A stretch of 64,000 bases of DNA from a virus. Below, piece after piece: positions 1-64,000 of this stretch. A model generated the notes under the pieces. The model was not told where the DNA came from. It made no database searches and saw only the letters and a list, made by a program, of their open reading frames with translations. The number at the start of each line of letters is the position of its first letter. Position 1 is the first letter of the stretch. Location of the stretch: IMG/VR virus record IMGVR_UViG_3300031576_000007, positions 47,990 through 111,989 of that record. One strand, 5' to 3'. The position numbers and the translations under genes were made by a program.

Positions 1-522
1 TTTCATACAGACACTCAAGAGGGTAAGCTAACCAAGTTATCCGTGCTAATTCCTTTTACAAAAATTCACTTTAATGAAATTGTACGATGGATTGATAGAA
101 CACACGATATAAGAGAATGCGCAGCGGCTCTTTCAGAGGTGGAAAAAAAATACATAACCAACCATATAAAAAAAGAAGGAAGACCTCTATACTTTTATAC
201 CCCAAGAGAAGTACTTCAGTTTGTAGGCACAGAAATCTGTAGATCTGTCCACATTAATTATCATGCAGAAGTGCTTTATGCTAGAATTATAAGCTCAAAT
301 TTGAGGTGGGTTATAACAGATGTTAGATTTGCAAATGAAAGAGAAATGATTAAGAAATTAGGTGGTATTTTAGTCAGGCTCAAAAGAGATGGTCATATTA
401 CCCAGGGTATTAATACAGGACATCCATCAGAGTCTTCGTGGGGTGAAGATAGTGAGTATGATGTAGTGATAAATAATAGCGGCACAATTGAAGATTTACA
501 AAAATCTACAGATCAATTCTAG
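1..522 (+). CDS. Deoxynucleoside monophosphate kinase, 5' end cut off by window edge
   Basis: Likely phosphorylates dNMPs released from host DNA to dNDPs for phage DNA synthesis. The frame is open to base 1, so the gene is partial; the GTG at 43 is an internal codon rather than a proven start. The visible C-terminal part has TPREVLQFVGTEICR, ITDVRFANEREMIKKLGG and a late H-x-SE segment, as in phage T4 gp1-type dNMP kinases. The P-loop of this family lies at the N-terminus and would be off the window. It is followed after 7 bases by a ClpP-like gene with its own AGGAG site. Family call is from motif recall, fairly sure. Confidence 0.8.
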   Translation, partial: FHTDTQEGKLTKLSVLIPFTKIHFNEIVRWIDRTHDIRECAAALSEVEKKYITNHIKKEGRPLYFYTPREVLQFVGTEICRSVHINYHAEVLYARIISSNLRWVITDVRFANEREMIKKLGGILVRLKRDGHITQGINTGHPSESSWGEDSEYDVVINNSGTIEDLQKSTDQF

Positions 523-529
523 GAGCATA

Positions 530-1354
530 ATGAGCCAGAATAAGAAGGAATTCCCAAAAGACGCTACAATTTTACAAACTACCATACAACAAGGTATTGA
601 TCTACAGCATAGGCGCATATATTTTGGGGATTTAGAATATGTAGAAGGTAGTGAAATAGAGTTTTGTTCTATTGAACTTACTCTACGGGCTATTGACAAA
701 ATGCTTGATATTAACAATAAACCTATAGAAATATATATGAGTAGTTATGGTGGAGACCCCTATGCCATGCTAGCTCTTCATGATAAGATTCAAGAATCCC
801 CTTGTAAATTCATATTCTTTGGTAGAGGTATGATAATGTCCTCAGCTACTTGGGTAATGTGTTGTTGTGATGAAAGGTATCTAAGTACTAATACTACTGT
901 TTTAGTGCATGATGGATTCACTGATGTTGTCGATAGAAGCACTGATGCTAGAATTAATTCTGACGAAAATGAACGTCTACAACAAAGACTAGCTAAGATA
1001 TATGAAGATAACTCCTACTTAGATAGGAAATTTTGGTCTACTGTAGGAAGAAGAGATTTATATCTAACAGCCGAGGAAACTATAAAATTAGGCTTAGCTG
1101 ATAAAATTACTCCATTTAGGAAAAGAGGTTTATTTAGAAAAGGCCCCAGAGAGCATACTTTTTTATCTAAACCTGACACAGAATCTATGAGAGGATTTAT
1201 TTCAGAATTATTCAAGAGAATAAAAGCTGAAGTACCACAGAATCTTCAGATAGTAGCAAATATTGACGAGTTTGAAGAAATAGATAATTATGATAATTCT
1301 GATAAAGAGCTGGAACATCTAGGTTTAAAGAAAATAGTGGCAACAAATGAATGA
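530..1354 (+). CDS. ClpP-like serine protease (cytosolic)
   Basis: A 274-aa protein of the ClpP/crotonase fold. Start chosen at ATG 530 because AGGAG lies at 521-525; a longer reading frame from 488 has no site. The catalytic triad can be placed by alignment with ClpP: Ser104 in GMIMSSA, His127 in VLVHDG and Asp176 in GRRDLYLTAEE, followed by GLADKI, the usual GLxDxI ending. The approximately 75 residues after the fold are acidic and not recognised. In phages this family serves as head maturation protease or as a ClpP substitute. Here it sits with metabolism genes, far from portal and capsid, so a maturation role is uncertain. Confidence 0.82.
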   Translation: MSQNKKEFPKDATILQTTIQQGIDLQHRRIYFGDLEYVEGSEIEFCSIELTLRAIDKMLDINNKPIEIYMSSYGGDPYAMLALHDKIQESPCKFIFFGRGMIMSSATWVMCCCDERYLSTNTTVLVHDGFTDVVDRSTDARINSDENERLQQRLAKIYEDNSYLDRKFWSTVGRRDLYLTAEETIKLGLADKITPFRKRGLFRKGPREHTFLSKPDTESMRGFISELFKRIKAEVPQNLQIVANIDEFEEIDNYDNSDKELEHLGLKKIVATNE

Positions 1355-1643
1355 TGATATAAAGCTAGGTTTGTTTGATTTCGCAAGTGAATTCTTCTTT
1401 AAAGATAATTTGAAAATCGCCTTACGCTCTAAAAAAACTGATAATTCTCCTTCTTATTGGGCTATAGTTTCAAGGGGAGGTTTAGTTTATAACAGAGATA
1501 TGGAGCTTGAATATGAGTCTTCGCCAAGTAATAGGGATGATGAATTTATAAAGAGAACTAGATTTACATTGGAGGAAGCAGTAGATTTAGTTGGAAAAAT
1601 AGCTGGAGTGGTAGATTATGAAACTAATAATCGCGGGAAGTAG
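1347..1643 (+). CDS. Hypothetical protein
   Basis: A 98-aa protein overlapping the ClpP-like gene by 8 bases and the next gene by 26, so it is probably translated in the same transcript. It has no signal peptide, membrane segment or metal-binding cluster. The stretch YWAIVSRGGLVYNRDMELEY followed by FTLEEAVDLVGKI suggests a small alpha/beta protein. Family not recognised. Confidence 0.6.
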   Translation: MNDDIKLGLFDFASEFFFKDNLKIALRSKKTDNSPSYWAIVSRGGLVYNRDMELEYESSPSNRDDEFIKRTRFTLEEAVDLVGKIAGVVDYETNNRGK

Positions 1644-1992
1644 GACATTTGATAAAATTGATAGCCTAACTATTGCAGGGTTATTAAGCCAGTTTATTCC
1701 TGATTGGCCGAACATAATAAAAGAAAGAGTAGTTGGTGGGGCCAGAGGCATAGATAACGCTGGAGAGAATTTTGCAAGAAGTGTAGGTATTCCCTTTAAA
1801 TTATTCCCAGCTCAATGGGGGGAATTTGGTAAAGCAGCGGGGCCTATTAGGAATGCAGCAATGGCTACTTACGCAGACGCACTTCTACTCATTCATGGTA
1901 ATAGCTGTGGTAGTTTAAATATGCGAGAACAAATGAAAGAATTAAACAAGCCTATTTATGAGGTATTACTAAGTGCGAGTAGTGCATTGTAA
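1618..1992 (+). CDS. SLOG-fold (DUF2493/YspA-like) nucleotide-binding protein
   Basis: A 124-aa Rossmann-like protein. It opens with KLIIAGSRTF, then has VVGGARGIDNAGENFA and GPIRNAAMATYADALLLI, the diagnostic pattern of the SLOG/DprA superfamily of the YspA (DUF2493) type. These proteins are thought to bind nucleotide-derived ligands such as NAD or ADP-ribose derivatives. It overlaps the DUF4326 gene by 20 bases, so the two are likely co-translated. Role in the phage unknown; possible sensing or salvage of a nucleotide. Confidence 0.8.
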   Translation: MKLIIAGSRTFDKIDSLTIAGLLSQFIPDWPNIIKERVVGGARGIDNAGENFARSVGIPFKLFPAQWGEFGKAAGPIRNAAMATYADALLLIHGNSCGSLNMREQMKELNKPIYEVLLSASSAL

Positions 1993-2254
1993 AAAAGAAA
2001 AATTTGATCACTATCTCGGGAGACCTTTTGTATTTGGTAATCCATTCAGCCATAAAGAGGGGGCTTTAGCTATATTTAAAGTAGATACAGTTGAAGAGGC
2101 AGTTGCTAAATATAGAGAATGGATTTTAAATCAACCAGAATTAATTATAAGAGTAAAAAGAGAACTTAAAAGGAAAGTAATCGGATGTTGGTGTAAAGTA
2201 AAAGGAAATGAACCTTGTCATGGGGATGTACTTTTGGAGATAGCAAATGAATAA
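1973..2254 (+). CDS. DUF4326 family protein
   Basis: A 93-aa protein starting at GTG 1973, with GAGG at 1960-1963 giving normal spacing. The order GNPF, then EEAVAKYREW, then GCWCKVKGNEPCHGDVL matches DUF4326, a small phage family whose conserved Cys and His residues suggest metal binding or catalysis. Function is not established. Overlaps its SLOG neighbour upstream and the resolvase downstream. Confidence 0.8.
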   Translation: MRVVHCKKEKFDHYLGRPFVFGNPFSHKEGALAIFKVDTVEEAVAKYREWILNQPELIIRVKRELKRKVIGCWCKVKGNEPCHGDVLLEIANE

Positions 2255-2864
2255 AATCGAATACCTAGGTGATTGTAAAAATCTATTTTTAGACATTTCA
2301 TCAAGCTGTACTGGGTGGGTTGTTGCTGGGATGGATTCCCGTACTAGGGAAATTACTATATATAAGGCGGGGGTAATGTGGTTTGGTGATGATACACCAC
2401 ATGGTAAAAAATATAATATACTCTCTAATTTTGTTTTGGATACCGCGTATGTAGCATACCATATACAAAATGTAATAGCAGAAGGTTATATGGTCAATAT
2501 GAACAGAGTAATGGGTACTCTTGTTATCCCAGAAGCACAGGGGTCCATAAAGTCAGCTTGTTTCGAAACTGTCCCTCCTTTGGGATTCTATAATGTTTAC
2601 CCCCAAACCTGGAGAGCTGCTTTAAGTATTAAAAAAGACACAAAGTTTACTTCGTCTAAAGCCTGGAAGGAACCCACTAAAAAAAGAGTAGAAGAGTTGC
2701 TGGGTCAAAAATTACCTCCAAAAATTAGAAGTAATGTAACAGGAAAAGATAGACCTATTCCATATGACATTTTCGATGCTCTAGGGGTAGCTCTAGCCTG
2801 GTATATGAAGGAACCTAATAGTTGTGTAAAGATCAATGTAGATAAAAACTTCTTGATTAGCTAA
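2247..2864 (+). CDS. RuvC-like Holliday junction resolvase
   Basis: A 205-aa RNase H-fold nuclease. Asp17 in FLDISSSCTGW is the first acidic ligand; VIPEAQGSIKSA and the C-terminal YDIFDALGVALAW supply further acidic positions, as in phage and poxvirus RuvC-type resolvases. It probably resolves branched DNA before packaging or during recombination, which suits the RecA gene 4 kb downstream. It overlaps the DUF4326 gene by 8 bases with a GGAG site before its ATG, and is the last gene before a promoter. Confidence 0.75.
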   Translation: MNKIEYLGDCKNLFLDISSSCTGWVVAGMDSRTREITIYKAGVMWFGDDTPHGKKYNILSNFVLDTAYVAYHIQNVIAEGYMVNMNRVMGTLVIPEAQGSIKSACFETVPPLGFYNVYPQTWRAALSIKKDTKFTSSKAWKEPTKKRVEELLGQKLPPKIRSNVTGKDRPIPYDIFDALGVALAWYMKEPNSCVKINVDKNFLIS

Positions 2865-2881
2865 TTAAAAAATGGTATAAT
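2853..2881 (+). promoter_or_regulatory. Sigma70-type promoter before the membrane/exported cassette
   Basis: TTGATT at 2853-2858, a 17-bp spacer, and TATAAT at 2876-2881. The predicted transcription start is near 2888, the A of the first ATG downstream, so the first gene may be read from a leaderless mRNA. Confidence 0.7.
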
Positions 2882-2887
2882 CATGAT

Positions 2888-3106
2888 ATGATACCTCAGT
2901 TTAATCACACAGTAGATACGATCATAGTCAGCGTGGCGCTTATTGTCTCTGCTACTATATTAGGGCTTATTATAAGTAAACATCTAAAAGGTGTGGTATT
3001 TCAATTAGTTTATATACAATATGCTCTGAATTACTTAAACGAATTCTTTTCAGAGGAAAGTACAATAAAAAAAGAGGAGAAAGAAGATGGGGTTTTGGAT
3101 CAATAA
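2888..3106 (+). CDS. Small membrane protein
   Basis: A 72-aa protein with one strong hydrophobic segment (about residues 11-30) and a charged tail EESTIKKEEKEDG, giving an N-terminal anchor. No Shine-Dalgarno sequence precedes ATG 2888; instead a TATAAT box ends 6 bases before it. First gene of a set of proteins that mostly have membrane or export signals. Family not recognised. Confidence 0.6.
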   Translation: MIPQFNHTVDTIIVSVALIVSATILGLIISKHLKGVVFQLVYIQYALNYLNEFFSEESTIKKEEKEDGVLDQ

Positions 3107-3362
3107 TCCTAGCACCGGGCGTGATGACACCATGCTCACTTGTGCTGTAGCGGGGTTTATAATTAGCAGCATGATAGTTGTAGCCCAGTTTGTAGCCAGT
3201 CTTTATATTGAAAAGATTACTATGGGTGACATCTCATTAGTAATAGGTGCTATACTTACACCTACAGTAGCGGCATATACAGCTAGACGGTACACAGACT
3301 TAAAACATAGTAATAATGGGAATTGCCATTCAAAAGTGGATCAGCCTACAAATGGAGATTAA
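3087..3362 (+). CDS. Two-helix membrane protein, holin-like in layout
   Basis: A 91-aa protein with hydrophobic segments at about residues 16-39 and 48-64 and a polar C-terminus. Two helices in fewer than 100 residues is a common holin layout, but the lysozyme gene lies far away on the other strand, so a lysis role is only a possibility. The site AGAGGAGAAAGAAG precedes the ATG, and the gene overlaps its upstream neighbour by 20 bases. Confidence 0.6.
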   Translation: MGFWINNPSTGRDDTMLTCAVAGFIISSMIVVAQFVASLYIEKITMGDISLVIGAILTPTVAAYTARRYTDLKHSNNGNCHSKVDQPTNGD

Positions 3363-3374
3363 AGAAAGGAAAAT

Positions 3375-4103
3375 ATGAAGTTTTTAACAAGTTTTTTTAT
3401 TTTATGTTCGTTGATGTTTAAAGCTAATTTAAGAGCAGAAGTAATATTAGTAGCTACCAAGCCTATTGCTACTAATATTGTTGTAAAGATGGTAGACCAG
3501 ATTAATATAGATGAAAAAAGACTATTAGTTATACGAGATGATGTTAACGAAGGTGTCATAGATCCACTTATTATTAAGATGAATAAATTAGATAAAGAAA
3601 AAAAAGACCCAATATATCTGATTATTAATACCAGGGGTGGACAGATTGATTCTGGTATGTCACTAGTTACAACTATTACTTCTATTAAAAGTCCAGTAAT
3701 TTGTATTATAGATAATAAAGCCTACTCAATGGGGGCTGTAATTGCAACTTATTGCCCAAAAACTTATATTCATAAATATGCGACAGTTATGTTCCATTAT
3801 GCTGCTTATGGTGTTAGAGGACCTGAAAACATTGTTCCTTCAAGATTAGCTATTATCCAGAAAGAATTAAAGAAACTTCATCTAGAAGTAGCTTCAAACC
3901 TGGGGATTACTTATGATCAATATATAGAAAAAATTAGAAATGAATGGTGGATGACTGCTGAAGAGGCTGTTTCTAATAAGGTTGCAGACGTGTTGATTAA
4001 TAAGCTTAGTTACACATTTGAACAAAAAGTAGAAATAATGCCGTTTATATTTGGTTTGACTTACTACACAGACAAGTTTGTGTTTGATGTAAGGATGAAA
4101 TAA
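3375..4103 (+). CDS. Exported ClpP/SppA-like serine protease
   Basis: A 242-aa ClpP-fold protein beginning with a signal-peptide-like segment: positively charged start, hydrophobic FLTSFFILCSLMF, then NLRAEV where cleavage could occur. The active-site Ser is Ser118 in KAYSMGAVIA and His is His141 in VMFHYAAYG. The place normally held by the catalytic Asp aligns with Glu190 (NEWWMTAEEA), so the triad may be Ser-His-Glu. INTRGGQIDSG forms the oxyanion region. It lies within the membrane-protein cassette, which suggests action in the periplasm or on the outer face of the membrane. Different in sequence from the ClpP-like protein at 530. Confidence 0.78.
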   Translation: MKFLTSFFILCSLMFKANLRAEVILVATKPIATNIVVKMVDQINIDEKRLLVIRDDVNEGVIDPLIIKMNKLDKEKKDPIYLIINTRGGQIDSGMSLVTTITSIKSPVICIIDNKAYSMGAVIATYCPKTYIHKYATVMFHYAAYGVRGPENIVPSRLAIIQKELKKLHLEVASNLGITYDQYIEKIRNEWWMTAEEAVSNKVADVLINKLSYTFEQKVEIMPFIFGLTYYTDKFVFDVRMK

Positions 4104-4105
4104 AA

Positions 4106-4408
4106 ATGTTAAAATGGTTGAAGGGTAACTTCTGGGCAGTAACCGGGGTAATTGTAGGTATTGTGCTGCTTATCTTCATCAAAGATATTGAGAGACTTAA
4201 GGAAATTGAATCATTTTTTAGAAGGAAAAAAGTAGAAGACGAAGTTAATCAACTTAAGTCTACTTTAAGTTCTAGTAAGGTCCATATAGATTCGAATGAT
4301 GAAAAGCTAGTTTTACTGGCCGAAGATCTAAAGAATAGAAAGATTAAAGTTTCTAATTTGTCTGAAGATGAAGTTAAGATTTTTTACGATGATTTTTTTA
4401 GTAGTTAA
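4106..4408 (+). CDS. Membrane-anchored coiled-coil protein
   Basis: A 100-aa protein: hydrophobic segment at about residues 9-26 (WAVTGVIVGIVLLIFI), then a charged helix-forming region to the end. It starts 2 bases after the exported protease with AAGGATG before it. Layout resembles an inner-membrane spanin subunit, but no outer-membrane partner with a lipobox is visible. Family not recognised. Confidence 0.55.
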   Translation: MLKWLKGNFWAVTGVIVGIVLLIFIKDIERLKEIESFFRRKKVEDEVNQLKSTLSSSKVHIDSNDEKLVLLAEDLKNRKIKVSNLSEDEVKIFYDDFFSS

Positions 4409-4901
4409 AGGATTGAATCAAGTGAATTATAATTACGCCGCAAATATACAACCTTATACTACTCCCTCTGGGGGTACAAACTCACAAGAAAAAACTGGAG
4501 TTAAGCTATATAGTGAAACATTTAATGGTCTTGAATTTGATAGTTTTCACATTGCTATGTTACAAGAGGAAGAAACAGACAAGAAGTTATTAGAGCTATC
4601 TAAAGAGTTTTCTCCTAGATCTACTTCTTTAAAAGAATTTGTAGATAAGATTTCTTTAGGAACTAATTTCAATAGTCTTGCTCTAGTTGATCTTAGTTCC
4701 AAGAAATTTATATGTTCTTTTAAAAAATGTACTGTAATTATATTTGATGTTAACTCTTCTTATGAGACTGCTTTCTCCTCTATAGAAAAAAGACACAACA
4801 TAATAACTCTAAAATTAAGATTTTCGTTTAGTGAATTAAGCTGTGATGCTACTACCGAAGTTTACTATAATAACATGCTACAGATGAGTAAAAGCGAATG
4901 A
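4368..4901 (+). CDS. Probable exported protein, unknown
   Basis: A 177-aa protein overlapping the previous gene by 41 bases. The N-terminus MKLRFFTMIFLVVKG looks like a short signal peptide; an alternative in-frame ATG at 4389 would shorten the charged part. The rest has no membrane segment and contains Cys residues near FICSFKKC and SELSCDATTE that could pair in an oxidising compartment. Family not recognised. Confidence 0.5.
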   Translation: MKLRFFTMIFLVVKGLNQVNYNYAANIQPYTTPSGGTNSQEKTGVKLYSETFNGLEFDSFHIAMLQEEETDKKLLELSKEFSPRSTSLKEFVDKISLGTNFNSLALVDLSSKKFICSFKKCTVIIFDVNSSYETAFSSIEKRHNIITLKLRFSFSELSCDATTEVYYNNMLQMSKSE

Positions 4902-5335
4902 AAAAACTAATATCGCTATTGTTGTGCATAGTCTGTGTGTTACCATCAACAATATATGCTAAAGATGATCTAAAAATAGAAATCGTAGAAGTTGAAAGGT
5001 TTCCTTTTAGTTTTAAAACTGATATTACGTATAAGTTTAAATTAGACGGCTGGGCGTTTACTCTAGATCAAGAAAAGAAGCTAAGATTTAGACTACTTGA
5101 TGCAGACTATCTTGAAAAAGAGAACAAGCTCCTTAAAGATAATATAGAACAATATAAGAAGATGCTAGAAATAGAGAAGGAGATATCTAATAAGTACAAG
5201 GAAACATGGCTCCAATCTGACGAGCAATTAACAAAGGTGCTGAAAAGAGAAAGTAGAGCAAAACTGTGGTATTTGATACTAGGCATAGGTTTGACAATTG
5301 GGGCTGGAGCAGCTATAAGTCATGTAGGGAGATAA
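4898..5335 (+). CDS. Exported coiled-coil protein with C-terminal membrane anchor
   Basis: A 145-aa protein overlapping the previous stop (ATGA). It starts with a classical signal peptide (MKKLISLLLCIVCVLPSTIYA, cleavage expected after A21). A folded segment and a long charged coiled coil (about residues 65-120) follow, and a Gly-rich hydrophobic helix ends the protein (LWYLILGIGLTIGAGAAI). The central part would face the periplasm and be anchored by the C-terminal helix. Family not recognised. Confidence 0.6.
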   Translation: MKKLISLLLCIVCVLPSTIYAKDDLKIEIVEVERFPFSFKTDITYKFKLDGWAFTLDQEKKLRFRLLDADYLEKENKLLKDNIEQYKKMLEIEKEISNKYKETWLQSDEQLTKVLKRESRAKLWYLILGIGLTIGAGAAISHVGR

Positions 5336-5336
5336 A

Positions 5337-5888
5337 GTGATTTTGGAAGTATTATTTGGTACTGTTGCAATTATATTACTTTATATTTTATTATTAAAAT
5401 ATAGATTTAATAATGAGAGAGACTTATATATTGACAATGAAATAGTAAGATTAAGGCAAGAAACCCAAGCCTTGACTAATAATATTGGTGGTTTAGAGAT
5501 GTTATTAGGCAGCAAGGAGAAAGAGCTTTCTGAACTCGCTAGACAGAAACAAGAATATAAAGATTTATTAGATCAGGAACTACAAAAGAATAAGAGTATA
5601 ATTAGTCAAAAAAAAAGCAGTGAGATAAGGACAGGATTCATAGCCGAACAATTAGCTCCTTATATGATGCCTAAATATGACCCTAAAAATATAAAGTTTA
5701 TAGGAGCTCCAATAGATATGATAATCTTTTGCCCCGATGAAATTGTCTTTTTAGAAGTAAAAACTGGTGGATCGCACCTATCTTTTAATCAGAAGAGGAT
5801 AAGACAATTAGTTCAACAACGTAAAGTTCGTTGGGAAGAATTTAGATTACGGAATAGCAGGAGTAACAAGAATGATAAATCTAATTAA
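5337..5888 (+). CDS. Membrane-anchored endonuclease related to archaeal Holliday junction resolvase (PF10107-like)
   Basis: A 183-aa protein from GTG 5337, preceded by AGGGAGAT. Residues 4-22 form a membrane helix, about 30-95 a coiled coil, and the C-terminal third matches the Endonuc_Holl family: PKNIKFIGAPIDMIIF, then VFLEVKTGGSHLS, with EVK as the PD-(D/E)xK core, then RIRQLVQQRKVRWEEFR. A nuclease tethered to the membrane could cut incoming or damaged DNA at the envelope. The activity is inferred from the fold; the family has little direct biochemistry that I know of. Confidence 0.75.
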   Translation: MILEVLFGTVAIILLYILLLKYRFNNERDLYIDNEIVRLRQETQALTNNIGGLEMLLGSKEKELSELARQKQEYKDLLDQELQKNKSIISQKKSSEIRTGFIAEQLAPYMMPKYDPKNIKFIGAPIDMIIFCPDEIVFLEVKTGGSHLSFNQKRIRQLVQQRKVRWEEFRLRNSRSNKNDKSN

Positions 5889-6219
5889 GAGTCTACCTAA
5901 AGGCCTGTTAAAATATGTTTTAGCATTTAACGGGTTCAATGTATTGGATGCTATTATGACACTATTTGTATTATCTCATGGAGGAAGAGAACTTAATCCT
6001 ATAATGGTTTTTTTAATAAATTCTCATCCTATATTTTTTGTATTGACTAAGTTATCATTAGCTGGTATAATGACTGTTTATTGGATTAAAAAAGGGCACT
6101 GGAAAAGCATAAAGTTGTGCGCCTTAGCTTTTTATAGTGTATGTGTTTGGAATTCAGCTATGATTTTCTCAATTATAGAAAGAGCAGTACAAGTAGGGAG
6201 AGCAGCCAGTGGAAATTAA
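5872..6219 (+). CDS. DUF5658-like membrane protein
   Basis: A 115-aa protein with three to four membrane helices. FNVLDAIMTLFVLSHGGRELNP and the later FVLTKLSLAGIM give the N-x-x-D-x-x-x-T / G-x-x-E-x-NP / K pattern of DUF5658, a family of small membrane proteins of unknown role. It overlaps the nuclease gene by 17 bases and is the last membrane protein of the cassette. Confidence 0.7.
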   Translation: MINLIKSLPKGLLKYVLAFNGFNVLDAIMTLFVLSHGGRELNPIMVFLINSHPIFFVLTKLSLAGIMTVYWIKKGHWKSIKLCALAFYSVCVWNSAMIFSIIERAVQVGRAASGN

Positions 6220-6583
6220 GTCAGTTTCAGATATGACTATCGAAGAATTAGCGGAACAAAAATTTGAGGCTGGTAAAACATGGGTGGACGCTTGTGCTAT
6301 TCACCATCGTATGAACATTGGGTATGACAGTGGGGAAAAGCTACGAAAAATTATGGCTAAAATAAGATCTTCTCAACAACCCCCAAATGGGAAAAAAACC
6401 TGGACTCATGACGAATTGCGCGATGCAGCGTTGGCTACAGATGAATATACCACATTCCTTAATCAGCTTAATGAAGCATACCAAGCTATGTTGGATACAG
6501 TCAATGAAAGGGATAAATGGGAAAATTTATTCGAAGGCCGGAGATCTCAGATGTCGTATGAAAAGAGCATGCTAAAATCATGA
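6209..6583 (+). CDS. Hypothetical protein upstream of recA
   Basis: A 124-aa soluble, highly charged and probably helical protein, from GTG 6209 with GGGAG at 6196-6200. Its stop overlaps the recA start (ATGA), so the two are translationally coupled. This suggests, but does not prove, a role in recombination. The N-terminal half (VDACAIHHRMNIGYDSGEKL) has a helix-turn-helix-like rhythm. Family not recognised. Confidence 0.55.
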   Translation: MEIKSVSDMTIEELAEQKFEAGKTWVDACAIHHRMNIGYDSGEKLRKIMAKIRSSQQPPNGKKTWTHDELRDAALATDEYTTFLNQLNEAYQAMLDTVNERDKWENLFEGRRSQMSYEKSMLKS

Positions 6584-8586
6584 ATAAGAAGTTAAAAGAG
6601 CTTAAAGAATCTGTGGATAAGCAATTTGGTAAAGGTTCTGTTATACTTTTTGGGGAGGATTCAGATCTTTTTAATATTAAAGTAATCCCCACAGGAATTT
6701 TTAGTTTGGATAGATCTCTGGGAATAGGTGGGATACCTAGAGGAAGAATGATTGAAATATATGGCCCGAATAGTACTGGAAAAACTACACTAGCTTTATA
6801 CGTTGCTGCATCAGCACAGAAACAAGGAGAAATTGTAGCTTACTTAGATTTGGAAAATAGTTTAGATAGAAATTTAGCCAATGACTTAGGAGTAAATGTT
6901 GATTCATTATTATTCTCTCAACCTGATTGCGCAGAGAATGCCTTAGAAATTTTAGAGTATCTTGTAAGAAGTGGTGAAGTTGGTTTAATTGTAGTAGATT
7001 CTGTAGCAGCTCTTGTGCCTAGGGCTGAGTTGAGCGGGGAAATGGGGGATAGCGTTTCTTCTGACACCCCTGTTTTTATTAGGCACAAAACTAAAAAATA
7101 TACAGATATAGTACCTATAGAAGATTTATATGGCGGTGGGGATAATTTTCTAGGAAAACAAAGAATTTATAAAAAAACAAAAAATATAGAAATACTTACA
7201 CATAATGGTTGGAAACCTCTTTTAGCTGTGATTAAGAAAAAAAATGACACTAAAAAGAATCTATCATTAATTAGAACAACAACAGGTTATATAAAAACTA
7301 CTGAAGATCACTCTTTATTTCAAGATGGAAAAGAAGTATCACCAAAAGAGTTAAATATTTTCGATAGAATAGACGTTCATAATACGAATGATTTTAATTT
7401 TAATTTGAGTGGGGTTAATAAAAATATTGCTTGGTTATTAGGATTCTGGTGTGCAGAAGGTTCAACGAATAACAATGATTGTAAAAAGAACAGATTTGAA
7501 GTTTGTAATATAAATTTAAATTTGATAAATAAATGCAAAGAAATCATTGATTCTAATTTTCCAACCATTGGGAAAATTAGAAGACCAAAATCAAAAGATT
7601 CAAGAAATTTATTATATATTTTGACTTGTAATGCTGATTCTGATCTAGGATTTTTAATAGAAGAATGCAGAACTAAAAAATCATCCTTAAAAAAGGTTCC
7701 TTCTTTAATATTAAATGCGTCTTCTGAAATTAAAGAAAGTTTTCTTGATGGTTTTTTTCAAGGAGATGGTTCACATGGTAATAAACACGGGAAAATTTAT
7801 TATTATAATAACTCATTACCTATGATTGCTGGAATTCAATATCTTTTACATAGTTTAAACAGGAAAACTGCAATTAGATTAGATAGAAAAAGACCTGAAC
7901 AACTTATTTTAGAACAAGTAGAAAGCTTATTCCATAGAGAAAATGAAATCCGAGATAAGATTACATTAGATCCTCCTAATTTTTTGTATGACGTTTCAAC
8001 CGAGTCGGGAACTTTTGTGGCAGCTATCGGGAATATAGTTTGTCATAATAGCCATATGGGTCTCCAAGCACGTCTAATGTCCCAAGCGATGAGGAAATTA
8101 GTAGGGGTAACTAACAAAACTGGTACAACAGTAATATGGATTAACCAGACAAGACAAAATATAGGTCAATTTTATGGTCCTAATGAAGTTACTTCTGGGG
8201 GTAATGCTTTAAAGTTTTACTCTAGCATAAGATTAGAAGTCCGAAAAGGTGAAACTCTAAAAGAAAAAGATACTGTGATAGGGCACTCTCTCAAAATAAA
8301 AGTTGTAAAAAATAAACTATCCTCCCCTTTTACTACGTCAGAATGCAGCTTGATTTATGGCAAAGGTATCGATATCGCAGGAGATTTGTTTGATACTGCA
8401 ATAATATCAGATATTATAAAAAAGAGTGGGAGTTGGTATAGTTATGATGACAAAAGATTAGGTCAAGGACGAGATCAATCTATTCAATTTTTAATAGAGC
8501 AAGGATTACTGGATGAGATTACTAAAAAATTACAGAAACAAGAACCACCAAGCGCTGTACCCGAAGAAGTGAAATCAACAAAATGA
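6580..8586 (+). CDS. recA: RecA recombinase interrupted by an intein
   Basis: A 668-aa precursor: RecA residues 1-157, a 333-residue intein, then RecA residues 491-668, giving a 335-residue mature protein, near the usual length. Walker A is GPNSTGKTT (62-70), Walker B LIVVDS, and the region after the intein shows the L2 loop TSGGNALKFYSSIRLEVRK. The intein splits GEMGD from SHMGL, within the L1 DNA-binding loop, so RecA should be inactive until spliced. The product would catalyse strand exchange on phage DNA. It is coupled to the upstream gene (ATGA) and followed by a palindrome and a Ref/NinG-like nuclease, together a recombination module. Confidence 0.95.
   Translation: MNKKLKELKESVDKQFGKGSVILFGEDSDLFNIKVIPTGIFSLDRSLGIGGIPRGRMIEIYGPNSTGKTTLALYVAASAQKQGEIVAYLDLENSLDRNLANDLGVNVDSLLFSQPDCAENALEILEYLVRSGEVGLIVVDSVAALVPRAELSGEMGDSVSSDTPVFIRHKTKKYTDIVPIEDLYGGGDNFLGKQRIYKKTKNIEILTHNGWKPLLAVIKKKNDTKKNLSLIRTTTGYIKTTEDHSLFQDGKEVSPKELNIFDRIDVHNTNDFNFNLSGVNKNIAWLLGFWCAEGSTNNNDCKKNRFEVCNINLNLINKCKEIIDSNFPTIGKIRRPKSKDSRNLLYILTCNADSDLGFLIEECRTKKSSLKKVPSLILNASSEIKESFLDGFFQGDGSHGNKHGKIYYYNNSLPMIAGIQYLLHSLNRKTAIRLDRKRPEQLILEQVESLFHRENEIRDKITLDPPNFLYDVSTESGTFVAAIGNIVCHNSHMGLQARLMSQAMRKLVGVTNKTGTTVIWINQTRQNIGQFYGPNEVTSGGNALKFYSSIRLEVRKGETLKEKDTVIGHSLKIKVVKNKLSSPFTTSECSLIYGKGIDIAGDLFDTAIISDIIKKSGSWYSYDDKRLGQGRDQSIQFLIEQGLLDEITKKLQKQEPPSAVPEEVKSTK
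7051..8049 (+). mobile_element. Intein in RecA with LAGLIDADG endonuclease
   Basis: 333 residues from Ser1 (SVSSDTPVF, block A with Ser in place of the usual Cys) to the terminal His-Asn (GNIVCHN), followed by Ser+1 of the RecA extein. Block B is IKTTEDHSLF. Two LAGLIDADG motifs are visible: LLGFWCAEGS, where Glu replaces the usual Asp, and FLDGFFQGDGS. Removing these residues rejoins GEMGD to SHMGL exactly. Confidence 0.93.
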
Positions 8587-8589
8587 TAG

Positions 8590-8605
8590 TATTTTGGCCA
8601 AAATA
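8590..8605. promoter_or_regulatory. Perfect 16-bp palindrome between recA and the Ref-like gene
   Basis: TATTTTGGCCAAAATA, identical on both strands, in the 32-bp gap after the recA stop. It could be a protein-binding dyad or a small hairpin in the mRNA; no T-run follows, so it is not a standard terminator. Confidence 0.45.
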
Positions 8606-8618
8606 ACGGGGCGATTAG

Positions 8619-9236
8619 ATGAAACGACCTAAACCTAAGGTAGTGTGCAAACAATGCAAAAACCCTATAAAAAAGGGCCGAAAACACGCAACGTCAGGGG
8701 TTCCCGCTAAGGTTTGCTCTGTTAATTGCGCCTTTAAGTTAAAGTATAGCAAAACTGTAGCAAAATTGGAGAATAAACTCAATTTATGTAAAAATACAGA
8801 AACCAAATTAGTAAAATTATGTATTAATGCACAAAGAATTAATACCCCAGGAGGGCTTTCTAAGAGTCAAATCAAGAGGTTAACTACACAGACTGAAGAT
8901 TTAATAAAGAAACCCCTAAATAAAGAAGATTTCGATAGAGATGATAATTACCTGACTTTTGTAAGAACCCTCCCTTGCATTGTTGATAGTTGTACTGTTA
9001 AACCTATCCATGCTCATCACGTTGAGAGAGGTGGTATGGGTATTAAAGGGTCAGACTACTCCGTTGTGGCTTTATGTCATGAACATCATACATCAGGGTC
9101 TGATGCTATACATAATTTAGGAGTATCTGAGTTTGAGAAGACCCATGCCATCGATTTGGTAGTTGAACAGTTATATACTATCAGGCAATATGTAAGGTTG
9201 TTAAAATATGCAAAAGTTTCCTTGTCAAGTATTTAG
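8619..9236 (+). CDS. NinG/Ref-like HNH nuclease, recombination accessory
   Basis: A 205-aa protein with two parts. The N-terminus has CKQC, later TSGVPAKVCSVNCA, the zinc-binding layout of lambda NinG (Rap). The C-terminus has YLTFVRTLPC, HAHHVERGGMGIKGSDY and LCHEHH with a final HN, as in DUF968/Ref proteins. P1 Ref is a RecA-dependent nuclease and NinG is a recombination endonuclease. Its place directly after recA fits a RecA-guided nuclease. Start is ATG 8619. Confidence 0.75.
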   Translation: MKRPKPKVVCKQCKNPIKKGRKHATSGVPAKVCSVNCAFKLKYSKTVAKLENKLNLCKNTETKLVKLCINAQRINTPGGLSKSQIKRLTTQTEDLIKKPLNKEDFDRDDNYLTFVRTLPCIVDSCTVKPIHAHHVERGGMGIKGSDYSVVALCHEHHTSGSDAIHNLGVSEFEKTHAIDLVVEQLYTIRQYVRLLKYAKVSLSSI

Positions 9237-9573
9237 TGATAATACCACCCCCAAATTTAAAAATGGATATGTAATATCTACTATAAAAGATCATTATTCT
9301 TGTATCTGTGATTTTATAGCTAAATACGCAAACATAGTGGATAATATAATTAGAACTGGAGCCCACAAAGATGGCTTAAACATTAAATATAGGGTACATT
9401 ATTTTGATGAGGCAAAAAGAGAATATCACTTAAATTTAGAGCTTATAGATAATACTTTAGGGTATCCGGGCGGGCCAAGAAGGGTATTAATAGCCCCTCA
9501 GAGTCAGATTGAATACCATTGTGAAATTCAAGTTGCAGAAACATTTATGGAGATGGCTAATGACAACAATTAG
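9208..9573 (+). CDS. Hypothetical protein
   Basis: A 121-aa protein overlapping the Ref-like gene by 29 bases. No membrane segment, export signal or metal cluster; mixed alpha/beta composition. It carries the start of the next gene inside its 3' end. Family not recognised. Confidence 0.55.
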   Translation: MQKFPCQVFSDNTTPKFKNGYVISTIKDHYSCICDFIAKYANIVDNIIRTGAHKDGLNIKYRVHYFDEAKREYHLNLELIDNTLGYPGGPRRVLIAPQSQIEYHCEIQVAETFMEMANDNN

Positions 9574-9886
9574 AAAAGGGCAAGTGTACAGACCTACTAA
9601 TAATTTTGCAATCGGGGACCCATCCACCCCAAGTAAAGGTTCAGTATATATAAAGTCTGCTATTCATTTTATTGAGGTAGTAGAAGTTGGGTACAAAGGT
9701 AAAGAAGATTCAATTAAAATTTATTTAGATCATATAGATTCCTTTTTTGGGGAAAGACCTAAATGCTCAGAGAAAGGTATGTACGTTATACCAACTAAAA
9801 TGTTGGAAGATGATTGTGTATTGGGCGTTGCCCTTACCTTGAAATTAGGTAAGTGGTATATGGAGCACGAAAAAAATGAATTTTAA
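9560..9886 (+). CDS. Hypothetical protein, beta-rich
   Basis: A 108-aa protein. ATG 9560 is preferred over 9509 because GGAG stands at 9549-9552 with normal spacing, and it overlaps the previous stop by 14 bases. Residues alternate hydrophobic and polar, suggesting a small beta-barrel (KGQVYRPTNNFAIGDPSTP, KGSVYIKSAIHFIEVVEV). Family not recognised. Confidence 0.55.
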   Translation: MTTIRKGQVYRPTNNFAIGDPSTPSKGSVYIKSAIHFIEVVEVGYKGKEDSIKIYLDHIDSFFGERPKCSEKGMYVIPTKMLEDDCVLGVALTLKLGKWYMEHEKNEF

Positions 9887-9896
9887 AACTATTCTA

Positions 9897-9905
9897 TGAT
9901 ATAAT
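9897..9905 (+). promoter_or_regulatory. Extended -10 promoter element before the HNH gene
   Basis: TGATATAAT, a TGn-TATAAT extended -10 box, ends 6 bases before the GTG start at 9912. No clear -35 and no Shine-Dalgarno sequence. As at 2876-2888, the predicted transcript would begin at or next to the start codon. Confidence 0.5.
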
Positions 9906-9911
9906 AATACA

Positions 9912-10496
9912 GTGGACAGAAAAAAGTGTATAAAATGTAATAATATTAAAGATATAATAAAGTTCTATTTACGTTCAGATACTAAAAAGTATCGTAAGGA
10001 ATGCAAGATATGCTCTAAAGAATTTCACAGCAGTATCTATATTAAAAATATCAATAAGTATAAAAAACACAATAAAAATTATTACATTTCTAATAAAGAT
10101 AAAGTACTAAAGCAACAAAAAGAATGGTATAAAGAAAACAAGGAACTTATAGCACAAAGAAGATTAGAATATCAAAGAAACAATCCAGAAGGACACTGTA
10201 AGAGGAATAAAATATATAGAGATAGATACCCTAAAAGAAGACTATATTTAACACGAAAAAGACAGCTAGAAAAGCTTCAAAGAACACCAGTGGGGGCAAA
10301 CTTAGATATAATAAAAATCTTTTATGAAAACTGTCAACAAGGATATGAAGTAGACCATATTATTCCTCTAAAAGGAAAAACTGTAAGTGGCCTTCATATA
10401 AGGAGTAATCTACAATATTTATTGCCAGAGGATAATTTGAAAAAAAGAAACAAGTTTGATTTTACTTTAGAAAACATTGGATGGAAAAATGGGTGA
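9912..10496 (+). CDS. Free-standing HNH homing endonuclease
   Basis: A 194-aa basic protein starting at GTG 9912. N-terminal CxxC pairs (CIKCNN, CKICSKEF) form a zinc ribbon; the middle is Lys/Arg/Asn-rich with repeated Y-x-x-N-K-x-K units; the C-terminus has the HNH core EVDHIIPLKGKTVSGLH with NLQYLLPEDNLKK. It lies directly before, and overlaps by 8 bases, the intein-bearing GMP reductase gene. Such enzymes copy themselves into a target site by double-strand cleavage and repair. Its own promoter-like element suggests independent insertion. Confidence 0.85.
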   Translation: MDRKKCIKCNNIKDIIKFYLRSDTKKYRKECKICSKEFHSSIYIKNINKYKKHNKNYYISNKDKVLKQQKEWYKENKELIAQRRLEYQRNNPEGHCKRNKIYRDRYPKRRLYLTRKRQLEKLQRTPVGANLDIIKIFYENCQQGYEVDHIIPLKGKTVSGLHIRSNLQYLLPEDNLKKRNKFDFTLENIGWKNG

Positions 10497-12711
10497 CAGA
10501 AGATTATACACGTTTTCAGATGTTCTTATAGAACCTCGTTTTTCTACAATTAAAAGTAGAAGAGATGTTGATTTAACAACTACTTTAGGTGATATTAAAC
10601 TACACTTACCCATCATAAGTGCTAACATGTCAACCATTACTGGTGAGGAGATGGCTTTAGTTATGGCTAAAAATGGCGGTATGGGCATACTTCATCGTTT
10701 TATGTCTATAGAAGATAATGTTGAAATGTGGAATAAAGTGTTCATGTCATTAAAGAACAGAGAAGTTGATACTGGTGGAAATATAAATGTCGGGGTTTCA
10801 ATAGGGATATCAGACGAGGAAAAAGATCGAGCAGTAGCCCTCTATGATGACGATGCCTTCATATTCTGTATCGATGTAGCTCATGGTGCTCAGATGTCAG
10901 TTGTTAAACAAGTAAAGTGGATGAGGGAGAAATTTAAAGATAATGTATTTATTATTGTGGGGAATTTTGCTACCAGTCAATCTATAAATGATTTTGTTAA
11001 TCATGCAGGGGGCAGGAGTATGCCGGACGCATTTAAAATTGGGATCGGGCCAGGTTGTCTTGCAGCGGGCACAAGGATATTGATGGCAAATGGTACTTAT
11101 AAGAACATCGAAGACATCAAGCTACACGATAGAGTAATAAATCAAAATGGGGATGCGGTATCTGTAATTGGAACTAAGTTCTCAGGATATAAGAAAGTAG
11201 TAAAATATAAAAGTAATTTATGGTATGATTATACATATGCAACTCCTGACCACAAACATTTTGTAGGTAATTACAGTGGTATAAAAGATATCAATCAGTG
11301 TGTACTTAGAGTAGTCTTAGACAAAAGAACAAGATCAGGTAAAAGTAAGTATAGTTGGGAAGAACTAGGCACACTAAAAAATCATACATTTTTAATGCCA
11401 AAAAATATTAAATTTGAGTTATCAGACTCTTTCTCAATAAAATTGTCTGATTTTTTTACAGCTAGACGAAGTATGAGTGGTTTTAGAGAAGATACGAATT
11501 TAACAATAGAGCCCTCGTATGAGCTTGGATATGTATTTGGTACTTTTTTAGGAGACGGGCATAGCAGCATTTCAAAGTCTATTAGAAGTACTGGTCGCTT
11601 GAATACAAGTGCTTTAACCACTTGGTATTTTGGTTTGCAAGAACAGTATATTTCTGATAAATTGGTGAAATGTTTAAAGTCTACTCTAAAAGTAGAAGCT
11701 AGTACAAAAAAGAGTAAAAACATGACCATTGTAATTTTGCGTAATAATTTTATTAGTAGATTTTTCAAAAGCTTTGGTACTAGAACCAATAAACATTTAC
11801 CGGAACAATACTTGTGTAATAATAAAGACTACCTAAAAGGTATATTAGATGGATTAGTAGATAGTGATGGCTACTATAAAAACGATGGTAGAGTTTGTTT
11901 TAGTAATACTAGCCGCAAGTTGGTTGAACTGTTTAATTTTGTATTTTTCCAAATAAATAACTATTTCCCAAGTCAACAATATAAAACCCCCTCTGCCGGG
12001 GGGTTAAAAAATTGTCTTACTGATAACTGCAATCCTTCTTATGTGTCAAGAGGGATAAAAAATCCTACTTTTAATATGACTAAAGATCATTATGTAAATA
12101 GAATAATAGAAATTCAGGATGAATCCGAATTATTAGTGCCTACTTATGACCTACAAGTGGATTGTAACACACATAGTTTTATAGCCAATCACATGATTGT
12201 TCATAATTCAACTTGTACCACTAGGGTAAAAACTGGCGTAGGAGTCTCTCAGCTCAGCGCTATTCTTGATTGTTCTCATAATACTTCTTTCCCTATTATA
12301 GCAGATGGTGGAATGAGAACACCAGGAGATATTTCAAAGGCTCTAGCAGCAGGAGCAAAAGCAGTTATGCTAGGTGGTATGCTAGCAGGTACGAATGAAA
12401 CTCCAGGTAGTTTCTTAGAAAAGAACTCGTTTGAGAGTGCTGTACTTGGGGGTCCTTGGGATAAATTTAAAAAGTACAAAGGATCAGCTTCAGAAGGCTA
12501 TGGTAATGGTTGGAAAACTTCAGAAGGAGTTGAATTCTTGGTTCCTTCTAAAGGCCCAGTTGAGGTAATCCTTAAAGATATTGAAGGAGGACTTAGGTCT
12601 GCTTTTACCTACACAGGAAGTTCCAACATAACACAATTTAGAAATAATGCTAAGCTAATATTAGTATCACAATCTACTATAATTGAAAATGGCCCACACG
12701 GAGCAAAATGA
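10489..12711 (+). CDS. guaC: GMP reductase (IMPDH/GMPR family) interrupted by an intein
   Basis: A 740-aa precursor from ATG 10489, which has GGATGGA upstream; a TTG at 10477 is the alternative. Exteins total 356 residues, the GMPR length. Hallmarks: FSDVLIEPRFST near the start, GIGPG/STCTTRVKTGVGVSQLSA once joined (TTRVKTGVG is typical of GMP reductase rather than IMP dehydrogenase), VMLGGMLAG and DIEGGLRSAFTYTGSS. It would convert GMP to IMP with NADPH, redirecting host guanine nucleotides. The intein splits the catalytic loop two residues before the catalytic Cys, so the enzyme is inactive until spliced. Confidence 0.9.
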   Translation: MGDRRLYTFSDVLIEPRFSTIKSRRDVDLTTTLGDIKLHLPIISANMSTITGEEMALVMAKNGGMGILHRFMSIEDNVEMWNKVFMSLKNREVDTGGNINVGVSIGISDEEKDRAVALYDDDAFIFCIDVAHGAQMSVVKQVKWMREKFKDNVFIIVGNFATSQSINDFVNHAGGRSMPDAFKIGIGPGCLAAGTRILMANGTYKNIEDIKLHDRVINQNGDAVSVIGTKFSGYKKVVKYKSNLWYDYTYATPDHKHFVGNYSGIKDINQCVLRVVLDKRTRSGKSKYSWEELGTLKNHTFLMPKNIKFELSDSFSIKLSDFFTARRSMSGFREDTNLTIEPSYELGYVFGTFLGDGHSSISKSIRSTGRLNTSALTTWYFGLQEQYISDKLVKCLKSTLKVEASTKKSKNMTIVILRNNFISRFFKSFGTRTNKHLPEQYLCNNKDYLKGILDGLVDSDGYYKNDGRVCFSNTSRKLVELFNFVFFQINNYFPSQQYKTPSAGGLKNCLTDNCNPSYVSRGIKNPTFNMTKDHYVNRIIEIQDESELLVPTYDLQVDCNTHSFIANHMIVHNSTCTTRVKTGVGVSQLSAILDCSHNTSFPIIADGGMRTPGDISKALAAGAKAVMLGGMLAGTNETPGSFLEKNSFESAVLGGPWDKFKKYKGSASEGYGNGWKTSEGVEFLVPSKGPVEVILKDIEGGLRSAFTYTGSSNITQFRNNAKLILVSQSTIIENGPHGAK
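11056..12207 (+). mobile_element. Intein in GMP reductase with LAGLIDADG endonuclease
   Basis: 384 residues from Cys1 (CLAAGTRILMANG) to His-Asn (HMIVHN), with Ser as the +1 residue. Block B is ATPDHKHF; the endonuclease motifs are LGYVFGTFLGDGH and YLKGILDGLVDSDGY, both with intact acidic residues; block F is YDLQVDCNTHSFIANH. Removal rejoins GIGPG to STCTTR. Confidence 0.94.
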
Positions 12712-12983
12712 GTAGAATATTAGATGCATTATTTATACTATTTAAAGGGAGAAAGGCACTAGTGGCAAAAGATAAAAATAAACTACCCACAACATTCGCT
12801 AAGGAAACTGAAAAATATTTTCATGAAGATATTGAAGGTGTAGCTAAAGAAGAACTTGATTTCGATACCTTCCAAACCGTTAGTCTGCCTAACAGCAATA
12901 AGCTTGTAACAGCTAGGAATAAGAAGACAAAAGAGATCCAAGGTGTTAGGATGTTGATTAAAAAAGAGGAAAAAAAGAAATGA
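12708..12983 (+). CDS. Hypothetical protein
   Basis: A 91-aa Lys-rich protein coupled to the GMP reductase stop (ATGA) and overlapping the next gene by 4 bases. The first 15 residues are hydrophobic (ILDALFILFKG) but short for a membrane helix. Family not recognised. Confidence 0.55.
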   Translation: MSRILDALFILFKGRKALVAKDKNKLPTTFAKETEKYFHEDIEGVAKEELDFDTFQTVSLPNSNKLVTARNKKTKEIQGVRMLIKKEEKKK

Positions 12984-13303
12984 CTTTAAAAACTATTTCA
13001 GAAAAAATACAAAAATTATTCGGTAAGTTCCCATACTACCTTTGTTCAGGAACTGCTGGTAATGAGTACTTATTTTGTAGAGAATTAACTCATTTTATTG
13101 GTGGAGTTATTATAGGACTGATTCCTGCTTTAACAAGTTCTGTACTTTTTAGTATTCTAGCTGGTTGGCTAATATTTATAATAATTGTATTAAAAGAAAT
13201 ATCAGAAGACAACAAGAGTCAGTCTAGATTTAAAACAATAATTGATGTGCTATCCTGGACCATAGGGTTTCTTACCCCAACTCTTATAAAATTTGTTCTT
13301 TAG
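12980..13303 (+). CDS. Membrane protein, unknown
   Basis: A 107-aa protein with hydrophobic segments at about residues 39-70 (HFIGGVIIGLIPALTSSVLF and FSILAGWLIFIIIVL) and a weaker one at about 89-104. RELTHFIGG between soluble and membrane parts may matter. Start overlaps the previous stop. Family not recognised. Confidence 0.6.
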   Translation: MTLKTISEKIQKLFGKFPYYLCSGTAGNEYLFCRELTHFIGGVIIGLIPALTSSVLFSILAGWLIFIIIVLKEISEDNKSQSRFKTIIDVLSWTIGFLTPTLIKFVL

Positions 13304-13312
13304 AAAGGTTTT

Positions 13313-13483
13313 ATGATTAGATTTCAAAAATTAGGACTATTAGAAATATTTTTATCTGGGCTAATAATTGGGTTTATTCCAATAAATTTCTTAATCAATA
13401 CTAAAGGCATGATTTTAGTTGATTTAGCTGCGGCTTCAATTTGTTTGTGGTTTGGTTATAGAGATCTGAAAGATCCAGAGTAA
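13313..13483 (+). CDS. Small membrane protein, 56 aa
   Basis: ATG 13313 is preceded by GAAAGGTTTT, a good ribosome site. Two hydrophobic stretches (LEIFLSGLIIGFIPINFL and MILVDLAAASICLWFGY) end in RDLKDPE. It probably pairs with the membrane protein just upstream. Family not recognised. Confidence 0.6.
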   Translation: MIRFQKLGLLEIFLSGLIIGFIPINFLINTKGMILVDLAAASICLWFGYRDLKDPE

Positions 13484-13499
13484 ACTGTAGGGGAGAAAA

Positions 13500-13856
13500 A
13501 TGAGCAATAAGAATTCATTTGATGCATATCAAGAAACGGCAGCAGAAACAGCGGTATTTCCTAGAAAGTCACAGTTAGAAACATTGATGTATTTGGGATT
13601 AGGACTTACGGGAGAATCTGGGGAATCAGCGGAAAAAATAAAGAAACTATACAGGGATTATAATGGAGTAATAACAGAAGAATTTCGAGACAACTTAATT
13701 AAGGAGCTAGGGGATATTATTTGGTATGCCTCCCAAATTGCCCTAGAACTTGGTGTTAATTTTAGCGAGGTAGCTGAGAGAAATATAGAAAAGTTGCAGA
13801 GTAGAATGAAACAAAATAAAATTCAAGGTAGTGGGGATAACAGAGAGAATCAATAA
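13500..13856 (+). CDS. mazG: MazG-like nucleotide pyrophosphohydrolase
   Basis: A 118-aa all-helical protein with GLTGESGESAEKIKK and LIKELGDIIWYASQIALELG, the E-x-x-E and E-x-x-D metal-binding pairs of the MazG family. It would hydrolyse NTPs or (p)ppGpp-like nucleotides to the monophosphate plus pyrophosphate. GGGGAG precedes the ATG. It sits with GMP reductase and a deoxyribonucleotidase, so purine pool control is a reasonable inference. Confidence 0.85.
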   Translation: MSNKNSFDAYQETAAETAVFPRKSQLETLMYLGLGLTGESGESAEKIKKLYRDYNGVITEEFRDNLIKELGDIIWYASQIALELGVNFSEVAERNIEKLQSRMKQNKIQGSGDNRENQ

Positions 13857-13857
13857 T

Positions 13858-14418
13858 ATGATAGAAAATAATAAAAAAACTACAGTAATTAATCTATTTG
13901 GAGGTCCTGGTGCTGGCAAATCTACACTTGCATGTGAATTATTCAGTTCTCTGAAACATAGAAAGGTTAACACGGAGTTGGTTAGAGAATATGTTAAAGA
14001 TTGGGCTTGGGAGAGCCGTAAGATCAACCCAATCGACCAGCTTTACATTGCAGCTAAACAATTCAGAAGAGAACAGATTCTCTACGGTAAAGTAGATGTT
14101 ATTATCACTGATTCTCCTATTATTTTGAGTGCTGTTTATGAAGAAGTATATTCTAAAAACACTAGAGTTTGGGGGGTACTACCAACTTATCTTTCAGTAG
14201 ATCCTAATGTTAAACACCTAAATTTCTTTATCAAAAGACATAAAGATTATGTGCAAGCTGGTAGATATGAGGATGAGTCACAAGCCAAAGAAATTGATAA
14301 AACCATAGAATCATTCCTTATAAATAAGAACATCCCCTATACAACTATAGATTGCCTTGATAATATTAGGTCTTCTAAAATATTGGATTTTTTATTTAAT
14401 GAGGGCTTTAAACAATGA
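13858..14418 (+). CDS. NadR/AAA_28-like P-loop kinase
   Basis: A 186-aa P-loop protein; ATG 13858 follows the MazG stop by 1 base. Walker A is GGPGAGKST (about residues 15-23), then TELVREYVKDWAWE, then DVIITDSPI as Walker B. This is the pattern of the AAA_28 group that includes the ribosylnicotinamide kinase domain of NadR. Substrate cannot be read from sequence; NAD precursors or a nucleotide are likely. C-terminal ATGA overlap with the next gene. Confidence 0.75.
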   Translation: MIENNKKTTVINLFGGPGAGKSTLACELFSSLKHRKVNTELVREYVKDWAWESRKINPIDQLYIAAKQFRREQILYGKVDVIITDSPIILSAVYEEVYSKNTRVWGVLPTYLSVDPNVKHLNFFIKRHKDYVQAGRYEDESQAKEIDKTIESFLINKNIPYTTIDCLDNIRSSKILDFLFNEGFKQ

Positions 14419-14615
14419 TTAGAGGTCATGAATATTATTATGAAATGCATAATGAAATTAAAGAGCTTAAAGATTATATAAGAGAACTTACATTAACTAA
14501 TGGTGTTTTGACTAGAGATATAGAAAGACTTAATGAGCTTTTAGATAGTTGCAGAAAAATATCAGATATTAGATCAAAAGAACTAATAGAATTAAAGGAG
14601 AAATTGAATGGCTGA
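14415..14615 (+). CDS. Small coiled-coil protein
   Basis: A 66-aa protein, almost entirely one predicted coiled coil (heptads from NEIKELKDYIRELTL to LIELKEKL). Coupled by ATGA to the kinase and overlapping the next gene by 8 bases. Function unknown. Confidence 0.6.
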   Translation: MIRGHEYYYEMHNEIKELKDYIRELTLTNGVLTRDIERLNELLDSCRKISDIRSKELIELKEKLNG

Positions 14616-14790
14616 GCAAGTAATAAGTGTTTCACAAGCATCTAAATTGTCTAATGACAAGTTAGTTGGTAAGAAAAAGAAGAGTACTAAAGATAAATAC
14701 CACACAAAAGCTCTTAAAGTAGTAAAGAAGGATAAAAGATTGAACAGCTTAAATAAACAGATAAAGAATAAAAATGCTAATCGCTCTTGA
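14608..14790 (+). CDS. Lysine-rich 60-aa protein with capsid-like N-terminus
   Basis: Residues 1-20 (MAEQVISVSQASKLSNDKLV) match residues 1-20 of the major capsid protein encoded at 51594-52964 at 12 of 20 positions, and most other positions are conservative. The remaining 40 residues are dominated by Lys, Asn and Ser, with no membrane segment, and look like a disordered nucleic-acid-binding tail. AAAGGAG precedes the ATG. The codons differ from those of the capsid gene, so it is not a recent DNA duplication. Function unknown; a capsid-associated DNA-binding protein is one possibility. Confidence 0.65.
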   Translation: MAEQVISVSQASKLSNDKLVGKKKKSTKDKYHTKALKVVKKDKRLNSLNKQIKNKNANRS

Positions 14791-15349
14791 TATCGATGGG
14801 GTAATTTTAGATTTCTTGGGCCATTTCCTGAAGATATACAACAACAGGAATGGTACGAGTCTTACTACAGATGATATAACTGACTTTTTGCCTTCTGGTA
14901 ATCTAGATGATTTAATAAAGAAAAAAGACTGGGATGAGAACTTCGATTTCTTTGTTGATAATGGGGGATTTTCTAGCCTACCAAGTTTTGAAGGTGCCAG
15001 GGTAGCTATAGAGAATATTATTAAAGCTGGTCATCACATAGTCTATATAACTGCTAGAGAACCAAAACTATCTGGACAGACTATTATATCATTTATATTA
15101 AATAATATCCCTCTTAAAAAGATATATTTCGCTCCTCATAGTAAAGAACAAGCACTAAAAGACCTTAATCCAGATATATTTGTTGATGATAGACTAAAAC
15201 ATTTAGAAGAGGCAGAAAGAGCTGGGGTTAGAAATATCTATGTTATGGATCAACCATATAATAAAAAACTGGAAGCTAAAAAATATACTCGTATCTATAA
15301 TTTAATCCAATTAGAAAGAGAAATTGCTCCAATTAAGGATGAAAAATGA
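14774..15349 (+). CDS. HAD-family 5'(3')-deoxyribonucleotidase-like phosphatase
   Basis: A 191-aa HAD hydrolase. Motif I is ALDIDGVILDF (Asp nucleophile and general acid at 6 and 8), motif II YITAREPK, motif IV DIFVDDRLKHL. The size and cap region match the NT5C deoxyribonucleotidases common in phages, which remove phosphate from (deoxy)nucleoside monophosphates. It overlaps both neighbours by 4-17 bases. Substrate is inferred. Confidence 0.8.
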   Translation: MLIALDIDGVILDFLGHFLKIYNNRNGTSLTTDDITDFLPSGNLDDLIKKKDWDENFDFFVDNGGFSSLPSFEGARVAIENIIKAGHHIVYITAREPKLSGQTIISFILNNIPLKKIYFAPHSKEQALKDLNPDIFVDDRLKHLEEAERAGVRNIYVMDQPYNKKLEAKKYTRIYNLIQLEREIAPIKDEK

Positions 15350-15729
15350 AAAAGACGACATTAGGAAAAGCTCTAATAAAGGCAGCCAAAGAAACTATAA
15401 AGCCCTCAAAAGAAGAAGTTAGTATCAGATATTTAGTGGTTTATACACCTAATTTCTGTGTGACTCCATTTAAAGTAGTTTATGATAGTTCAAAAAAAAA
15501 GAACTTCGCAATTAACTCTAAGATAGAACTTAATAGTAGTGAAGCTGCTTATAAGTATTATAGAGGCTTAAAAGACGAAGACAGTGAAATTCGTATATTT
15601 AGAGTCTTTAACTTAACTGATGAAGAGGTATTGAAATTTATGAATTGTTCAGCAGAAATGGCCGTTCCCAACTCAATGTATTGGAGCCGAACTAAGGGGT
15701 TGCGCCCTAAGAACCCCGAAGAACAGTGA
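15346..15729 (+). CDS. Hypothetical protein
   Basis: A 127-aa protein coupled to the phosphatase gene (ATGA). A basic N-terminal 30 residues precede a compact alpha/beta part (IRYLVVYTPNFCVTPFKVVY). No recognisable motif. Confidence 0.55.
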   Translation: MKKTTLGKALIKAAKETIKPSKEEVSIRYLVVYTPNFCVTPFKVVYDSSKKKNFAINSKIELNSSEAAYKYYRGLKDEDSEIRIFRVFNLTDEEVLKFMNCSAEMAVPNSMYWSRTKGLRPKNPEEQ

Positions 15730-15783
15730 ACTAAATTAAGAAGATAGTTGAAAACTTTGAGAAGAAAATACAAAGAGATAAAA

Positions 15784-16176
15784 ATGACTGAAGATACTAA
15801 AAAGAAAGAACCAAAGTTTAGACAGTACATGGTCTTAGAAGTTGTCCAGAGTTTTGATATAATATTTGCTAATGAGGACAAACGATTAAGAAAAGAACAT
15901 TTATTTGAAGGGTCTCACTTACTTATAACCAGAGGTTTTAAAGGTAATAAAGCTTATAAAAACTTTTATAGATATAACTTCTGTGAACTTTCACTAGAAC
16001 AGCTGGTACTCAATAATGTAGATTTTAAAAAGTATCCTATTTTTATAGCTTCTGAAAAAACATTAGAAAATCATACAACTATCCACGTAGCTAAAACTAT
16101 GGAAGTTGGCCTTATCCTTAATGACATAATTAAAAATAAAGTTACTGATTTAGTTTCAACCATCCATAAGAGCTAG
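15784..16176 (+). CDS. Hypothetical protein, last gene of the left arm
   Basis: A 130-aa protein from ATG 15784 (an in-frame TTG at 15748 is less likely). Mixed alpha/beta with RQYMVLEVVQSFDIIFANE near the start. Its last 35 bases overlap, tail to tail, the metallopeptidase-like gene on the other strand. No terminator hairpin is visible at the junction. Family not recognised. Confidence 0.55.
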   Translation: MTEDTKKKEPKFRQYMVLEVVQSFDIIFANEDKRLRKEHLFEGSHLLITRGFKGNKAYKNFYRYNFCELSLEQLVLNNVDFKKYPIFIASEKTLENHTTIHVAKTMEVGLILNDIIKNKVTDLVSTIHKS

Positions 16177-16480
16177 AGTGTAAAATACTCCTAGCATGTT
16201 CTTCTGTCATCCCAGACCCTTCCGTATAAGCTTCGAACTCCCATTTATATCTCCATGGATTCCAACCAAAAGGCAACGCGAACAAATAAAGAAATAAATA
16301 CTTAACTAATCCTACTTCTTGCTGTTGCTTAATATGAATCAATTCATGTTCTAAAATCTTAGAACTTGGTGGTCTTCCTTCTGGGAAGTAAATAGTATCC
16401 CCTATTGTTGTATAGTTATTACTAGCAAAACTTCCAGTAAGCTTCCAGGCCCAAGACTTTTTTCTTAATTGATAATTCAT
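16142..16480 (-). CDS. Small HExxH metallopeptidase-like protein
   Basis: A 112-aa protein with the zinc motif HELIHIKQQ (His45, Glu46, His49) and Glu83 in KWEFEAY, placed where a third ligand is expected. A hydrophobic stretch YLFLYLFALPFGW lies between them. This pattern is common in small phage and bacterial zincins of unknown substrate. It overlaps the lysozyme gene by 4 bases, so it may act with lysis, for example on envelope proteins or peptide cross-links, but this is inference. Confidence 0.65.
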   Translation of the reverse strand: MNYQLRKKSWAWKLTGSFASNNYTTIGDTIYFPEGRPPSSKILEHELIHIKQQQEVGLVKYLFLYLFALPFGWNPWRYKWEFEAYTEGSGMTEEHARSILHSSSYGWLKLNQ

Positions 16481-17037
16481 AAGTTAAACAAATCTCTTTC
16501 TTTGTTTCTTCTAATTGTTAGCCCCTTAAGAACTTTACCCCCCGCACGATCCCATCTTAATAACTGATCAGCTGCCCCGCTATAATCTCCTGCGTTCAAC
16601 ATTTTTAATAAAGTCGATGTTTTAAAATTACCTAAACCTACGTTATAAGAGAACACTACTAAAGATGAAAATTGGTTGCTAGTTAACGGCACTTTAACTG
16701 CTTTGCTAACCCCCTCTTCAAATACTCGTAAGTCTTTATACAATAATGCTTCAGCTTCTATTTCAGATATAACTTGTCCAGGGGTGACATCATCACCAGT
16801 ATGACCGTATCCAATTGTTAGTATACCAACTGTGTCTTTGTAAGCTTTCAATTCCAGTCCTTCTGAGTCCTTTAAGAGCTTCAGTCCTGCTGTATTGATA
16901 TGCTTCGCGTCATCAACAATTATAATTGGTTCAGGCTTTCTTTCGAAATGGAGAATCTTAGCCTCCTCCTGTTCTTTCGGGGGTTTCTTAGGGGCCATAG
17001 ATAAAAGATGTTGTAATAATGTGAGAAAAAATTTCAT
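16477..17037 (-). CDS. Endolysin, T4/P1-type lysozyme (GH24)
   Basis: A 186-aa lysozyme. The catalytic triad is Glu59 (DSEG), Asp68 (KDTVG) and Thr74 (LTIGYGHTG), with the same 9 and 15 residue spacing as T4 lysozyme (11-20-26). SYNVGLGNFKTSTLL and GLTIRRNKERDLF complete the fold. It cleaves peptidoglycan glycan chains at lysis. The first 17 residues are hydrophobic with a Lys (MKFFLTLLQHLLSMAPK), perhaps a weak export or membrane signal. Neighbours are a metallopeptidase-like gene and a membrane-anchored coiled coil. Confidence 0.93.
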   Translation of the reverse strand: MKFFLTLLQHLLSMAPKKPPKEQEEAKILHFERKPEPIIIVDDAKHINTAGLKLLKDSEGLELKAYKDTVGILTIGYGHTGDDVTPGQVISEIEAEALLYKDLRVFEEGVSKAVKVPLTSNQFSSLVVFSYNVGLGNFKTSTLLKMLNAGDYSGAADQLLRWDRAGGKVLKGLTIRRNKERDLFNL

Positions 17038-17041
17038 AGTA

Positions 17042-17281
17042 TTATCTTTCCGTTAATAATTTCAATAACAAATCATTTAACTTTTCCAAATTATCCTGTA
17101 ATCTCTCAAGATCAGATCTTATATCTTTTATTTGTACTTCTTGTACAGCTACCTTTTCCTCTAATTTAGGAAGATGACTTGGTTCACTTTCTTTCTTTGA
17201 CCCAGCTATCTTTAGGATAGATAGACATACGGTAGCAACTGAACCCACTAATGCTACAGCCATCGCCATAGTAAATTCCAT
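17042..17281 (-). CDS. Membrane-anchored coiled-coil protein in lysis group
   Basis: A 79-aa protein: membrane segment at about residues 5-24 (MAMAVALVGSVATVCLSIL), then charged coiled coil to the end. This fits a holin-like or inner spanin-like lysis protein next to the lysozyme. No two-helix holin is present here, so it may be the holin, but the evidence is position and topology only. Confidence 0.55.
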   Translation of the reverse strand: MEFTMAMAVALVGSVATVCLSILKIAGSKKESEPSHLPKLEEKVAVQEVQIKDIRSDLERLQDNLEKLNDLLLKLLTER

Positions 17282-17460
17282 TATCCCCTCGCTGGCTTCT
17301 TTAATTGTTCTATTTGTTTACATACATTATCTGGGCAGGAACCCAAATTACTTAATTTACTTCTTAATCTTTTTTGTAGATGTCTGCCATTAGTAGAATC
17401 TTTTTGTACAATATCCTCTATCTGACTTATCTGTTCTTCTAACTTCTTATAATTTATCAT
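17281..17460 (-). CDS. Small Cys-containing coiled protein
   Basis: A 59-aa protein. ATG 17460 follows the stop of the fibre-tip gene by 1 base, so it is preferred over ATG 17499. Helical, with two Cys in GSCPDNVCKQ. It abuts the membrane coiled-coil gene. Unknown function. Confidence 0.5.
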   Translation of the reverse strand: MINYKKLEEQISQIEDIVQKDSTNGRHLQKRLRSKLSNLGSCPDNVCKQIEQLKKPARG

Positions 17461-17461
17461 A

Positions 17462-18352
17462 TTATAATAGATACAGATTGTATCTAACCTTCCCACCATT
17501 GTTTGGAGAACCTGTATTCAAAGAAAAAGTAAGTTTATGCTGACCGGGGGTTAAAACTAGAGAGGTGATATCCAGAACTACACCAGTTGTGACAATGGTA
17601 TGGCCAGATGTGCCATCACCGAATTTAGCCAGGCTTGCCTGAGTCAATAAAATAGATGTTTTATCAATTCCATCTAAAGCTATTTTCATATCATCAAAGA
17701 ATTGTTTAGCAGAACCCGCAGTATGAAGAGAACCAACCCCAGGATTTAAACCTACGGTACCAGTTACACCAGAGGTTACTGAGTGGGCATGTAATGTAGA
17801 TCCAGAGTTAACATTTCCTGTCTGTCCTCCTTTATTTAAAGTACCAGTACCTGTCACACTTCCGCTTATACTTAAAGAAGTATTATTGATGAATCTTCCA
17901 TCACTTGATAGTGTTACTCCTTCATTGTTTGTATCTAAGCCATCGTCACTGGCAGTTGTATTTTCACTTATAACTAACCCATGTTTGTGTGAACTTGGGG
18001 AAACTTCTAAACTGTGCCCATGCCCGTGGTTTATATCAGTATTTGTCCCATGTTGGTGCCCATCTACGCTGATATTATTTGTACTCAAGGACCCAGAATC
18101 ATGATTATGTAACCCTATTTCTGTATAGAAGTTTTGATTGAATCGTTCACCAAATATATATAATTTTATCTCTTGTGGCAACTGCCCAAAGATATGAAAG
18201 TAAAGATTCTCTGGGTTGTTATTATCAATATCAGCAGAGCCAACATATGATAGCCCACTTACTATTAGTGTAGGTCTTGAGGTAGCAGGAACATCTATAT
18301 CCGTGCGCCTCTTTGAGAATTTCTTTTCTCCTGTCCCTCTTACTAGTCCCAT
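17462..18352 (-). CDS. Tail fibre tip with His-x-His metal-binding motifs
   Basis: A 296-aa Gly/Ser/Thr-rich fibrous protein. The middle carries a series of H-x-H units: HNHDSG, GHQHG, HGHGHS, HKHGL and HAHSV. In T4 gp37 such motifs bind iron along the receptor-binding needle. The C-terminal part (after residue 220) looks like a compact beta domain ending GGKVRYNLYLL. It is the last fibre gene before the lysis group, which suits a receptor-binding tip. Host receptor unknown. Confidence 0.7.
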   Translation of the reverse strand: MGLVRGTGEKKFSKRRTDIDVPATSRPTLIVSGLSYVGSADIDNNNPENLYFHIFGQLPQEIKLYIFGERFNQNFYTEIGLHNHDSGSLSTNNISVDGHQHGTNTDINHGHGHSLEVSPSSHKHGLVISENTTASDDGLDTNNEGVTLSSDGRFINNTSLSISGSVTGTGTLNKGGQTGNVNSGSTLHAHSVTSGVTGTVGLNPGVGSLHTAGSAKQFFDDMKIALDGIDKTSILLTQASLAKFGDGTSGHTIVTTGVVLDITSLVLTPGQHKLTFSLNTGSPNNGGKVRYNLYLL

Positions 18353-18361
18353 ATGTTCTCC

Positions 18362-21300
18362 TTAAATCTCGTAAACAGTTAATCTACAGTTTTCCACAAA
18401 TACAGTACCAGAATTGGTCTCAATATTGAAATCGTAAGTATGATTTCCAGCTGGTGGAACATCGAATTCTTTAAATATACTACATGGGAATGCAGTTGGG
18501 GCAACCATAGTGAACACTCCCATTGAAGTTCCTGCGTCTCTTCTGAATCTTAATCTAGTGCCAGCTCCTGAAGCAGATACATAGCCTTGTGAAGCCCCAG
18601 AGTTACCTGGTCTTAGAAATACTACTACTGGTCTGCCATGAGTTGTTATATTAACACTTAAATTGGTTACAACTCCTGTGCCACCAGAAGAGAAGGACCC
18701 CGAAGAACTACCAGTAATATGACTCGAAGCAGCTGCTAGTATAATATTAGCAGAAGCAGAATCGATAGCTCCTATACCTTGTATAGAACCGCCTAAAAAG
18801 TTAGTCAAACCTAAACTTGAAACTCTAAATCTAGGTGTTCCATTATAAAGAAATTCTACTTCTCCGCCGCTATTACCTGTAAAATCCCACTGATGAGCCC
18901 CTCTAACCAATCTAAAAGCTGGATTAGCACCTAGTAAAGTCTGTAGAGTAAGGGGCAAAGTACCGGCATTTAATAAACCACTACCAACTGTTACCCCGTC
19001 ATCAAGACTGTCTAGTTTTAAAGGAGAAGTTCCATTTATGAACCCAGTTACATTTAAATCTCCACCTACGTTTATATCACCAGTAGTGTTAACTTCACTT
19101 GGATTTAGAACGTCACTTTCCCCACCACTTCCGTCATGATCATGCCCAATAAATACACCACCCGTTGGGACAACTATTGGAGAAGTTACAAATATAACTC
19201 TAAATTTTAATTTATCCCCCGCAGATAGAGCGAAGTTAGTTGTAATGTGATTACTATCATTTTCTATATAATCATCCCCAACAAATAATTCTCTACTATC
19301 ACCGGCTACGGGTTTATAAGTTACAATTAGCTCATTTACCCCCGTTGTATAAACAAATGGTAATTCAAATACTGTCTGCCCCCCTATAGCGGTTAATACT
19401 GTATACCTAAAAGGACCGTCAGTTTCGAATCCAGTTTTATTGTAATACACCCCATAGTCAGTTAACTCAGAGTTAATCTGAGATAATCCTATCTGTATAA
19501 ATAGATTTGCTCCTGTTAACTGTGTATCAGATACAGAAATAGCATCTCTATCATCAGTTTTAAACCATGTTTTTCCATTATCGGAGGATACCCAAGCAAT
19601 AGGAGAAGGGTCATTCGTATTTACTACTGAAAGAAAATCTCTAACCGGAGTTCCAGCTAATTCACCAAATCCTGGGAGGGCGTACTGAACAAAATCAATT
19701 GTAGCTACATATTGTGATGTAGTTAGAAAGCTACCGAATAAGACCCGTGTATCTAAACTTAAATCTGTGAATTCATCATATGTGTGCATTTCTAGAAGTA
19801 CGTTGTCAACTAGAAGTTGAACGTTTTCATCTTTCACTTTTCTTAATTTAAGAGAATAAAATTTGTCATAATCCAAATTATGAAGTGGGCCAACATTGGT
19901 TCCTGATGCTGCATTAAACAAACCTACTTTCAGCTGACCAGCAACATCTCTTAAATAAATAGCTATTTCTTTGCTACCATCCTCAAATCTTACCCCTAAT
20001 CTATCAAGTGCAACAATCCCTACACTTGCCACTTTAATTCTTATTTCTACTTCTGCATCACCATGCCTTACAAATGCATCATCCCTTTTATAGAATATAC
20101 GATTTGTACTAATATTGTCAGTTATTACCAGATTTCCATCGGTTATTACTTCAGTTATACCACCACCACCGTCCGTCTTAACCCAAACTGGAGTAGCTAC
20201 ATCTGGAAGTGCATCTGCTTCATAAAATACACTTCCTTTTCTAAATAAATCTTTTGAATAGAAGATAGATGTATAAATATTAAATATAATATAATCAACA
20301 TCTACTGTTGCAGTTTCTGATCCATTAGTGCCCCAAGACACTCTCGAAACACCACCAGAACCAGTGACTATATCTTCATAAGGAAATGACCCTCTTAATA
20401 CTCCGTCAACATACCATTGAATAGTGGTATTTCCTATTTTTACTAATTCATACTGATGAAATATAGTGGTATCTAGTAAAAAACTTTGGAGGGTGGAAAC
20501 ACCACCATCTACTAATTTTACAGATGTAGTATCTATCACCAACCCGAATCTTTTCCCGCCGACTCCATCATGTAGTTCATATATAAATGGGTAAGTTCCA
20601 GACCCTGCCGTTAATCGGGCTCTAAACTTATGATGACTGTGGGTTAGCGGTGTAAGAGAAGATTCTGTTCTTTCATACCTTATAAGATCCCCTCCTGAAG
20701 AATCTATTAGTGTAACAATACCAGCAGAAGAGGAAGAAGTCTGTGTACCTATTTTAGTCCAAGGATTAATTGGATCTGATTCAGGAACCGTATTACCGAA
20801 GAAGTCTACAAATCTAGCATTGCTAGTAGCTCTAAATAATTTATTAAATGGTTCGAAAGTCAACGACTGAGTTTTAACAAAGTCTACATCGTCATCAACA
20901 TCAAATGTTTCAGCAAATACCTCATCCATCTCAACTTCAGTCAACATGTCTGTTAGATTGTCTCTAGAAAGATCTTTGGCTAATTCTGATCCGAATCCAC
21001 CAAGGAATCCTGTCTCACTATCACCAATAGAACCATTATGAGGAAAATGTACTCTCTGAGATCCTCTTTCAGCCATTATGTAAACATCTACATTACTAGG
21101 GACACTTGTCTTTGTAACTACTGTAGGAACAACAAAATAATCACTTATTGCAGACCTATTCAACAGAAAATAAGCTACGTCACCCTCATTTGTAAGGGTA
21201 ATTACCCCAGGGGCTATCCTAGCTTTTCCTGCTAGCCCAGGCACACTTATTACAAAGTCTGAGTTATTTGTTAATTGATTAGAAGTAGTACTCCAAGAAA

Positions 21301-22387
21301 CTAGACCACCTTCTCGCATACGAACATTTGGGTCAATGCCAAAAGTATTAATATTTGATACAGTCCTAGTATCAGTTATAGTACCAACATTTGGAGAGGT
21401 AAAAGTAAAGTCTGCAACTCGTAGAAATCTTTGGCCTTGTGGTATACTATTGCTGTCAGTAACATAGTGGTCTCGTTTAATAAGCCTAAAGGGAACCCCT
21501 AGAGTTATTACTGGAAGATTTGCTCTCGGATCTACAGATGCAACTTTTACTTCTCTATCTATCCTCATTTGAACGTGGTTACCACCATCGCTAGTGCTTA
21601 TGCTTGTTATAACAAATATATTTCCATCTGAGTCTACAAGTTTTCCAAATACATAATCTGCTGAGTCATTCGCAAATGGTAGTTTAAAAGATAAGTTGTT
21701 GAATACTACCGTGCGGTCAGCTCCATTTATATCTGGAGTAACATCCGTAGCACTCTGTATATCCCCACTTCCAATTGAAGGAGTAATAATAATTTCATTT
21801 ACTAAGTTATTTATACCAGCTAAAGGGAATGTAGGAGAAGAGGTTAGATCAACTGTTTCAATAACATGAACTTTATAAATTAATCGAAGTTTATGCTCAG
21901 TGCCTTCACCTACGTTTACTCCTTCAAGAAACGGATCTACAGCTCCTGATGATCCTGCTTCTCTCACTAGTTCTTCTTCAGCTTCTATAACAACAGAATA
22001 GTTATCATTAGCGACTGAGGGTGGAAATATTAATTTTTTTCCTCCGGAATCAATAGTAGTAGAAGAGAGATCAAACTGAGAGGTATCAGTGTTTGTTGGA
22101 ACTATACCAACAACAACCAGAGGATCTGTACCAGATTTAAGTATGAATGGTACTCCGTCAAGCCACGCTTCTCCTGGCCTTAAAACAATAGAATTAGATG
22201 AGGGTTTTTCAACTTTCCATGCTGGTCCTACACATATATCTCCATATGTATTCTTTATATACTCTCGGAGTTGCTCGAATGATTCCAACTGGAGATCAGT
22301 TGCTTCAGCAGCAAGTAGGTATTTACCTTCTCTAAATTTACTCCTATAATATCTAAGAGATCTAAACGTATTTGTAGGTAGAGCCAT
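18362..22387 (-). CDS. Large tail fibre / baseplate-attached fibre protein
   Basis: A 1341-aa structural protein. N-terminal 350 residues look like an attachment region (RPGEAWLDGVPFIL resembles domains that join fibres to the baseplate). The middle has two LamG/concanavalin-like beta-sandwiches, recognisable by IQWYVDGVLRGSF and VQLLVDNVLLEMHTYDEF. A Gly/Ser-rich shaft and a final beta domain follow. LamG-like domains often bind glycans, which suggests a role in cell-surface recognition. Directly upstream of the HxH tip gene, spacing 9 bases. Confidence 0.7.
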   Translation of the reverse strand: MALPTNTFRSLRYYRSKFREGKYLLAAEATDLQLESFEQLREYIKNTYGDICVGPAWKVEKPSSNSIVLRPGEAWLDGVPFILKSGTDPLVVVGIVPTNTDTSQFDLSSTTIDSGGKKLIFPPSVANDNYSVVIEAEEELVREAGSSGAVDPFLEGVNVGEGTEHKLRLIYKVHVIETVDLTSSPTFPLAGINNLVNEIIITPSIGSGDIQSATDVTPDINGADRTVVFNNLSFKLPFANDSADYVFGKLVDSDGNIFVITSISTSDGGNHVQMRIDREVKVASVDPRANLPVITLGVPFRLIKRDHYVTDSNSIPQGQRFLRVADFTFTSPNVGTITDTRTVSNINTFGIDPNVRMREGGLVSWSTTSNQLTNNSDFVISVPGLAGKARIAPGVITLTNEGDVAYFLLNRSAISDYFVVPTVVTKTSVPSNVDVYIMAERGSQRVHFPHNGSIGDSETGFLGGFGSELAKDLSRDNLTDMLTEVEMDEVFAETFDVDDDVDFVKTQSLTFEPFNKLFRATSNARFVDFFGNTVPESDPINPWTKIGTQTSSSSAGIVTLIDSSGGDLIRYERTESSLTPLTHSHHKFRARLTAGSGTYPFIYELHDGVGGKRFGLVIDTTSVKLVDGGVSTLQSFLLDTTIFHQYELVKIGNTTIQWYVDGVLRGSFPYEDIVTGSGGVSRVSWGTNGSETATVDVDYIIFNIYTSIFYSKDLFRKGSVFYEADALPDVATPVWVKTDGGGGITEVITDGNLVITDNISTNRIFYKRDDAFVRHGDAEVEIRIKVASVGIVALDRLGVRFEDGSKEIAIYLRDVAGQLKVGLFNAASGTNVGPLHNLDYDKFYSLKLRKVKDENVQLLVDNVLLEMHTYDEFTDLSLDTRVLFGSFLTTSQYVATIDFVQYALPGFGELAGTPVRDFLSVVNTNDPSPIAWVSSDNGKTWFKTDDRDAISVSDTQLTGANLFIQIGLSQINSELTDYGVYYNKTGFETDGPFRYTVLTAIGGQTVFELPFVYTTGVNELIVTYKPVAGDSRELFVGDDYIENDSNHITTNFALSAGDKLKFRVIFVTSPIVVPTGGVFIGHDHDGSGGESDVLNPSEVNTTGDINVGGDLNVTGFINGTSPLKLDSLDDGVTVGSGLLNAGTLPLTLQTLLGANPAFRLVRGAHQWDFTGNSGGEVEFLYNGTPRFRVSSLGLTNFLGGSIQGIGAIDSASANIILAAASSHITGSSSGSFSSGGTGVVTNLSVNITTHGRPVVVFLRPGNSGASQGYVSASGAGTRLRFRRDAGTSMGVFTMVAPTAFPCSIFKEFDVPPAGNHTYDFNIETNSGTVFVENCRLTVYEI

Positions 22388-22399
22388 TCTATTCTCCTA

Positions 22400-24466
22400 T
22401 TATGAACTTGTGAATTGAAACCCGACCCTCGCAAAAGAAGGAGCGAATTCAGTCATTAATGTTAAAAGTTTTTGGAATCGTATGGTATTAAATGGTGACA
22501 GGATTGCGTAATCACCTATTGGATCTAAATCTTTAACTACACCCTGTACAGTAACAGTTGTAGGAGTATTTGAAATAATAGGGAATATATCATTAACTTG
22601 TCCTTGTTTTGCCAATAAAAAGTTTCCTATTAAATTATTAGTTCCGCCAAAGTTAGCCGCTGTATCAGTCATCTTTGTCTTATTATCCCCGGTAATCTCT
22701 ATATTGGAACTTTCCCCAGTCCATAAAGCTACATCTTTTACTTCAACAACAAATTCTCTAAAATTAAAGAATCCTGGAATAATTATTCCTGGTAAAGTAG
22801 TGAAAAATCTTCCAGCATCAACTAAAGCTGTTTTTTTAAATACATTACCATTTTTGGAAGTATTTATAATCAGCCCCATATCCAATTCTATTTGATCTAA
22901 GGTATTATCTACACTTATCACATCAAAAAAGTTACCAACCCCATCAACAAAAGTATCACCTGATCCAACTAGGGCTAAATCTACAGCTCCTATATACTGT
23001 ATTATACCAGTCCCTGGAGTGTAAGAGTAAGCTGTAAATGGTGGACTTGCATCCCCGTTCGGGTCGTTAACAAAAGAAGGCTCAAAACCAAATAATCTTA
23101 GATTGCTACTGCCGAGAGTTCCAGAAAAGAATCTTAGCGCTCCGATATTAGGTACATCATCAGTAACTTCAGAAGCATCTTTTGTCCCATTAGTTACATC
23201 CCAAGTCGTTATTATTCTTATAAAATCTACTATGCCCCTTTTTGAGCCTTTTAATTTCCATGTTGGTAAAAGATCAGATACGATTCGCCTCATGTGATCA
23301 ACGCCTAATATATAATCTGCCTGACTAATCCCCATTTGTAGAGAGAAAGAAGGCAGAATAGTATTAAGCATTTTATCTGAATTTGTTAGATCAAAAGTGT
23401 TTACAAAGCTATAAATTTCATTCATCCCAAACCCAAACACTTGCATTATATCATGAAAATCTCCGGTTGTATCACACTGCTTGAATACATTTGGCCACAG
23501 TTCTAGTAAGATATCGCCAAATTCTCTGTTCATCGTAGATAGAGCAGCTTGTTGAGTTGAACTCATATCTGAGAAGACAGCAAAAGAGGTTTCAGCTGCA
23601 TTACCCCCAATTCTATGAGTAAAGGTTGTATAATAGTAGAATTGTTCACCCTCTAAACCAGTTCCTATTTTAGTATTGGCCTCTTGTTTAGTTAAAAAAG
23701 TGTCAATAAAAGAGAATTGGCCCTTAATTGTTTCAGATGGGCTAATAAAATCTTCAAATTCTTGAAGTATTGAGTAAGCCCCAACAACAGGAGTCCCCGA
23801 TACAGTAAGCATATCTGTGCTGTTGTTTCTTACCACAAATCTACTACCTGCAAAATCTACTAATATCCTGTCTCTTAGGGAACCTGGAATAAATGTCTTG
23901 GAAGTATCCCTTAAGAACCCAGAATTTGCTGATGTAGCAGTTCCTGTTATAACTTCTCCATTTGAGTTAGGGAAATCTTCAAGAACAACATATTGCCCTG
24001 AAGCAGGAGTACCGCTAACAAATATTTCTGTACTAGTGTTGCTTATTATTCTAAAATTATGACTTGTAGAATCTCTAAGTATCCTCCCAGTTAGTGGTCC
24101 ATATGGCGCAATAGTAGGGTAAGAAGCTGCCCCATCAGTTAATTTTCCTGTAGCCCCAACCCCGTTATTTCCTAGAATCTGTTTGGCTCTATATATCTCA
24201 ATCTGAACTGGATCAGTAAATCCTGAAGTATTTACTTTTGACGCGTAGATAGGATCATCATTGTATAGTTCCATCGGAAATGAATCTTTACGTCTACAAA
24301 CTATAAGTTCCATTGAAGAGTCAAAATTAGCTGGTTTCTTGAAAGTCAGAGATACCTCATTAGGATTAGAGTTTCTTGCTCTAAATTCTCTAATCAATCC
24401 TAAGTCAGTGGATACTCCACCTCCCCACGGCCCAGTACCGAAAGGTCCTATTCCCCAACTAGACAT
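22400..24466 (-). CDS. Baseplate / tail protein I-like protein
   Basis: A 688-aa protein. The N-terminus WGIGPFGTGPWGGG is typical of phage baseplate-to-fibre proteins. Around residues 370-430 the segment DLLPTWKLKGSKRGIVDFIRI resembles the P2 gpI (tail protein I) region that joins wedge and fibres. A beta module of the type found in the sheath lies at about 480-540 (GTGIIQYIGAVDLALVGSGD). It follows gpJ-like and fibre genes in the normal order of contractile tails. Moderately sure. Confidence 0.6.
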   Translation of the reverse strand: MSSWGIGPFGTGPWGGGVSTDLGLIREFRARNSNPNEVSLTFKKPANFDSSMELIVCRRKDSFPMELYNDDPIYASKVNTSGFTDPVQIEIYRAKQILGNNGVGATGKLTDGAASYPTIAPYGPLTGRILRDSTSHNFRIISNTSTEIFVSGTPASGQYVVLEDFPNSNGEVITGTATSANSGFLRDTSKTFIPGSLRDRILVDFAGSRFVVRNNSTDMLTVSGTPVVGAYSILQEFEDFISPSETIKGQFSFIDTFLTKQEANTKIGTGLEGEQFYYYTTFTHRIGGNAAETSFAVFSDMSSTQQAALSTMNREFGDILLELWPNVFKQCDTTGDFHDIMQVFGFGMNEIYSFVNTFDLTNSDKMLNTILPSFSLQMGISQADYILGVDHMRRIVSDLLPTWKLKGSKRGIVDFIRIITTWDVTNGTKDASEVTDDVPNIGALRFFSGTLGSSNLRLFGFEPSFVNDPNGDASPPFTAYSYTPGTGIIQYIGAVDLALVGSGDTFVDGVGNFFDVISVDNTLDQIELDMGLIINTSKNGNVFKKTALVDAGRFFTTLPGIIIPGFFNFREFVVEVKDVALWTGESSNIEITGDNKTKMTDTAANFGGTNNLIGNFLLAKQGQVNDIFPIISNTPTTVTVQGVVKDLDPIGDYAILSPFNTIRFQKLLTLMTEFAPSFARVGFQFTSS

Positions 24467-24478
24467 TTATTCTACTCC

Positions 24479-24559
24479 TTAAGAAGGAACCACAGGAATC
24501 CTAAATTCCATATTCAAAAAATCACCGAATGGCGAATCTATACTTAGCCCACGAAACAT
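24479..24559 (-). CDS. Possible 26-aa peptide
   Basis: A short frame (MFRGLSIDSPFGDF to FRIPVVPS) starts 1 base after the stop of the gene upstream and ends in the ribosome site of the tail protein I-like gene. It fills the gap exactly, which supports translation, but the ribosome site (GAGATCA) is weak and no family is recognised. Confidence 0.35.
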   Translation of the reverse strand: MFRGLSIDSPFGDFLNMEFRIPVVPS

Positions 24560-24560
24560 T

Positions 24561-25058
24561 TTAATTGATCTCAATTTGAAAAGTTAAGCGAATACGCCGA
24601 TTGATGTCGGCTTGATCCCCACCTTTTAAAGAGATAATGCCGTATCTTTCATCCCAAGAATATACAATAACCGTAGTGCTTGCGGGCACCAACTCTATCA
24701 TTGGCTGATAATTTACTCCGCCGGTTTTTGTAATAATACCACCACACATTTGAGGACTATCAGCTTGATTAGTCCCTATTGTATTATCAAGTGCAATGTT
24801 TATTACCCCCGTTCCAGCTCCTTCTGCGCCACCGTCCACGCTTAGAAAGATATCATAAAACACGATTTTTCCGACGGTAATTTTACGTCCTATATTATTG
24901 GTATAAATAGGAACAGTATTCCCTGCACCTCCGACAAGAGTGACAGTTGGAACAAAAGATCCCCAAACGAAACTACCACCGCCCCCCGATCCAGCGGGTA
25001 CAGAGCCACTTTCATTTGCTGCTCTATTAGTTGTTACATTATATGTAGTATCACTCAT
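24561..25058 (-). CDS. Fibre-associated beta protein
   Basis: A 165-aa beta-rich protein: Gly/Ser linker (PAGSGGGGSFVWGSFVPTV) then a sandwich-like domain with NNIGRKITVGKIVFYDIFLS. This architecture is common in phage collar, fibre or receptor-binding proteins. AAGGAG upstream. It lies between fibre genes in the same transcript. Confidence 0.55.
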   Translation of the reverse strand: MSDTTYNVTTNRAANESGSVPAGSGGGGSFVWGSFVPTVTLVGGAGNTVPIYTNNIGRKITVGKIVFYDIFLSVDGGAEGAGTGVINIALDNTIGTNQADSPQMCGGIITKTGGVNYQPMIELVPASTTVIVYSWDERYGIISLKGGDQADINRRIRLTFQIEIN

Positions 25059-25076
25059 TTAAATTACTCCTTAAAA

Positions 25077-25394
25077 TTAACGGCTGAACCAACTAACCCC
25101 GTCACTATACAATCTTAAAATTCCATAATTTGCTATTATTTGAACCGAGGAAACTCCATCTATTGTACCAGTTTCTGGCTGAACTATAATAGGAGTAGTT
25201 AAACTTGCTCCTCCTGATTCATCTTTTATTTCAATTCTTTTTGCATCAAACTTATCAGCGTCTGCTAAAGTTATGGTCCTTGTTATTGCTGTATTAGTAA
25301 CAGCTATAATAGACTCACCTTGAGTTGTATAATTCACTGCTGTAGCAGTTCTTTTTACTATCTCGGGTAGACGACCTGTAAATATTATTCCCAT
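25077..25394 (-). CDS. Fibre module protein, paralogue of the next fibre's C-terminus
   Basis: A 105-aa protein matching the last 90 residues of the 598-aa fibre encoded beside it: both have GE(S/T)II, (I/V)KDESG, TIDG and (I/V)(T/I)ANYG(I/V)LR(I/L)Y followed by W-F-S. It therefore represents a stand-alone copy of the fibre end domain, probably a trimerising or shaft-capping beta domain. Good ribosome site (AAGGAG). Confidence 0.6.
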   Translation of the reverse strand: MGIIFTGRLPEIVKRTATAVNYTTQGESIIAVTNTAITRTITLADADKFDAKRIEIKDESGGASLTTPIIVQPETGTIDGVSSVQIIANYGILRLYSDGVSWFSR

Positions 25395-25403
25395 GATATC
25401 TCC

Positions 25404-27200
25404 TTAAAAACTGAACCAGTTTCCATTACGGAAATATATTCTTAGAACTCCGTAGTTGGCAGTAATTGTTACAGAAGCAGTTCCATCAATAGTAGAAGAA
25501 CCTTCAGTATCAACTGTAATATTATTTGTACCGGCGGCTCCTGATTCATCTTTAACAATAACTACCCTACCACCTACTTCATCATCTTGGTCTAAAGTAA
25601 CAGTTCTTGGCGAGGAAGTATCTGTTACCCCTATAATGGTTTCTCCGTTACTATTTACACTTATTGCTGCCCCACTTGAACCTAATCCTATCCCGCCATT
25701 TTTTGCTAAATGAAATTTTTCAATACTAGAATTCTTTAGAGAAAGAAGCTTAGCTCCAGCAGTAGATAGGTTATTCTGTGTATCGAACTCAAAGGCTCTA
25801 GCGGTCGCTCCATCAGATTCCGCTGATTTTATAATAAAAGGACTAGATCCGCCAGTTAATGTTCCAGAAATCAGTAGATCGCCCGTTTCACTTAATGACA
25901 TTACAGTTACATCAATACCATTTCTCCATACGAAGAAGGCTGATTCATCATTATCAGCATCAATCTGAAATAGAAGATCACTATTACTTTTTATTCTCCC
26001 GCCGGACGGGATTAATAAATCTCCTTGAAAAGAGAAACCGCCAGTTATTGACAGGTCTCCCGATTCATTAAGAGACATCACAGTAGCACTAAGCCCATCT
26101 TGCCATATGAACGAGGCCACCTCGTCATTGTCAGAGTCTACTCTAAATACTAAATTACTAAAACTTTGTATAGTTCCAGTAATTGTCATATTTCCAGCAA
26201 CATCAAGCGCTTCTGTGGCAGATCCTACTGCTCCTACTTTAACATTTCCTATAGCGTTAAGATTACCGGATTCGTCCAGCATCATAACAGCAATAAGAGC
26301 CCCATTTAACCATGAAAATACGTGACTACCATTGTTATCTGCGTCAATCTGGAAACTCATTCCAGTATTACTTATTAAAGAAGTTACTGTTTGTAAATCT
26401 AAATTTCCTTGTATAGTTACATTACCATCTTTGTCAACAGAGAACTTTTCAACACCGTTATTTTGTATAGATAAAAGTTTAGCACCAGCAATAGATAAGG
26501 TAGCTGCGGTATCAATAATGGTGCCTATAGCACTAGCTCCGTCACCTTCTTGTGATTCTATAACAAATGAAGACGAAGTGAGGTTCTTATAAGAGCCAAA
26601 TACTGTAAAATCTCCAGAGCAAGCCCTAGTCCCATCCACTAGAAGATATTGTGTGTGGTCATCATCAAGTAAGCCAGACAAAGAACCGTGATCTGTTGTG
26701 CCAGCACTTATGAAAGATGACCCATTATCTACTTTAAGTTGCAAAGAAGTGGTGTTAAAAATTAATCTACCTTGATTCCCTGCAACTGGGTCTAGTGCAA
26801 CATTTTCTACTCTAATATTCAGTAGTTGAAAATTGCTTACTGACCAGTTTCCAGTTAAAGATCGTGCTCCTGATGCTAAAAGATATTGTGTGTGGTCATC
26901 ATCAAGTAGTCCTGTTAAGGCTCCATGATCAGTAACCCCGCCCCCGCTTATATTAATATTGTTACCAACTTGACTGAGAACGATAGACCCACTTCCGGTA
27001 AGAGTAACGTCACCAGTTAGTTGTGTATCTCCAAATTTTGAAATAGAGGTAACTACTCCTGAGACAATCTGAGATTCTAGAGCTGTAACTCTAGTGTCTA
27101 AATTGTTAATAGCAAATTCTAATTCATCCCATACCTGTTCTATTTCATTGAACCATGGATCAAGAAATTGAGGTGGTCTAGTTATTACGAGTAAAGGCAT
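25404..27200 (-). CDS. Repeat-containing tail fibre
   Basis: A 598-aa fibre. N-terminal coiled-coil-like part (WDELEFAINNLDTRVTALES), two copies of DHG-x-L-x-GLLDDDHTQYLL, a phage fibre motif, then at least three copies of a 55-residue unit with (F/L)(Q/R)(I/V)D(A/S)DN, a W-x-(D/N)G step and VM-x-L-(N/S/D)-E-(S/T)-G. The last 90 residues equal the neighbouring 105-aa protein. Typical of trimeric fibres built from repeats; copy number may vary by recombination. Confidence 0.75.
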   Translation of the reverse strand: MPLLVITRPPQFLDPWFNEIEQVWDELEFAINNLDTRVTALESQIVSGVVTSISKFGDTQLTGDVTLTGSGSIVLSQVGNNINISGGGVTDHGALTGLLDDDHTQYLLASGARSLTGNWSVSNFQLLNIRVENVALDPVAGNQGRLIFNTTSLQLKVDNGSSFISAGTTDHGSLSGLLDDDHTQYLLVDGTRACSGDFTVFGSYKNLTSSSFVIESQEGDGASAIGTIIDTAATLSIAGAKLLSIQNNGVEKFSVDKDGNVTIQGNLDLQTVTSLISNTGMSFQIDADNNGSHVFSWLNGALIAVMMLDESGNLNAIGNVKVGAVGSATEALDVAGNMTITGTIQSFSNLVFRVDSDNDEVASFIWQDGLSATVMSLNESGDLSITGGFSFQGDLLIPSGGRIKSNSDLLFQIDADNDESAFFVWRNGIDVTVMSLSETGDLLISGTLTGGSSPFIIKSAESDGATARAFEFDTQNNLSTAGAKLLSLKNSSIEKFHLAKNGGIGLGSSGAAISVNSNGETIIGVTDTSSPRTVTLDQDDEVGGRVVIVKDESGAAGTNNITVDTEGSSTIDGTASVTITANYGVLRIYFRNGNWFSF

Positions 27201-27201
27201 T

Positions 27202-30200
27202 TTACGTCACTCCCCCACGAAAATCAAGTTCAATGTCATTTTCTACCATTTCTGGAATTTCACTATTCCTTAGATTTACGATATCATCAACAAAACCAGA
27301 GGTTCTAAATTCAAAATGATCCACAATTGTCCCATCAGATGAGATTCCTAAATCGTTAACACTATCCCCTGGTCCAGGTATTACTGGAGTTGGCACACTA
27401 TGTCCTTGTCCTATACCACCTGACATACCAGCAAAAGTTATTCCTGAAATATTAACAGTGTCTATTATCGACTGATTTCCTATTGATCCTATATTATCAT
27501 TTTGTAGAAATACTACTTCATCAGATCCGAACAGCCCAGTACCATCTGAAGCTGATATTGCTAATAGTGGTGCTCCATTTATAGCGCCTATTATTGCTGA
27601 TTTTATTGCAGCAGCATTATCTCCGTTAGTATAAGGAATTGCGATATTACCAAATGCAACCCCCCCAACTTTATCAAATTCAAAAGTAACAGCTGGATTT
27701 GTACCATCATTTAATGTAAATTGTTTTCCATCAGCTATATCACTACCTGTAATTGATGTATTTATAGCTATAGCCCCAATTGCTTGAAATCCTAACCCGC
27801 CAGCTCTATTAGCTAACCCAACTACGAAACTTACTTCATTATTATCACTATAGTATCTAGGAGCTATAGATGCTGGCTTTCCACTAGATGTTGGGCCTAA
27901 TGGAAGACCTACTGCTGGGGCTGGAGTTTGTGTAGCATCATGTAATATTACAACAGTTTTGGATAAGTTGTTTACTGAGATTATTTCAAATGTTCTTAAA
28001 TTAGAATCTATCAGCGTATATCTACTAGAAGGACCACCTGTTATAGAACTCAAATCAGGGTTCCCTGCGCAATGCACAGCTCCAAAACCAATACTTGGGG
28101 TATTTGATATAAATTGGTCAAGTGTAAGAGGTATTCCAAAATTTCCTATATTATCCTGTGGATCTGATAGTTGGAATTCATCCCCTATTGTCCCTACCAA
28201 GTTAAAAGCTGAATTAACTCTAAAAATTGAGTTGTGAGTATTGTACTCAATCCCAGCAAATATAAGACTATGAAAGATAAGATTCTGACCTATTAAACTT
28301 TTTACAATTTTGTATTCTCCACTTGCAACATCAGAAACAATAGTGTTATTAACAGCAAATGCTGACAACAATATAGAGTGTGAGTCATTGTCATCAATAG
28401 ACCACACGTTACCGGCGGCATCTACTAATAGGTGCGTATCTCGCTTAAGAAAAGCTGCTCCATTAACTAATGCATTAGGATAGCCGTTTGATACAACAAA
28501 TGTATCTGAGTCTACGATAGACACAATTCTCGCCGTATTAGCTCCTTGTATTATTCTATCTCCAATTTTAGGGATAAAAGTGGGGACTGTATGATCAAAG
28601 GTATTCCCTGACAGATTACTTAGAGTAATCGAGGAGGACCCCCCTACAAATTCATCTATTAAGAAAGTTTTACTAATATCAAATACAATATTAGAACTAC
28701 CATCAGTATTTACTCCCGTGGTAGTACTTTCAACTACAGAAAAGTTTATTGAATCATCTGTCAGACTTCCTTCACTCAAATTACTAACTCTTCCTGAGAT
28801 CTTTTTGAATACAGTGAAAGAATTAAAGTTTGGTGAATCCGCATTTTCATTTGGTCCTATTAGCCATTCAGCTGAGTTACTATTAGGGAATAGCTCTATT
28901 TCAGAAAACAGGTAATTAGCTCCAATAGCTGCACTTTGTTCAACTCTAGGATCATAATGTAATTTTGTAATTTCAAATCTTTCAATGCCCTCAACTGTTC
29001 CTACAACATTGTATAGGTCTATAAGTCGTATTACCTGGGCGAACTTAGTTCCTGATTCATCAACGTCTCCAGAACTAAAATTAAAGAAGTTAAGAAGTGA
29101 TGTAGTTATATTAGATTCAACTAAAGATCTGGATGCTCCTGATGATAGGAATATAGTAGCTTTAAAGAATATATCCATCCCAAATGCATCTTTAATTTTG
29201 AATGTAGTAGTTACGGGCTTTCGTTCATCAATAAAATCAGACACAGCATTGAAAAGAGGGAGATTATCTGTTATTTTAGTTATAGAATTCCCAGCAGGAA
29301 CCACAAAAATATCTATATCTATACCAGCATCACTTAAGTTCTGAGCAGCTGAAGCTTTTGAAACATTATTAAAATTAGTTAAAATAATATCTGCATAATC
29401 CTGAACTGTTACTGCTCTTTCTAAAGTTCTAAGAGATGCGGGTACTAGCTCTCTTAATTGGGTGATGGAGGGCTCATCTGCACCACCACTAAATGCTGAT
29501 TCATTTGTAACAGCATTTATAAAAGTTGATTGGTCTAATAAAGTAGTTAAGGTATTAGCAGGTATGTTACCAGCGGAACCACCTCCAGTTCTATAATTGG
29601 TGACAATAGAATCGTTAGGTGAAAGTTGTTTCCCGAACACGCCGTCACCAAATCTGAGAATTGCTCTGCCTTCAGAATCAATAAGGACACGAAAGTGTTT
29701 ATCTGTGGGTAAACTTCTTATAAATGTATCAACTAATTCATATGTATCGCCGTTAACTGTAACGCCGGGGGATATTAATGACGAGATAGGATTAGTAGTA
29801 TCTATCACCAATCCTGTTACCCCTAGAGTTATTTCTTCATTTTGTACTCCTCTAGCTATGAAACTCTCTTGTCTTTGTGCGCCCTGAATTACTGGAAGTA
29901 TGACTTCAAGAGTTGTTGACCCCGGAGCTGGAGAACTACTAGATGTAAAAAACTCTTGCCCATTTTCTGAGGATACCCTGAATCCTATTGGTACTGTACC
30001 TGGTGTGCTCAACATAAATGTAGCAACCTCTGACGAGGAAGATGCGGTTGAGACTACAAATCCAAATTGTTTTGCTATATCTAGAATATTCTTTCTGATG
30101 GTAGCTGTTTCAATATTACTTTGAGTTGCTTGAACATCAAGGTAATAAAAGATGAGATCGCCAACGTATGCAACTAATTCTAACCACGTTCTGCTAAAAT

Positions 30201-30336
30201 CATCAGCATTAAAATCCGTCCATTGTCTATTCGCAACCGTATCAGGCCCAAAATTTACTGTAGCAAAAGATATAAGAGCATCAACGATGGAATCGAAATC
30301 GCGCGAAACGTAGTCTATACTTCTGTTATTGGCCAC
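27202..30336 (-). CDS. Baseplate J-like wedge protein
   Basis: A 1044-aa protein. The first 500 residues match the Baseplate_J/gp6 layout: DYVSRDFDSIVDALISF, FSRTWLELVAYVGDLIFYYLD, GFRVSSENGQEFFT, RFGDGVFGKQL and ERAVTVQDYADIILTNF. It would form the wedge that links the hub to the fibres. The last 500 residues are additional beta domains unlike the core family, so it is about twice the usual length. It follows gp25 as in most myoviruses. Confidence 0.82.
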   Translation of the reverse strand: MANNRSIDYVSRDFDSIVDALISFATVNFGPDTVANRQWTDFNADDFSRTWLELVAYVGDLIFYYLDVQATQSNIETATIRKNILDIAKQFGFVVSTASSSSEVATFMLSTPGTVPIGFRVSSENGQEFFTSSSSPAPGSTTLEVILPVIQGAQRQESFIARGVQNEEITLGVTGLVIDTTNPISSLISPGVTVNGDTYELVDTFIRSLPTDKHFRVLIDSEGRAILRFGDGVFGKQLSPNDSIVTNYRTGGGSAGNIPANTLTTLLDQSTFINAVTNESAFSGGADEPSITQLRELVPASLRTLERAVTVQDYADIILTNFNNVSKASAAQNLSDAGIDIDIFVVPAGNSITKITDNLPLFNAVSDFIDERKPVTTTFKIKDAFGMDIFFKATIFLSSGASRSLVESNITTSLLNFFNFSSGDVDESGTKFAQVIRLIDLYNVVGTVEGIERFEITKLHYDPRVEQSAAIGANYLFSEIELFPNSNSAEWLIGPNENADSPNFNSFTVFKKISGRVSNLSEGSLTDDSINFSVVESTTTGVNTDGSSNIVFDISKTFLIDEFVGGSSSITLSNLSGNTFDHTVPTFIPKIGDRIIQGANTARIVSIVDSDTFVVSNGYPNALVNGAAFLKRDTHLLVDAAGNVWSIDDNDSHSILLSAFAVNNTIVSDVASGEYKIVKSLIGQNLIFHSLIFAGIEYNTHNSIFRVNSAFNLVGTIGDEFQLSDPQDNIGNFGIPLTLDQFISNTPSIGFGAVHCAGNPDLSSITGGPSSRYTLIDSNLRTFEIISVNNLSKTVVILHDATQTPAPAVGLPLGPTSSGKPASIAPRYYSDNNEVSFVVGLANRAGGLGFQAIGAIAINTSITGSDIADGKQFTLNDGTNPAVTFEFDKVGGVAFGNIAIPYTNGDNAAAIKSAIIGAINGAPLLAISASDGTGLFGSDEVVFLQNDNIGSIGNQSIIDTVNISGITFAGMSGGIGQGHSVPTPVIPGPGDSVNDLGISSDGTIVDHFEFRTSGFVDDIVNLRNSEIPEMVENDIELDFRGGVT

Positions 30337-30344
30337 AATTCTCC

Positions 30345-30731
30345 TTATCTAGTGCTTATCTGTGAAGAAGGTTTAAAAGGAAATACTAGATTGGCTTCCA
30401 CATTAGCTTCTTTTATTAAAAATCTTATATTAAAAAGAATCATTCCCTCTGATCGTCGTACTACTGGGGCAACTTCTATTAACGTAACACGAGGCTCAAA
30501 TCTTCGTATTGAAGTAGCTATATCAGATGATCCTCTTTCGGCAACTACATCTAAATTTTCCCATATCTGAGTCCCAAGACCACTTCCAAAGGTTGGCCTC
30601 ATAACTCTTTCTCCAAAGTTAGTAAGTAGTAAAAGTTGAATACATTCAATAACTTTATCCACCCCATCTTCGGGTAAAAACTTATTTTTTATCGGAAATT
30701 TTAGTCCTTTTCCTAAGAATGGTGTAGCCAT
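30345..30731 (-). CDS. gp25-like baseplate wedge protein
   Basis: A 128-aa protein of the gp25/GPW family (PF04965): TNFGERVMRPTFGSGLGTQIWEN and RRFEPRVTLIEVAPV are diagnostic. It joins sheath and baseplate at the initiator of sheath contraction. Overlaps the spike gene start by 1 base. Confidence 0.9.
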   Translation of the reverse strand: MATPFLGKGLKFPIKNKFLPEDGVDKVIECIQLLLLTNFGERVMRPTFGSGLGTQIWENLDVVAERGSSDIATSIRRFEPRVTLIEVAPVVRRSEGMILFNIRFLIKEANVEANLVFPFKPSSQISTR

Positions 30732-31738
30732 TATTCTATTTTTCCTTTTATTGACAATTGAGGAGCACCAGCAAATCCCGCTGGAGATGGTGGTGATGAA
30801 CCAGACCCAGAAGGAGACCCAGTTTGTGTGGTTGGGTCGCTCCCTGGACTATAAGAATGTGTATGGGAATTAAAATCTCCAATAAGAGTATTAACTGCTG
30901 ATATTAAAGCATTTAATGTTAACACTATCTGAGTATTGTTATAAGTTACCCATTGGTTGCCTAATATAATAGGCTCAATTGCATTTTTACCTATTTTAAT
31001 AGTAGGTGATTCTGTTTCAATTTTATTTCCAGAAAAATCTAAATCTATATATTTACTGTTTCCAGAATCACGAAGCCTAATTTTGTTAGATGACTTTAGT
31101 ACTTCTAGTGTTCTATTGTCAGAATCTTTTACAATAATTTGTTGTCCAGAAGCGTCTAAATCATCTATAAGTTGTAATGATTGCCCACCGAATGTGATTA
31201 ATTCTATTCTATTCTTTTGAGAGCCTTCTGTTAGCTCTTCTAACATTCTTAAAACATGACCACCAGAAGTAGAGAATCTTAGTCCTTTGCTCTCTTTTGT
31301 GTGAGTGATTGTACCATCGGACGAGGCGATAGCTATTCCATCGTCAAGTTCAATCAAATGCCCATTATTAATAATTGAGGGGGAACCATCCGCACTCAAA
31401 TCACCTGGAGATGCCCAACCTCTATTGGTTGGCACACTGCGTCTAAATTCCTCTCGTGTATCAGGGTTATTTGGATCACCATCATTTATTGTAGCCCATG
31501 CAATTAGGAAATCAGGGTCTCCACCATCTTGAGTTATATATACAACGGAACCAACATCAGGAGGACTAAAGAAACCATCATCAGGATAAACGTAATGAAT
31601 AAAAGAACTTTCACCAAAAATAGGACTTTTTATCCTTATCCTACCTTTATTGGAAGGATCTTTATTATCTATAACTATGGCTTTGGAGGGTCCTAAGTAA
31701 ACACTTTCCCCCTTCCAGTCTCTTACCCGCACGCTCAT
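30731..31738 (-). CDS. Baseplate spike (gpV/gp5-like) with OB fold and HxH tip
   Basis: A 335-aa protein. N-terminal OB-fold (NKGRIRIKSPIFGESSFIHYVYPDDG and DVGSVVYITQDGGDPDFLIAW) is the gp5/gpV membrane-puncturing hub domain. A beta-helix stalk follows (repeats around residues 150-245), then FNSHTHSYSPG, a His-x-His motif like that binding iron at the tip of P2 gpV, and a Pro/Ser/Gly-rich tail. It pierces the host outer envelope on contraction. Confidence 0.85.
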   Translation of the reverse strand: MSVRVRDWKGESVYLGPSKAIVIDNKDPSNKGRIRIKSPIFGESSFIHYVYPDDGFFSPPDVGSVVYITQDGGDPDFLIAWATINDGDPNNPDTREEFRRSVPTNRGWASPGDLSADGSPSIINNGHLIELDDGIAIASSDGTITHTKESKGLRFSTSGGHVLRMLEELTEGSQKNRIELITFGGQSLQLIDDLDASGQQIIVKDSDNRTLEVLKSSNKIRLRDSGNSKYIDLDFSGNKIETESPTIKIGKNAIEPIILGNQWVTYNNTQIVLTLNALISAVNTLIGDFNSHTHSYSPGSDPTTQTGSPSGSGSSPPSPAGFAGAPQLSIKGKIE

Positions 31739-33414
31739 TATTCCTCCACAGGAACTTTTTCTAAGTTTGCAAGACTTAGGAAGTCCTCGCCTCTAAAACG
31801 GAGTCGTCGCTTTTCAGCTAAATTATTTCTTACAGAAGGACCATCTGCGCTTGTCCCGCCTGTTGCTACACTATTAGATTCCCCAACACAAGTACAAATA
31901 TAACCATCATCAGCACTAATCTTATGAACTACAGACAATAAATAATATAATCCACTATATCTAATACCTATGTTATCCATTTCAATTACTCCAGGGGATA
32001 GCTGCGGTATTCCTATAGTACTAAATTCTAAACGTAAGCTCTTGTCCATTCTCCCAGCAATTCTGTCTGCCTCAGCTATGTGCTGTTCAGGAGAACAGGA
32101 GGCATTATACGTTGACACTCCGATTGAGTTAGCCGCCTGCTGCTGTTTAGGATCAACTACTTTGGGGGATAACGATGTATTTGGCTTAGGAATATTTAAA
32201 AATTTAAGTTGCTCACTATGCCTTTGACCAAACTGAATTGAGGTATTTGTTACATGCCCAACCATCTTTTTACTCTCAGAACAAATACCAGAAGACGTAG
32301 CCCCCTCACCACCTGCCGGGTATAGTTGTAAATTGTAGTTAAGTACTGTATGATAAGATATAGAACTTTCCTGATCACTGTTTATTCCTTTCGACCCACC
32401 CTTCCAGATGAACCTAAATTTATTAGTGCCTTCGAACTTTCTTCTGGACACTAGATTTAAAACAATTACAATTTTTCCATTAACAACCTCTGAAGAAACA
32501 AAATAGTGAGCATGAATCTTTTCTGCTAGTTCTCTTAAAAAACCATGAAGATTTGTGCCTTTAGCCCATGTTCTAGAACTAGTTTCATCTTGTATATCTA
32601 ACTTTAGTTCTTCTTTAGTTAAGTCTATATTTGGCCTAGAATTTAAAATTATACCGCCTAAAGTTATAGCTCTCACTATATCATCAATTCTTGCAGGCGC
32701 TGTATCAGATCTTTTAGAAGTATCTTTTAACCCATATGAACCTAACAATCCTTTTATTATTTTTCTAGTGAATGACTGCCCCTCTACTGGGTAAAGCTTG
32801 GACATCTCCCCACTTCCAAAATCAACAGCTTGAACTTCAGTTGTTGGTATATCACTCTCTGAAGCCTTATGAGTTATCTGTAGGATTTCTCCTCTCACAG
32901 TTCTAGGTTGAAGGTTACTATTAGAGCTTCCTGTTCTATACCCCCATGTAACTTGTATAGTATTCCTCTCCTGCAACAAGAACGTATGAGCATTATCTGA
33001 CTGTTTCTTCTTTAAATCTTTGACTCTTTCTTGCAGAGATTTCTTTAAACTTCTCTCTTTTAGAGGATCTAAAGAATCTTTTCCTTGTTCAAACTCTGCT
33101 TGTTCAAGAGCTTTTTGTTCTTGTAAACTAGATTGTACAGTTCTAGGTTCTAGAAATTTTACCAATCCTGGTCCTGCTTTATCTAAAACCAGATCTAAAA
33201 CTGAACCAGACTTATTTAGATCTTCGTAAAAAACTAGTTTTATAGTACTAGCGGAGTTATTACCACCATCTCTTACTTCACTATATTCAAATTGATCTAT
33301 AAGTGCGTGTATTTCTGGTGTTAGTAAAATTAAATCTTTTTCTTGTGCTCCTGGAGGTCCTATACGAACTTCGAAGAAAGGGTCTCTCATAAGAGACAGA
33401 TCTACATAAGCCAT
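31738..33414 (-). CDS. Baseplate hub protein (gpD/gp27-like)
   Basis: A 558-aa protein. N-terminal part resembles late control protein D/gp27 hub domains (DQFEYSEVRDGG, then VTWGYRTG and VRGEILQITHKASES). A Lys/Gln-rich insertion at about residues 105-150 is coiled-coil-like. It directly precedes the spike and follows gp53-like, as expected for the central hub on which the tail tube sits. Confidence 0.75.
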   Translation of the reverse strand: MAYVDLSLMRDPFFEVRIGPPGAQEKDLILLTPEIHALIDQFEYSEVRDGGNNSASTIKLVFYEDLNKSGSVLDLVLDKAGPGLVKFLEPRTVQSSLQEQKALEQAEFEQGKDSLDPLKERSLKKSLQERVKDLKKKQSDNAHTFLLQERNTIQVTWGYRTGSSNSNLQPRTVRGEILQITHKASESDIPTTEVQAVDFGSGEMSKLYPVEGQSFTRKIIKGLLGSYGLKDTSKRSDTAPARIDDIVRAITLGGIILNSRPNIDLTKEELKLDIQDETSSRTWAKGTNLHGFLRELAEKIHAHYFVSSEVVNGKIVIVLNLVSRRKFEGTNKFRFIWKGGSKGINSDQESSISYHTVLNYNLQLYPAGGEGATSSGICSESKKMVGHVTNTSIQFGQRHSEQLKFLNIPKPNTSLSPKVVDPKQQQAANSIGVSTYNASCSPEQHIAEADRIAGRMDKSLRLEFSTIGIPQLSPGVIEMDNIGIRYSGLYYLLSVVHKISADDGYICTCVGESNSVATGGTSADGPSVRNNLAEKRRLRFRGEDFLSLANLEKVPVEE

Positions 33415-33415
33415 A

Positions 33416-33739
33416 TTATGCCTCGGAGTTTAGTCTATCAATAGCTTCTAAAACCACACTTAAAGGCGGGATTCTTAACTGCTGCCCCACTCTTAAATCA
33501 AATAATGGTTGTCTAACATTATTAATATCCATTATAGCCCAGAATAGTTCTGGTCTTCCATACGACTCAAATGAAATTAAGTCTGGACGTTTTATATGTT
33601 TACCCTCTATAGATAGGAATAAGTCCTGCCCCGATTCAGGAATACTCAATCTATTCCTTAGCAAAAGAAAAGGGCTCTTATCAGAGCTTAAAGTAAAAAT
33701 ACCATTTGTGTATCTTGAACCAGGTTTAAAATTTGCCAT
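33416..33739 (-). CDS. gp53-like baseplate protein with LysM-type end
   Basis: A 107-aa protein with RPDLISFESYGRPELFWAIMD and FDLRVGQQLRIPP, the pattern of T4 gp53-type baseplate proteins and tail protein X. Probably binds the hub and stabilises the wedge ring. Overlaps the upstream gene by 1 base. Confidence 0.75.
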   Translation of the reverse strand: MANFKPGSRYTNGIFTLSSDKSPFLLLRNRLSIPESGQDLFLSIEGKHIKRPDLISFESYGRPELFWAIMDINNVRQPLFDLRVGQQLRIPPLSVVLEAIDRLNSEA

Positions 33740-34464
33740 TAGTAGTTAAACATAACATCTATGTCTGAGGTTAAGGACTTATTTATTATTTCGCTCATGG
33801 TAAATGTAACCACCGCCTCAATAGGAGTAAGATCAGGTAACCATCTTGTAAAATCAATTTCTACTTTATCTACAACAAAAATTGAATCTCTTATAGGACT
33901 TGCGGAGCCAAAGGTTGTTCCTACACTTAGCTTAACTAAATAGGGGGGTGAAACAGCCCCATTCGAATCAAATGCCGTGGGGTAAACCAAACTTTTATAG
34001 AATGCAATTTTCTCAGAAATACTTAATATTAAAGGCCCACTAGAGGGATTTCTATTCTGTGCTTCCAAAGATCCTGATGTTCCTAGATCTGGAATATTAA
34101 ATACTTGAGAAGCTACAGCACCAATTCGTTTTACAAAACTAATCTTATTTTTTGGTGTACTTTTTCCTGTATCAGGAGAGCTTCCTTGAACGTGCCCCTC
34201 TGATCTGTCATTTGTGATTAGGGCCTTAAATACTACCGTTCTGGCTTCACCAGCCACCCATTGTTGATGAGGATCACTAAGTCCTGGTACTCTCTTTTTA
34301 ACCCATCCTGATGATTTCACATCTTGTATCCCATCAGGGTTCAAAAAGAACTCTCCTCTTGATCCAGTAGGTATTATTTCTATAGATTTGCCCTCGTCAA
34401 CAACTCTAATTAATTGTATTTTAGCTTTTATATATTTCGAGTGGGAAGTAAATTTAAATGCCAT
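33739..34464 (-). CDS. CIS tube-like / tube initiator protein
   Basis: A 241-aa protein with the CIS_tube N-terminal pattern: FFLNPDGIQDVKSSGWVK, then HQQWVAGEARTVVFKALI, then the final VEIDFTRWLPDLTPIEAVVTFTM. Members connect tube to hub in contractile injection systems and phages. It directly follows the tape measure. Confidence 0.7.
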   Translation of the reverse strand: MAFKFTSHSKYIKAKIQLIRVVDEGKSIEIIPTGSRGEFFLNPDGIQDVKSSGWVKKRVPGLSDPHQQWVAGEARTVVFKALITNDRSEGHVQGSSPDTGKSTPKNKISFVKRIGAVASQVFNIPDLGTSGSLEAQNRNPSSGPLILSISEKIAFYKSLVYPTAFDSNGAVSPPYLVKLSVGTTFGSASPIRDSIFVVDKVEIDFTRWLPDLTPIEAVVTFTMSEIINKSLTSDIDVMFNY

Positions 34465-34473
34465 AATAACTAC

Positions 34474-36468
34474 TTAGAAGATTTGATCAGCTGAATTCAT
34501 TTTACCAGATCTCATTTTTGCATCTTTAATAGCTCGCTCAATCTTACCTAGAAGGAACACAACCTCTTTACCAGTTAGAGTTTGATCTCTGGTAATCTGT
34601 CTTATGGAGTCTTCATCGACCTTACCACCAACGGATTTAAGGCTGGATACTTGATTCATGAGTTCTTGTCTTCGGTTCTTAGCCTCAGAGTCACCTATAT
34701 CTAAGGCATTAAGTTGATTTGCTATTTGACCACCACTCATCATTTTATCTGCTTGAAAACCATTAGAAGTAGGAGCAACCATATCAGCAAGATACTCAGA
34801 AGGCGCTTTCCCCAGAATCTCCTTCCATGAACTATCTATATAAGAACCTAATTTGTAACCTCCAAAAGCAGCCCCGGCTAATAAACCACCTTTGGCTAGG
34901 GCTCCAAATCCTAATACTTTTCCTAAAACTCCTGATAACTTTCCTATTCCTCCGGTAACATCCATTACATAAAGGGGCTTAGAAAAATCATGTCCTCTTC
35001 GACCAAAAGCTCCTTCTCCACCAAACGCCCCCCCGATTCCTGGTATCTTTTGAAGAAGTCCTCCTATAACAGGTATTCTACCTATTACAGATCCTATAGT
35101 TTTTAGACCGGCACCTGCCCCCAAAACAACTGCTAAAACACCAGCAATTTTTCCTATACCTTTTACTAGTGATTCCGTTGTTTCCGAAAACTGCCGAGTT
35201 TTACTATCCCATAATCCAATCTTAGATAAAACCTTTGTAATCCAGTCTACCGTATTTTTTACACCTTCAGTAAAGCCATTTATTGCTACTCTTGCTAAAA
35301 CAAATGCTTTAGCTATAAATAGTATTCTATTTTGTGTAGCCTCTGGCATCTGGGAAAGTCTATCTGTAACGTCTTTAGAAAAAGTTGATATACCGTCTTT
35401 ATATGTAGAAAATGCCTGGAAATAAAACTTTAGTTCAGCCCCTACATCTGCAAGAAATTCTAACCAAGATCTATTCTCTCCTTTTGCAGCCTTCAATCCT
35501 ATTGTAAAAAGAGTTAAAACTCCGGTTATAGCCCCAAAGGTTACTCCTAATGTAGAAGCTATAAGAGCTAATAAAGACAAACCTCCTACGAGAGCAACAG
35601 AGCCCGCCAACGTGCTACCACCTACTTGTAAAAAGTCAACCAGCCCAAGTCTTAATCTTCCAAATTTATCTTTTGAATCATCGAGGGCATCATTTAATCT
35701 ATCGAAAGCTTTAAAATTAAGTAAGGAGATTTTAGCTAAAAGAGGATTAATGGCACGAGAAATAAAAGCCCCGCTTACTTTACGAAGATCATCAAAGCCT
35801 GCTTTAGTCATCATGAAAAGTGTAAGAGTATCATTGGTATTAACAGCAAACTGTCCTAAAGCCTTAGTTAACTCTTCTATACCGATTCGTCTGAAATTAG
35901 CTGCTGATAATTTTGCTGAGTTTAGGCCTTTCGTCAATCTATTTATAATCACGTTCATGTTTTTGAACTGATTATTTGTGTTCAGGGCAACAAAGAAGTT
36001 TTGTAGACCGCTAACTGATAAGTCGTTAAAAGCCTTTGACATCTTCTTTGCAGCTTCTGAGGTCGTGGTACCCATTATTTTGGCAGCACCTACTGATAAT
36101 GTGAATATCTTCTGAGTTTCAAATTTTTTCATTCCCCTAGCGTGATTTTGCAGAGAAATCTGCATCATTGAGGTTGCATCCATTGTAAATTTAGATGCGT
36201 TGCGTAGGGTTTTTAGGTAGGAACTCCCAAAAGTTTGATTAAACTGAGTTCTTAAGAAATCAAATTCTGCTCCAACTCCGGCTAAATCAAAAGCTCGTCT
36301 AAAACCTTGTGAAAAAGTGGCGTACACAGCACTAGCGGTAAATAAGCGTCTATTGAACTTCACCAATTCATCTCTGAAGTCATGAAGATCTCTTCGTGCC
36401 TCTCTTATGGGAGCAGAAGCCTTGTTACGAACACTAATTAAAATATTAATGTTATTTGGACTTGGCAC
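34474..36468 (-). CDS. Tape measure protein
   Basis: A 664-aa protein starting at GTG 36468 (AGAGG upstream). Helical N-terminus (APIREARRDLHDFRDELVKF), a hydrophobic centre at about residues 285-335 and a Gly-rich part at 430-540 are typical of tape measures, which set tail length and may help DNA cross the membrane. If the usual 1.5 angstrom per residue holds, the tail would be roughly 100 nm. Its start lies inside the frameshifted chaperone extension. Confidence 0.82.
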   Translation of the reverse strand: MPSPNNINILISVRNKASAPIREARRDLHDFRDELVKFNRRLFTASAVYATFSQGFRRAFDLAGVGAEFDFLRTQFNQTFGSSYLKTLRNASKFTMDATSMMQISLQNHARGMKKFETQKIFTLSVGAAKIMGTTTSEAAKKMSKAFNDLSVSGLQNFFVALNTNNQFKNMNVIINRLTKGLNSAKLSAANFRRIGIEELTKALGQFAVNTNDTLTLFMMTKAGFDDLRKVSGAFISRAINPLLAKISLLNFKAFDRLNDALDDSKDKFGRLRLGLVDFLQVGGSTLAGSVALVGGLSLLALIASTLGVTFGAITGVLTLFTIGLKAAKGENRSWLEFLADVGAELKFYFQAFSTYKDGISTFSKDVTDRLSQMPEATQNRILFIAKAFVLARVAINGFTEGVKNTVDWITKVLSKIGLWDSKTRQFSETTESLVKGIGKIAGVLAVVLGAGAGLKTIGSVIGRIPVIGGLLQKIPGIGGAFGGEGAFGRRGHDFSKPLYVMDVTGGIGKLSGVLGKVLGFGALAKGGLLAGAAFGGYKLGSYIDSSWKEILGKAPSEYLADMVAPTSNGFQADKMMSGGQIANQLNALDIGDSEAKNRRQELMNQVSSLKSVGGKVDEDSIRQITRDQTLTGKEVVFLLGKIERAIKDAKMRSGKMNSADQIF

Positions 36469-36660
36469 GTCTTTCGACCTCTTTCATAGCCTGTTTATGG
36501 TCTTCTACTAGCTGCTTACGAAAACTCCACCCTAAGTAATCTACCTGATCTGGACCCCATCTGAAAGCTTGCCCAAGGTAGGCATAATCATTCAAAAGAT
36601 CAGACTTATGATCAATATACTCAGTAGGAATTATGTTAAAGGGGTCCGAGACTGGACGAA
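36452..36660 (-). CDS. Frameshift extension of the tail assembly chaperone
   Basis: In the -1 frame relative to the chaperone, 68 codons are open from CGT 36658-36656 to a TAA at 36454-36452. The peptide (RPVSDPFNIIP to MKEVERRAKSK) has no start codon of its own. It contains AFRWGPDQVDYLGWSF, a hydrophobic/aromatic helix followed by a charged helix, and ends by overlapping the tape measure start by 17 bases, as gpGT-type extensions do. Confidence 0.75.
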
Positions 36661-37371
36661 AAAACTTGGGTCCATAACTGGAAGAGGAGTATCAAACTCC
36701 TTACTACATTCGTCACAATCATTTGTGAGCATAGTATCAACTGATCCCCTAAGCTCTGAGAAAGCATTCTCTATAGCTGAAAGATCTGATACAGGAAGAT
36801 CTAGGAGATCTTCCTCTTTTACCTGCTCATTGTCCCCTAATCTTTTTAAAGATAAGTATAAAGTACCTGTATAAAGTTTTCTAGGATTCTCCTTTAGAGC
36901 TTTATACAAACTATATAAATCTTTAAGATACAGGAGCTTTATCTCAGCCTCTATACCACTTTTTTGTAACTGTATAACTTTTGTCCTTACGGACTTATTA
37001 CTCAGCTTAGTAATCTCAATCTTATCCAAGTCAACTTTTTTAGTTTGTTGTTTAGAGCAATGAGGGCATCGTACAGGAATAGCATAAGCTGGCCCATACG
37101 TAGCTTCTCTAATTTTTAAAAGTATGCATTCGACATCTTCAGATGCTAACAGATTAATAGCCTCTGATTGAGGTAATATTAGTGGTTTTCCCTCTTTTGT
37201 CTGAAAATTAGAAGTTAGCTCTTCAAGAAGTCTGGGGACATGCCCTAGGCTATCTGTTACTAATTCCATATCAATTAGATAATTTTGCTGTCTTCCTGTA
37301 AGTTCTTTAACTTGGACATGATCATAAATATCATTGTCCTTTAAAATACCGCATGGTAATTCAACAAGCAT
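36631..37371 (-). CDS. Tail assembly chaperone (T4 gp26/gp51-like), zero-frame product
   Basis: A 246-aa protein. ATG 37371 has GGAGG at good spacing and does not overlap the tube gene; a longer frame from 37509 lacks this. Two Cys pairs (CPHCSKQ and CDECSKE) suggest a zinc knuckle. The family binds the tape measure during tail building. Near the end, at 36664-36658, lies T_TTT_TTC, and a -1 slip would give a 306-aa protein. Identity with T4 gp26-like proteins is from general pattern. Confidence 0.7.
   Translation of the reverse strand: MLVELPCGILKDNDIYDHVQVKELTGRQQNYLIDMELVTDSLGHVPRLLEELTSNFQTKEGKPLILPQSEAINLLASEDVECILLKIREATYGPAYAIPVRCPHCSKQQTKKVDLDKIEITKLSNKSVRTKVIQLQKSGIEAEIKLLYLKDLYSLYKALKENPRKLYTGTLYLSLKRLGDNEQVKEEDLLDLPVSDLSAIENAFSELRGSVDTMLTNDCDECSKEFDTPLPVMDPSFFVQSRTPLT
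36658..36664 (-). promoter_or_regulatory. -1 programmed frameshift slippery heptamer
   Basis: Read on the - strand it is T TTT TTC in the zero frame, matching X XXY YYZ. It falls at codons 237-238 of the chaperone, 8 codons before its stop, and the -1 frame then stays open for 68 codons. Confidence 0.8.
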
Positions 37372-37402
37372 GATTCCTCCATAACTTGTATATATTTTTT
37401 TA

Positions 37403-37957
37403 TTAGAAGATACCTCTAGTAAATCTTCTAAAGAAATCCCCAACATCTTCTGGGCTATTCTCTCTTGACTCTTCAAATCCTTCATATTCGAAAGTAAGCG
37501 TTTCAACACTTATTTCTGATTCATCAAGAGCGCTAAAATCCGAGGAGGGTTTATAATGAGATGGAGCACAATTAAACAGTACGTACCGCTTAACAACTGT
37601 CGAATCTCTGTCCAAATGTTCAATAACTATATTATTACGATATTGTGGAGCTAAAGCTGAACCAGGCTCCTGATTTGTAACCGCGTATAAATCACTCATC
37701 CATCTAGCAAAATCATCAGATCCCTGCCTAGCTATAACCCCGCGATTAAGAGTTATTGGAGCGAAAGTAGCACTATCATGGATCTTACGAGGAGCCATGT
37801 GTCTACCACCTTCTATATATGTCTTATAAGCAACAGTAACATCAGGAGTTGTACAAGATGTGAACCCAGCCCTGGCCCAAACTGCGCCAGCTGGGGACAT
37901 AACATACACTTTCCAACGAAACTTGTCTAATGGATCAAAACTTCCACTTCTTGGCAT
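37403..37957 (-). CDS. Tail tube protein paralogue, third copy
   Basis: A 184-aa gp19-family tube protein (FDPLDKFRWKVYVMSP, PAGAVWARAGFTSCTTPDV, LNRGVI, then VLFNCAPSHYKPSSDFSALDESEISVETLTFEYEGFEE by segments). It diverges most from the other two copies and may cap or initiate the tube. Starts at the base where the second copy ends. Confidence 0.72.
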   Translation of the reverse strand: MPRSGSFDPLDKFRWKVYVMSPAGAVWARAGFTSCTTPDVTVAYKTYIEGGRHMAPRKIHDSATFAPITLNRGVIARQGSDDFARWMSDLYAVTNQEPGSALAPQYRNNIVIEHLDRDSTVVKRYVLFNCAPSHYKPSSDFSALDESEISVETLTFEYEGFEESRENSPEDVGDFFRRFTRGIF

Positions 37958-38559
37958 TATAAGCCTCCAAGTAGACTATTAAAAGTCCCGCTAATTAAAG
38001 CTTCAAGAGTCAGTTCTTCAAATGATTCATATTTCAACTCAATTTCTTCTATTAGTTTCGAAGAATCTTCAGAGGCTGACATATCATCTCCTGGTTTATA
38101 AGAAGACACCCATGCGTCACGTAATAACCATCCTTTTTTAGGACTTCCAGATCTATCATATGCTACTATCAAAATATCTCTTCTAAAATTTAAACTATCA
38201 GATGGTGGGGCCTCATTAGGATCTCCACGCAATCTTTGAATAGCCGTAGCTATAACTTGATTAGGATCATGAACTTGGTTCGCCCATCTAAAAAAATCTG
38301 AGTTTTCTGTTACTCCTCTCTTAAGAGTAACTGCATCATACTTGGTTATGCCTGGTATTAGTATTGGATGAGCGGAGTCTATGTTTTCTCTATATTCAAT
38401 AGCCCCTGTACTCTGTCTAGGTATAGAAACTTCTGAGAACCCGCCTCTTAAAAATCCTATAAAATTTGTAGCAAAAGATACAGGATCTAATGCTATATTT
38501 AAAATATATACATTAAATCTAAACTTTTCAATTGCGTCAACAGATGCGGTTCTAGCCAT
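37957..38559 (-). CDS. Tail tube protein paralogue, second copy
   Basis: A 200-aa gp19-family protein sharing MART-x-SVDAIEKFRF, the segment RGGFSEVSIP and the end YKPGDDMSASEDS with the copy at 39216. It has an extra 14-residue loop after the first strand. Probably a minor tube or tube-terminator subunit. Overlaps the ferritin-like gene by 1 base. Confidence 0.75.
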   Translation of the reverse strand: MARTASVDAIEKFRFNVYILNIALDPVSFATNFIGFLRGGFSEVSIPRQSTGAIEYRENIDSAHPILIPGITKYDAVTLKRGVTENSDFFRWANQVHDPNQVIATAIQRLRGDPNEAPPSDSLNFRRDILIVAYDRSGSPKKGWLLRDAWVSSYKPGDDMSASEDSSKLIEEIELKYESFEELTLEALISGTFNSLLGGL

Positions 38560-38990
38560 TACCCCAACTTTTTTCTTTGCAGGATCTTATATTGTCTTGA
38601 ATCTGACTTTTCTGCTAAATCTCCTATCATATTCTTTAAACCAATGGTGGCAACGCTATCCAATTCCTGTAAAGAAGTATAAAACTCCTTTTCTAGGATT
38701 AAAGCACCCGCCAACATGGAGATTGTAGATATTTTCTCTATTTTAAACCTTTGAAGTTCTTCCGCTACTAGCATATTAATTTTTTGAGTCTCAAATGCTT
38801 CATTCCCTAATGTAGCGATTAGATATTCTGAAAGACGATCATAATGATCTGACATCTCCTCATAAAACCCGCCGAATAGAGAGTGGTCTCCAACGAATGT
38901 TTCCCCATACGTTAATAAGTGGCAGTAATGATAGAATAAGTGCAAAACCCGGCTATAAATTATTGCTTTTAGTAAAGGTATTTTGCTCAT
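38559..38990 (-). CDS. Ferritin/Dps-like four-helix protein (DUF5856-like)
   Basis: A 143-aa helical protein. HLFYHYCHLLTYGETFVGDH followed by GGFYEEMSDHYDRLSEYLIATLG has the H-x-x-H/ D-H / E-x-x-D-x-x-S-E spacing of Dps/ferritin-like helices that bind iron at a dinuclear site. Some myoviruses carry such a gene among tail genes with unknown role. Whether it binds metal or is a tail component cannot be told from sequence. Confidence 0.6.
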   Translation of the reverse strand: MSKIPLLKAIIYSRVLHLFYHYCHLLTYGETFVGDHSLFGGFYEEMSDHYDRLSEYLIATLGNEAFETQKINMLVAEELQRFKIEKISTISMLAGALILEKEFYTSLQELDSVATIGLKNMIGDLAEKSDSRQYKILQRKKLG

Positions 38991-39007
38991 GTTTCAGCCT
39001 TTACGTA

Positions 39008-39157
39008 TTACTTCTTTTTAGAAGATTTCTTTTTTTCTGGGAGTTTCTTTCCTTTTGAAGCTTTATCAAACTCTTTTACAGTGGATTTTGTAATTCCTTT
39101 TTTCTTTGCCATCTTCGTGTGAAAGAACTTCCTTTGTGCGTTACTTGTATAAGGCAT
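39008..39157 (-). CDS. Small basic protein, 49 aa (DUF3008-like)
   Basis: ATG 39157 with AGGAGG upstream. The N-terminus MPYTSNAQRKFFHTKMAKKK and STVKEFDKASKGKKLPEK recall short phage proteins of the DUF3008 kind; the end is almost pure Lys/Ser. It lies after the tail tube gene and a strong hairpin. Confidence 0.65.
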   Translation of the reverse strand: MPYTSNAQRKFFHTKMAKKKGITKSTVKEFDKASKGKKLPEKKKSSKKK

Positions 39158-39177
39158 TGCTATCCTCCTAAAATGTA

Positions 39178-39202
39178 GGGAAGAGGCTTTAAGCCTCTTC
39201 CC
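39178..39202 (-). terminator. Strong hairpin after the main tail tube gene
   Basis: Perfect 12-bp stem (GGGAAGAGGCTT with its complement) and a 1-base centre, 14 bases past the tube stop. Only a weak T-rich stretch follows, so it could be a leaky terminator or an mRNA-stabilising end. Confidence 0.65.
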
Positions 39203-39215
39203 TATACTATATTAA

Positions 39216-39767
39216 TTATTCCTGATTTTCACCAGCTAATGGTGCGGTAATCTCTACTCCAGAGATTTCCTCAAATGTCTCATATGCTAATGTGACTTGC
39301 TCTATTGATTTCTCACTGTCTTCATTTGCATTGAGGTCTGACCCAGGCTGGAATGCAGCAACCCAAGCGTTTCTGAGAACCCACTGTTTAGCAGGTACCC
39401 CGCTTCTGCGAAATAACGTAATAGTCACTTCTTTCCGATAATCATCAGTGTTTCCAAGAGGAACCTGATTCTGCCCTTGTCCTGCTTGAGGAAGGCCATT
39501 AGGGAGTTTCTCAGGATCAAATACTAACCTTAACCACTCGTAGAGATCTTGATTAGTTGTTGACCCGCGAGATAGAACTACATCTTCTGTTCTAGCCAAC
39601 CCTGGAAAGAGTTGGACGTTATCTGGTGCATTTCCTTCCCTGTATTCACCTTTTGTAACTGTATACTTAGGGACTGAAACTTCACTGAACCCCGCTCTAC
39701 CAAGCCCCGAAAAGGAGACAGTAAAACGAAATTTCTCAATAGCGTCTACACTACCTGTTCTTGCCAT
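39216..39767 (-). CDS. Major tail tube protein (gp19-like)
   Basis: A 183-aa tube protein: MARTGSVDAIEKFRFTVSF, RAGFSEVSVPKYTVTKGEYR, VVLSRGSTTNQDLYEWL and WVLRNAWVAAFQPGSDLNA. Next to the sheath, with its own ribosome site AAGGAGG and followed by the hairpin, so most likely the main tube subunit. Two paralogues lie downstream. Confidence 0.88.
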   Translation of the reverse strand: MARTGSVDAIEKFRFTVSFSGLGRAGFSEVSVPKYTVTKGEYREGNAPDNVQLFPGLARTEDVVLSRGSTTNQDLYEWLRLVFDPEKLPNGLPQAGQGQNQVPLGNTDDYRKEVTITLFRRSGVPAKQWVLRNAWVAAFQPGSDLNANEDSEKSIEQVTLAYETFEEISGVEITAPLAGENQE

Positions 39768-39778
39768 GATTTACCTCC

Positions 39779-42376
39779 TTAACCCTGTGCCTGTGGAATT
39801 GGGAATTCAAGAGCAATCTCAATGAATCTCAATGCCGTATTTGTCCGTACTTGGACTCTAAATTTCATTAATCCTTTTGCTAGAGCCTCAGCAGTTGTTT
39901 CAACCGCCACAACTCTAAACTGGTCGATCTCTGGCAATCCAGCAGGGAATAAGTATGAATTATTCCTTAAAAAGGTTTTAATAGCTCCGTCCACAAGTAA
40001 TTGTGTTGCGGGAGAAAAATTCTCCCATATGAAGCTCAGTAAGCCTCTTTCCAAAGATCCTTTAATGAATAGGTTCGATCTGATAACCTGAATTAACTGC
40101 TCCTCAGCTGTAAAGGCAGGAGAGGTACCACTGTCAGCAGTGTAAGCCCCAAAAATATATCTGCCTGATCCAGGAGATTCAGTAATTCTGTTAATCTTAT
40201 TTAATCGAAGTGGACCACCATCTTCTTTTTCAGATATCTTAAGGTCCAACCCAACAGTGTCTGATAGCCCCGCAAACTGAATACCAGCTGGAGCATGACT
40301 TACACCACCAATTGCTGTACTGGCATCAATCCTGGCCAGTACACCTGCTACGTGTCCTACTGGGTCAACTACCACTATAGAACTATCTGCTGGTCTTAAA
40401 ACTTTTAGAAAATTAAAATACCATGCAGCACGTTTGCTTGGGTTATTAACCACAATTTCTTTGTAGGTTATCGAGCTAGGAGCAACAATAGTTGCTGATC
40501 CTGAGCCGCTGATAGAAGTTGATTCTACGGTTATTTTGTTATCTTCATCGTCAACATCTGTAATCAGATACTTAGAGCCGTTAAAGTCTAAAAGATCCCC
40601 AACCGCTACAGAAGATAAATTCGGGCTTCCCGAAAATAAAACTGTACTAGATGTAGAACCAGTCACAATAGTACTAATTGTAACATTAACTTTAACCCTG
40701 TCAACCACTGCATTAGTGATGTTTCTAGGTATAGACAATAATGCAAAACAATCGTCCCTGTCTGTCTCGCAATAGTTAATCAGTGAATTCTGAATAACTC
40801 TTGACGTGATTTCTGGGATACAAATCAAATTTACATCATCAATTCTATCCAACGCATGGAGACCCTTACCGTTAGCCTGTGTACCAACAAAGTCTGAATC
40901 CTGAACAACTGCATCAGCAATAAAATAATCGTCCGCTAATCCTGTAGATGTAGCAGGAATATCAAGCTGGTCAGCTGGTTCTTTAAAGGTTGGTGTATTA
41001 ACAATACCAGGATTAAAGATCGTATCAACTAAGTTAATTCGAACTTGTCCATCTCTAATTGTAGAACCAACAGCCGTATTGACTATCTGATTCTTTGCAA
41101 TTGTGATATTATCCCCAGCATCATTTACTGCGTCAATTATGAAGTCATTGTTGCTTGCATCTCTCCATACATCTCCTGGATTTACGGTAGACAGATCTTC
41201 CGCACCACCGAACTGAACTACTCCAGTTGAAGCGGTATAAGTCAACGTATTTACTGAGGTCCCAAAGTTTGCATTCAATGTTCCGCTAGCTATAACCAGC
41301 TGAGAGAGAATTTCTTTCTCTAGACCATTAATGAGCATAAAGTGCTGGTTCAAACTACCTGTAGGGTAAGGCCCCACAGAAGTAGGAAGTATACCAAACC
41401 CTGCTCCAGAACTTGTAAAAGGAACGCTGTTCTGCGGTGTAACTGAATTAACAGAACTTGCACTTCTCTTTGTATCCTGTATGATATTTACAATTCCTGC
41501 CTTAATACTCGCTACTCCTAGTGCAACTCCAGCTCTATCTACTTCAACTTTGTCATCATCAATTACAGATGTAATATAAAACACAAAAGACCCAGAATCA
41601 ACAAGAATATCTCCTACTTTAGCCCCCATGTTTAGAAAGCCACCAGCAGAAGCTGTTACTTCTCTGTCAGAGCTAGCAGTTACAGTAACTGAGCCTTTAA
41701 GAGAACCTTCCTGAATTAAAGCCAGGGAATTGAATTCATCAACGTCAAAAAGTCGTAAAATCTTGCCAGCAGTAGAACCCACATTTAGGCCCCCAGCTGA
41801 GTAGATAGCGAATCCTGCCAATGTATTCAACCCCGTAGGGATTGTAATCTGGTCTGTAGAATCATTTACCGCAGAAATCAGGAATAATCTTCCATTATCA
41901 TCTTTAAAATAGTCTCCAGCCTTAACTTGTGATAAGTTAGGACTTCCAGAGAATGTTAGTATCCCAGTTAATGATGCATAAGTTGAAACTGAAAGAGACG
42001 AAACTATTAAGTTCTCGTCCTCAATTAATCCACCTGCACCAACCTCGGCTACTCCTCTTTCTACGACTTCTGAACCAGAAGCAGTAGGAGCAACATTTAT
42101 GATAATGGCTTTATTTCCTGAGCCCGCATTAGCATAAAAACCCTGTAACGCAAAATAAGCTAATCCTAGCTCGTCCTCATCTCCGAATTGTTCCACAAAG
42201 GAATCAAGATTAAGAATTTCCACAGGAAAATCTGTAGGAGCCCCTGCTTTAGAACTGCGCAAAATAAACGATGTATTAGCAGTAGGAACTCCAGGAACAG
42301 GTATAAAACCCGTAGGCTGTGGGATAACTTCAATGCGCTCTGGGCCAATATTTGTATTTAGCAAATCAGCCGCCAT
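39779..42376 (-). CDS. Tail sheath protein with inserted beta modules
   Basis: An 865-aa sheath protein, longer than the usual 450-660. The C-terminal sheath core is clear: FTAEEQLIQVIRSNLFIKGS, ERGLLSFIWENFSPATQLL, then ALRFIEIALEFPIPQAQG. At about residues 133-190, 225-290, 375-435 and 565-630 are four related beta segments of the form V-x-F-x-G-x-x-DLS-x-V-x-x-GD, then F-I-x-x-VND and I-T-I. These probably stand out from the sheath surface. The gene order sheath then tube is normal. Confidence 0.88.
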   Translation of the reverse strand: MAADLLNTNIGPERIEVIPQPTGFIPVPGVPTANTSFILRSSKAGAPTDFPVEILNLDSFVEQFGDEDELGLAYFALQGFYANAGSGNKAIIINVAPTASGSEVVERGVAEVGAGGLIEDENLIVSSLSVSTYASLTGILTFSGSPNLSQVKAGDYFKDDNGRLFLISAVNDSTDQITIPTGLNTLAGFAIYSAGGLNVGSTAGKILRLFDVDEFNSLALIQEGSLKGSVTVTASSDREVTASAGGFLNMGAKVGDILVDSGSFVFYITSVIDDDKVEVDRAGVALGVASIKAGIVNIIQDTKRSASSVNSVTPQNSVPFTSSGAGFGILPTSVGPYPTGSLNQHFMLINGLEKEILSQLVIASGTLNANFGTSVNTLTYTASTGVVQFGGAEDLSTVNPGDVWRDASNNDFIIDAVNDAGDNITIAKNQIVNTAVGSTIRDGQVRINLVDTIFNPGIVNTPTFKEPADQLDIPATSTGLADDYFIADAVVQDSDFVGTQANGKGLHALDRIDDVNLICIPEITSRVIQNSLINYCETDRDDCFALLSIPRNITNAVVDRVKVNVTISTIVTGSTSSTVLFSGSPNLSSVAVGDLLDFNGSKYLITDVDDEDNKITVESTSISGSGSATIVAPSSITYKEIVVNNPSKRAAWYFNFLKVLRPADSSIVVVDPVGHVAGVLARIDASTAIGGVSHAPAGIQFAGLSDTVGLDLKISEKEDGGPLRLNKINRITESPGSGRYIFGAYTADSGTSPAFTAEEQLIQVIRSNLFIKGSLERGLLSFIWENFSPATQLLVDGAIKTFLRNNSYLFPAGLPEIDQFRVVAVETTAEALAKGLMKFRVQVRTNTALRFIEIALEFPIPQAQG

Positions 42377-42672
42377 TAGTTTTTCTCCATTTCATTGTTA
42401 TTATTATTATAAATTTCTTCAACCTTATTTTCTAGTTTCTTAGAAAACTTAGGTCTCTTTTTTGTTGCCTGTGGTTGTATAAACTTAGGCAACTGACGAA
42501 AATCATTTTCGCCTTTTGTCTCTTTCACTACTTTCAATTGTTTTAACCCAGAGTAATATCTAACGTCCCGTGTTGCGGGAAGAGTTGCTTTTTCTCCAGG
42601 ACTTAAATGAATAGTATGTGTCATGCAATCTAAATGTAATATGTTAGAAGAGACATTTTTATATTTTTGCAT
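42376..42672 (-). CDS. Hypothetical protein upstream of sheath
   Basis: A 98-aa protein with a small beta-like N-terminus (HLDCMTHTIHLSPGEKATLP) and a basic, Asn-rich disordered tail. Good site (AAGGAGGAG). Position suggests a minor head-tail or tail completion protein, not provable. Confidence 0.5.
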   Translation of the reverse strand: MQKYKNVSSNILHLDCMTHTIHLSPGEKATLPATRDVRYYSGLKQLKVVKETKGENDFRQLPKFIQPQATKKRPKFSKKLENKVEEIYNNNNNEMEKN

Positions 42673-42682
42673 GACTCCTCCT

Positions 42683-44128
42683 TTAAGGTACTAGTAAATT
42701 ATCATCTAGTACATTCCCCTCAAAATCTTCCAATGAAGCTCCGATAAAGTTGACATCTCCCTGATACTCAGAAACTTGCTCTGTAGTATAAGGAGGTATT
42801 CTTGAATCAACCCATCCTTCAATTCTATATGTAAATCTGTGAATCCAAAACTGACTATCTTCTTTATCTTCTGTTACGTGATTTCTGAAGTCTCTTTCTA
42901 ATATAGCTATACAATGGTTACTTAGTAACCTTGCACAATTATCTGCTGTGTACATTTTAGAAATAGGACTTCTTAAGGTTATTGAATTACTCAGTTGATT
43001 CACACTATCAACTACAGCATCCTCCCCCACATCTAAATTGTCAAACAATCTTATTCTATCATTTACGTAAAACTTAGATGCATCTTTTACATAAATAATC
43101 TTGTCACCCTCACTAGAATCTTTCAACAATTCGGATTCAAATGAGTTATCCATTCTCACTACAACAAATAAACTACCCCTTGGCGGGTTGAATACTTGCA
43201 TCATCCTATTAGCTACGGAGATATGATCATCACGTTCTCTTGATGATATCTTAATAAAATATAAGAATGTATAAGGTATTAACTGACTGCTAACCTCATA
43301 CCTTGTACCTTTTCCTAAGATTGGTTGAGATGGATCTAATATTAAAAAACACTGTGCTTCCCCCGCATCGTCATTCTGTAAAACATCCCCTGATCTAACT
43401 ATCTTTGCCCCTGTTCCATTTACAACAGCACTTCCTGGCGCTATGGCCAGGGTAGAGTTAAAAGCATTTACCGCAGTTATTACAAAAGAGTTTAGTGAGA
43501 TGTCTACTAATGAATCTCCTGACTTAACAGTCTGCAAATCAACAAAATCTCTAAAAGTTACAATTCCAGCATCTTTATTATAATCGAACTGAGGTAGACC
43601 AGTTATTAAATCATTACTTAAAGTAATTGTATGAGGGCCATCTTCATTAAGAGCTATAGATGAGATGTGATATGTGCCTGTATTGGCACCTTCTAAGATT
43701 CTTACAAAATGCGAGGTAGTTACATCTAGAATCCGTCTATCAGTAAATTCTATTATGCTGCCCCCACCACCATTAGTAGTGACGGCCTCTCCAGCTAGGA
43801 CTACTTTATAAGCCCCATGACCAGGCAATGCAGAAACAATCTCATTCCCATATGGCGGTAGTAATCTACCAGTTTCTAAATCCTCATAAAGTTTTAAAAG
43901 TCTTATAGAAAATCTAGGACTTGTAGAAATAGTGGCATCAGCTGTATCATCATAAAATTTAGGTTCTATAGGTTTCTTTACAAGTTCTCCTGTAAAGGGG
44001 TCAAACATCTCTCTGAAAGCAATGTCTTGCGGAGTTCTATCTCTAGTTTCGAAGAAAATTATTCTACGAACCTCTCTGGCCAGTGCTTCCTCAATGTCAT
44101 TTAATATTCTTGCGAATTTAGCAGCCAT
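42683..44128 (-). CDS. Tail / neck structural protein with sheath-type beta modules
   Basis: A 481-aa protein. The N-terminal 60 residues are helical (FARILNDIEEALAREVRRII). At about residues 200-255 is a copy of the beta segment repeated in the sheath (DAGIVTFRDFVDLQTVKSGD, then FVITAVN and LAIAPGSAVV). The C-terminus has HRFTYRIEGWVDSRIPPYT. Placed between a gp10-like neck gene and the sheath, so a neck or sheath-associated protein is likely. Confidence 0.5.
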   Translation of the reverse strand: MAAKFARILNDIEEALAREVRRIIFFETRDRTPQDIAFREMFDPFTGELVKKPIEPKFYDDTADATISTSPRFSIRLLKLYEDLETGRLLPPYGNEIVSALPGHGAYKVVLAGEAVTTNGGGGSIIEFTDRRILDVTTSHFVRILEGANTGTYHISSIALNEDGPHTITLSNDLITGLPQFDYNKDAGIVTFRDFVDLQTVKSGDSLVDISLNSFVITAVNAFNSTLAIAPGSAVVNGTGAKIVRSGDVLQNDDAGEAQCFLILDPSQPILGKGTRYEVSSQLIPYTFLYFIKISSRERDDHISVANRMMQVFNPPRGSLFVVVRMDNSFESELLKDSSEGDKIIYVKDASKFYVNDRIRLFDNLDVGEDAVVDSVNQLSNSITLRSPISKMYTADNCARLLSNHCIAILERDFRNHVTEDKEDSQFWIHRFTYRIEGWVDSRIPPYTTEQVSEYQGDVNFIGASLEDFEGNVLDDNLLVP

Positions 44129-44754
44129 TATACTTTCTTAATATACTCAGACCACAATTCTTTTATGGTTATCTTTAAAATACTTAGAATTAGAGGTTCT
44201 ATATTTCTCTTTACGTCCTCAAATTCAGTTGCCCAAAATGCATATTTGGAATCTTCTATCCATTCTGCAAGTTTAGTGTTTTCCACCATTTTTGATACGT
44301 CCGCTTGAAAACTCCCAGCGGGTTTATTTGAATACGGAGTAGCTACAGGTCTTAAACCAGGCTTGTGCCCGACTTCTAAATCAAAGCCGTCTACTATTCT
44401 CTCCATTTTCAGTATATCTATAGATTCCGCCAGATAACCAGTAGCAACTAGTTCCCTGGAAGATAAAGCCCCTACAAGTGGGAGATTGGAACGACTAGAC
44501 TTCCATTCTGCGTATCGGTCGGTGTTCTTGGGGACTCCATAACCGCCGCCTCCACTCGGCTTACCGCCAATTTCCATATTAGATACTTGATGAGGTTGTG
44601 AAGACCTCGATAATCTAGATTTAATTCTGGGTAGTAGGTGACGTTTAACATAAACTCTAAAACCCCTGAATAAATTTTCTGCGAGCCTTGGCTCCAAATC
44701 TTTTAGAAACTTCTCTACTTCCTCTGCTCCTTCAACTTGTATAACCCAATCCAT
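44128..44754 (-). CDS. HK97 gp10-like neck / tail completion protein
   Basis: A 208-aa protein. The N-terminus VEGAEEVEKFLKDLEPRLAENLFRGFRVY is like HK97 gp10-type proteins, followed by a Gly-rich loop and a Y-x-E-W-K-S-S-R-S segment. No ribosome site precedes ATG 44754; TATAAA lies 5 bases upstream. Probably bridges head connector and tail. Confidence 0.55.
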   Translation of the reverse strand: MDWVIQVEGAEEVEKFLKDLEPRLAENLFRGFRVYVKRHLLPRIKSRLSRSSQPHQVSNMEIGGKPSGGGGYGVPKNTDRYAEWKSSRSNLPLVGALSSRELVATGYLAESIDILKMERIVDGFDLEVGHKPGLRPVATPYSNKPAGSFQADVSKMVENTKLAEWIEDSKYAFWATEFEDVKRNIEPLILSILKITIKELWSEYIKKV

Positions 44755-44799
44755 ATTATTTTATACCGTAAAGAATCTATAAGTAGTTGAAATCATTAA

Positions 44800-46089
44800 T
44801 TAACCTCGACCTAAAGGTATCCCTTGAGCTACTCCTTCTCGTTTCAGTTGAGCTAAGATAGCCTCAAATCTTTTTTCCCACTGTTCCAGAAATTTATCGG
44901 AAACAGCCGAGGAATTCTGACCACGAGCGGCCATTAAAATCGTATATATAGACCTAACTGACACATACTCTCTTCGATCTGTGGAACTTGACCTTAGTTG
45001 ATGAATGTTGAGTTCTTCTCTAAGTTTATCAGAGGAGCGCTCTATATGGTACTGAAGGACTTTATTTCTTCCATTAAGATCTGTTTTAAGAATAGATTCG
45101 GGCAAGTATGCATCAATCTCAAATAATGTTTGTCTCAAATCTTCCGCTGTTGCATAGGAAGGGAACCTACCAAATATTGGGCCATCAATATTTGTAAGTG
45201 TAAACATTTCACTGGCGAACTCAATTAAGCTATTAGGTGCAGAACCTATCATCCCTAAAAAGTTACCTTTATATGAGACTACATAATCATCCCCAGGATG
45301 CACCTGGAAAGAACCAAAACCGTTATTTGTTGTCTGTGGTATAGACCACGTTCCTCTGTATCTAGCCGGCCCAACTCTAGCTAATGTTATTCTTTCTATA
45401 ACTCGAAATTGTCCATCGGGGGCTAGATAAGAAGGTATAAATACGTCAGCTACAACAACATTGTCTTTTGGATCTTGTCTTCGCCCACCTACTATTACCT
45501 CTACTTCAAAAGTAATGCTCCCACCTATGAGTCCTGTAAGACTATCTTGGGGGTCTTTTCTTATTTCATCAATCGCTAAGTTTATTACCTGCCCTGGTCT
45601 AAAAGGTTTAGTTAATGGCTCTAAACTTATACTTCCACCAGAATCAATAGTTTTTATTTGATAAAAATCAAATATTGTTCCAGTAGAGTCTGTAAATTGA
45701 TGCAATAGCGAAGCTGGAAAAGGTAGAATAGGAGATACAGTTCCAGCTAATTCAAAGGACGAAAATTCAGCTAAATCATTGATAATTATAAATGAGGCTG
45801 GAAAAGTCGTTATAGTTGATAAATCTGTGTCTGCGGTAAAGGTAATGGTAGTTGCAGTGTTTGTTAATACTCTATAGAGAAGACCACTTATATGCATTTG
45901 GTCACCAACTAACGCTCCATTAGCAGGAACTGGACCTGTAAAAGTCACAGTGACTACTTTAGTAACGTTATTAACGTCCCCAACGAGAGCAATAGAACCA
46001 GAAGCTGGTCTAACGCTTCGTTCAACTCGAAAGCTGACTATATTGTGGGGAGGATTCCCTGGTGACGAAAAGCTAATGGTTACAGCCAT
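44800..46089 (-). CDS. Structural protein, head-tail region
   Basis: A 429-aa protein: beta-rich first 300 residues, including a module similar to those in the sheath (GALVGDQMHISGLLYRV), and a helical end (TDRREYVSVRSIYTILMAA, then WEKRFEAILAQLKREG) that could be a connector domain. AGAGG precedes the ATG. Function from position only. Confidence 0.5.
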   Translation of the reverse strand: MAVTISFSSPGNPPHNIVSFRVERSVRPASGSIALVGDVNNVTKVVTVTFTGPVPANGALVGDQMHISGLLYRVLTNTATTITFTADTDLSTITTFPASFIIINDLAEFSSFELAGTVSPILPFPASLLHQFTDSTGTIFDFYQIKTIDSGGSISLEPLTKPFRPGQVINLAIDEIRKDPQDSLTGLIGGSITFEVEVIVGGRRQDPKDNVVVADVFIPSYLAPDGQFRVIERITLARVGPARYRGTWSIPQTTNNGFGSFQVHPGDDYVVSYKGNFLGMIGSAPNSLIEFASEMFTLTNIDGPIFGRFPSYATAEDLRQTLFEIDAYLPESILKTDLNGRNKVLQYHIERSSDKLREELNIHQLRSSSTDRREYVSVRSIYTILMAARGQNSSAVSDKFLEQWEKRFEAILAQLKREGVAQGIPLGRG

Positions 46090-46448
46090 TTAAACAACCT
46101 CTTTGATTTACTTTTTTCTTGTTGAACTAAGAACTGACGCAGTTTGATATTAGTCTCTAATAACAACTCTAGGTTGGTTTTTAAGATTTCTGACTGCTCA
46201 GTAAGTTCTTCAATTTTAATTTTCAGCTTATCAAATTTATCTTCTAAATATTTTCTATCAGGAAGATCTTCTAATTTTTCTATAGTTTCAATTTCTTCTT
46301 TTATTCTATCTTCAGCTGTTTGTGTTTCTTCTAATGTAATTGGAAGTACTTCCGACATTTCCTGATCTTTTTGTTGTGTATATTTTAATTGGTCTGGCTT
46401 TATGTCATTTGATGACTTTATTTTCTTTATAAGATCTTTTGTAGCCAT
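46080..46448 (-). CDS. Coiled-coil protein
   Basis: A 122-aa acidic protein dominated by a coiled coil at about residues 40-110 (TAEDRIKEEIETIEKLE onwards). Overlaps genes on both sides by 10-22 bases. Unknown. Confidence 0.5.
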   Translation of the reverse strand: MATKDLIKKIKSSNDIKPDQLKYTQQKDQEMSEVLPITLEETQTAEDRIKEEIETIEKLEDLPDRKYLEDKFDKLKIKIEELTEQSEILKTNLELLLETNIKLRQFLVQQEKSKSKRLFKWL

Positions 46449-46636
46449 GATTGCAATACTCCTGTTACAAATAAAGATAAAACTATTAAGCCTATAAAGT
46501 TTGTGATTCCAACAACTAGTGAGAGCTTGGTTAAAAAACCAATTTTACTCTTATTTTTCCTAATCTTTCCTTTAATATTCAAAGAACGCTGTAAATCTTC
46601 CTCATTTTTAGTATTCTTTGTATTTATAATCCTCAT
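46427..46636 (-). CDS. Small membrane protein
   Basis: A 69-aa protein: basic N-terminus and one hydrophobic segment (LSLVVGITNFIGLIVLSLFV). Overlaps the coiled-coil gene by 22 bases, suggesting a pair. Unknown. Confidence 0.5.
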   Translation of the reverse strand: MRIINTKNTKNEEDLQRSLNIKGKIRKNKSKIGFLTKLSLVVGITNFIGLIVLSLFVTGVLQSWLQKIL

Positions 46637-46653
46637 ATAACTTCCTCTTGTTC

Positions 46654-46875
46654 TTATATTGACTCGTCTTTACCCTCATCTTTTTCTATAGATTTTTCAG
46701 TATGATTCCATTCGAACAAGTCTAAGAAACCAGATAAAAATCTAGACAACTTACTTTTGTCTTTATTTTTACCAACTCTTGAACTAATAGTCTCATCTGG
46801 ATCCCCACCAGTAAGTGCATTAAAACACTGGTCAATAGCGATTAGTAAATTCCAAAAATATCGTTTAACTCTCAT
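46654..46875 (-). CDS. Conserved small phage protein with GGDPDETISSR motif
   Basis: A 73-aa protein. YFWNLLIAIDQCFNALTGGDPDETISSR by segments, with DLFEWNHTEKSIEKDEG near the end, resembles a widespread phage and prophage hypothetical often found near lysis or structural genes. Function unknown. Confidence 0.65.
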   Translation of the reverse strand: MRVKRYFWNLLIAIDQCFNALTGGDPDETISSRVGKNKDKSKLSRFLSGFLDLFEWNHTEKSIEKDEGKDESI

Positions 46876-46877
46876 TG

Positions 46878-47216
46878 TTAGACTCCATATGGTTTAGCCA
46901 TGCCATTATTAAGCATCTCTTGATTGATATCTCTACCATCTAAATAAAGAATAGCCAAGTATCTCCCACCATACTTATCTACCTTAATTGACTTAATTGT
47001 AACCTCTTTAGCTGCTGCAACCTGTTCTTCTAACCATTTCTTGCAAGCCAGACCTGCTACTTTCTCAACTAAATCCAGTGTTCTAGTTTCTGGTGTGTCA
47101 ATCCCATAAAGTCTAAGACTTTGCTTGATCCATACGCTAAAACCTAAATCTACAAAAGCATCTACGGTATCACCGTCTACTACTCTTTCTATTTTGGCCT
47201 TATAGATGTAATCCAT
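46878..47216 (-). CDS. Staphylococcal-nuclease-like (thermonuclease) protein
   Basis: A 112-aa SNase. RVVDGDTVDAFVDLG, LRLYGIDTPET and YGGRYLAILYLDG carry the catalytic residues: Arg35 and Glu43, which coincide with the numbering of the staphylococcal enzyme, and Arg85 close to its Arg87. It cleaves DNA and RNA with calcium. It lacks a signal peptide and lies among structural genes; a role in host DNA breakdown or a nuclease carried in the particle is possible. Confidence 0.87.
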   Translation of the reverse strand: MDYIYKAKIERVVDGDTVDAFVDLGFSVWIKQSLRLYGIDTPETRTLDLVEKVAGLACKKWLEEQVAAAKEVTIKSIKVDKYGGRYLAILYLDGRDINQEMLNNGMAKPYGV

Positions 47217-47869
47217 TATAGTGCTTCTCCAGGAAGTAAAATAGTTCTTGGTCTATATAATTCTACTTCTAGGCATCCATTTGAAGTCAAATCAGTATTT
47301 GGAGTGGTTACTTCTATCCACAATTTATAACCAACCTGTTGGGTAGGTAATGACGATTCTGTAGCCCCTTCGGTATTTAATTCATCCCCCATTGGGGCAT
47401 CGCCTTGCAAATAGTGATTATTTACATAATGTGTGATTATCGTATCAGATGTAGCTTGGGTAAATTTATCTAAACTATTTGATATCCCCAACGCTGAAGC
47501 GGGTATTACCCCATTTGGATCTTTATAATATGCTCCTGCTTTACATATCACATAAAAATCTACATAACATCCCTTTGGCGCACTATGGAAATAAAGGGTT
47601 CCCTCTTTTATATAAATCTTCTCTGAAAAACCCACTTCTATTCTTTTTCTTTTATAGCCTATAGGAATAGCAGTAGAAATAGAATCAGTAACTAAGTCAT
47701 CACTATTATTAAAATCCCAAGCAAATTGTTTTCCATCACCAATATTTGTTAAAGAGTCCCCTCTAGATGCAAAACTAGTAATATGGTCTTTCGGGCGACT
47801 ATCGCTTCTAATTATGGCACGACCATCAATTGATTTATCTTTTTTTGGTTCTCTAAATTTAATAGCCAT
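47216..47869 (-). CDS. Structural protein, unknown
   Basis: A 217-aa protein, beta-rich in its C-terminal two thirds (IYIKEGTLYFHSAPKGCYVD, then VGYKLWIEVTTPN). It abuts three other proteins of similar flavour downstream of the capsid gene, so a decoration or head protein is likely. Confidence 0.45.
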   Translation of the reverse strand: MAIKFREPKKDKSIDGRAIIRSDSRPKDHITSFASRGDSLTNIGDGKQFAWDFNNSDDLVTDSISTAIPIGYKRKRIEVGFSEKIYIKEGTLYFHSAPKGCYVDFYVICKAGAYYKDPNGVIPASALGISNSLDKFTQATSDTIITHYVNNHYLQGDAPMGDELNTEGATESSLPTQQVGYKLWIEVTTPNTDLTSNGCLEVELYRPRTILLPGEAL

Positions 47870-47871
47870 TG

Positions 47872-48189
47872 TTATACCTTATACTCATATCCTGCACCAA
47901 GTCTTTCAGTGCCAGCGGAATCATTAACTAAAACAATTGATAGTTGCTTTACGCCATCTCCAGTTAAAGTTCTTCCAAGATAGCGATATTCAGATGTATA
48001 AGTTAGAGCTAAAATTTCTTCGGTAGTACCAAGATAATCCCAAACTAACATAACATGCGTATCTCGGAACGGATTAGCATTTCCATACCAGAAACCTATT
48101 TCCCAAGTTTCTCCATTTGGTACTATAACACCACTGGAATCTTCAGTAAGCAATAAAACTGCTTTATTGTAATCTTTTTTAGTAATCAT
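47872..48189 (-). CDS. Small beta protein, structural
   Basis: A 105-aa protein. Strand pattern VIVPNGETWEIGFWYGNANP and SIVLVNDSAG suggests a jelly-roll-like fold; the 271-aa protein at 49759 ends with a similar type of domain. Unknown role, perhaps capsid decoration. Confidence 0.45.
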   Translation of the reverse strand: MITKKDYNKAVLLLTEDSSGVIVPNGETWEIGFWYGNANPFRDTHVMLVWDYLGTTEEILALTYTSEYRYLGRTLTGDGVKQLSIVLVNDSAGTERLGAGYEYKV

Positions 48190-49757
48190 TAGACTACATA
48201 TCCTCTCACTACTGCGTCAACTTCTTGAGAACTTCCTGATAATCGTACTCTATTTACTCTAATTTGAGTAGTAGTACCATTCCCCACCATTGTAGTACCA
48301 TCTCTAGACTTTACCGTATCAGGGTAAATTCCGAAAGCCGAAAATCCTTGAATATAAACTCTTTCTATCAAATGGCCAACAGATGAAGAATCTCTATAAA
48401 AAATCTCTATTTTAGAACCACTTTCTGTGGGATCTCCCTGGCATCCAGCAACAATTTGTTGTAAGTGAAAGGTTACTCCAGAAGGGATAATATAAATCGC
48501 TGTACTTGTTCCAGATATACTTAATGGAGTATCCGCATTAATTTGAACTGATGTAGTTGCTGGAGGAGGGCTTGGAACACTTATAGAAACTTTTCCAATT
48601 ACTTCAACTCGTCTCTTACTATCATCTGGATCAACTGAAATTGTTGGGAATCTAGTAAAACCACTAAGATCTTTACCAGCAATTACTAGTCCTCTAGTTC
48701 CAGCAGGCATTGCTACATCAGGAACCACATCCATATTAACACTGAGAGCATCAACTAAATGAACGTCTTGATCTGCACCACCAGTAGCTATAAGAGCTTC
48801 TACTTGAAGCCTATTACTAAGAACTCCAACTACGTTTGTTCCGTCCCAAAGTCTGGTTCTTCCTAAAACTCTGGAATCTCTATCAAAAATATCTACAATA
48901 TCTGCTGATGTTAATACCCTAATTTGCCTAGCGTCATATAAAGTTCCGCCAGTAGCTAATTCAGTTTGTAGATTAAAATTTACTGCTGTTTGCTTAAGCT
49001 GCTGACCTTGAGAACCATAAACTATACCTAAAAGTCTTGCTGTTCTGTCTGTTACATCAACCGACCAAGGAGGAGTACCTTGTTGTACTGTCCATACTCC
49101 ACTTTGTACCGCATCTATAGAATCTGTTCCGCTTGCTAAAGTCCAAGTTCTACCAACAGACCAAGCTCCACTTTGAGTAGCAGCAACGGTTCCGGTAACT
49201 ACAACTTGTAACTTTCCTGTAGTATCTACATTTAGGAATTGATAATTTGTACCATCAAATCCAGCTACTATATTTCCCTTATCAGTAAGTGGAACAGCAA
49301 GTTGATTATCTAAAACTTGTTGCGAAGTACCACCAGAAATATTTACATCTATTGGTGTTGTAAAAGGATTAGGTTGTGATGCTAACGTTACATTTGGTAA
49401 AGTTAGTACATCTATTTGCAATTCACCAGCACTATCCGTTTTAATAAACTGATAGTTTGTTCCATCAAACCCTGCTGCAATTCTACCAACATCTCCTAAT
49501 ACTGCTAGTTGACCATCAGTAACTAATTGTCCCGCTGATCCACCACCAGAAACAACTACGTGTAATTTTCCAGTAGCATCTAATGTTAAGAATTTAAAAA
49601 GTCCGGAAGGATCTTTTCCAAGAGTACCAGTACCTTTTGCACCAGTTGTGGAGTCACCTTCTAAATGTTGTTCAGTTCCAGTTTCACTAGCATCAACAGT
49701 TAATGGTGTACTCTCATCATTTGTTACTTCTTGTTCTGTAATTTGAAATTCAGCCAT
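48189..49757 (-). CDS. Repeat-containing structural protein
   Basis: A 522-aa protein with two copies of I(A/V)AGFDGTNYQF-(I/L)-x-(T/V)D-(S/T)-(A/T)-G-(E/K)-LQ-(I/V)-x-V plus further partial copies, then a compact C-terminal domain. Repeats of this form are frequent in phage decoration and capsid fibre proteins. It lies between the SNase and the capsid protein. Confidence 0.5.
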   Translation of the reverse strand: MAEFQITEQEVTNDESTPLTVDASETGTEQHLEGDSTTGAKGTGTLGKDPSGLFKFLTLDATGKLHVVVSGGGSAGQLVTDGQLAVLGDVGRIAAGFDGTNYQFIKTDSAGELQIDVLTLPNVTLASQPNPFTTPIDVNISGGTSQQVLDNQLAVPLTDKGNIVAGFDGTNYQFLNVDTTGKLQVVVTGTVAATQSGAWSVGRTWTLASGTDSIDAVQSGVWTVQQGTPPWSVDVTDRTARLLGIVYGSQGQQLKQTAVNFNLQTELATGGTLYDARQIRVLTSADIVDIFDRDSRVLGRTRLWDGTNVVGVLSNRLQVEALIATGGADQDVHLVDALSVNMDVVPDVAMPAGTRGLVIAGKDLSGFTRFPTISVDPDDSKRRVEVIGKVSISVPSPPPATTSVQINADTPLSISGTSTAIYIIPSGVTFHLQQIVAGCQGDPTESGSKIEIFYRDSSSVGHLIERVYIQGFSAFGIYPDTVKSRDGTTMVGNGTTTQIRVNRVRLSGSSQEVDAVVRGYVV

Positions 49758-49758
49758 A

Positions 49759-50574
49759 TTACACCATAAACCCGTTTAGGCCACCAGAAGATACGCCAGC
49801 TGCTCCAGAAACTCTTGTTGCGGTAATTCGAACTACTCTTGTAGCTGCTCCAACAATAGGTATTGCTGTTAGAAATAAATTATTATTTCCAGGAACAGAA
49901 CCACTGTTTAAGGTTGCTCTAATTACTCTAACTAATGCTGCACCATCTCTTATTTCAAGTCTAAAAGTACAAATTCTATCAGAATACCAATCCCATCCAG
50001 AAAGATTATAAGTAGATCCTGCTGGTACTGGAATAGAAACAATAACATCTGGTCCTGCTGTTAATGCAACAAGACCGTCTCCAGCATCGTCTGATGAAGC
50101 ATCTGTAACTACTCCAGCTGAAGCACCAATCTTTACGTTGATACTTCCGTCTGTATTGATTTCAAGTTCGTCGCCTTCATTATCATGAATAGCTACGTTA
50201 TCCCCATCAGCAGAATCTAACTCTACATTAAGTCCTAGTGCTGTTACAATCTCAACTGGAAGTGGATTTAAAGTTGAGAAAGCAGAGCCATTTTCATCTT
50301 TAAGTCTTACAGTTATGCTGCCATCAGTTTCAATGAGAAGTTCATTATCATCCGCTGTGTTACGTATCGCAATATTGTCTGTATCTGAATCTATGTCTAC
50401 ATTTATTACCGCATTTTGAATTGAAACATTAGCATCTACGGCAAGACGACGAATTCCACCTCCATCAACTATGCTGTCAATTGGTAAGCCTGTTTCATGG
50501 GCAACCAAAGAAACGCCTTGATTCACGCCCCTCGGTGTAAACTGAGAGCCTGAAGATTTGTTCTTGGTGCTCAT
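49759..50574 (-). CDS. Repeat-containing structural protein
   Basis: A 271-aa acidic protein with two 45-residue repeats (DNIAIRNTADDNELLIETDG and DNVAIHDNEGDELEINTDGS, each followed by SI-x-V-(R/K)) and a jelly-roll-like C-terminus. Likely a head decoration or fibre subunit working with its neighbour at 48189. Confidence 0.5.
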   Translation of the reverse strand: MSTKNKSSGSQFTPRGVNQGVSLVAHETGLPIDSIVDGGGIRRLAVDANVSIQNAVINVDIDSDTDNIAIRNTADDNELLIETDGSITVRLKDENGSAFSTLNPLPVEIVTALGLNVELDSADGDNVAIHDNEGDELEINTDGSINVKIGASAGVVTDASSDDAGDGLVALTAGPDVIVSIPVPAGSTYNLSGWDWYSDRICTFRLEIRDGAALVRVIRATLNSGSVPGNNNLFLTAIPIVGAATRVVRITATRVSGAAGVSSGGLNGFMV

Positions 50575-50590
50575 TGACGCCTTTTATGGT

Positions 50591-50890
50591 TTAAACTTTA
50601 GGTGCAGCAGATTCTACTTTTCCAGCTTTTAATTTTTCTAGTTCTGGATAATTTTCTTTATTGATGTGATCCACTTCTTTTTTTAACTCTTCAATTAACG
50701 GGGTAACACTTGATTTAAGAAATTCTTTATATTCATTAGCATACTTTTCTTGTTCTTGTTTTACTTTGCTACGTAGTTCATCTATTTTAGATGAAAGAAC
50801 CTTAACCTGCTCTGTTGGCTCATATTTCTCTAACGCCCCTGCTATTATACGCAGAACAAGAGTGTCTGCATCAAAACTTAAAAGTGCCAT
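50591..50890 (-). CDS. Coiled-coil protein near capsid
   Basis: A 99-aa helical protein (coiled coil at about residues 26-90). Abuts the next gene by 1 base. Could be a minor head component. Unknown. Confidence 0.5.
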   Translation of the reverse strand: MALLSFDADTLVLRIIAGALEKYEPTEQVKVLSSKIDELRSKVKQEQEKYANEYKEFLKSSVTPLIEELKKEVDHINKENYPELEKLKAGKVESAAPKV

Positions 50891-51519
50891 TATTCCTCCT
50901 CCGAATTTTGTTCTTTTAATTTAATATCATATCTTATATGCCCAAAACAATAACCACTTGGACTTCCTTTAGATGATTTAGACTCACATACAGTACCGGT
51001 TGGTTTGATATGCGGGCATAAACCAATCTCAGCGTGAGCTTGTGATATCTCTTCTATAGTAAGTTGCGGGATTTCTGTTTCAGTATCAATCCCCCCAGTT
51101 TCTTCACTTTTCTCAGCTTTTTCTGTAATTTCAATCTGTTCAACTATTCCTGATGGCTCTAAAAGAACTTGTTCCTCAACAGTATCTTTTATTTTGTTTA
51201 CTGGTCTTAGAAATTTATCTAAACCAATTGCATCCAAATAGTGATAAAAGACATCCTTACCAAATATTAATTCTATGTCTTTTGTACGAAAACCTAATTT
51301 TTGAAGAAAAGCTAGTTCGAATTCTTTATGCTTTTTAAACATAGAGTTCTTTTTAAGTTCTCTATAAGCTTTTGAGTCCTTCTCCACTACTGTATAACCG
51401 TTGCAAAATTTTAGTCCGCTAACGTAGTTATTTCCAAAGAATCGTAGTGGATGTTTAACTACTACATATATTTTATTGGTCTTTCCATAGAAAGCACCAC
51501 TTCTTGTATTCCAGTACAT
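50890..51519 (-). CDS. Hypothetical protein downstream of capsid
   Basis: A 209-aa protein; ATG 51519 is preferred because GGAGGAGCC stands before it, while the frame extends to 51570 through the terminator stem. Start reads MYWNTRSGAFYGKTNKIY; a Cys/His set near the end (CPHIK, C-ESKSSKG, YCFGH) could bind zinc. Unknown. Confidence 0.55.
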   Translation of the reverse strand: MYWNTRSGAFYGKTNKIYVVVKHPLRFFGNNYVSGLKFCNGYTVVEKDSKAYRELKKNSMFKKHKEFELAFLQKLGFRTKDIELIFGKDVFYHYLDAIGLDKFLRPVNKIKDTVEEQVLLEPSGIVEQIEITEKAEKSEETGGIDTETEIPQLTIEEISQAHAEIGLCPHIKPTGTVCESKSSKGSPSGYCFGHIRYDIKLKEQNSEEE

Positions 51520-51544
51520 GGCTCCTCCAGTACTTTTAAGAAAA

Positions 51545-51567
51545 GGGGGAAGACTCAATCTTCCCCC
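51545..51567 (-). terminator. Terminator after the major capsid gene
   Basis: Stem of 9 bp (GGGGGAAGA with its complement) and loop of 5, followed on the - strand by TTTTCTT. It lies 26 bases past the capsid stop and just before the ribosome site of the next gene. Probably partial read-through. Confidence 0.75.
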
Positions 51568-51593
51568 CAATCCTTGTTAATTAATTAGCCTTA

Positions 51594-52964
51594 TTATGCA
51601 CCCAAGGGGAGTACATCTCTCATTCTGGCCAAACTTAACCTGTTGTACAAATCAAACCCGCAATACCATTTTAAACGATACTGATGGGCATTCTCGTTTT
51701 CACGAGGACCAACATACTCAAACACTACTCCTGCATCACTCGCAGAAGTAAAGCCGCAAAGACCAACGTATTGGCCCCAACGTCCGCAGTAGACCTGTGA
51801 TCCGTCATTTCTCTCATAAATATTGTAGGTTTCACCCACAAGTGAAAGAGAGGCATGGTTAGGAGCAAGAACTGTTTCTGCTTCGTTGTTTTCGGTGTCC
51901 ATAAAGGTACCAGACACAGCTACGGTGAGAACCGAAGGGTTCGCCATTGTAGCATTGGTAATAAGCCATCGACGAAGAATACCATCGTTGTCTCGGACAT
52001 GAACTTCAGCTTTACCAAGAGCAATACCATCAAGCAACGCTTGAGGGACTGCTACTGAATAATCTTCAGCTGTAGTAATTGAAGTTGCACCAACCGCAGC
52101 AACAACTCCCGTATCGATCAGGTTAACTGGTTCAAATCGTGACACAAAATCATTTCTGAACACAGGAATTTCCTGGTACATCAATCGGGGTTTCATGTTG
52201 CCTAATCCAGCTTGCTGGATTTGGTTAGCATCTGTTCCACCACCAGTATTACGCAGCAATGTGCGCAATGTTCGGATATCCCTGGCGTGCATCATTAGAA
52301 AGTCAGGTTTACCAGTAGTAATCCTGTCGATGAGAGCATCGAGATCTTCTAATGTGTATACTCGTCCTGGGCGACCATTTCGTGGTGAAGCTGGGTCATC
52401 CTCAATCAGAGCAGATGTCTGAGTTGAAGAGCCGTTGTTATAGAATGGATGGTTCACATCATCCAAATTGCCTTGTTCGCCATCGAGGATTTCTTTCATT
52501 CCTGAAAATTTCGCTTCGATCCCGATAAGACCATGGGTTGATTGAACTAGAGGTCCACCAGGTACTCGACGCAAATTGATGATCGCGTTCATATAAGTAC
52601 GAGCAATGTCCTTCGCTTTGGAAGAAATTTGTACTTGAAGTTGATCATTATGGTCAGATAACTGATCCTCAATCTGACCGTCCATTATAATCTCGCCAAT
52701 GATGGCAGAGAGATGAACGGCCACTGGTTGGAACGTAGCACCTTTTTGATATTTGCTAGCATTAAGGTCGGTTCCAGGGGCTGCGAAAGCTGATTTAGCT
52801 AACGTCTTTTCTCTTGTGAAAGAATAAGAAAGACCTTCAAACATGACGAATGGAAGATATTGATACCATTCATCAACTGTTATAATGTCTTCAATAACAC
52901 CTTCAACAAGAAGATCGTTCGATATATTAGCAGCTTCAGCAAGTGTAATAACTTGTTCGGCCAT
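51594..52964 (-). CDS. Major capsid protein
   Basis: A 456-aa HK97-fold capsid protein. MAEQVITLAEAANISNDLLVEGVIED is the family's N-arm in two segments; FTREKTLAKSAFAAPGT, IIGEIIMDGQIEDQL, DIARTYMNAIINLRR (the spine) and the final HQYRLKWYCGFDLYNRLSLARM are characteristic. It follows the scaffold, with AAGGAGATAA before the ATG, and is followed by a terminator. No cleaved propeptide is evident. Confidence 0.9.
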   Translation of the reverse strand: MAEQVITLAEAANISNDLLVEGVIEDIITVDEWYQYLPFVMFEGLSYSFTREKTLAKSAFAAPGTDLNASKYQKGATFQPVAVHLSAIIGEIIMDGQIEDQLSDHNDQLQVQISSKAKDIARTYMNAIINLRRVPGGPLVQSTHGLIGIEAKFSGMKEILDGEQGNLDDVNHPFYNNGSSTQTSALIEDDPASPRNGRPGRVYTLEDLDALIDRITTGKPDFLMMHARDIRTLRTLLRNTGGGTDANQIQQAGLGNMKPRLMYQEIPVFRNDFVSRFEPVNLIDTGVVAAVGATSITTAEDYSVAVPQALLDGIALGKAEVHVRDNDGILRRWLITNATMANPSVLTVAVSGTFMDTENNEAETVLAPNHASLSLVGETYNIYERNDGSQVYCGRWGQYVGLCGFTSASDAGVVFEYVGPRENENAHQYRLKWYCGFDLYNRLSLARMRDVLPLGA

Positions 52965-52990
52965 TTTTATTTATCTCCTTAGTTGTTATT

Positions 52991-53872
52991 TTATTTTCGT
53001 TTAGCATCTCGCCACTGCTTTAGCCCAGCTCCAATCTTCCCCATAGAGGAAAGACTTTTCTTCTTGGCATCTTTTTCTTTATCTGAATCTATCCTGGCAC
53101 CATCTTTGGCACCTGGAGTGGCATTGAAGACTTTTACTGATTTTGTGCTAAACATTCCTTCTTTTTTAGCAGTTCTAATTTCTTCTAAAGCTTGTCTGGT
53201 TGTACCAGCACCTTTAACTATTAGATCTGCTGTCTTACGATATTTTTCTGGGATATCCCCAACTTCTTTATCAAGTTGTTCTTTCCAGTAATTTTCATAA
53301 GCTTTTAGCTCGGCTTGTGCTTTTTCCTTTTCGGACTGAAGTGCAACCTTCTCTTCACGATATTTGTCTTCAATTTGTGTAACTTTGTCTTGAAGTTCTT
53401 CTATTGCACTTTCTCTATGAGCGATTTTCTCTTCTAGAGTACGCTTCCTGTCGGCTTCTCTTTCTTTGAGAGTGTCTAATTCCTTTGCTTTGTCAGCAAG
53501 AGGAGTAAATTTATTCTCAATTTCTTTGAGCCTTCGTTCGTAATCTTCGGCTAGCTGTTTTTCAAGCTCCTTCTTTTCAACTCTATTCTTAGCTGCTTCG
53601 TCTCTGGCACCTTTCATTTCTTTCAAAAGGTCTTCCTTTGTCCAATCAGCATAAGGATCAGTTGTCTTATCGCTTTTCTTTTCCTCATCAGTTGTATTAC
53701 TATCTTTGTTTTCATCTGATACAGTTACTTTATCAGAATCCCCATTAGAAGTATCTACAACGCCCTGCGTATCTTCCTCTGTTTCATCTGCTGCTGTAGC
53801 GGTATTCGCTGCAACAACTTCTTTTTTATCTTTTGTTCCAAAAAGGTTATTTAGTTTTGTGCCTTTTAGCAT
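52991..53872 (-). CDS. Scaffolding protein
   Basis: A 293-aa protein: acidic disordered N-terminus (residues 20-75), long coiled coil to about 215, and a basic Lys-rich end. This is the usual makeup of scaffolds, which guide capsid assembly and leave. Lies between portal and capsid genes. Confidence 0.8.
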   Translation of the reverse strand: MLKGTKLNNLFGTKDKKEVVAANTATAADETEEDTQGVVDTSNGDSDKVTVSDENKDSNTTDEEKKSDKTTDPYADWTKEDLLKEMKGARDEAAKNRVEKKELEKQLAEDYERRLKEIENKFTPLADKAKELDTLKEREADRKRTLEEKIAHRESAIEELQDKVTQIEDKYREEKVALQSEKEKAQAELKAYENYWKEQLDKEVGDIPEKYRKTADLIVKGAGTTRQALEEIRTAKKEGMFSTKSVKVFNATPGAKDGARIDSDKEKDAKKKSLSSMGKIGAGLKQWRDAKRK

Positions 53873-53883
53873 ATTTACCTCTG

Positions 53884-53925
53884 GGTTCCACCCTGGTATA
53901 ATTTATTATTTAGTTAGGTTCCACC
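53884..53925. repeat. Two small dyads, 33 bp apart, before the scaffold gene
   Basis: GGTTCCACC occurs at 53884-53892 and 53917-53925. Including flanks they are GGGTTCCACCC and AGGTTCCACCT, so the outer base pair changes but stays paired. The spacing is about three helical turns. Could be an operator or two small hairpins. Confidence 0.45.
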
Positions 53926-53927
53926 TA

Positions 53928-54281
53928 TTATTTATAGCCAAAATCCTGATTTTCAGAGACTGATTTAAGAGCATCAGTAGCTGTCTGTCCTGCTCTTTCA
54001 ATAAATTCACTGTTTCTTGGGTCTTGATCTAAATTTCTCACCTTCTGCATCAGAGGTGATATTGATACAACTCTTAAAGCAACAATGTGGTTAACATTAA
54101 GTTCCGTAGGGTAAGGCCCAGGAATTGGTACCCAATTGTTTTTCTTTATTTTAGTCATCCACTTTTTATGTTCTTTCTTGCAATCGGACTCAGAGCCCTC
54201 AAATACACTGAAAGGAACATTTATAGTGTCCATAACTAAAACATGAGTTGAAATTTTATTTTGCTTTCCATTTTGAATCAT
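53928..54281 (-). CDS. Hypothetical protein between portal and scaffold
   Basis: A 117-aa protein. HVLVMDTINVPFSVFEGSES and NNWVPIPGPYPTELNVNH by segments; no membrane segment. Position suggests a small head protein or packaging accessory. Unknown. Confidence 0.5.
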   Translation of the reverse strand: MIQNGKQNKISTHVLVMDTINVPFSVFEGSESDCKKEHKKWMTKIKKNNWVPIPGPYPTELNVNHIVALRVVSISPLMQKVRNLDQDPRNSEFIERAGQTATDALKSVSENQDFGYK

Positions 54282-54311
54282 GCTACTCTCCCTTTAGCAA
54301 TAATCCTCTTT

Positions 54312-56132
54312 TTACTTACCTTGAGGCTTCTGAGCTCTCTCCTCTTTTTTCTGCGGTCTCTGATCTAAGTTTTTCCCTTTCTGTTTAGATTTCTCTTCAG
54401 AATCTTTAAACTTATTATCTTTCCCAGAAATTGCCTTATCTGCACCTTGGGCTGAAGGTACCAGTCTTTTACCATCTGGCATAATCCCATGCTTATTCAT
54501 CGTCTTAGCTTGAGTTTCGAATAGTTCAGATTCCCTTTCCGCTTGCTCAATTCTATCTTTATGATGACCCTCAATAAGTGCGTCAATTTGAGTATCATCC
54601 ATGTGCGGAAATAAATCTTTTATAGCACGTCTATCACCAGATTCTATAATCTTTCTCTGCCCTTCAAGCAAATTGATCTTTGTTAGTGGATCGATAGGAA
54701 AATTAGGTTCTACATATGTTATCTGTAATTCTGCATTTTCACTAAATTGACGGCTGCCTTTTTCATTATAGTGAACATTCCATAGTTTTTTGACAACCTG
54801 AAATAGCTGCTTTTCTCTTTCCATAAAGACTTTTTGACGTCTGATGTTTTCTTCAATAACACCAATTTTAGTCATCATCTTACTAAATCCAGAGTCAGAA
54901 TTAGACTTTTCTGCGGTACCCTTTGACATTAGCCCATGGTTAACACGCACCCAGTCTTGAAGTTGCTGAATTGTTTGGGCTAATCCTTGGATATCAGCTT
55001 GTGGGTGCGCAAATTTAAAGTCTCCCTTTTCCCCTACCGCAATAGCAGTATCGGGACCTATACTCATTCCCACAGAATTTGCGTCTGCATTTCCATCTGT
55101 TAAAACGTTAAATGAAGAATCGAAACTCCTATATGGGAGCCCCATACCAAGTCTAGAAAACGCACCTGCATGTGATCGTGTTGCAGAGCCAGATCTAAAA
55201 AAATTAAAGTCATCTACAGGTCTCCCTCTTCGAATTGAAGTTCCTCTTTCAACTCCAGTTAGTACGGGGATACCAAAAGATTGAAATTTGGCTATATGAT
55301 TTAAATCTGTTAACCTCATATTAATTGCATGATTAGCATATAAAAGAGGTTCATTTACAGGTAAAAAGTAATAGTGAGCAGGTTCTTGATTGAAGAAAGG
55401 AACAGCCGGGATTATTCCATAAGGATTCCCACCATCATAAAGGAAGTTCTCTTCGCCTTTTTCACCAATTTCAGATACCCTATGGTCTTCTGGTGACCAA
55501 TAAATAGTAGTAACTTTTTGGTGGCCTAGTGATTCTTTTTGAATCCCCATTGCATTTCTTACTCCTGCATTACGGGGATCGCCAACTCCACCTTGGCCTT
55601 CTCCAAAACCTTTAAATCCGTGTCCAAAACCAATAAGAAGTTCAGAAATATAGTAAGGACTATCAATGTACTTAACATCATAGACCCCCCCATGCAAAAC
55701 ATCTAATCTTACAGATCCCTCTTCTGTTTCTTCTACTAGCTCACCTTTTTCATCTATAAAGGAAACTTTTACTAAAATAGTACCTAAGAGTCTACACCAC
55801 CTATCGAGTTTATCCATTATTTGAAGGTATCTAGAAGACTGCTGAATCTCTTCCCAAAGTTTTTGATCTTTGGGCAGTGGTTTACCAGTCTTAGAGTCCA
55901 TAACCTTATAAATAGGAGATTCCCTATACAAAATAGATGTTTCATCAACAATTTCTTTAGTGAGGTTTATCGGGAGTATCTGTTGTTTTTCTGGATTCCT
56001 AAATTGCTTTAAAAGGTCTAACCAGACAAACTCATCTTGACGACCTTCATAAAATGCTAAGGCAATTTCAGTTATCCATCTCCGATAAAAGATATTCTCG
56101 TAAAGGTAAACTCCTACTGCTCCGAAGCCCAT
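54312..56132 (-). CDS. Portal protein
   Basis: A 606-aa portal. YRRWITEIALAFYEGRQDEF, PINLTKEIVDETSILYRE, then the helical stem with HAINMRLTDLNHIAKFQSFG and VRVNHGLMSKGTAEKSNSDSG by segments. It forms the dodecameric vertex for DNA entry. The ATG at 56132 has no normally spaced ribosome site, but AAAGGAG at 56191-56197 lies ahead of an open upstream frame without ATG, GTG or TTG, so the true start may be a rare codon near 56183-56189. The long Lys/Gln-rich tail is disordered. Confidence 0.85.
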   Translation of the reverse strand: MGFGAVGVYLYENIFYRRWITEIALAFYEGRQDEFVWLDLLKQFRNPEKQQILPINLTKEIVDETSILYRESPIYKVMDSKTGKPLPKDQKLWEEIQQSSRYLQIMDKLDRWCRLLGTILVKVSFIDEKGELVEETEEGSVRLDVLHGGVYDVKYIDSPYYISELLIGFGHGFKGFGEGQGGVGDPRNAGVRNAMGIQKESLGHQKVTTIYWSPEDHRVSEIGEKGEENFLYDGGNPYGIIPAVPFFNQEPAHYYFLPVNEPLLYANHAINMRLTDLNHIAKFQSFGIPVLTGVERGTSIRRGRPVDDFNFFRSGSATRSHAGAFSRLGMGLPYRSFDSSFNVLTDGNADANSVGMSIGPDTAIAVGEKGDFKFAHPQADIQGLAQTIQQLQDWVRVNHGLMSKGTAEKSNSDSGFSKMMTKIGVIEENIRRQKVFMEREKQLFQVVKKLWNVHYNEKGSRQFSENAELQITYVEPNFPIDPLTKINLLEGQRKIIESGDRRAIKDLFPHMDDTQIDALIEGHHKDRIEQAERESELFETQAKTMNKHGIMPDGKRLVPSAQGADKAISGKDNKFKDSEEKSKQKGKNLDQRPQKKEERAQKPQGK

Positions 56133-56203
56133 CCCCCCTAAATACCCACCAGGATAATTTTTGATTCCAAGATTGAAAGAAATTTTTATACTCCTTTATA
56201 GAA

Positions 56204-56231
56204 GAGTAGGAAGGTTTTAATCTTCCTACTC
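56204..56231 (-). terminator. Hairpin upstream of the portal gene
   Basis: Stem of 10 bp (GAGTAGGAAG with its complement), loop of 8, 22 bases past the stop of the 55-aa gene. No T-run, so it may be an mRNA processing or stability element. Confidence 0.5.
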
Positions 56232-56253
56232 CACATTTCTAACCTAAAGTAGG

Positions 56254-56421
56254 TTACTTATCCTTGCCCTTATAAGATTTCTTCAGAGACCAAGATGCCT
56301 GGTTACAATCGTGCTTTTCACGACTTCCAGCCAACTTATCACCCTTCATTCGCATTCCCCGCGACTTAAGTGAAGGAACATCATCAGAAACCTTTTTGGC
56401 ATTCGATTTCATTTCAGCCAT
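56254..56421 (-). CDS. Small basic protein, 55 aa
   Basis: ATG 56421 with AAGGAG at good spacing; 55 codons to TAA at 56256-56254. Lys/Ser-rich (MAEMKSNAKKVSDDVPSLKS, HDCNQASWSLKKSY). Unknown; fills the gap between two larger genes. Confidence 0.6.
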   Translation of the reverse strand: MAEMKSNAKKVSDDVPSLKSRGMRMKGDKLAGSREKHDCNQASWSLKKSYKGKDK

Positions 56422-56451
56422 TATTTCTCCTTATAAACTAATTAGTTATTG

Positions 56452-56970
56452 TTATGCGGTTCTCGGTCCCGCGTCTAGCTCAAAACGAAGTGTTACGTTT
56501 GACTCAGTTGTAAAAGGGTTTATGTCTTTTAACCGCAAAACAGTGTTACTAACTATGCGAGCTTTTTTAGCTGCAACGTCACCAGAGTTTGCCTCTTCTA
56601 CAATTCTAAATCTAGCGAGAGCTATAACTGAATTTTTTTGCATAATTCTTAGCTCGTCACCATTTTTTAATCCTCGTTTATCAAGTTGAGAACTCGAAGG
56701 AAGTGTAATTCTTAAGCCAAAATCCCCAACACCGAAATCGAATCTGTCAATGACTGCTTCAACTTCCCATGCTAGTTCTATTTTTCTGTCTAAAGAATCA
56801 AAACCAAAGTTTTTTGACTGTCGCCTTCGAATTCCTCTAAATGCTTTGTACCCAGAAGATTTATTCAACTTTTTATCAAGTTGCTCAACTTTTTCTCTTC
56901 CAGGAACATTATCCGTAACATCGTCTTGGAGCTTGTGTAATTTTTGTACAGACCTAAGATTAAGCCCCAT
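56452..56970 (-). CDS. Hypothetical protein
   Basis: A 172-aa protein: basic helical first 60 residues, then a beta domain (VEAVIDRFDFGVGDFGLRIT). Lies between terminase and portal; overlaps its upstream neighbour by 11 bases. Unknown. Confidence 0.5.
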   Translation of the reverse strand: MGLNLRSVQKLHKLQDDVTDNVPGREKVEQLDKKLNKSSGYKAFRGIRRRQSKNFGFDSLDRKIELAWEVEAVIDRFDFGVGDFGLRITLPSSSQLDKRGLKNGDELRIMQKNSVIALARFRIVEEANSGDVAAKKARIVSNTVLRLKDINPFTTESNVTLRFELDAGPRTA

Positions 56971-57136
56971 TTTTAGTTCTCCTTGTTACTGCCTTTTGTT
57001 TTGAGATTGATTTTAATTTAATCAAACTTTGTACCAGATTTCGTCCTGGTCTATATTTCATTGCATTTATATCCAATACTTTCTGGTATTGGTTTTTCAT
57101 ATCATTCAGAGGAGTTTTAGATCCTTTGTTTGACAT
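56960..57136 (-). CDS. Small basic protein, 58 aa
   Basis: ATG 57136 shares its A with the stop of the gene upstream (TAATG) and has GGGGAAG in front. Basic, helical (VQSLIKLKSISKQKAVTRR). Unknown. Confidence 0.5.
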   Translation of the reverse strand: MSNKGSKTPLNDMKNQYQKVLDINAMKYRPGRNLVQSLIKLKSISKQKAVTRRTKNGA

Positions 57137-57450
57137 TATTTCTTCCCCGATTTTCCTGTGCAACTATACTTACCATACTTCGAGACATCAATTTTACCTT
57201 GATAACCCAAATTGCCAGGAACCTTCCTCAACGATCTAAGCCTCGTTGCTTCTTCTCTTAAAAGAGCGAAAGCAGTGGAACTACCAGGCCCTCTATCTCC
57301 CATATTAGGCAGAGCTTTTGAATTGTTATCTGCTTTATATGAATGACCTTGTGGCAATCCTTTTCCTTTTTGGCTAACTCCTCTAGTTTTAAGAGTATTA
57401 CCCCCAGAAGCTTTTTTTGCGTTAGATTTCCATGATTCATTACTAGACAT
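57136..57450 (-). CDS. Hypothetical basic protein
   Basis: A 104-aa protein rich in Gly, Ser and Lys, probably disordered to about residue 60, then STAFALLREEATRLRSLRKV. Unknown. Confidence 0.5.
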   Translation of the reverse strand: MSSNESWKSNAKKASGGNTLKTRGVSQKGKGLPQGHSYKADNNSKALPNMGDRGPGSSTAFALLREEATRLRSLRKVPGNLGYQGKIDVSKYGKYSCTGKSGKK

Positions 57451-57467
57451 TATATTAACCTCTATTA

Positions 57468-57689
57468 TTAAAAATATTCTTGTAAAAGACTAAAGACATA
57501 CTGGTTTATTTCATCAAATTTTTGATTTGGTAACATATTACCCCAATTATGATGTGCGTACTTTTTGTATACAAGTAACAACACTTTTGTTTGAAGATCT
57601 AAATCATTTTGTATTTCTTCGGGCCAGTTTTCAAGACAGGGCCTAAAACGCCCTCCCCAGTATTTTATTAAACGTGGAGTGCTAGGCAT
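57468..57689 (-). CDS. Hypothetical protein
   Basis: A 73-aa helical protein, YWGGRFRPCLENWPEEIQND then LLVYKKYAHHNWGNML. Unknown. Confidence 0.45.
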   Translation of the reverse strand: MPSTPRLIKYWGGRFRPCLENWPEEIQNDLDLQTKVLLLVYKKYAHHNWGNMLPNQKFDEINQYVFSLLQEYF

Positions 57690-57697
57690 GTTTATAA

Positions 57698-58021
57698 TTA
57701 AACCGCTATAATTGTTGCTTTACCAGAACCAGCAGATCTAGTAATTTTTACCCACTTTATTAAGTGATCCGTATCAACACCACCATAGGTAAGTCTCCCA
57801 GAAGCAAATGCTCCTAAAGTAAAAAACTGTAATCCATCAATAGACCCATCAGCAGTTGCTGTTAGGGAACTATCTAATTGAATAGTAAGTTTTTTAGCTA
57901 CAATATCAAGTCTAACTACATCTACACTAGGTGACACACTTAAGCTAATAGTTTTATGTAGAGCAGTTTGATCTTGCCGCTGTCTTACTTGTCTTCGATT
58001 GTCAATTATTGGGTCTGCCAT
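57698..58021 (-). CDS. Small beta-rich structural protein
   Basis: A 107-aa protein with basic start and alternating strands (ISLSVSPSVDVVRLDIVAKK). Possibly a head or packaging component from its position after terminase. Unknown. Confidence 0.45.
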   Translation of the reverse strand: MADPIIDNRRQVRQRQDQTALHKTISLSVSPSVDVVRLDIVAKKLTIQLDSSLTATADGSIDGLQFFTLGAFASGRLTYGGVDTDHLIKWVKITRSAGSGKATIIAV

Positions 58022-58049
58022 TTCTTATCCTTTTTCTCTTCTTTGCTTA

Positions 58050-59537
58050 TTAAACTACTGGCATTGTTTTTACATAGCCAGAATCTTGTAATAAATAAAC
58101 TAAAACATAACGGAGAGCATCAAGCGGGCCATCCACGATATTGTCTTTCTCATAACCCTCTTTCAACATCCCTTGTTGATTCTCAGGAGCACGAGCTGTT
58201 TCTAATGCAAATATGAGATTTTTACATCTTTTATTGATAAATAACTTAGGGTAGGTTATCGGAGTTACACCATCCTCATGAAATTGAATATTCCCCTTGT
58301 CATCAACTTTGGGGTGATTACACCACAAACGAATTAAATCACAACCTGTTTCTATCTTTTGCTTTTTACCAACAGCAAATATCCCGTAATCTTCTAAATC
58401 TAACCAAGCACTTCTTCCGTTAAGACTTTTTTGCTCTCCTGATTTATCAGCTATTACAAATCGAACTACCCCGGCTCTCCCACCTAGTTTAGAGTCAACT
58501 TGTAGCATCTGCTGCGCTTGTTCATGGACCGTTTTATGAGCCTCTACTGGGTGATACTCATCAAATACCAATATGTTCATACTAGGGTCAATCTGCAAAT
58601 AAAGAGTAGTACAAGGAACTTGATAGTTGAAGTCCATACCAACGTCAACAGGTATGCCTCTTTGATAATCCCATTCTACTATCTGTTGTTTTGAATCAAA
58701 TTCTGGAAATGCAGTATCCGCTATAGCTGTAAAATCCGCCAGACACTCTTGCCTAAACATAACTCCAGGAGTAGTTAATAACATTGCATCTATTTCTGAC
58801 TTCTTAAGATAACCACCGTTGTCTACAGTATTAGAATACGAATCAAATCTAAAACTAGACCAATTACTTTCTTCTTTTTGTTCTTTGGAAAGGACGGCTC
58901 CTAAAGCCTCTTCTTTCTTGAGTCTCATTCCCTCTTGCCCACGTATGTATGCTTTATAGAAATGATTTCTCCCTCGAGGAGTAGAAATAAAAATAGCTGA
59001 GCCTTCCCTATCCATAAGAGTTGGGCGTAATTCCTGATCAAATATATCTTGACCATTAGAAACTAGAGCATATTCATCGAATATCAAAAGGTCAATTGCA
59101 TCTCCGACTAATTGATCTCTTCGTTCACATGACTTACCTTCTATTGTACTCCCGTTAGGAAGTTGTATAAGTCTTTCTACTCTATTTGCCCTTCCGCCTT
59201 TGGAAGGATTAGCTAATTTTAATTCATTTACAAATAAATGATATAGTGGATTAAAAACCTTATCTGTTAGTTTATATGTAGCACTAACAATCCAGATTTT
59301 TCTCCCCGGCTGCATTGCAACTGTTGAAGCTATAAAAGCACACAACAAGGATTTTCCAAACCTTCTTCCGCACGCAACTACTTTAAAACGACCTGAATCA
59401 CGAACTATTTCTAACTGTGCAGGGTGAAGAGGTCTTATCTTTGACGAGTCTGTTTTAATATTATTTTTATAAAACTCATCAACTAAACCTTCAACATTTA
59501 ACGTATGTATTTTTAGAGGTTCACCATACTCTATCAT
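58050..59537 (-). CDS. terL: Terminase large subunit
   Basis: A 495-aa motor and nuclease. Walker A is GRRFGKS (57-63), Walker B LLIFDEYA with Asp154 and Glu155, coupling motif FISTPRGRNHFYKAY. The nuclease half has DVGMDFNYQVP, VIADKSG and IVDGPLDALRYVL, giving the acidic metal ligands. It cuts concatemeric DNA and drives packaging through the portal. AAGGATT precedes ATG 59537. Confidence 0.95.
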   Translation of the reverse strand: MIEYGEPLKIHTLNVEGLVDEFYKNNIKTDSSKIRPLHPAQLEIVRDSGRFKVVACGRRFGKSLLCAFIASTVAMQPGRKIWIVSATYKLTDKVFNPLYHLFVNELKLANPSKGGRANRVERLIQLPNGSTIEGKSCERRDQLVGDAIDLLIFDEYALVSNGQDIFDQELRPTLMDREGSAIFISTPRGRNHFYKAYIRGQEGMRLKKEEALGAVLSKEQKEESNWSSFRFDSYSNTVDNGGYLKKSEIDAMLLTTPGVMFRQECLADFTAIADTAFPEFDSKQQIVEWDYQRGIPVDVGMDFNYQVPCTTLYLQIDPSMNILVFDEYHPVEAHKTVHEQAQQMLQVDSKLGGRAGVVRFVIADKSGEQKSLNGRSAWLDLEDYGIFAVGKKQKIETGCDLIRLWCNHPKVDDKGNIQFHEDGVTPITYPKLFINKRCKNLIFALETARAPENQQGMLKEGYEKDNIVDGPLDALRYVLVYLLQDSGYVKTMPVV

Positions 59538-59542
59538 AATCC

Positions 59543-60085
59543 TTATTTACGGGGCGTGTTTATTATGCGATTATAATTTCTATAATCATCTAACTCTTTA
59601 CTTCCTTTTTTCTCAGTGGTTAAATCACCAGCTAGTTTGAAGTAAAGTTCCATAGCCCGTACATCTCCTTTTACTTTTCCTTTTTCATACAATGCGTCTA
59701 GCATTGCCAACTTTTTAAAAGGACTAAAAGTATGATGAGATCTTATCTTAGATATAAGACTTTCATTCCACTCTGATTTCTTAGTCCATAGACGAAAAGC
59801 TTCATCTGTAGTTGGAAGTGTGTTAAGAACAAATTCTTTAAGTTCTTGGTCATCTTTTAAATCTCTTGAAATAGTGGCTTTTAAACTTTCCACCATTTCT
59901 CGTATAGAAGATTGCTTGGATGGGTCACCACCACAAGTTATATAGTCTAATGCTTGTATCTCTAATAAGAGATTTTCTGTGTAGCCCCATTCTCCGCTGC
60001 CCATTTGTGAGAATCTCTTTCGAAGAACAGCATCTCTATTATCAGTGTTGCCTACAACTGTTAATTTACTTTTTTCTTCTGACAT
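59543..60085 (-). CDS. Terminase small subunit (probable)
   Basis: A 180-aa helical protein, 5 bases before terL. C-terminus KLAMLDALYEKGKVKGDVRAMELYFKLAGDL by segments is the helical ending typical of small subunits, which recognise packaging sites. Start uncertain: ATG 60085 or ATG 60118 (191 aa); the former overlaps its neighbour less. No clear helix-turn-helix, so the call is from position and the C-terminal pattern. Confidence 0.65.
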   Translation of the reverse strand: MSEEKSKLTVVGNTDNRDAVLRKRFSQMGSGEWGYTENLLLEIQALDYITCGGDPSKQSSIREMVESLKATISRDLKDDQELKEFVLNTLPTTDEAFRLWTKKSEWNESLISKIRSHHTFSPFKKLAMLDALYEKGKVKGDVRAMELYFKLAGDLTTEKKGSKELDDYRNYNRIINTPRK

Positions 60086-60443
60086 CTTTTTGATTCTTTG
60101 GGTTACTAGGGGAGCCATCTCTCATTAGTTGCCCTAATGAGTATTTATATTTTTTCTTTTCCTCTTTTTTGGTCTCCACAAAATACTTATGTTTTATGTA
60201 CCTTCCACTAGAATCATATTTTTTCTTAGGCTGAGGTTGAGACTCTTGAGGGTGTCTGTTTTCATCAAAGTATATACCGATCTTAATTTTATCGGGGTAC
60301 TTCTTAAATTCTAAATTCTTGTAATCTATAGCTGGTTCAGGTGCAGCTTTACCGTGCGGATCAGTATATTCCGCTTTATTATCGCGTCTCCATTTTATCT
60401 TTGTCCAATACTTTGAGTCAGATTTATAATTACCGAACCCCAT
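60066..60443 (-). CDS. Hypothetical protein upstream of terminase
   Basis: A 125-aa Lys/Tyr/Pro-rich protein, likely partly disordered, overlapping its neighbours by 14 and 20 bases. Unknown. Confidence 0.45.
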   Translation of the reverse strand: MGFGNYKSDSKYWTKIKWRRDNKAEYTDPHGKAAPEPAIDYKNLEFKKYPDKIKIGIYFDENRHPQESQPQPKKKYDSSGRYIKHKYFVETKKEEKKKYKYSLGQLMRDGSPSNPKNQKDVRRKK

Positions 60444-60642
60444 TGTAGTTCATCCTCATAAAACATGGATCAATAGTATGCGAGTACATAGTAGTAGATT
60501 GTTCTGGTCTGGTGTAAACCCCACAACCCTCACAGACAGGACAAATGTGCAGTTTATTATCAGAAGTTTCAACCCATCCTCGCGCACTGCAACCATGACA
60601 GGGATTAAAAGAAAATTGGTAATTGTTAATTGGTATAGTCAT
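60430..60642 (-). CDS. Small zinc-ribbon protein (DnaJ-type CxxC pairs)
   Basis: A 70-aa protein; ATG 60642 preceded by AAGGTGGG. CHGCSARG and CPVCEGCG form a two-pair zinc ribbon similar to the DnaJ cysteine-rich module. May bind nucleic acid or protein. Unknown. Confidence 0.6.
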   Translation of the reverse strand: MTIPINNYQFSFNPCHGCSARGWVETSDNKLHICPVCEGCGVYTRPEQSTTMYSHTIDPCFMRMNYNGVR

Positions 60643-60668
60643 GACCCACCTTATATTATAATATCTGC

Positions 60669-60694
60669 GGGTAAGGGGCAGAAGCCCCTTACCC
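60669..60694 (-). terminator. Strong hairpin before the zinc-ribbon gene
   Basis: Stem of 11 bp (GGGTAAGGGGC with its complement), loop of 4. No T-run follows. A second weaker hairpin (GAATGAGCT/AGCTCACTC) lies at 60749-60770 right after the stop of the gene upstream. Confidence 0.55.
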
Positions 60695-60781
60695 AACAGA
60701 CGAGGAGGAAGTTACCTAGATTGCTCTGGGTAATGGGAGGAATTGCATGAATGAGCTGAAAGCTCACTCGTAAGCCTCTCC

Positions 60782-61237
60782 TTAGTCCTCTAAGAAATCT
60801 GAATCAGAAAAGAACTCTTCATCACGAGGGTATACAAATACTTTTTTGTCGTGGGTAAAAAATGCTAAGTATGGTTCAAAATATTTTTCTGGATTATACA
60901 TGGAATCGAACTCCACTATGGAGGGTAAAACAAATAGTCTTTTCTGCTTAGTAGACTCTTCACGGTGATTGTTAATTACAACCTCTGATACAGATGACCA
61001 GTGCTGTAAGACATACGCCCGCTTGTTGGTAACTCCCGTTATCCTCTCACTTAGCTTCATCATAAACTCTTGTTCAGTCTTACAGATTATAGAAGAGTCT
61101 TTAGGTATTGAAGATGACTTTAAAATATCAATTTTTATTTTTTCAAGATCCGCCGGAGAAGTAGTTCTAATCAAGTCTTCCATTTCCTTCATTAGTTTCT
61201 TGAACTTCTCTTTAAGATCTTCACTTACGTTAGTCAA
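60782..61237 (-). CDS. Hypothetical protein
   Basis: A 151-aa protein, helical first half, mixed second half (KRLFVLPSIVEFDSMYNPEK). Start at TTG 61237 lacks a clear ribosome site and the frame stays open back to 61282, so the true start is uncertain; GGGGATGG lies just upstream. Unknown. Confidence 0.5.
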   Translation of the reverse strand: MTNVSEDLKEKFKKLMKEMEDLIRTTSPADLEKIKIDILKSSSIPKDSSIICKTEQEFMMKLSERITGVTNKRAYVLQHWSSVSEVVINNHREESTKQKRLFVLPSIVEFDSMYNPEKYFEPYLAFFTHDKKVFVYPRDEEFFSDSDFLED

Positions 61238-61300
61238 AGTCAGCCATCCCCACTCAAAGTTTCTACTGAATTGCTTTAAGTACTAGCTATAAAGACATCA

Positions 61301-61330
61301 AAATAAAAACGCAGGAGATTTAGCCTCCGC
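61301..61330 (-). terminator. Rho-independent terminator
   Basis: Hairpin GCGGAG ... CTCCTGC with one bulged base, followed on the - strand by GTTTTTATTTT. It ends the structured gap described next. Confidence 0.7.
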
Positions 61331-61500
61331 AAACAGCTTACTCCCTCCAGCGATATTATCGCCTTTACAATAAAGGGGCTGACAGTACAGACCTATGTCT
61401 CGTAACACAGAGATACGGATGAATAGGATAGAGTAAATAATAAATTCGCTAGTTAAGCGATAAAATGCCTCTAAAACTAAGACTTGTACACATATATCCA
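61301..61500 (-). ncRNA. Candidate structured small RNA
   Basis: The 230-base gap between two genes contains several hairpins on the - strand: TCGCT-TAACT-AGCGA, CCTTTA-TTG-TAAAGG, GGCGAT-AAT-ATCGCT, ending in the terminator at 61301-61330. A 67-aa frame also crosses it but begins with TTG without a ribosome site. No tRNA cloverleaf could be built. Treated as a candidate only. Confidence 0.4.
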
Positions 61501-61531
61501 AATATTCGGGAGTTTTTCCTTTTTTGGGAAC

Positions 61532-61780
61532 TCAGATTCTTAATATTTGCATATTATTTTTTAAGAACGCCTTTCTAGCGAATTCTATCGTCTCTTTATA
61601 GGTCCAAGGTGTGCTACTTCTGTGTACCCCTATATCGCAAAACTGGCACACAGCGGTACCTCCTATTGATGCTTCTACTACAGGGAGTTCACACATAATA
61701 CAAGGATAATTTGGGTCGTACATGTACGTCTTTATCCCCTCCTTAGTAGTATAAGTAATTGATTTAAAATGAATATCCAT
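61532..61780 (-). CDS. Small zinc-finger protein
   Basis: An 82-aa protein with CIMC and CQFC 16 residues apart, a possible zinc ribbon. The 3' end and following 30 bases can fold into a nested stem (CAAATATT with AATATTTG). Unknown. Confidence 0.5.
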   Translation of the reverse strand: MDIHFKSITYTTKEGIKTYMYDPNYPCIMCELPVVEASIGGTAVCQFCDIGVHRSSTPWTYKETIEFARKAFLKNNMQILRI

Positions 61781-61982
61781 CTACTTTCTCTTCCAATTTC
61801 CTAATCCGTTTTTCAAGATCATCTAATGTTGTAAATATTTTATTAACTATTGCTTTAATTTCCTCTACATCCATTATAAAAGTGGGAGTAGAAGAATTAT
61901 TAATGTTTATTGAGGCATCATCCAAACTATGACTAAAATTACTTTGTTTATTTATACTGATCTTCTTTTTCTTTTTATTCAT
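61764..61982 (-). CDS. Small coiled-coil protein
   Basis: A 72-aa protein: Lys/Ser/Asn-rich start, then coiled coil (IKAIVNKIFTTLDDLEKRIR). Overlaps both neighbours. Unknown. Confidence 0.45.
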   Translation of the reverse strand: MNKKKKKISINKQSNFSHSLDDASININNSSTPTFIMDVEEIKAIVNKIFTTLDDLEKRIRKLEEKVDGYSF

Positions 61983-62187
61983 CTAAGTTTCTTTCCTCAA
62001 TAGAAGCTGGTATTTCTTCTTCTAAAAAGATACAGTTATATGTATGCCCTAATGCGCTCCAGTATTTTTTTAAATTAGCGGGTACAAACAATATGTTGGG
62101 GCGACCATATGAGCTGTTCTTCATTAACTGTTCTAGGCTTTCCACCGTAAAAACACCTTCTGGTTTGCTCGTCTCCTTATTGCCCAT
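61975..62187 (-). CDS. Hypothetical protein
   Basis: A 70-aa protein with AAGGAGG 7 bases before its ATG. Compact alpha/beta sequence (GRPNILFVPANLKKYWSALG). Unknown. Confidence 0.5.
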   Translation of the reverse strand: MGNKETSKPEGVFTVESLEQLMKNSSYGRPNILFVPANLKKYWSALGHTYNCIFLEEEIPASIEERNLDE

Positions 62188-62339
62188 TTTCTAGTCCTCC
62201 TTAAGATAGTACTTAAAATCCTTCGTAAATTCTTAGTTGCTGCTTCTACTTCACTATGCCCCTCTTTCACGCTGGTTTTTAGATCAAGCACAGCTTCTTC
62301 CGCTTCTCTAACAAGTTCAAATATGGTTTTTGGTCTCAT
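62133..62339 (-). CDS. Hypothetical basic protein
   Basis: A 68-aa helical protein, Arg-rich at the end. ATG 62339 overlaps the stop of the P-loop gene (ATGA), so it is preferred over 62348. Unknown. Confidence 0.45.
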   Translation of the reverse strand: MRPKTIFELVREAEEAVLDLKTSVKEGHSEVEAATKNLRRILSTILRRTRKWAIRRRANQKVFLRWKA

Positions 62340-62521
62340 AAAGCCCATCGCGCCATTTTTTTCGGCCCACGCCCTAAATACTCTACTTCATACTTACAGG
62401 CGAAGTATTGTTCATAAAGACTATGCAACCCCCAGGAACTCTTACCAAATCTCCTACCTGGGAAAACTGCCACTATCTTACCCCCCTTTTTGAAAGTTAT
62501 AATAGAGTCTGCTACTTCCAT
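62336..62521 (-). CDS. 61-aa protein with a Walker A motif like terminase
   Basis: Carries IVAVFPGRRFGKSS, nearly the VVACGRRFGKSL P-loop of the terminase large subunit in this window, in a protein too short to hold a full ATPase fold. ATG 62521 lies in the end of the previous gene. It may be a decayed terminase or a small ATP-binding protein. Frame is intact between two other small genes. Confidence 0.5.
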   Translation of the reverse strand: MEVADSIITFKKGGKIVAVFPGRRFGKSSWGLHSLYEQYFACKYEVEYLGRGPKKMARWAL

Positions 62522-62721
62522 TTCTTTCTCTTTCCTTTCAATTTTAAAGCTTTATGTCTTACTTGACCTTCTAAGTGGGTTGTTAACAACTTCTTTATAA
62601 AAGAGGTCTTTTCTTCAACTATTGTTTTTTCAACATCCTTATCTATCACTCCAATTTGGTTTTTTAGTGCTCTGTCAAAACCCTCTTTACATTCATCATA
62701 TATCTCTTTTAGAGTTTTCAT
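62512..62721 (-). CDS. Hypothetical basic protein
   Basis: A 69-aa helical, Lys-rich protein. ATG 62721 overlaps the stop of the gene before it (ATGA), with AGGGGAGGGGG in front. Unknown. Confidence 0.45.
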   Translation of the reverse strand: MKTLKEIYDECKEGFDRALKNQIGVIDKDVEKTIVEEKTSFIKKLLTTHLEGQVRHKALKLKGKRKKWK

Positions 62722-63002
62722 CTAGACCCCCTCCCCTCTTCTAATTTGTGTGCATCATACTTTAGAAAAATATCGGGCCATATTACTTCCAAGGTAGCAC
62801 CACTCTGTATGATTGCCAGAGCCTTACAATAATACCCACGATTCCCTATAGAGCTATCTCTAACTTGAACCCTAATACTATTAATTCCTTGTTTCAAGGC
62901 ACACCCGTACCATGAACAATCTATTCTTGAATACACTTTCCTTATATGCTCAAATTTATTAAAAATAGGAATTATATTACTCCCATTAATAATACACTTC
63001 AT
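62718..63002 (-). CDS. Hypothetical protein
   Basis: A 94-aa protein. The start is set at ATG 63002, which has AAGGGGGT in front; the frame extends to 63185 but that would overlap another small gene. Several Cys residues. Unknown. Confidence 0.45.
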   Translation of the reverse strand: MKCIINGSNIIPIFNKFEHIRKVYSRIDCSWYGCALKQGINSIRVQVRDSSIGNRGYYCKALAIIQSGATLEVIWPDIFLKYDAHKLEEGRGSR

Positions 63003-63133
63003 CTCTATACCCCCTTGGTTACTACATTTACTTAAGTCTACTATTCCGCTGAATCGTATAGTTGGTAAGCTATTCTTTATTAAACAACCACAAACTACTC
63101 CTATTACTGTAGTATAATAACTATTTATATGCG

Positions 63134-63259
63134 TTACCGCACTGGTGTCTTTCCATACTCTCTTCTCTTGTAAACCACTATCCATGTGAATCTAAGTTCC
63201 CCTTTCTTTTTTTTTAAAAATTTAGAGGGCTGGAGCCCCATCTTAGATTTATTACTCAT
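63134..63259 (-). CDS. Small basic ORF, 41 aa
   Basis: ATG 63259 with AAAGGAC in front; ends at TAA 63136-63134. Begins MSNKSKMGLQPSKFLKKKKG. Its start overlaps the stop of the frame before it (ATGA). Unknown. Confidence 0.4.
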   Translation of the reverse strand: MSNKSKMGLQPSKFLKKKKGELRFTWIVVYKRREYGKTPVR

Positions 63260-63321
63260 AAGTCCTTTCTAGGAATTCTGTAGATGACACTTTTGAACCG
63301 TAAACTAACGCTAGAATCCAT
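63256..63321 (-). CDS. Possible 21-aa leader or linking peptide
   Basis: MDSSVSLRFKSVIYRIPRKDL, starting in the TAATG overlap with the previous frame and ending in ATGA with the next. The exact overlaps suggest coupling; very short. Confidence 0.25.
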   Translation of the reverse strand: MDSSVSLRFKSVIYRIPRKDL

Positions 63322-63431
63322 TATTTCTTCTCTAGGGTAGGGAAGGTAGCCCTTATCTCTTTACAGAGCTTCTTATTAGTGTTTTCCTTATCTTTTAGTA
63401 TTTCTAGTAAGTGTGGTTTAATTTTATTCAT
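63321..63431 (-). CDS. Small ORF, 36 aa
   Basis: MNKIKPHLLEILKDKENTNK then KLCKEIRATFPTLEKK; helical. GAAGGTGA lies about 12 bases before the ATG. First small frame after the leftward promoter that has reasonable coding character. An open frame without a normal start also lies at 63436-63537. Confidence 0.35.
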   Translation of the reverse strand: MNKIKPHLLEILKDKENTNKKLCKEIRATFPTLEKK

Positions 63432-63602
63432 TGAATCAGGATTCACCTTCGTTTAGTTTTATATTACTGGGGTACCAGTGGCACCACCACACACCTTCTA
63501 CTTGACCATCCCCCTTAACGATTTCATGGTCTATACTTTACATACATATTATCTTATCACTCTACTCCTATTAGCAATAACTATTCCTTTCCTTTAATAC
63601 AT

Positions 63603-63631
63603 AGTATAGCAAACTCTATGCCTTATGTCAA
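63603..63631 (-). promoter_or_regulatory. Consensus sigma70 promoter firing leftward
   Basis: On the - strand: TTGACA (63631-63626), 17-bp spacer, TATACT (63608-63603), with an A/T-rich stretch upstream. It is the best promoter in the window and would drive the - strand arm from its first small genes. Confidence 0.85.
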
Positions 63632-63789
63632 TATATTTTATTAGGGGGTAAGTAGGAATCTTCTTTACTAGCCCCCGCTATTATGATAAGGTAATAATGT
63701 GATGAATGAAATATCTAATGATAATCCAACCTTAGCCATTTATGGGTATTAGATGAAAGTTGTATCCGCTCGGTGGGCAATTGGCATAA

Positions 63790-63806
63790 TGTGTAATGAT
63801 TACACA
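63790..63806. promoter_or_regulatory. Perfect 17-bp palindrome, likely operator
   Basis: TGTGTAAT-G-ATTACACA, an 8+1+8 dyad typical of a dimeric repressor site, located upstream of the leftward promoter in the gene-free right end. Confidence 0.6.
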
Positions 63807-63818
63807 ACCTTAGAGATA

Positions 63819-63895
63819 GGGGGTATATGAAGAATAGTAGTATAAGGGCGGGTATTGAGGGGGCTGAGGGGGCAATAAGCGGGGGATTGTGGGGG
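63819..63895 (+). repeat. G-tract cluster, potential G-quadruplex
   Basis: Within 77 bases there are G5 tracts at 63819, 63859, 63868, 63881 and 63891 and two G3 tracts at 63846 and 63850. The last four G5 tracts have loops of 4, 8 and 5 bases, fitting a G-quadruplex on the + strand. Such G runs are rare in the rest of this AT-rich window. Confidence 0.65.
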
Positions 63896-64000
63896 TAATA
63901 AGTAGTGTATTACTAAAGGTGCTATTGATTATGAATGGGTATTTAGGTGTATCTAAGTATGGATTCTTATTAGATTATAAGAAGAGGAGTGTGTGAGTGG

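Follow-up and report, generated by a model that had tools for sequence, protein, structure and literature searches.

A conserved cassette of membrane and exported proteins with an anchored PF10107 nuclease in a phage lineage, and its possible role in superinfection exclusion

Do the small membrane-bound and exported proteins encoded side by side in this phage belong together, and if so, what might they do? The window analyzed here is a stretch of 64,000 nt from IMG/VR record IMGVR_UViG_3300031576_000007 (positions 47,990 to 111,989), contained in a circular 112-kb phage genome. A preliminary description had placed eight ORFs at 2888–6219 in one cassette behind a good promoter and had proposed that their products degrade protein and incoming DNA at the envelope. 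Its ORF coordinates were correct when checked on the window sequence, and the features discussed below are listed in Table 1. The cassette is on the strand of the replication genes, opposite the structural genes, which suggests that it is expressed before assembly and lysis.

Table 1. The cassette and associated genes, with positions in the window
Feature	Position	Strand	Evidence and remarks
RuvC-like gene	2247..2864	+	phrog_159 RuvC-like 3e-6; constant neighbor 5' of cassette
o2, core protein with two hydrophobic helices and positive charge at both ends	3087..3362	+	homologues in kin
o3, exported ClpP-like protease, Ser118/His141/Glu190	3375..4103	+	PF00574 6e-20
o4, N-terminal membrane helix and coiled coil, C-terminal FY/YW motif, core	4106..4408	+	
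o5, cytoplasmic protein, clade A only	4422..4901 (annotated start 4368 unlikely)	+	AAAGGA before GTG
o6, core protein, periplasmic coiled coil between a signal peptide and a C-terminal membrane helix	4898..5335	+	
o7, PF10107 nuclease, N-terminal membrane helix and long helical stalk, D127/E140/K142	5337..5888	+	
o8, membrane protein of several helices (DUF5658), restricted to clade A, missing from G054	5872..6219	+	PF18902 6e-16
o9, soluble protein, 3' neighbor in clade A	6209..6583	+	homologues G050, G055, G054
RecA with intein, 3' neighbor in clade A	6580..8586	+	PF00154 4e-101, LAGLIDADG 1.5e-12
Cytosolic ClpP-like paralogue	488..1354	+	PF00574 3.8e-18

The promoter and two of the eight ORFs are doubtful as first described. 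The promoter (TTGATT-17-TATAAT, 2853–2881) is no better than a chance match: 34 promoter-like sites were observed against 39.5 ± 6.7 in shuffles, o8 contains a better match (6043), and in the closest kin the genes at this position adjoin without a gap. The ORF o1 (2888–3106) is doubtful and does not belong to the set: it has no visible ribosome-binding site, begins at approximately the expected transcript start of that promoter, and gave no homologue when one was sought in the kin phages. The o5 protein, originally read from an ORF at 4368–4901 and taken to be exported, probably is not – its likely start is the GTG at 4422, with AAAGGA at 4407–4412, and its three homologues (G050, G055, G054) have no signal peptide. 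No solved relative of o5 was found by sequence comparison. The other membrane and export assignments stood, with signal peptides on o3 and o6 and N-terminal membrane helices on o4 and o7, as did the DUF5658 identity of o8, which is above the Pfam cut-off.

Kin phages were located via the capsid protein, and seven contexts were read, the window included. The gene order after the RuvC-like gene, which is directly or one gene 5' of o2 in all of them, is o2, the exported ClpP (o3), o4, o6 and the anchored PF10107 nuclease (o7); close kin additionally carry o5, o8 and o9, followed by RecA. Homologues of o4 and o6 were found in all seven contexts, o4 after o7 in clade B and o6 always immediately 5' of the nuclease gene. 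Homologues of o2 are in G050, G055, G054, G063 and G045, with a probable one in G062, so that the core o2-o4-o6-o7 is in all seven contexts, though only probably complete in G062. The exported ClpP is in six of the seven, and o8 homologues are in G050 and G055. Identity of the core proteins across the contexts is ca. 25–47%, and the early gene order outside the cassette is scrambled between distant kin. The cassette is the longest collinear run in this scrambled region (465 of 200,000 shuffles). This ordered recurrence is well above chance; the cassette is genuine and has been conserved as a unit. The preliminary description had named a lack of co-occurrence in relatives as the refuting outcome; the cassette withstood this test, its core being found in seven phages in the expected order. 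The protease can be missing from the set, because G054 (probably a complete genome) encodes no ClpP of any kind and has kept o2, o4, o5, o6 and o7.

The nuclease of o7 scored 72.4 bits against PF10107 (curated cut-off 23.8; 5e-20). D127, E140 and K142 are invariant in 44 homologues and give a D...ExK pattern. In the predicted structure (pLDDT 91) a long helix leads to the nuclease domain, whose closest folds are the structure-specific nucleases VRR_NUC and FAN1, with weak E-values. Both the nuclease and its membrane helix had been recognized earlier; what changes is the orientation, as the prediction places the nuclease domain, on its helical stalk, in the cytoplasm. The N-out single-pass anchor with a cytoplasmic nuclease is a prediction solely from hydrophobicity and K/R counts, and 87 of the 88 PF10107 proteins having an N-terminal helix show the same N-out/C-in charge pattern. 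The PF10107 family of predicted endonucleases is represented in bacteria, archaea and phages, and most of its members share the N-terminal anchor. Elsewhere the gene is solitary, in some phages beside recombination genes; o2, o3, o4 and o6 were found next to it only in this phage lineage.

The o3 protein, described as a ClpP/SppA-like exported protease, is ClpP-like and carries a signal peptide; the likeness to SppA did not hold. It scored 72.3 bits against PF00574 (curated cut-off 20.2), and its profile aligned with ClpP structures in the PDB over the whole ClpP core (2.4e-29). Membership in the SppA/NfeD family (S49) was rejected because the scores were below cut-off (NfeD1b 36.2 bits against 40, SppA 15.7 against 155) and the ClpP-type His is invariant. 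Its six homologues form a single clade, and all have an N-terminal hydrophobic export segment and the catalytic Ser and His. The third triad position, classically Asp, is Glu in four and Asn in two, so none of the six has a Ser-His-Asp triad. The predicted monomer structure was poor. All six genomes also encode the cytosolic ClpP-like paralogue. Thus o3 shares with ClpP peptidases (S14) the whole core and the placement of Ser and His, and differs in its export signal and its Glu or Asn. ClpP peptidases act as two stacked heptamers together with an AAA+ unfoldase, whereas o3 is expected in a compartment that lacks unfoldases of the ClpX/ClpA type; to our knowledge, no AAA+ unfoldase is to be expected in the periplasm.

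These features lead us to propose, tentatively, that the cassette forms a barrier in the envelope, early in infection, against superinfecting phages, working much as the nuclease SNIPE does and with a periplasmic protease added. The o7 protein would be anchored in the inner membrane, its short N-terminus in the periplasm and its PD-(D/E)xK-type domain on a stalk in the cytoplasm, a position from which it could cut DNA emerging at the membrane and spare the phage's own DNA farther inside. The o6, o2 and o4 proteins, and o8 where present, may hold it in place or sense an incoming tail, and the exported ClpP may act in the periplasm, degrading tail or ejection proteins of the incoming phage. Conserved signal peptides and charge patterns support the predicted division of the set by the inner membrane, with the protease on its periplasmic face and the nuclease on its cytoplasmic face. 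The barrier is favored by the recurrence of the core in seven contexts as the longest collinear run, the export signals conserved in o3 and o6 homologues, the invariant nuclease residues and stalked structure model of o7, the charge pattern of the family, the layout of SNIPE, and the strand shared with the replication genes; counting against it are the solitary PF10107 genes of other phages, the position of o7 between RuvC and RecA, the genome without a protease, and the lack of a convincing PADLOC match. Superinfection exclusion, as first proposed, is plausible, with SNIPE as a precedent close in mechanism for the nuclease; the exclusion function is one we infer. We likewise infer that the proteins form one complex. 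It is unlikely that they make up a trans-envelope machine with a double attack, in which an unfoldase-free exported ClpP acts on ejection proteins, the stalked nuclease acts on DNA, and self is told from non-self by place.

The main alternative, which we consider possible if somewhat doubtful, is that the core serves the phage's own replication and recombination as a DNA-processing module tethered to the membrane. Anchored at the inner membrane by o2, o4 and o6, the nuclease would trim or resolve branched intermediates or host DNA, and the exported ClpP would be a separate envelope factor carried along. The constant RuvC-like neighbor, RecA 3' in clade A, the recombination-type genes adjoining PF10107 genes in unrelated phages, the weak VRR_NUC and FAN1 fold matches and the protease-free genome are all consistent with this. 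However, it leaves unexplained why a periplasmic coiled coil always precedes the nuclease and why six of seven genomes have an exported protease, and the phage already encodes a RuvC-like resolvase.

There may also be no single complex, the locus being a convenient early site that collects independent small membrane or envelope factors with separate functions. The variability of o1, o5 and o8, the loss of o3 and o8 in G054, and the functioning of PF10107 elsewhere without these partners would fit. This is rather improbable given that o2, o4, o6 and o7 stay together at this level of identity in seven contexts with scrambled surroundings, and that o6 never leaves its place before o7.

A lysis or lysis-timing cassette, with o2 as holin and o4 and o6 as spanin-like proteins, is quite unlikely. 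The two helices and positively charged ends of o2 suit a holin, and o4-like proteins match an Rz-like spanin weakly (best 1.4e-4). The lysis genes are elsewhere, as the preliminary description had stated: a phage lysozyme (PF00959, 6.6e-48) is at 16477–17037 on the minus strand, ca. 10 kb away, and with a small membrane protein it occupies 16477–17281 on the late strand. A complete lysis cassette of endolysin, holin and spanins was rejected on this distance and strand and because o6 has no lipobox, the absence of which also removes o6 as an outer-membrane-anchored spanin. Moreover, lysis sets contain no nuclease or protease, and the cassette sits among replication genes. A reading of o3 as head maturation protease, with the remaining genes unrelated, is hardly credible: its best matches include head-maturation models of PHROG and NCBIfam, as for ClpP folds generally, but its score of 62 bits falls short of the cut-off (120), all six homologues have the export segment, it is far from the capsid (51594–52964) and portal-like (54312–56132) genes and on the opposite strand from them, and it is absent in G054 despite a related capsid.

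The cassette gene set was found in no named phage and in no paper within the searchable literature. Scans with o3, the DNA polymerase or o7 as single proteins gave no usable kin. A scan based on RecA yielded 39 loci, and the cassette was at none of them; PF10107 was in one of these records and PF00574 in six, and the cassette was absent where those records were read. A capsid relative sought in the species-genome collection was not found. Among named phages, o2, o6 and o8 had no convincing match, the best o3 matches examined were ordinary cytosolic or host ClpPs, and the o7 matches were Acinetobacter chromosome-like contigs. The literature search found no exported phage ClpP and nothing on DUF5658 or on protease-based exclusion. 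PADLOC defense models gave only marginal matches to the cassette, the best 0.0008 (HerA, for o5).

Several known systems resemble parts of the proposed barrier. The superinfection exclusion proteins Imm and Sp of T4 are encoded by the phage, act in the envelope and keep later phages from injecting their DNA (PMC11436027), a likeness by analogy; unlike the cassette, they contain no nuclease or protease. The membrane-embedded anti-phage systems Kiwa and Zorya (PMC12904381) combine membrane proteins with a DNA-binding or DNA-cutting part near the injection site, as here, though PADLOC indicates no sequence relation and the cassette has no motor or KwaA/KwaB proteins. SNIPE is a membrane-bound anti-phage nuclease that cuts DNA during injection, and o7 is predicted to share its layout of a periplasmic N-terminus, one inner-membrane helix, an extended middle and a C-terminal cytoplasmic nuclease (PMC13190303). 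SNIPE has GIY-YIG and DUF4041, both absent from a Pfam scan of o7, whereas o7 has a PF10107 nuclease on a plain helical stalk, is encoded by a phage, and is accompanied by envelope partners and mostly by a periplasmic protease. Membrane-anchored nucleases acting on entering DNA were established only recently, through SNIPE (PMC13190303). PF10107 spans archaea, bacteria and phages and is linked to periplasmic partners in one phage lineage; if the double attack described above were true, the family would be a widespread class, so far unrecognized, of nucleases anchored in the membrane and acting on DNA entry. As a second nuclease family, unrelated to SNIPE but with a like predicted layout, it would make discrimination by place a more general principle.

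The source record is 111,989 bp long, of which the window covers bases 47,990–111,989, and its ends share an exact 127-bp overlap, as expected for a circular, complete assembly. The eight ORFs that a preliminary description had placed at 2888–6219 as an envelope cassette are all present there. Pfam matches over the curated cut-offs confirm the ClpP-like o3 (CLP_protease, 6e-20), the nuclease o7 (Endonuc_Holl PF10107, 5e-20) and o8 (DUF5658, 6e-16); no convincing family was found for the remaining five. Two ORFs read differently now. The first, o1, was left out of the cassette: it has no visible ribosome-binding site, it begins approximately at the transcription start of a putative promoter (TTGATT-17-TATAAT), and it has no counterpart in kin phages, in which o2 either comes next after RuvC or is parted from it by a different small soluble ORF. 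That promoter, described as good, does match well, but such sites are no commoner than in shuffled sequence (34 observed vs 39.5 ± 6.7), and its position is not intergenic space in the closest kin. For o5, described as exported, a start at ATG 4368 is possible, but GTG 4422 sits 9 nt after AAAGGA (4407–4412); because of this start, and because homologues in three of three kin (G050, G055, G054) lack a signal peptide, o5 is most likely cytoplasmic.

Kin phages were reached neither with the cassette proteins nor with RecA as queries. The capsid protein found 9, then 51 related loci in IMG/VR; 31 of the capsid-related records were searched for ClpP and for the nuclease, and the regions were read. 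Seven contexts were obtained, window included, and the cassette block was found across them, which bears out the co-occurrence proposed as a check. They are not fully independent, since all kin come from one capsid lineage, and G050 and G055 are close to each other. In clade A (window, G050, G055) the order is RuvC - o2 - exported ClpP - o4 - o5 - o6 - nuclease - DUF5658 - o9 - RecA, with one small additional ORF after RuvC in G050 and G055. G054 has this order minus the exported ClpP and DUF5658, and a search of its record, probably complete given a 30-bp end overlap, found no ClpP anywhere. In clade B (G045, G063, G062) the order is RuvC - o2 - exported ClpP - o6 - nuclease - o4-like; the o2 position in G062 holds a hydrophobic ORF, read from translation only. 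G050, G055 and G062 are fragments or have no detected end overlap. The absence of matches in many other kin records is uninformative because those records are fragments.

Cassette proteins are about 23–47% identical to the window copies. A comparison of the early halves of the window genome and G045 gave 29 reciprocal-best orthologues, among which 6 adjacencies are kept. The longest collinear run is RuvC-o3-o6-o7, a length reached in 465 of 200,000 shuffles; o2 was too short to be scored as an orthologue, and counting it would make the run longer.

The six exported ClpPs group in a single clade of a tree, to which neither the cytosolic ClpPs of phages nor that of E. coli belong. All six have a hydrophobic N-terminal segment (best 10-residue Kyte-Doolittle mean 2.3–2.9, vs ≤1.6 in the others), followed in most by a plausible cleavage motif; that of G045 is more anchor-like. 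A profile search with o3 reached ClpP structures at 2.4e-29; a model from two sequences was too poor to add information. Ser and His are invariant in the exported proteins, and the Asp position is Glu (4) or Asn (2); those cytosolic paralogues from kin that the tree includes retain Asp. In a study of Pseudomonas ClpP, Ser and His proved indispensable and the third residue modulated activity, and Listeria ClpP1 has a Ser-His-Asn triad (PMC12900304), so o3 may well be an active protease. A cytosolic ClpP accompanies the exported one in 6/6 genomes (window, G050, G055, G045, G062, G063); G054 yielded no ClpP of either kind, and a functional link between the two is possible. Two records labelled phage, CAKLQH020000003.1 and OR844990.1, look like host chromosome contigs, from amino-acid permease and superoxide dismutase genes and a housekeeping clpP neighbourhood.

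In 44 homologues of o7 from phages, bacteria and archaea, D127, E140 and K142 are invariant. The model from these sequences (pLDDT 91) has a single helix at residues 2 to 106, then a small alpha/beta nuclease domain, their relative placement being uncertain (pTM 0.50). The more plausible structural neighbours, at weak E-values, are VRR_NUC and FAN1 nucleases. About 20 residues of the helix form the membrane anchor; the stalk beyond it would comprise some 85 residues, a length in the range of 10 nm as estimated from helix geometry. Anchors were called by a hydrophobicity scale and automated start choice rather than a trained predictor. Cassette copies with a scored anchor have 0 K/R before it and 2–4 after, and the nuclease domain is predicted to be cytoplasmic. 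An N-terminal hydrophobic helix occurs in 12/13 distinct phage and 76/78 distinct genome PF10107 homologues, compared with 309/1,013 similar-sized proteins of the same loci, and K/R after the helix exceed those before in 87/88. Nearly all sampled PF10107 proteins (loci L084-L105 and L181-L260; phages, bacteria, archaea) resemble inner-membrane-anchored cytoplasmic nucleases, unlike the secreted annotation the family carries in places. Beyond this lineage PF10107 occurs without the cassette partners: profiles of o2, o3, o4 and o6 had no match in 22 phage-scan or 80 genome PF10107 loci except G045 itself. Some phage copies adjoin apparent Sak4-type ATPase and exonuclease genes, as read by eye.

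The window's genome carries three intein-like insertions. Among the products of its early half are an OmpA-family protein with export signal and a collagen-repeat protein resembling a lipoprotein; remodelling of the host envelope by the phage is possible. The early half also has, distant from the lysis genes, a gene for a membrane-anchored SLT-type transglycosylase.

Features of the phage and their coordinates
Feature	Locus	Position	Strand	Match
Cytosolic ClpP	window	488-1354	+	
Putative promoter	window	2853-2881		
RecA, intein-like insertion	window	6580-8586	+	LAGLIDADG 1.5e-12
IMP dehydrogenase/GMP reductase-like, intein-like insertion	window	10477-12711	+	
Lysozyme	window	16477-17037	-	gene transfer agent endolysin BgtA model (best NCBIfam), 7.7e-44, under curated cut-off
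RNA-ligase-family protein, intein-like insertion	L004	7865-9904		LAGLIDADG_2 1.9e-24
OmpA-family protein	L004	2641-3339 (with next, G000:C1 about 22641-24156)		1.9e-15
Collagen-repeat lipoprotein-like protein	L004	3215-4156		1.6e-13
SLT-type transglycosylase	L003	9331-9831 (G000:C1 9331-9831)		1.9e-18

A protease and a coiled coil, both predicted to be periplasmic, accompany a nuclease with the predicted layout of SNIPE, a published membrane-bound anti-phage nuclease, and this suggests a barrier that acts from two sides where DNA is injected, a reading we hold tentatively. That a membrane-tethered module processes the phage's own recombination intermediates is somewhat unlikely; the RuvC/RecA setting fits, but the periplasmic partners are left unexplained. 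A loose collection of envelope factors, a reading favoured by the patchy presence of o3, o5 and o8 among kin, is improbable. A lysis cassette is very improbable, as the lysozyme region is separate and on the other strand, in agreement with the earlier placing of lysis genes elsewhere.

The recognised domains in the cassette are all from known families. Their combination was not found in the named phages searched, had no counterpart in the PADLOC defence-system models and was not met with in the open-access literature searched, in line with the earlier remark that no described system of this composition is known. As a candidate two-sided barrier, the cassette is filed by analogy among membrane-localised blocks to phage DNA entry. 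The best precedent for o7 is SNIPE, which has a periplasmic N-terminus, a single inner-membrane helix and cytoplasmic DNA-binding and nuclease domains (PhoA-LacZ fusions), associates with tape measure proteins, cuts phage DNA during injection and is toxic without its anchor (PMC13190303). The predicted layout of o7 is the same, but DUF4041 and GIY-YIG are both absent, so membership of SNIPE was ruled out; o7 may work in a SNIPE-like manner.

Follow-up and report, generated by a model that had tools for sequence, protein, structure and literature searches.

The window, a stretch of 64,000 nucleotides from a viral record of 111,989 bases, carries on its minus strand a tail module that includes genes for the sheath, tail tube, tail assembly chaperone, probable tape measure protein and baseplate (Table 1). 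The sheath gene matches solved phage tail sheaths, and its presence indicates that the tail is contractile, as an earlier note on this DNA had assumed. With 865 amino acids the sheath protein is large. It has no Pfam match at E 0.01, and its resemblance to known sheaths is confined to residues about 640-800; much of the remainder may be inserted or divergent. Three tail tube paralogues of the gp19 family lie between the sheath and the chaperone, and a triplicated tail tube has been described for the Vandenendeviridae (PMC12846349). A small ORF among the tube genes (38559-38990) shows weak Ferritin/Dps-like matches, one to PF00210 that is below the cut-off (E 4e-4) and one to phrog_3636, 'DNA binding protein' (E 2e-10), which would be an unusual location for such a gene. 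The tape measure candidate lacks a Pfam match and was assigned by its position; homologues occupy the same place in three related contigs (L008, L014 and L013).

Table 1. Features of the tail module (window positions) and groups of related loci discussed in the text
Feature	Position or loci	Strand	Basis or remark
Baseplate J-like wedge protein	27202..30336	minus	PF04865 Baseplate_J E 1e-15; phrog_6 E 2.2e-31
Baseplate wedge, gp25-like	30345..30731	minus	PF04965 GPW_gp25 E 6.4e-13
Probable baseplate spike (gpV-like OB domain)	30731..31738	minus	PF04717 Phage_base_V E 3.7e-5
Probable tape measure protein, 664 aa, GTG start	34474..36468	minus	called by location, downstream of the chaperone
-1 frame extension, 68 codons plus stop; predicted C-terminal domain of the 306-aa TAC-NC	36452..36657	minus	translation
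Zero-frame stop TAA	36631..36633	minus	8 codons past the heptamer
Slippery heptamer T_TTT_TTC, zero frame	36658..36664	minus	sequence
Tail assembly chaperone, short form (TAC-N), 246 aa, T4 gp26/gp51 family	36631..37371	minus	ORF, translation, Pfam PF12322
Tail tube protein (gp19 family), just upstream of the chaperone gene	37403..37957	minus	PF06841 E 1.5e-19
Tail tube paralogue (gp19 family)	37957..38559	minus	PF06841 E 2e-25
Tail tube paralogue (gp19 family)	39216..39767	minus	PF06841 E 1.7e-29
Tail sheath protein, 865 aa	39779..42376	minus	phmmer to 9ezm E 1.7e-10, 8bky E 3.2e-9
Most other PF12322 relatives, +1 extension	L074-L158, L002, L003, L005, L054, L055, L060		
Doubtful public annotation	L058 3094-3198; L055 3195-3431; L004 4246-4428 and 4466-7396		

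The chaperone gene starts with an ATG at 37371, immediately preceded by GGAGG, and its zero frame ends with the codons AGT TTT TTC GTC CAG TCT CGG ACC CCT TTA ACA TAA. The TTT and TTC of the heptamer are zero-frame codons, which is the phase required by a -1 slip. Positions 36691 to 36452 are open in the -1 frame, whose extension shares base 36658 with the heptamer, and a shift at this site would yield a fusion with the predicted junction peptide ...DPSFFRPV.... (...DPSFFRPVSDPFNIIPTEYIDHK). At its far end the extension overlaps the GTG (36468) of the probable tape measure gene by 17 nt. All figures given for this arrangement in the earlier note, which had proposed a programmed -1 frameshift in the chaperone, were reproduced: 8 codons from heptamer to zero-frame stop, 68 codons in the -1 frame, proteins of 246 and 306 amino acids, and a -1 frame that reaches into the tape measure start, with the proviso that the latter gene is called by position. 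The note's description of the chaperone as containing cysteines also holds; two CxxC pairs (C102/C105 and C219/C222) are present in nearly all relatives. An X_XXY_YYZ heptamer that is in frame shortly before the short form terminates, and an overlapping -1 frame without its own start beside the tape measure gene, characterize G/GT-type -1 frameshifts, and both are found here. In the 14,040 codons of the window's long ORFs, this is the sole in-frame occurrence of T_TTT_TTC. In contrast, 6 of the 30 long ORFs, the chaperone gene included, have a -1 frame that stays open for at least 58 codons past the stop, perhaps simply because next genes overlap. Openness alone is thus little proof, and the weight rests on conservation.

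Relatives were collected from IMG/VR with the sheath, the tube and an alignment of chaperones as queries, which gave 23 locus representatives including the window (L017 and L018 are identical contigs to L008 and L014). When IMG/VR was searched directly with only the chaperone protein, no close relatives were returned, and a search of bacterial genomes with the chaperone alignment pattern returned no relative. The chaperones of the 22 further representatives are 23-81% identical, and loss of the heptamer or of the open -1 frame, which the earlier note had named as evidence against its proposal, was sought among them and not seen: T_TTT_TTC is exact in 21 and reads T_TTT_TTG in one, always in phase, and the -1 frame is open in each of the 23 loci (that of L034 is cut by the contig end). 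The heptamer-to-stop distance of 8 codons recurs in L017, L018, L019 and L021. The codon 5' of the Phe-Phe pair is AGT, GGT, GCT, TCT, GAT or ACT; the encoded residue varies (S, G, A, D, T), and the third base is T in all 23 loci. In loci of 60-66% GC only 11-26% of Phe codons are TTT, yet TTT is retained at the slippery site. From codon usage, the chance of the pattern is 0.02-0.29 per locus, values that cannot simply be multiplied since the loci are related, though several deep branches are involved.

This conservation bears on two other explanations of the broken frame. One base could be missing from the homopolymer through a sequencing or assembly error, so that a single long gene appears interrupted, and a homopolymer is a position where such an error could be suspected. 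However, isolate genomes and about 20 independent contigs share the identical break, at one and the same codon, and the zero-frame stop stands at a fixed distance within clades. Conservation thus rules out an annotation or sequencing error at the chaperone, whose probability we regard as negligible. In the second explanation, RNA polymerase would add a U in the T6 run so that some mRNAs encode the 306 amino acids directly. Transcriptional slippage of this kind would suit a homopolymer run, and one extra U would give the same fusion, indistinguishable by its product. The run comprises merely six T, though, and never more than six in any of the 23 loci, whereas bacterial polymerase slippage usually requires about eight or more. 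Moreover, the first T of the run is a third codon position in all 23 loci, a phase required by ribosomal slippage only. Slippage of the polymerase is therefore very unlikely.

The extension itself is conserved as a protein. Its -1 peptide follows the pattern FF[RL]P...DLL.DY...W....W..RK, with identities in the main clade of 90, 76, 66 and 63%, then 37-44%. Past the zero-frame stop, the window and L017 differ by 21 synonymous and 7 non-synonymous changes (pS 0.56, pN 0.051, dN/dS about 0.05), which fall on the three codon positions as 3, 4 and 21; in most other pairs synonymous sites are near saturation, which makes dN/dS there rough. Where the two frames overlap, the window and L019 differ by 1 non-synonymous and 7 synonymous changes in the -1 frame, and by 6 and 1 in the zero frame. 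These substitution patterns show that purifying selection acts on the extension as read in the -1 frame, and that of the two frames in the short overlap it is the -1 frame that is conserved. A further rival reading is a small independent gene in the -1 frame, made by re-initiation after the zero-frame stop. The region has indeed often been annotated as a separate hypothetical protein (BRock gp135, SP15_046, Mel-JY01 WWT39326.1), and the stop TAA overlaps an ATA/ATT of the -1 frame. However, no ATG, GTG or TTG precedes or would allow a separate gene spanning the conserved part of the extension, in which the sole Met is near the end, and the slippery heptamer would be needless. That -1 conservation starts at the heptamer, upstream of the zero-frame stop and without a start codon, argues for a fusion over a second gene, which we consider very unlikely.

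The short and the long form of the chaperone of this contractile-tailed phage are therefore best explained as products of one gene through -1 programmed ribosomal frameshifting, a reading to which we assign a probability of roughly 0.93 and which bears out the proposal of the earlier note by the in-frame heptamer, its conservation and the selected -1 peptide. What we infer is the ribosomal slippage itself, its efficiency and the chaperone function. The majority of ribosomes would stop after 246 codons and release TAC-N. A fraction would move one base backwards on U_UUU_UUC, with tRNA-Phe re-pairing from UUU/UUC to UUU/UUU, and would then translate 68 more codons to complete the 306-aa TAC-NC. 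By analogy with gpG/gpGT of lambda and gp26/gp51 of T4, the tape measure protein might be covered by many short and few long copies, the latter recruiting tail tube subunits through their extra C-terminal domain, and both forms would depart as the tube grows.

RNA structures downstream of the heptamer differ between clades. In the window's clade RNAalifold predicted no conserved downstream structure (-1.9 kcal/mol, no compensatory pairs), which counts against the frameshift reading, and the single-sequence fold of the window downstream of the heptamer has a z of 0.12. A hairpin directly after the heptamer (GTCC-AGTCTC-GGAC) was rejected because it is disrupted in L019 and L021. For the sister clade (L022-L039), a candidate stimulatory stem was found 7 nt past the heptamer, pairing CCAAGGGAUC with GAUCUCUUGG (columns 20-29 with 60-69 of alignment A6); it is absent from the window's clade. 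In this candidate, 90.9% of cells are paired, one compensatory pair occurs in three sequences, and the stem beats all slid versions; the shuffle control was only modest, and both arms are coding. In a GC-rich clade (L045, L046 and L050), another candidate, UCGAGUCC-AGAA-GGACUCGA, lies 8 nt past the heptamer. A stimulatory RNA element is not always present in G/GT-type -1 frameshifts.

The affiliation of the chaperone is clear from profile searches. The 246-aa protein matches Pfam PF12322 (T4_baseplate; E 7.1e-10, 39.4 bits, curated cut-off 24.5), as do 30 of 31 aligned members of the chaperone family, and phrog_150, 'baseplate hub' (E 3.9e-9); gp26 and gp51 of T4 match PF12322 with E values of 9e-64 and 4e-52, respectively. 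An AlphaFold2 model of the chaperone (pLDDT 90) found its best Foldseek matches in BFVD among SP-15 and T4-like baseplate hub proteins, with E values as low as 1.6e-16 and with TM-scores of 0.7-0.8 for the best of them. Against the PDB the model's top-ranking fold is 2ob9, the tail assembly chaperone of HK97 (probability about 0.7, E 0.33), a hint only and alone not significant. Searches of Pfam and the PDB with the window protein and the family gave no sequence match to lambda or HK97 chaperones, and the family profile detected nothing relevant among the sequences of solved structures. By these sequence comparisons the window chaperone belongs to the T4 gp26/gp51 family by descent and is probably an analogue rather than a homologue of lambda gpG.

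The likeness to gpG/gpGT pointed out in the earlier note is thus one of layout and probable function. The two systems share the short protein, the heptamer near its end, the startless -1 frame and the tape measure gene next to it (PMC5009743); they differ in protein family by sequence, and the window has the heptamer T_TTT_TTC and only the weak fold match to HK97 2ob9. Among contractile-tailed phages a chaperone made by frameshifting is no exception, as frameshifting of this kind is known in P2 and Mu (PMC5009743) and has been argued for the Vandenendeviridae (PMC12846349). The latter and the Andersonviridae resemble the window phage in their contractile tails, a poly-T slippery site (conserved GTTTTT) and the -1 frame (PMC12846349), and the Vandenendeviridae further share the three tail tube paralogues. 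Unlike the window's PF12322 protein, however, the PAK_P1 protein at the place of the chaperone belongs to Pfam Phage_TAC_15 (E 1.8e-23). A frameshifted chaperone gene is standard in long-tailed phages, and the window adds an ordinary, well-supported example.

T4 is the closest known system by family, with PF12322 common to gp26, gp51 and the window protein, but has two separate genes where the window phage has one gene and a slippery site. According to the title of a 2022 paper by Vladimirov, Gautam and Davidson, cited in PMC12846349, T4 encodes its two chaperone forms as separate genes. A second PF12322 gene that could encode a long form in the manner of T4 was not found in the 111,989-base record, which may be incomplete; the record holds a single PF12322 gene even at E <= 10. 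gp26 can be aligned with the short form up to and including the final Phe-Phe, three residues before its own end (...KEFFELL), and the tail of gp51 past the Pfam domain matches the cyanophage-type -1 extension with 26.6 bits (best of 200 shuffles, 5.4). Because of these two matches, T4 looks, at the sequence level, like a case of the same two products made from two genes. Direct homology between the gp51 tail and the extension of the window's clade is not detectable, the two being too distant.

Within the wider PF12322 family, T_TTT_TTC with a -1 extension occurs at the equivalent position in the jumbo phage isolates Atu_ph07 and PA5oct, and Kyanoviridae-type (cyanophage-type) relatives have AGT/GAT TTT TTT (T_TTT_TTT) directly before the stop, followed by a -1 extension. 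In phage C48C1 this region contains a small gene that bears the annotation 'baseplate hub assembly catalyst'. Bacillus phage SP-15, Listeria phage LIS04 and Streptomyces phages of the BRock type share with the window PF12322, the location between tube and tape measure, and the Phe codon or codons at the junction, but their extension is in the +1 frame, whereas that of the window is in the -1 frame. The +1 frame was found in 83 of 116 loci examined, frames having been assigned by a single open frame in 86 loci and by profile score in the other 30. The commonest +1 junctions are TTT TTT TGG (59), TTT TTT TAC (5), TTC TTT TGG (4) and TTT CTT TGG (3), with TTT before CGN, CAN or CCC among the remainder; the codon before TGG in 66 such sites is TTT in 63, CTT in 3 and TTC in none, a bias consistent with the P-site tRNA slipping by +1, as is known for CUU_UGA in prfB. 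About 80 family members, SP-15 and the Streptomyces BRock-type phages among them, thus have a +1 extension at the site where the window has its -1 shift, with UUU_UGG, CUU_UGG, UUU_UAC or UUU_CGN. A -2 slip would reach the same frame, but re-pairing would be impossible at the TTC TTT TGG and TTT CTT TGG sites; therefore, +1 slippage is preferred for this branch.

In a quick tree of 67 proteins, whose sequences were cut before the junction and which contains several long branches, the shift direction changes at least three times, two of the changes being forced by well-supported branches; where the BRock, SP-15 and LR756511 (L059) lineages belong in this tree is uncertain. It is reasonably probable that decoding within PF12322 has switched among -1 slippage (U_UUU_UUC), +1 slippage (UUU_UGG, CUU_UGG, UUU_CGN) and two genes (T4), always at the same codons and with an alignable junction. 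If true, T4 would be the exception, a duplicated, frameshift-free descendant. Shifts of -1, -2 and +1 in the chaperones of different phages have already been recorded (PMC5009743). A split in shift direction within the gp26/gp51 family was not found in the open literature, a search whose reach did not extend to key subscription papers. As a computed inference, this family-level picture would be more interesting than the window locus: members of the T4 gp26/gp51 family appear to be made by frameshifting in many relatives, in directions that differ between branches, and how a programmed frameshift changes direction or yields to gene duplication becomes testable with natural sequences.

In annotations, PF12322-family extensions frequently appear as small genes in their own right or are missing. 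Several public entries for this region look off, with pieces of the extension listed separately, and in BRock the gene at the tape measure position is named 'endolysin'.
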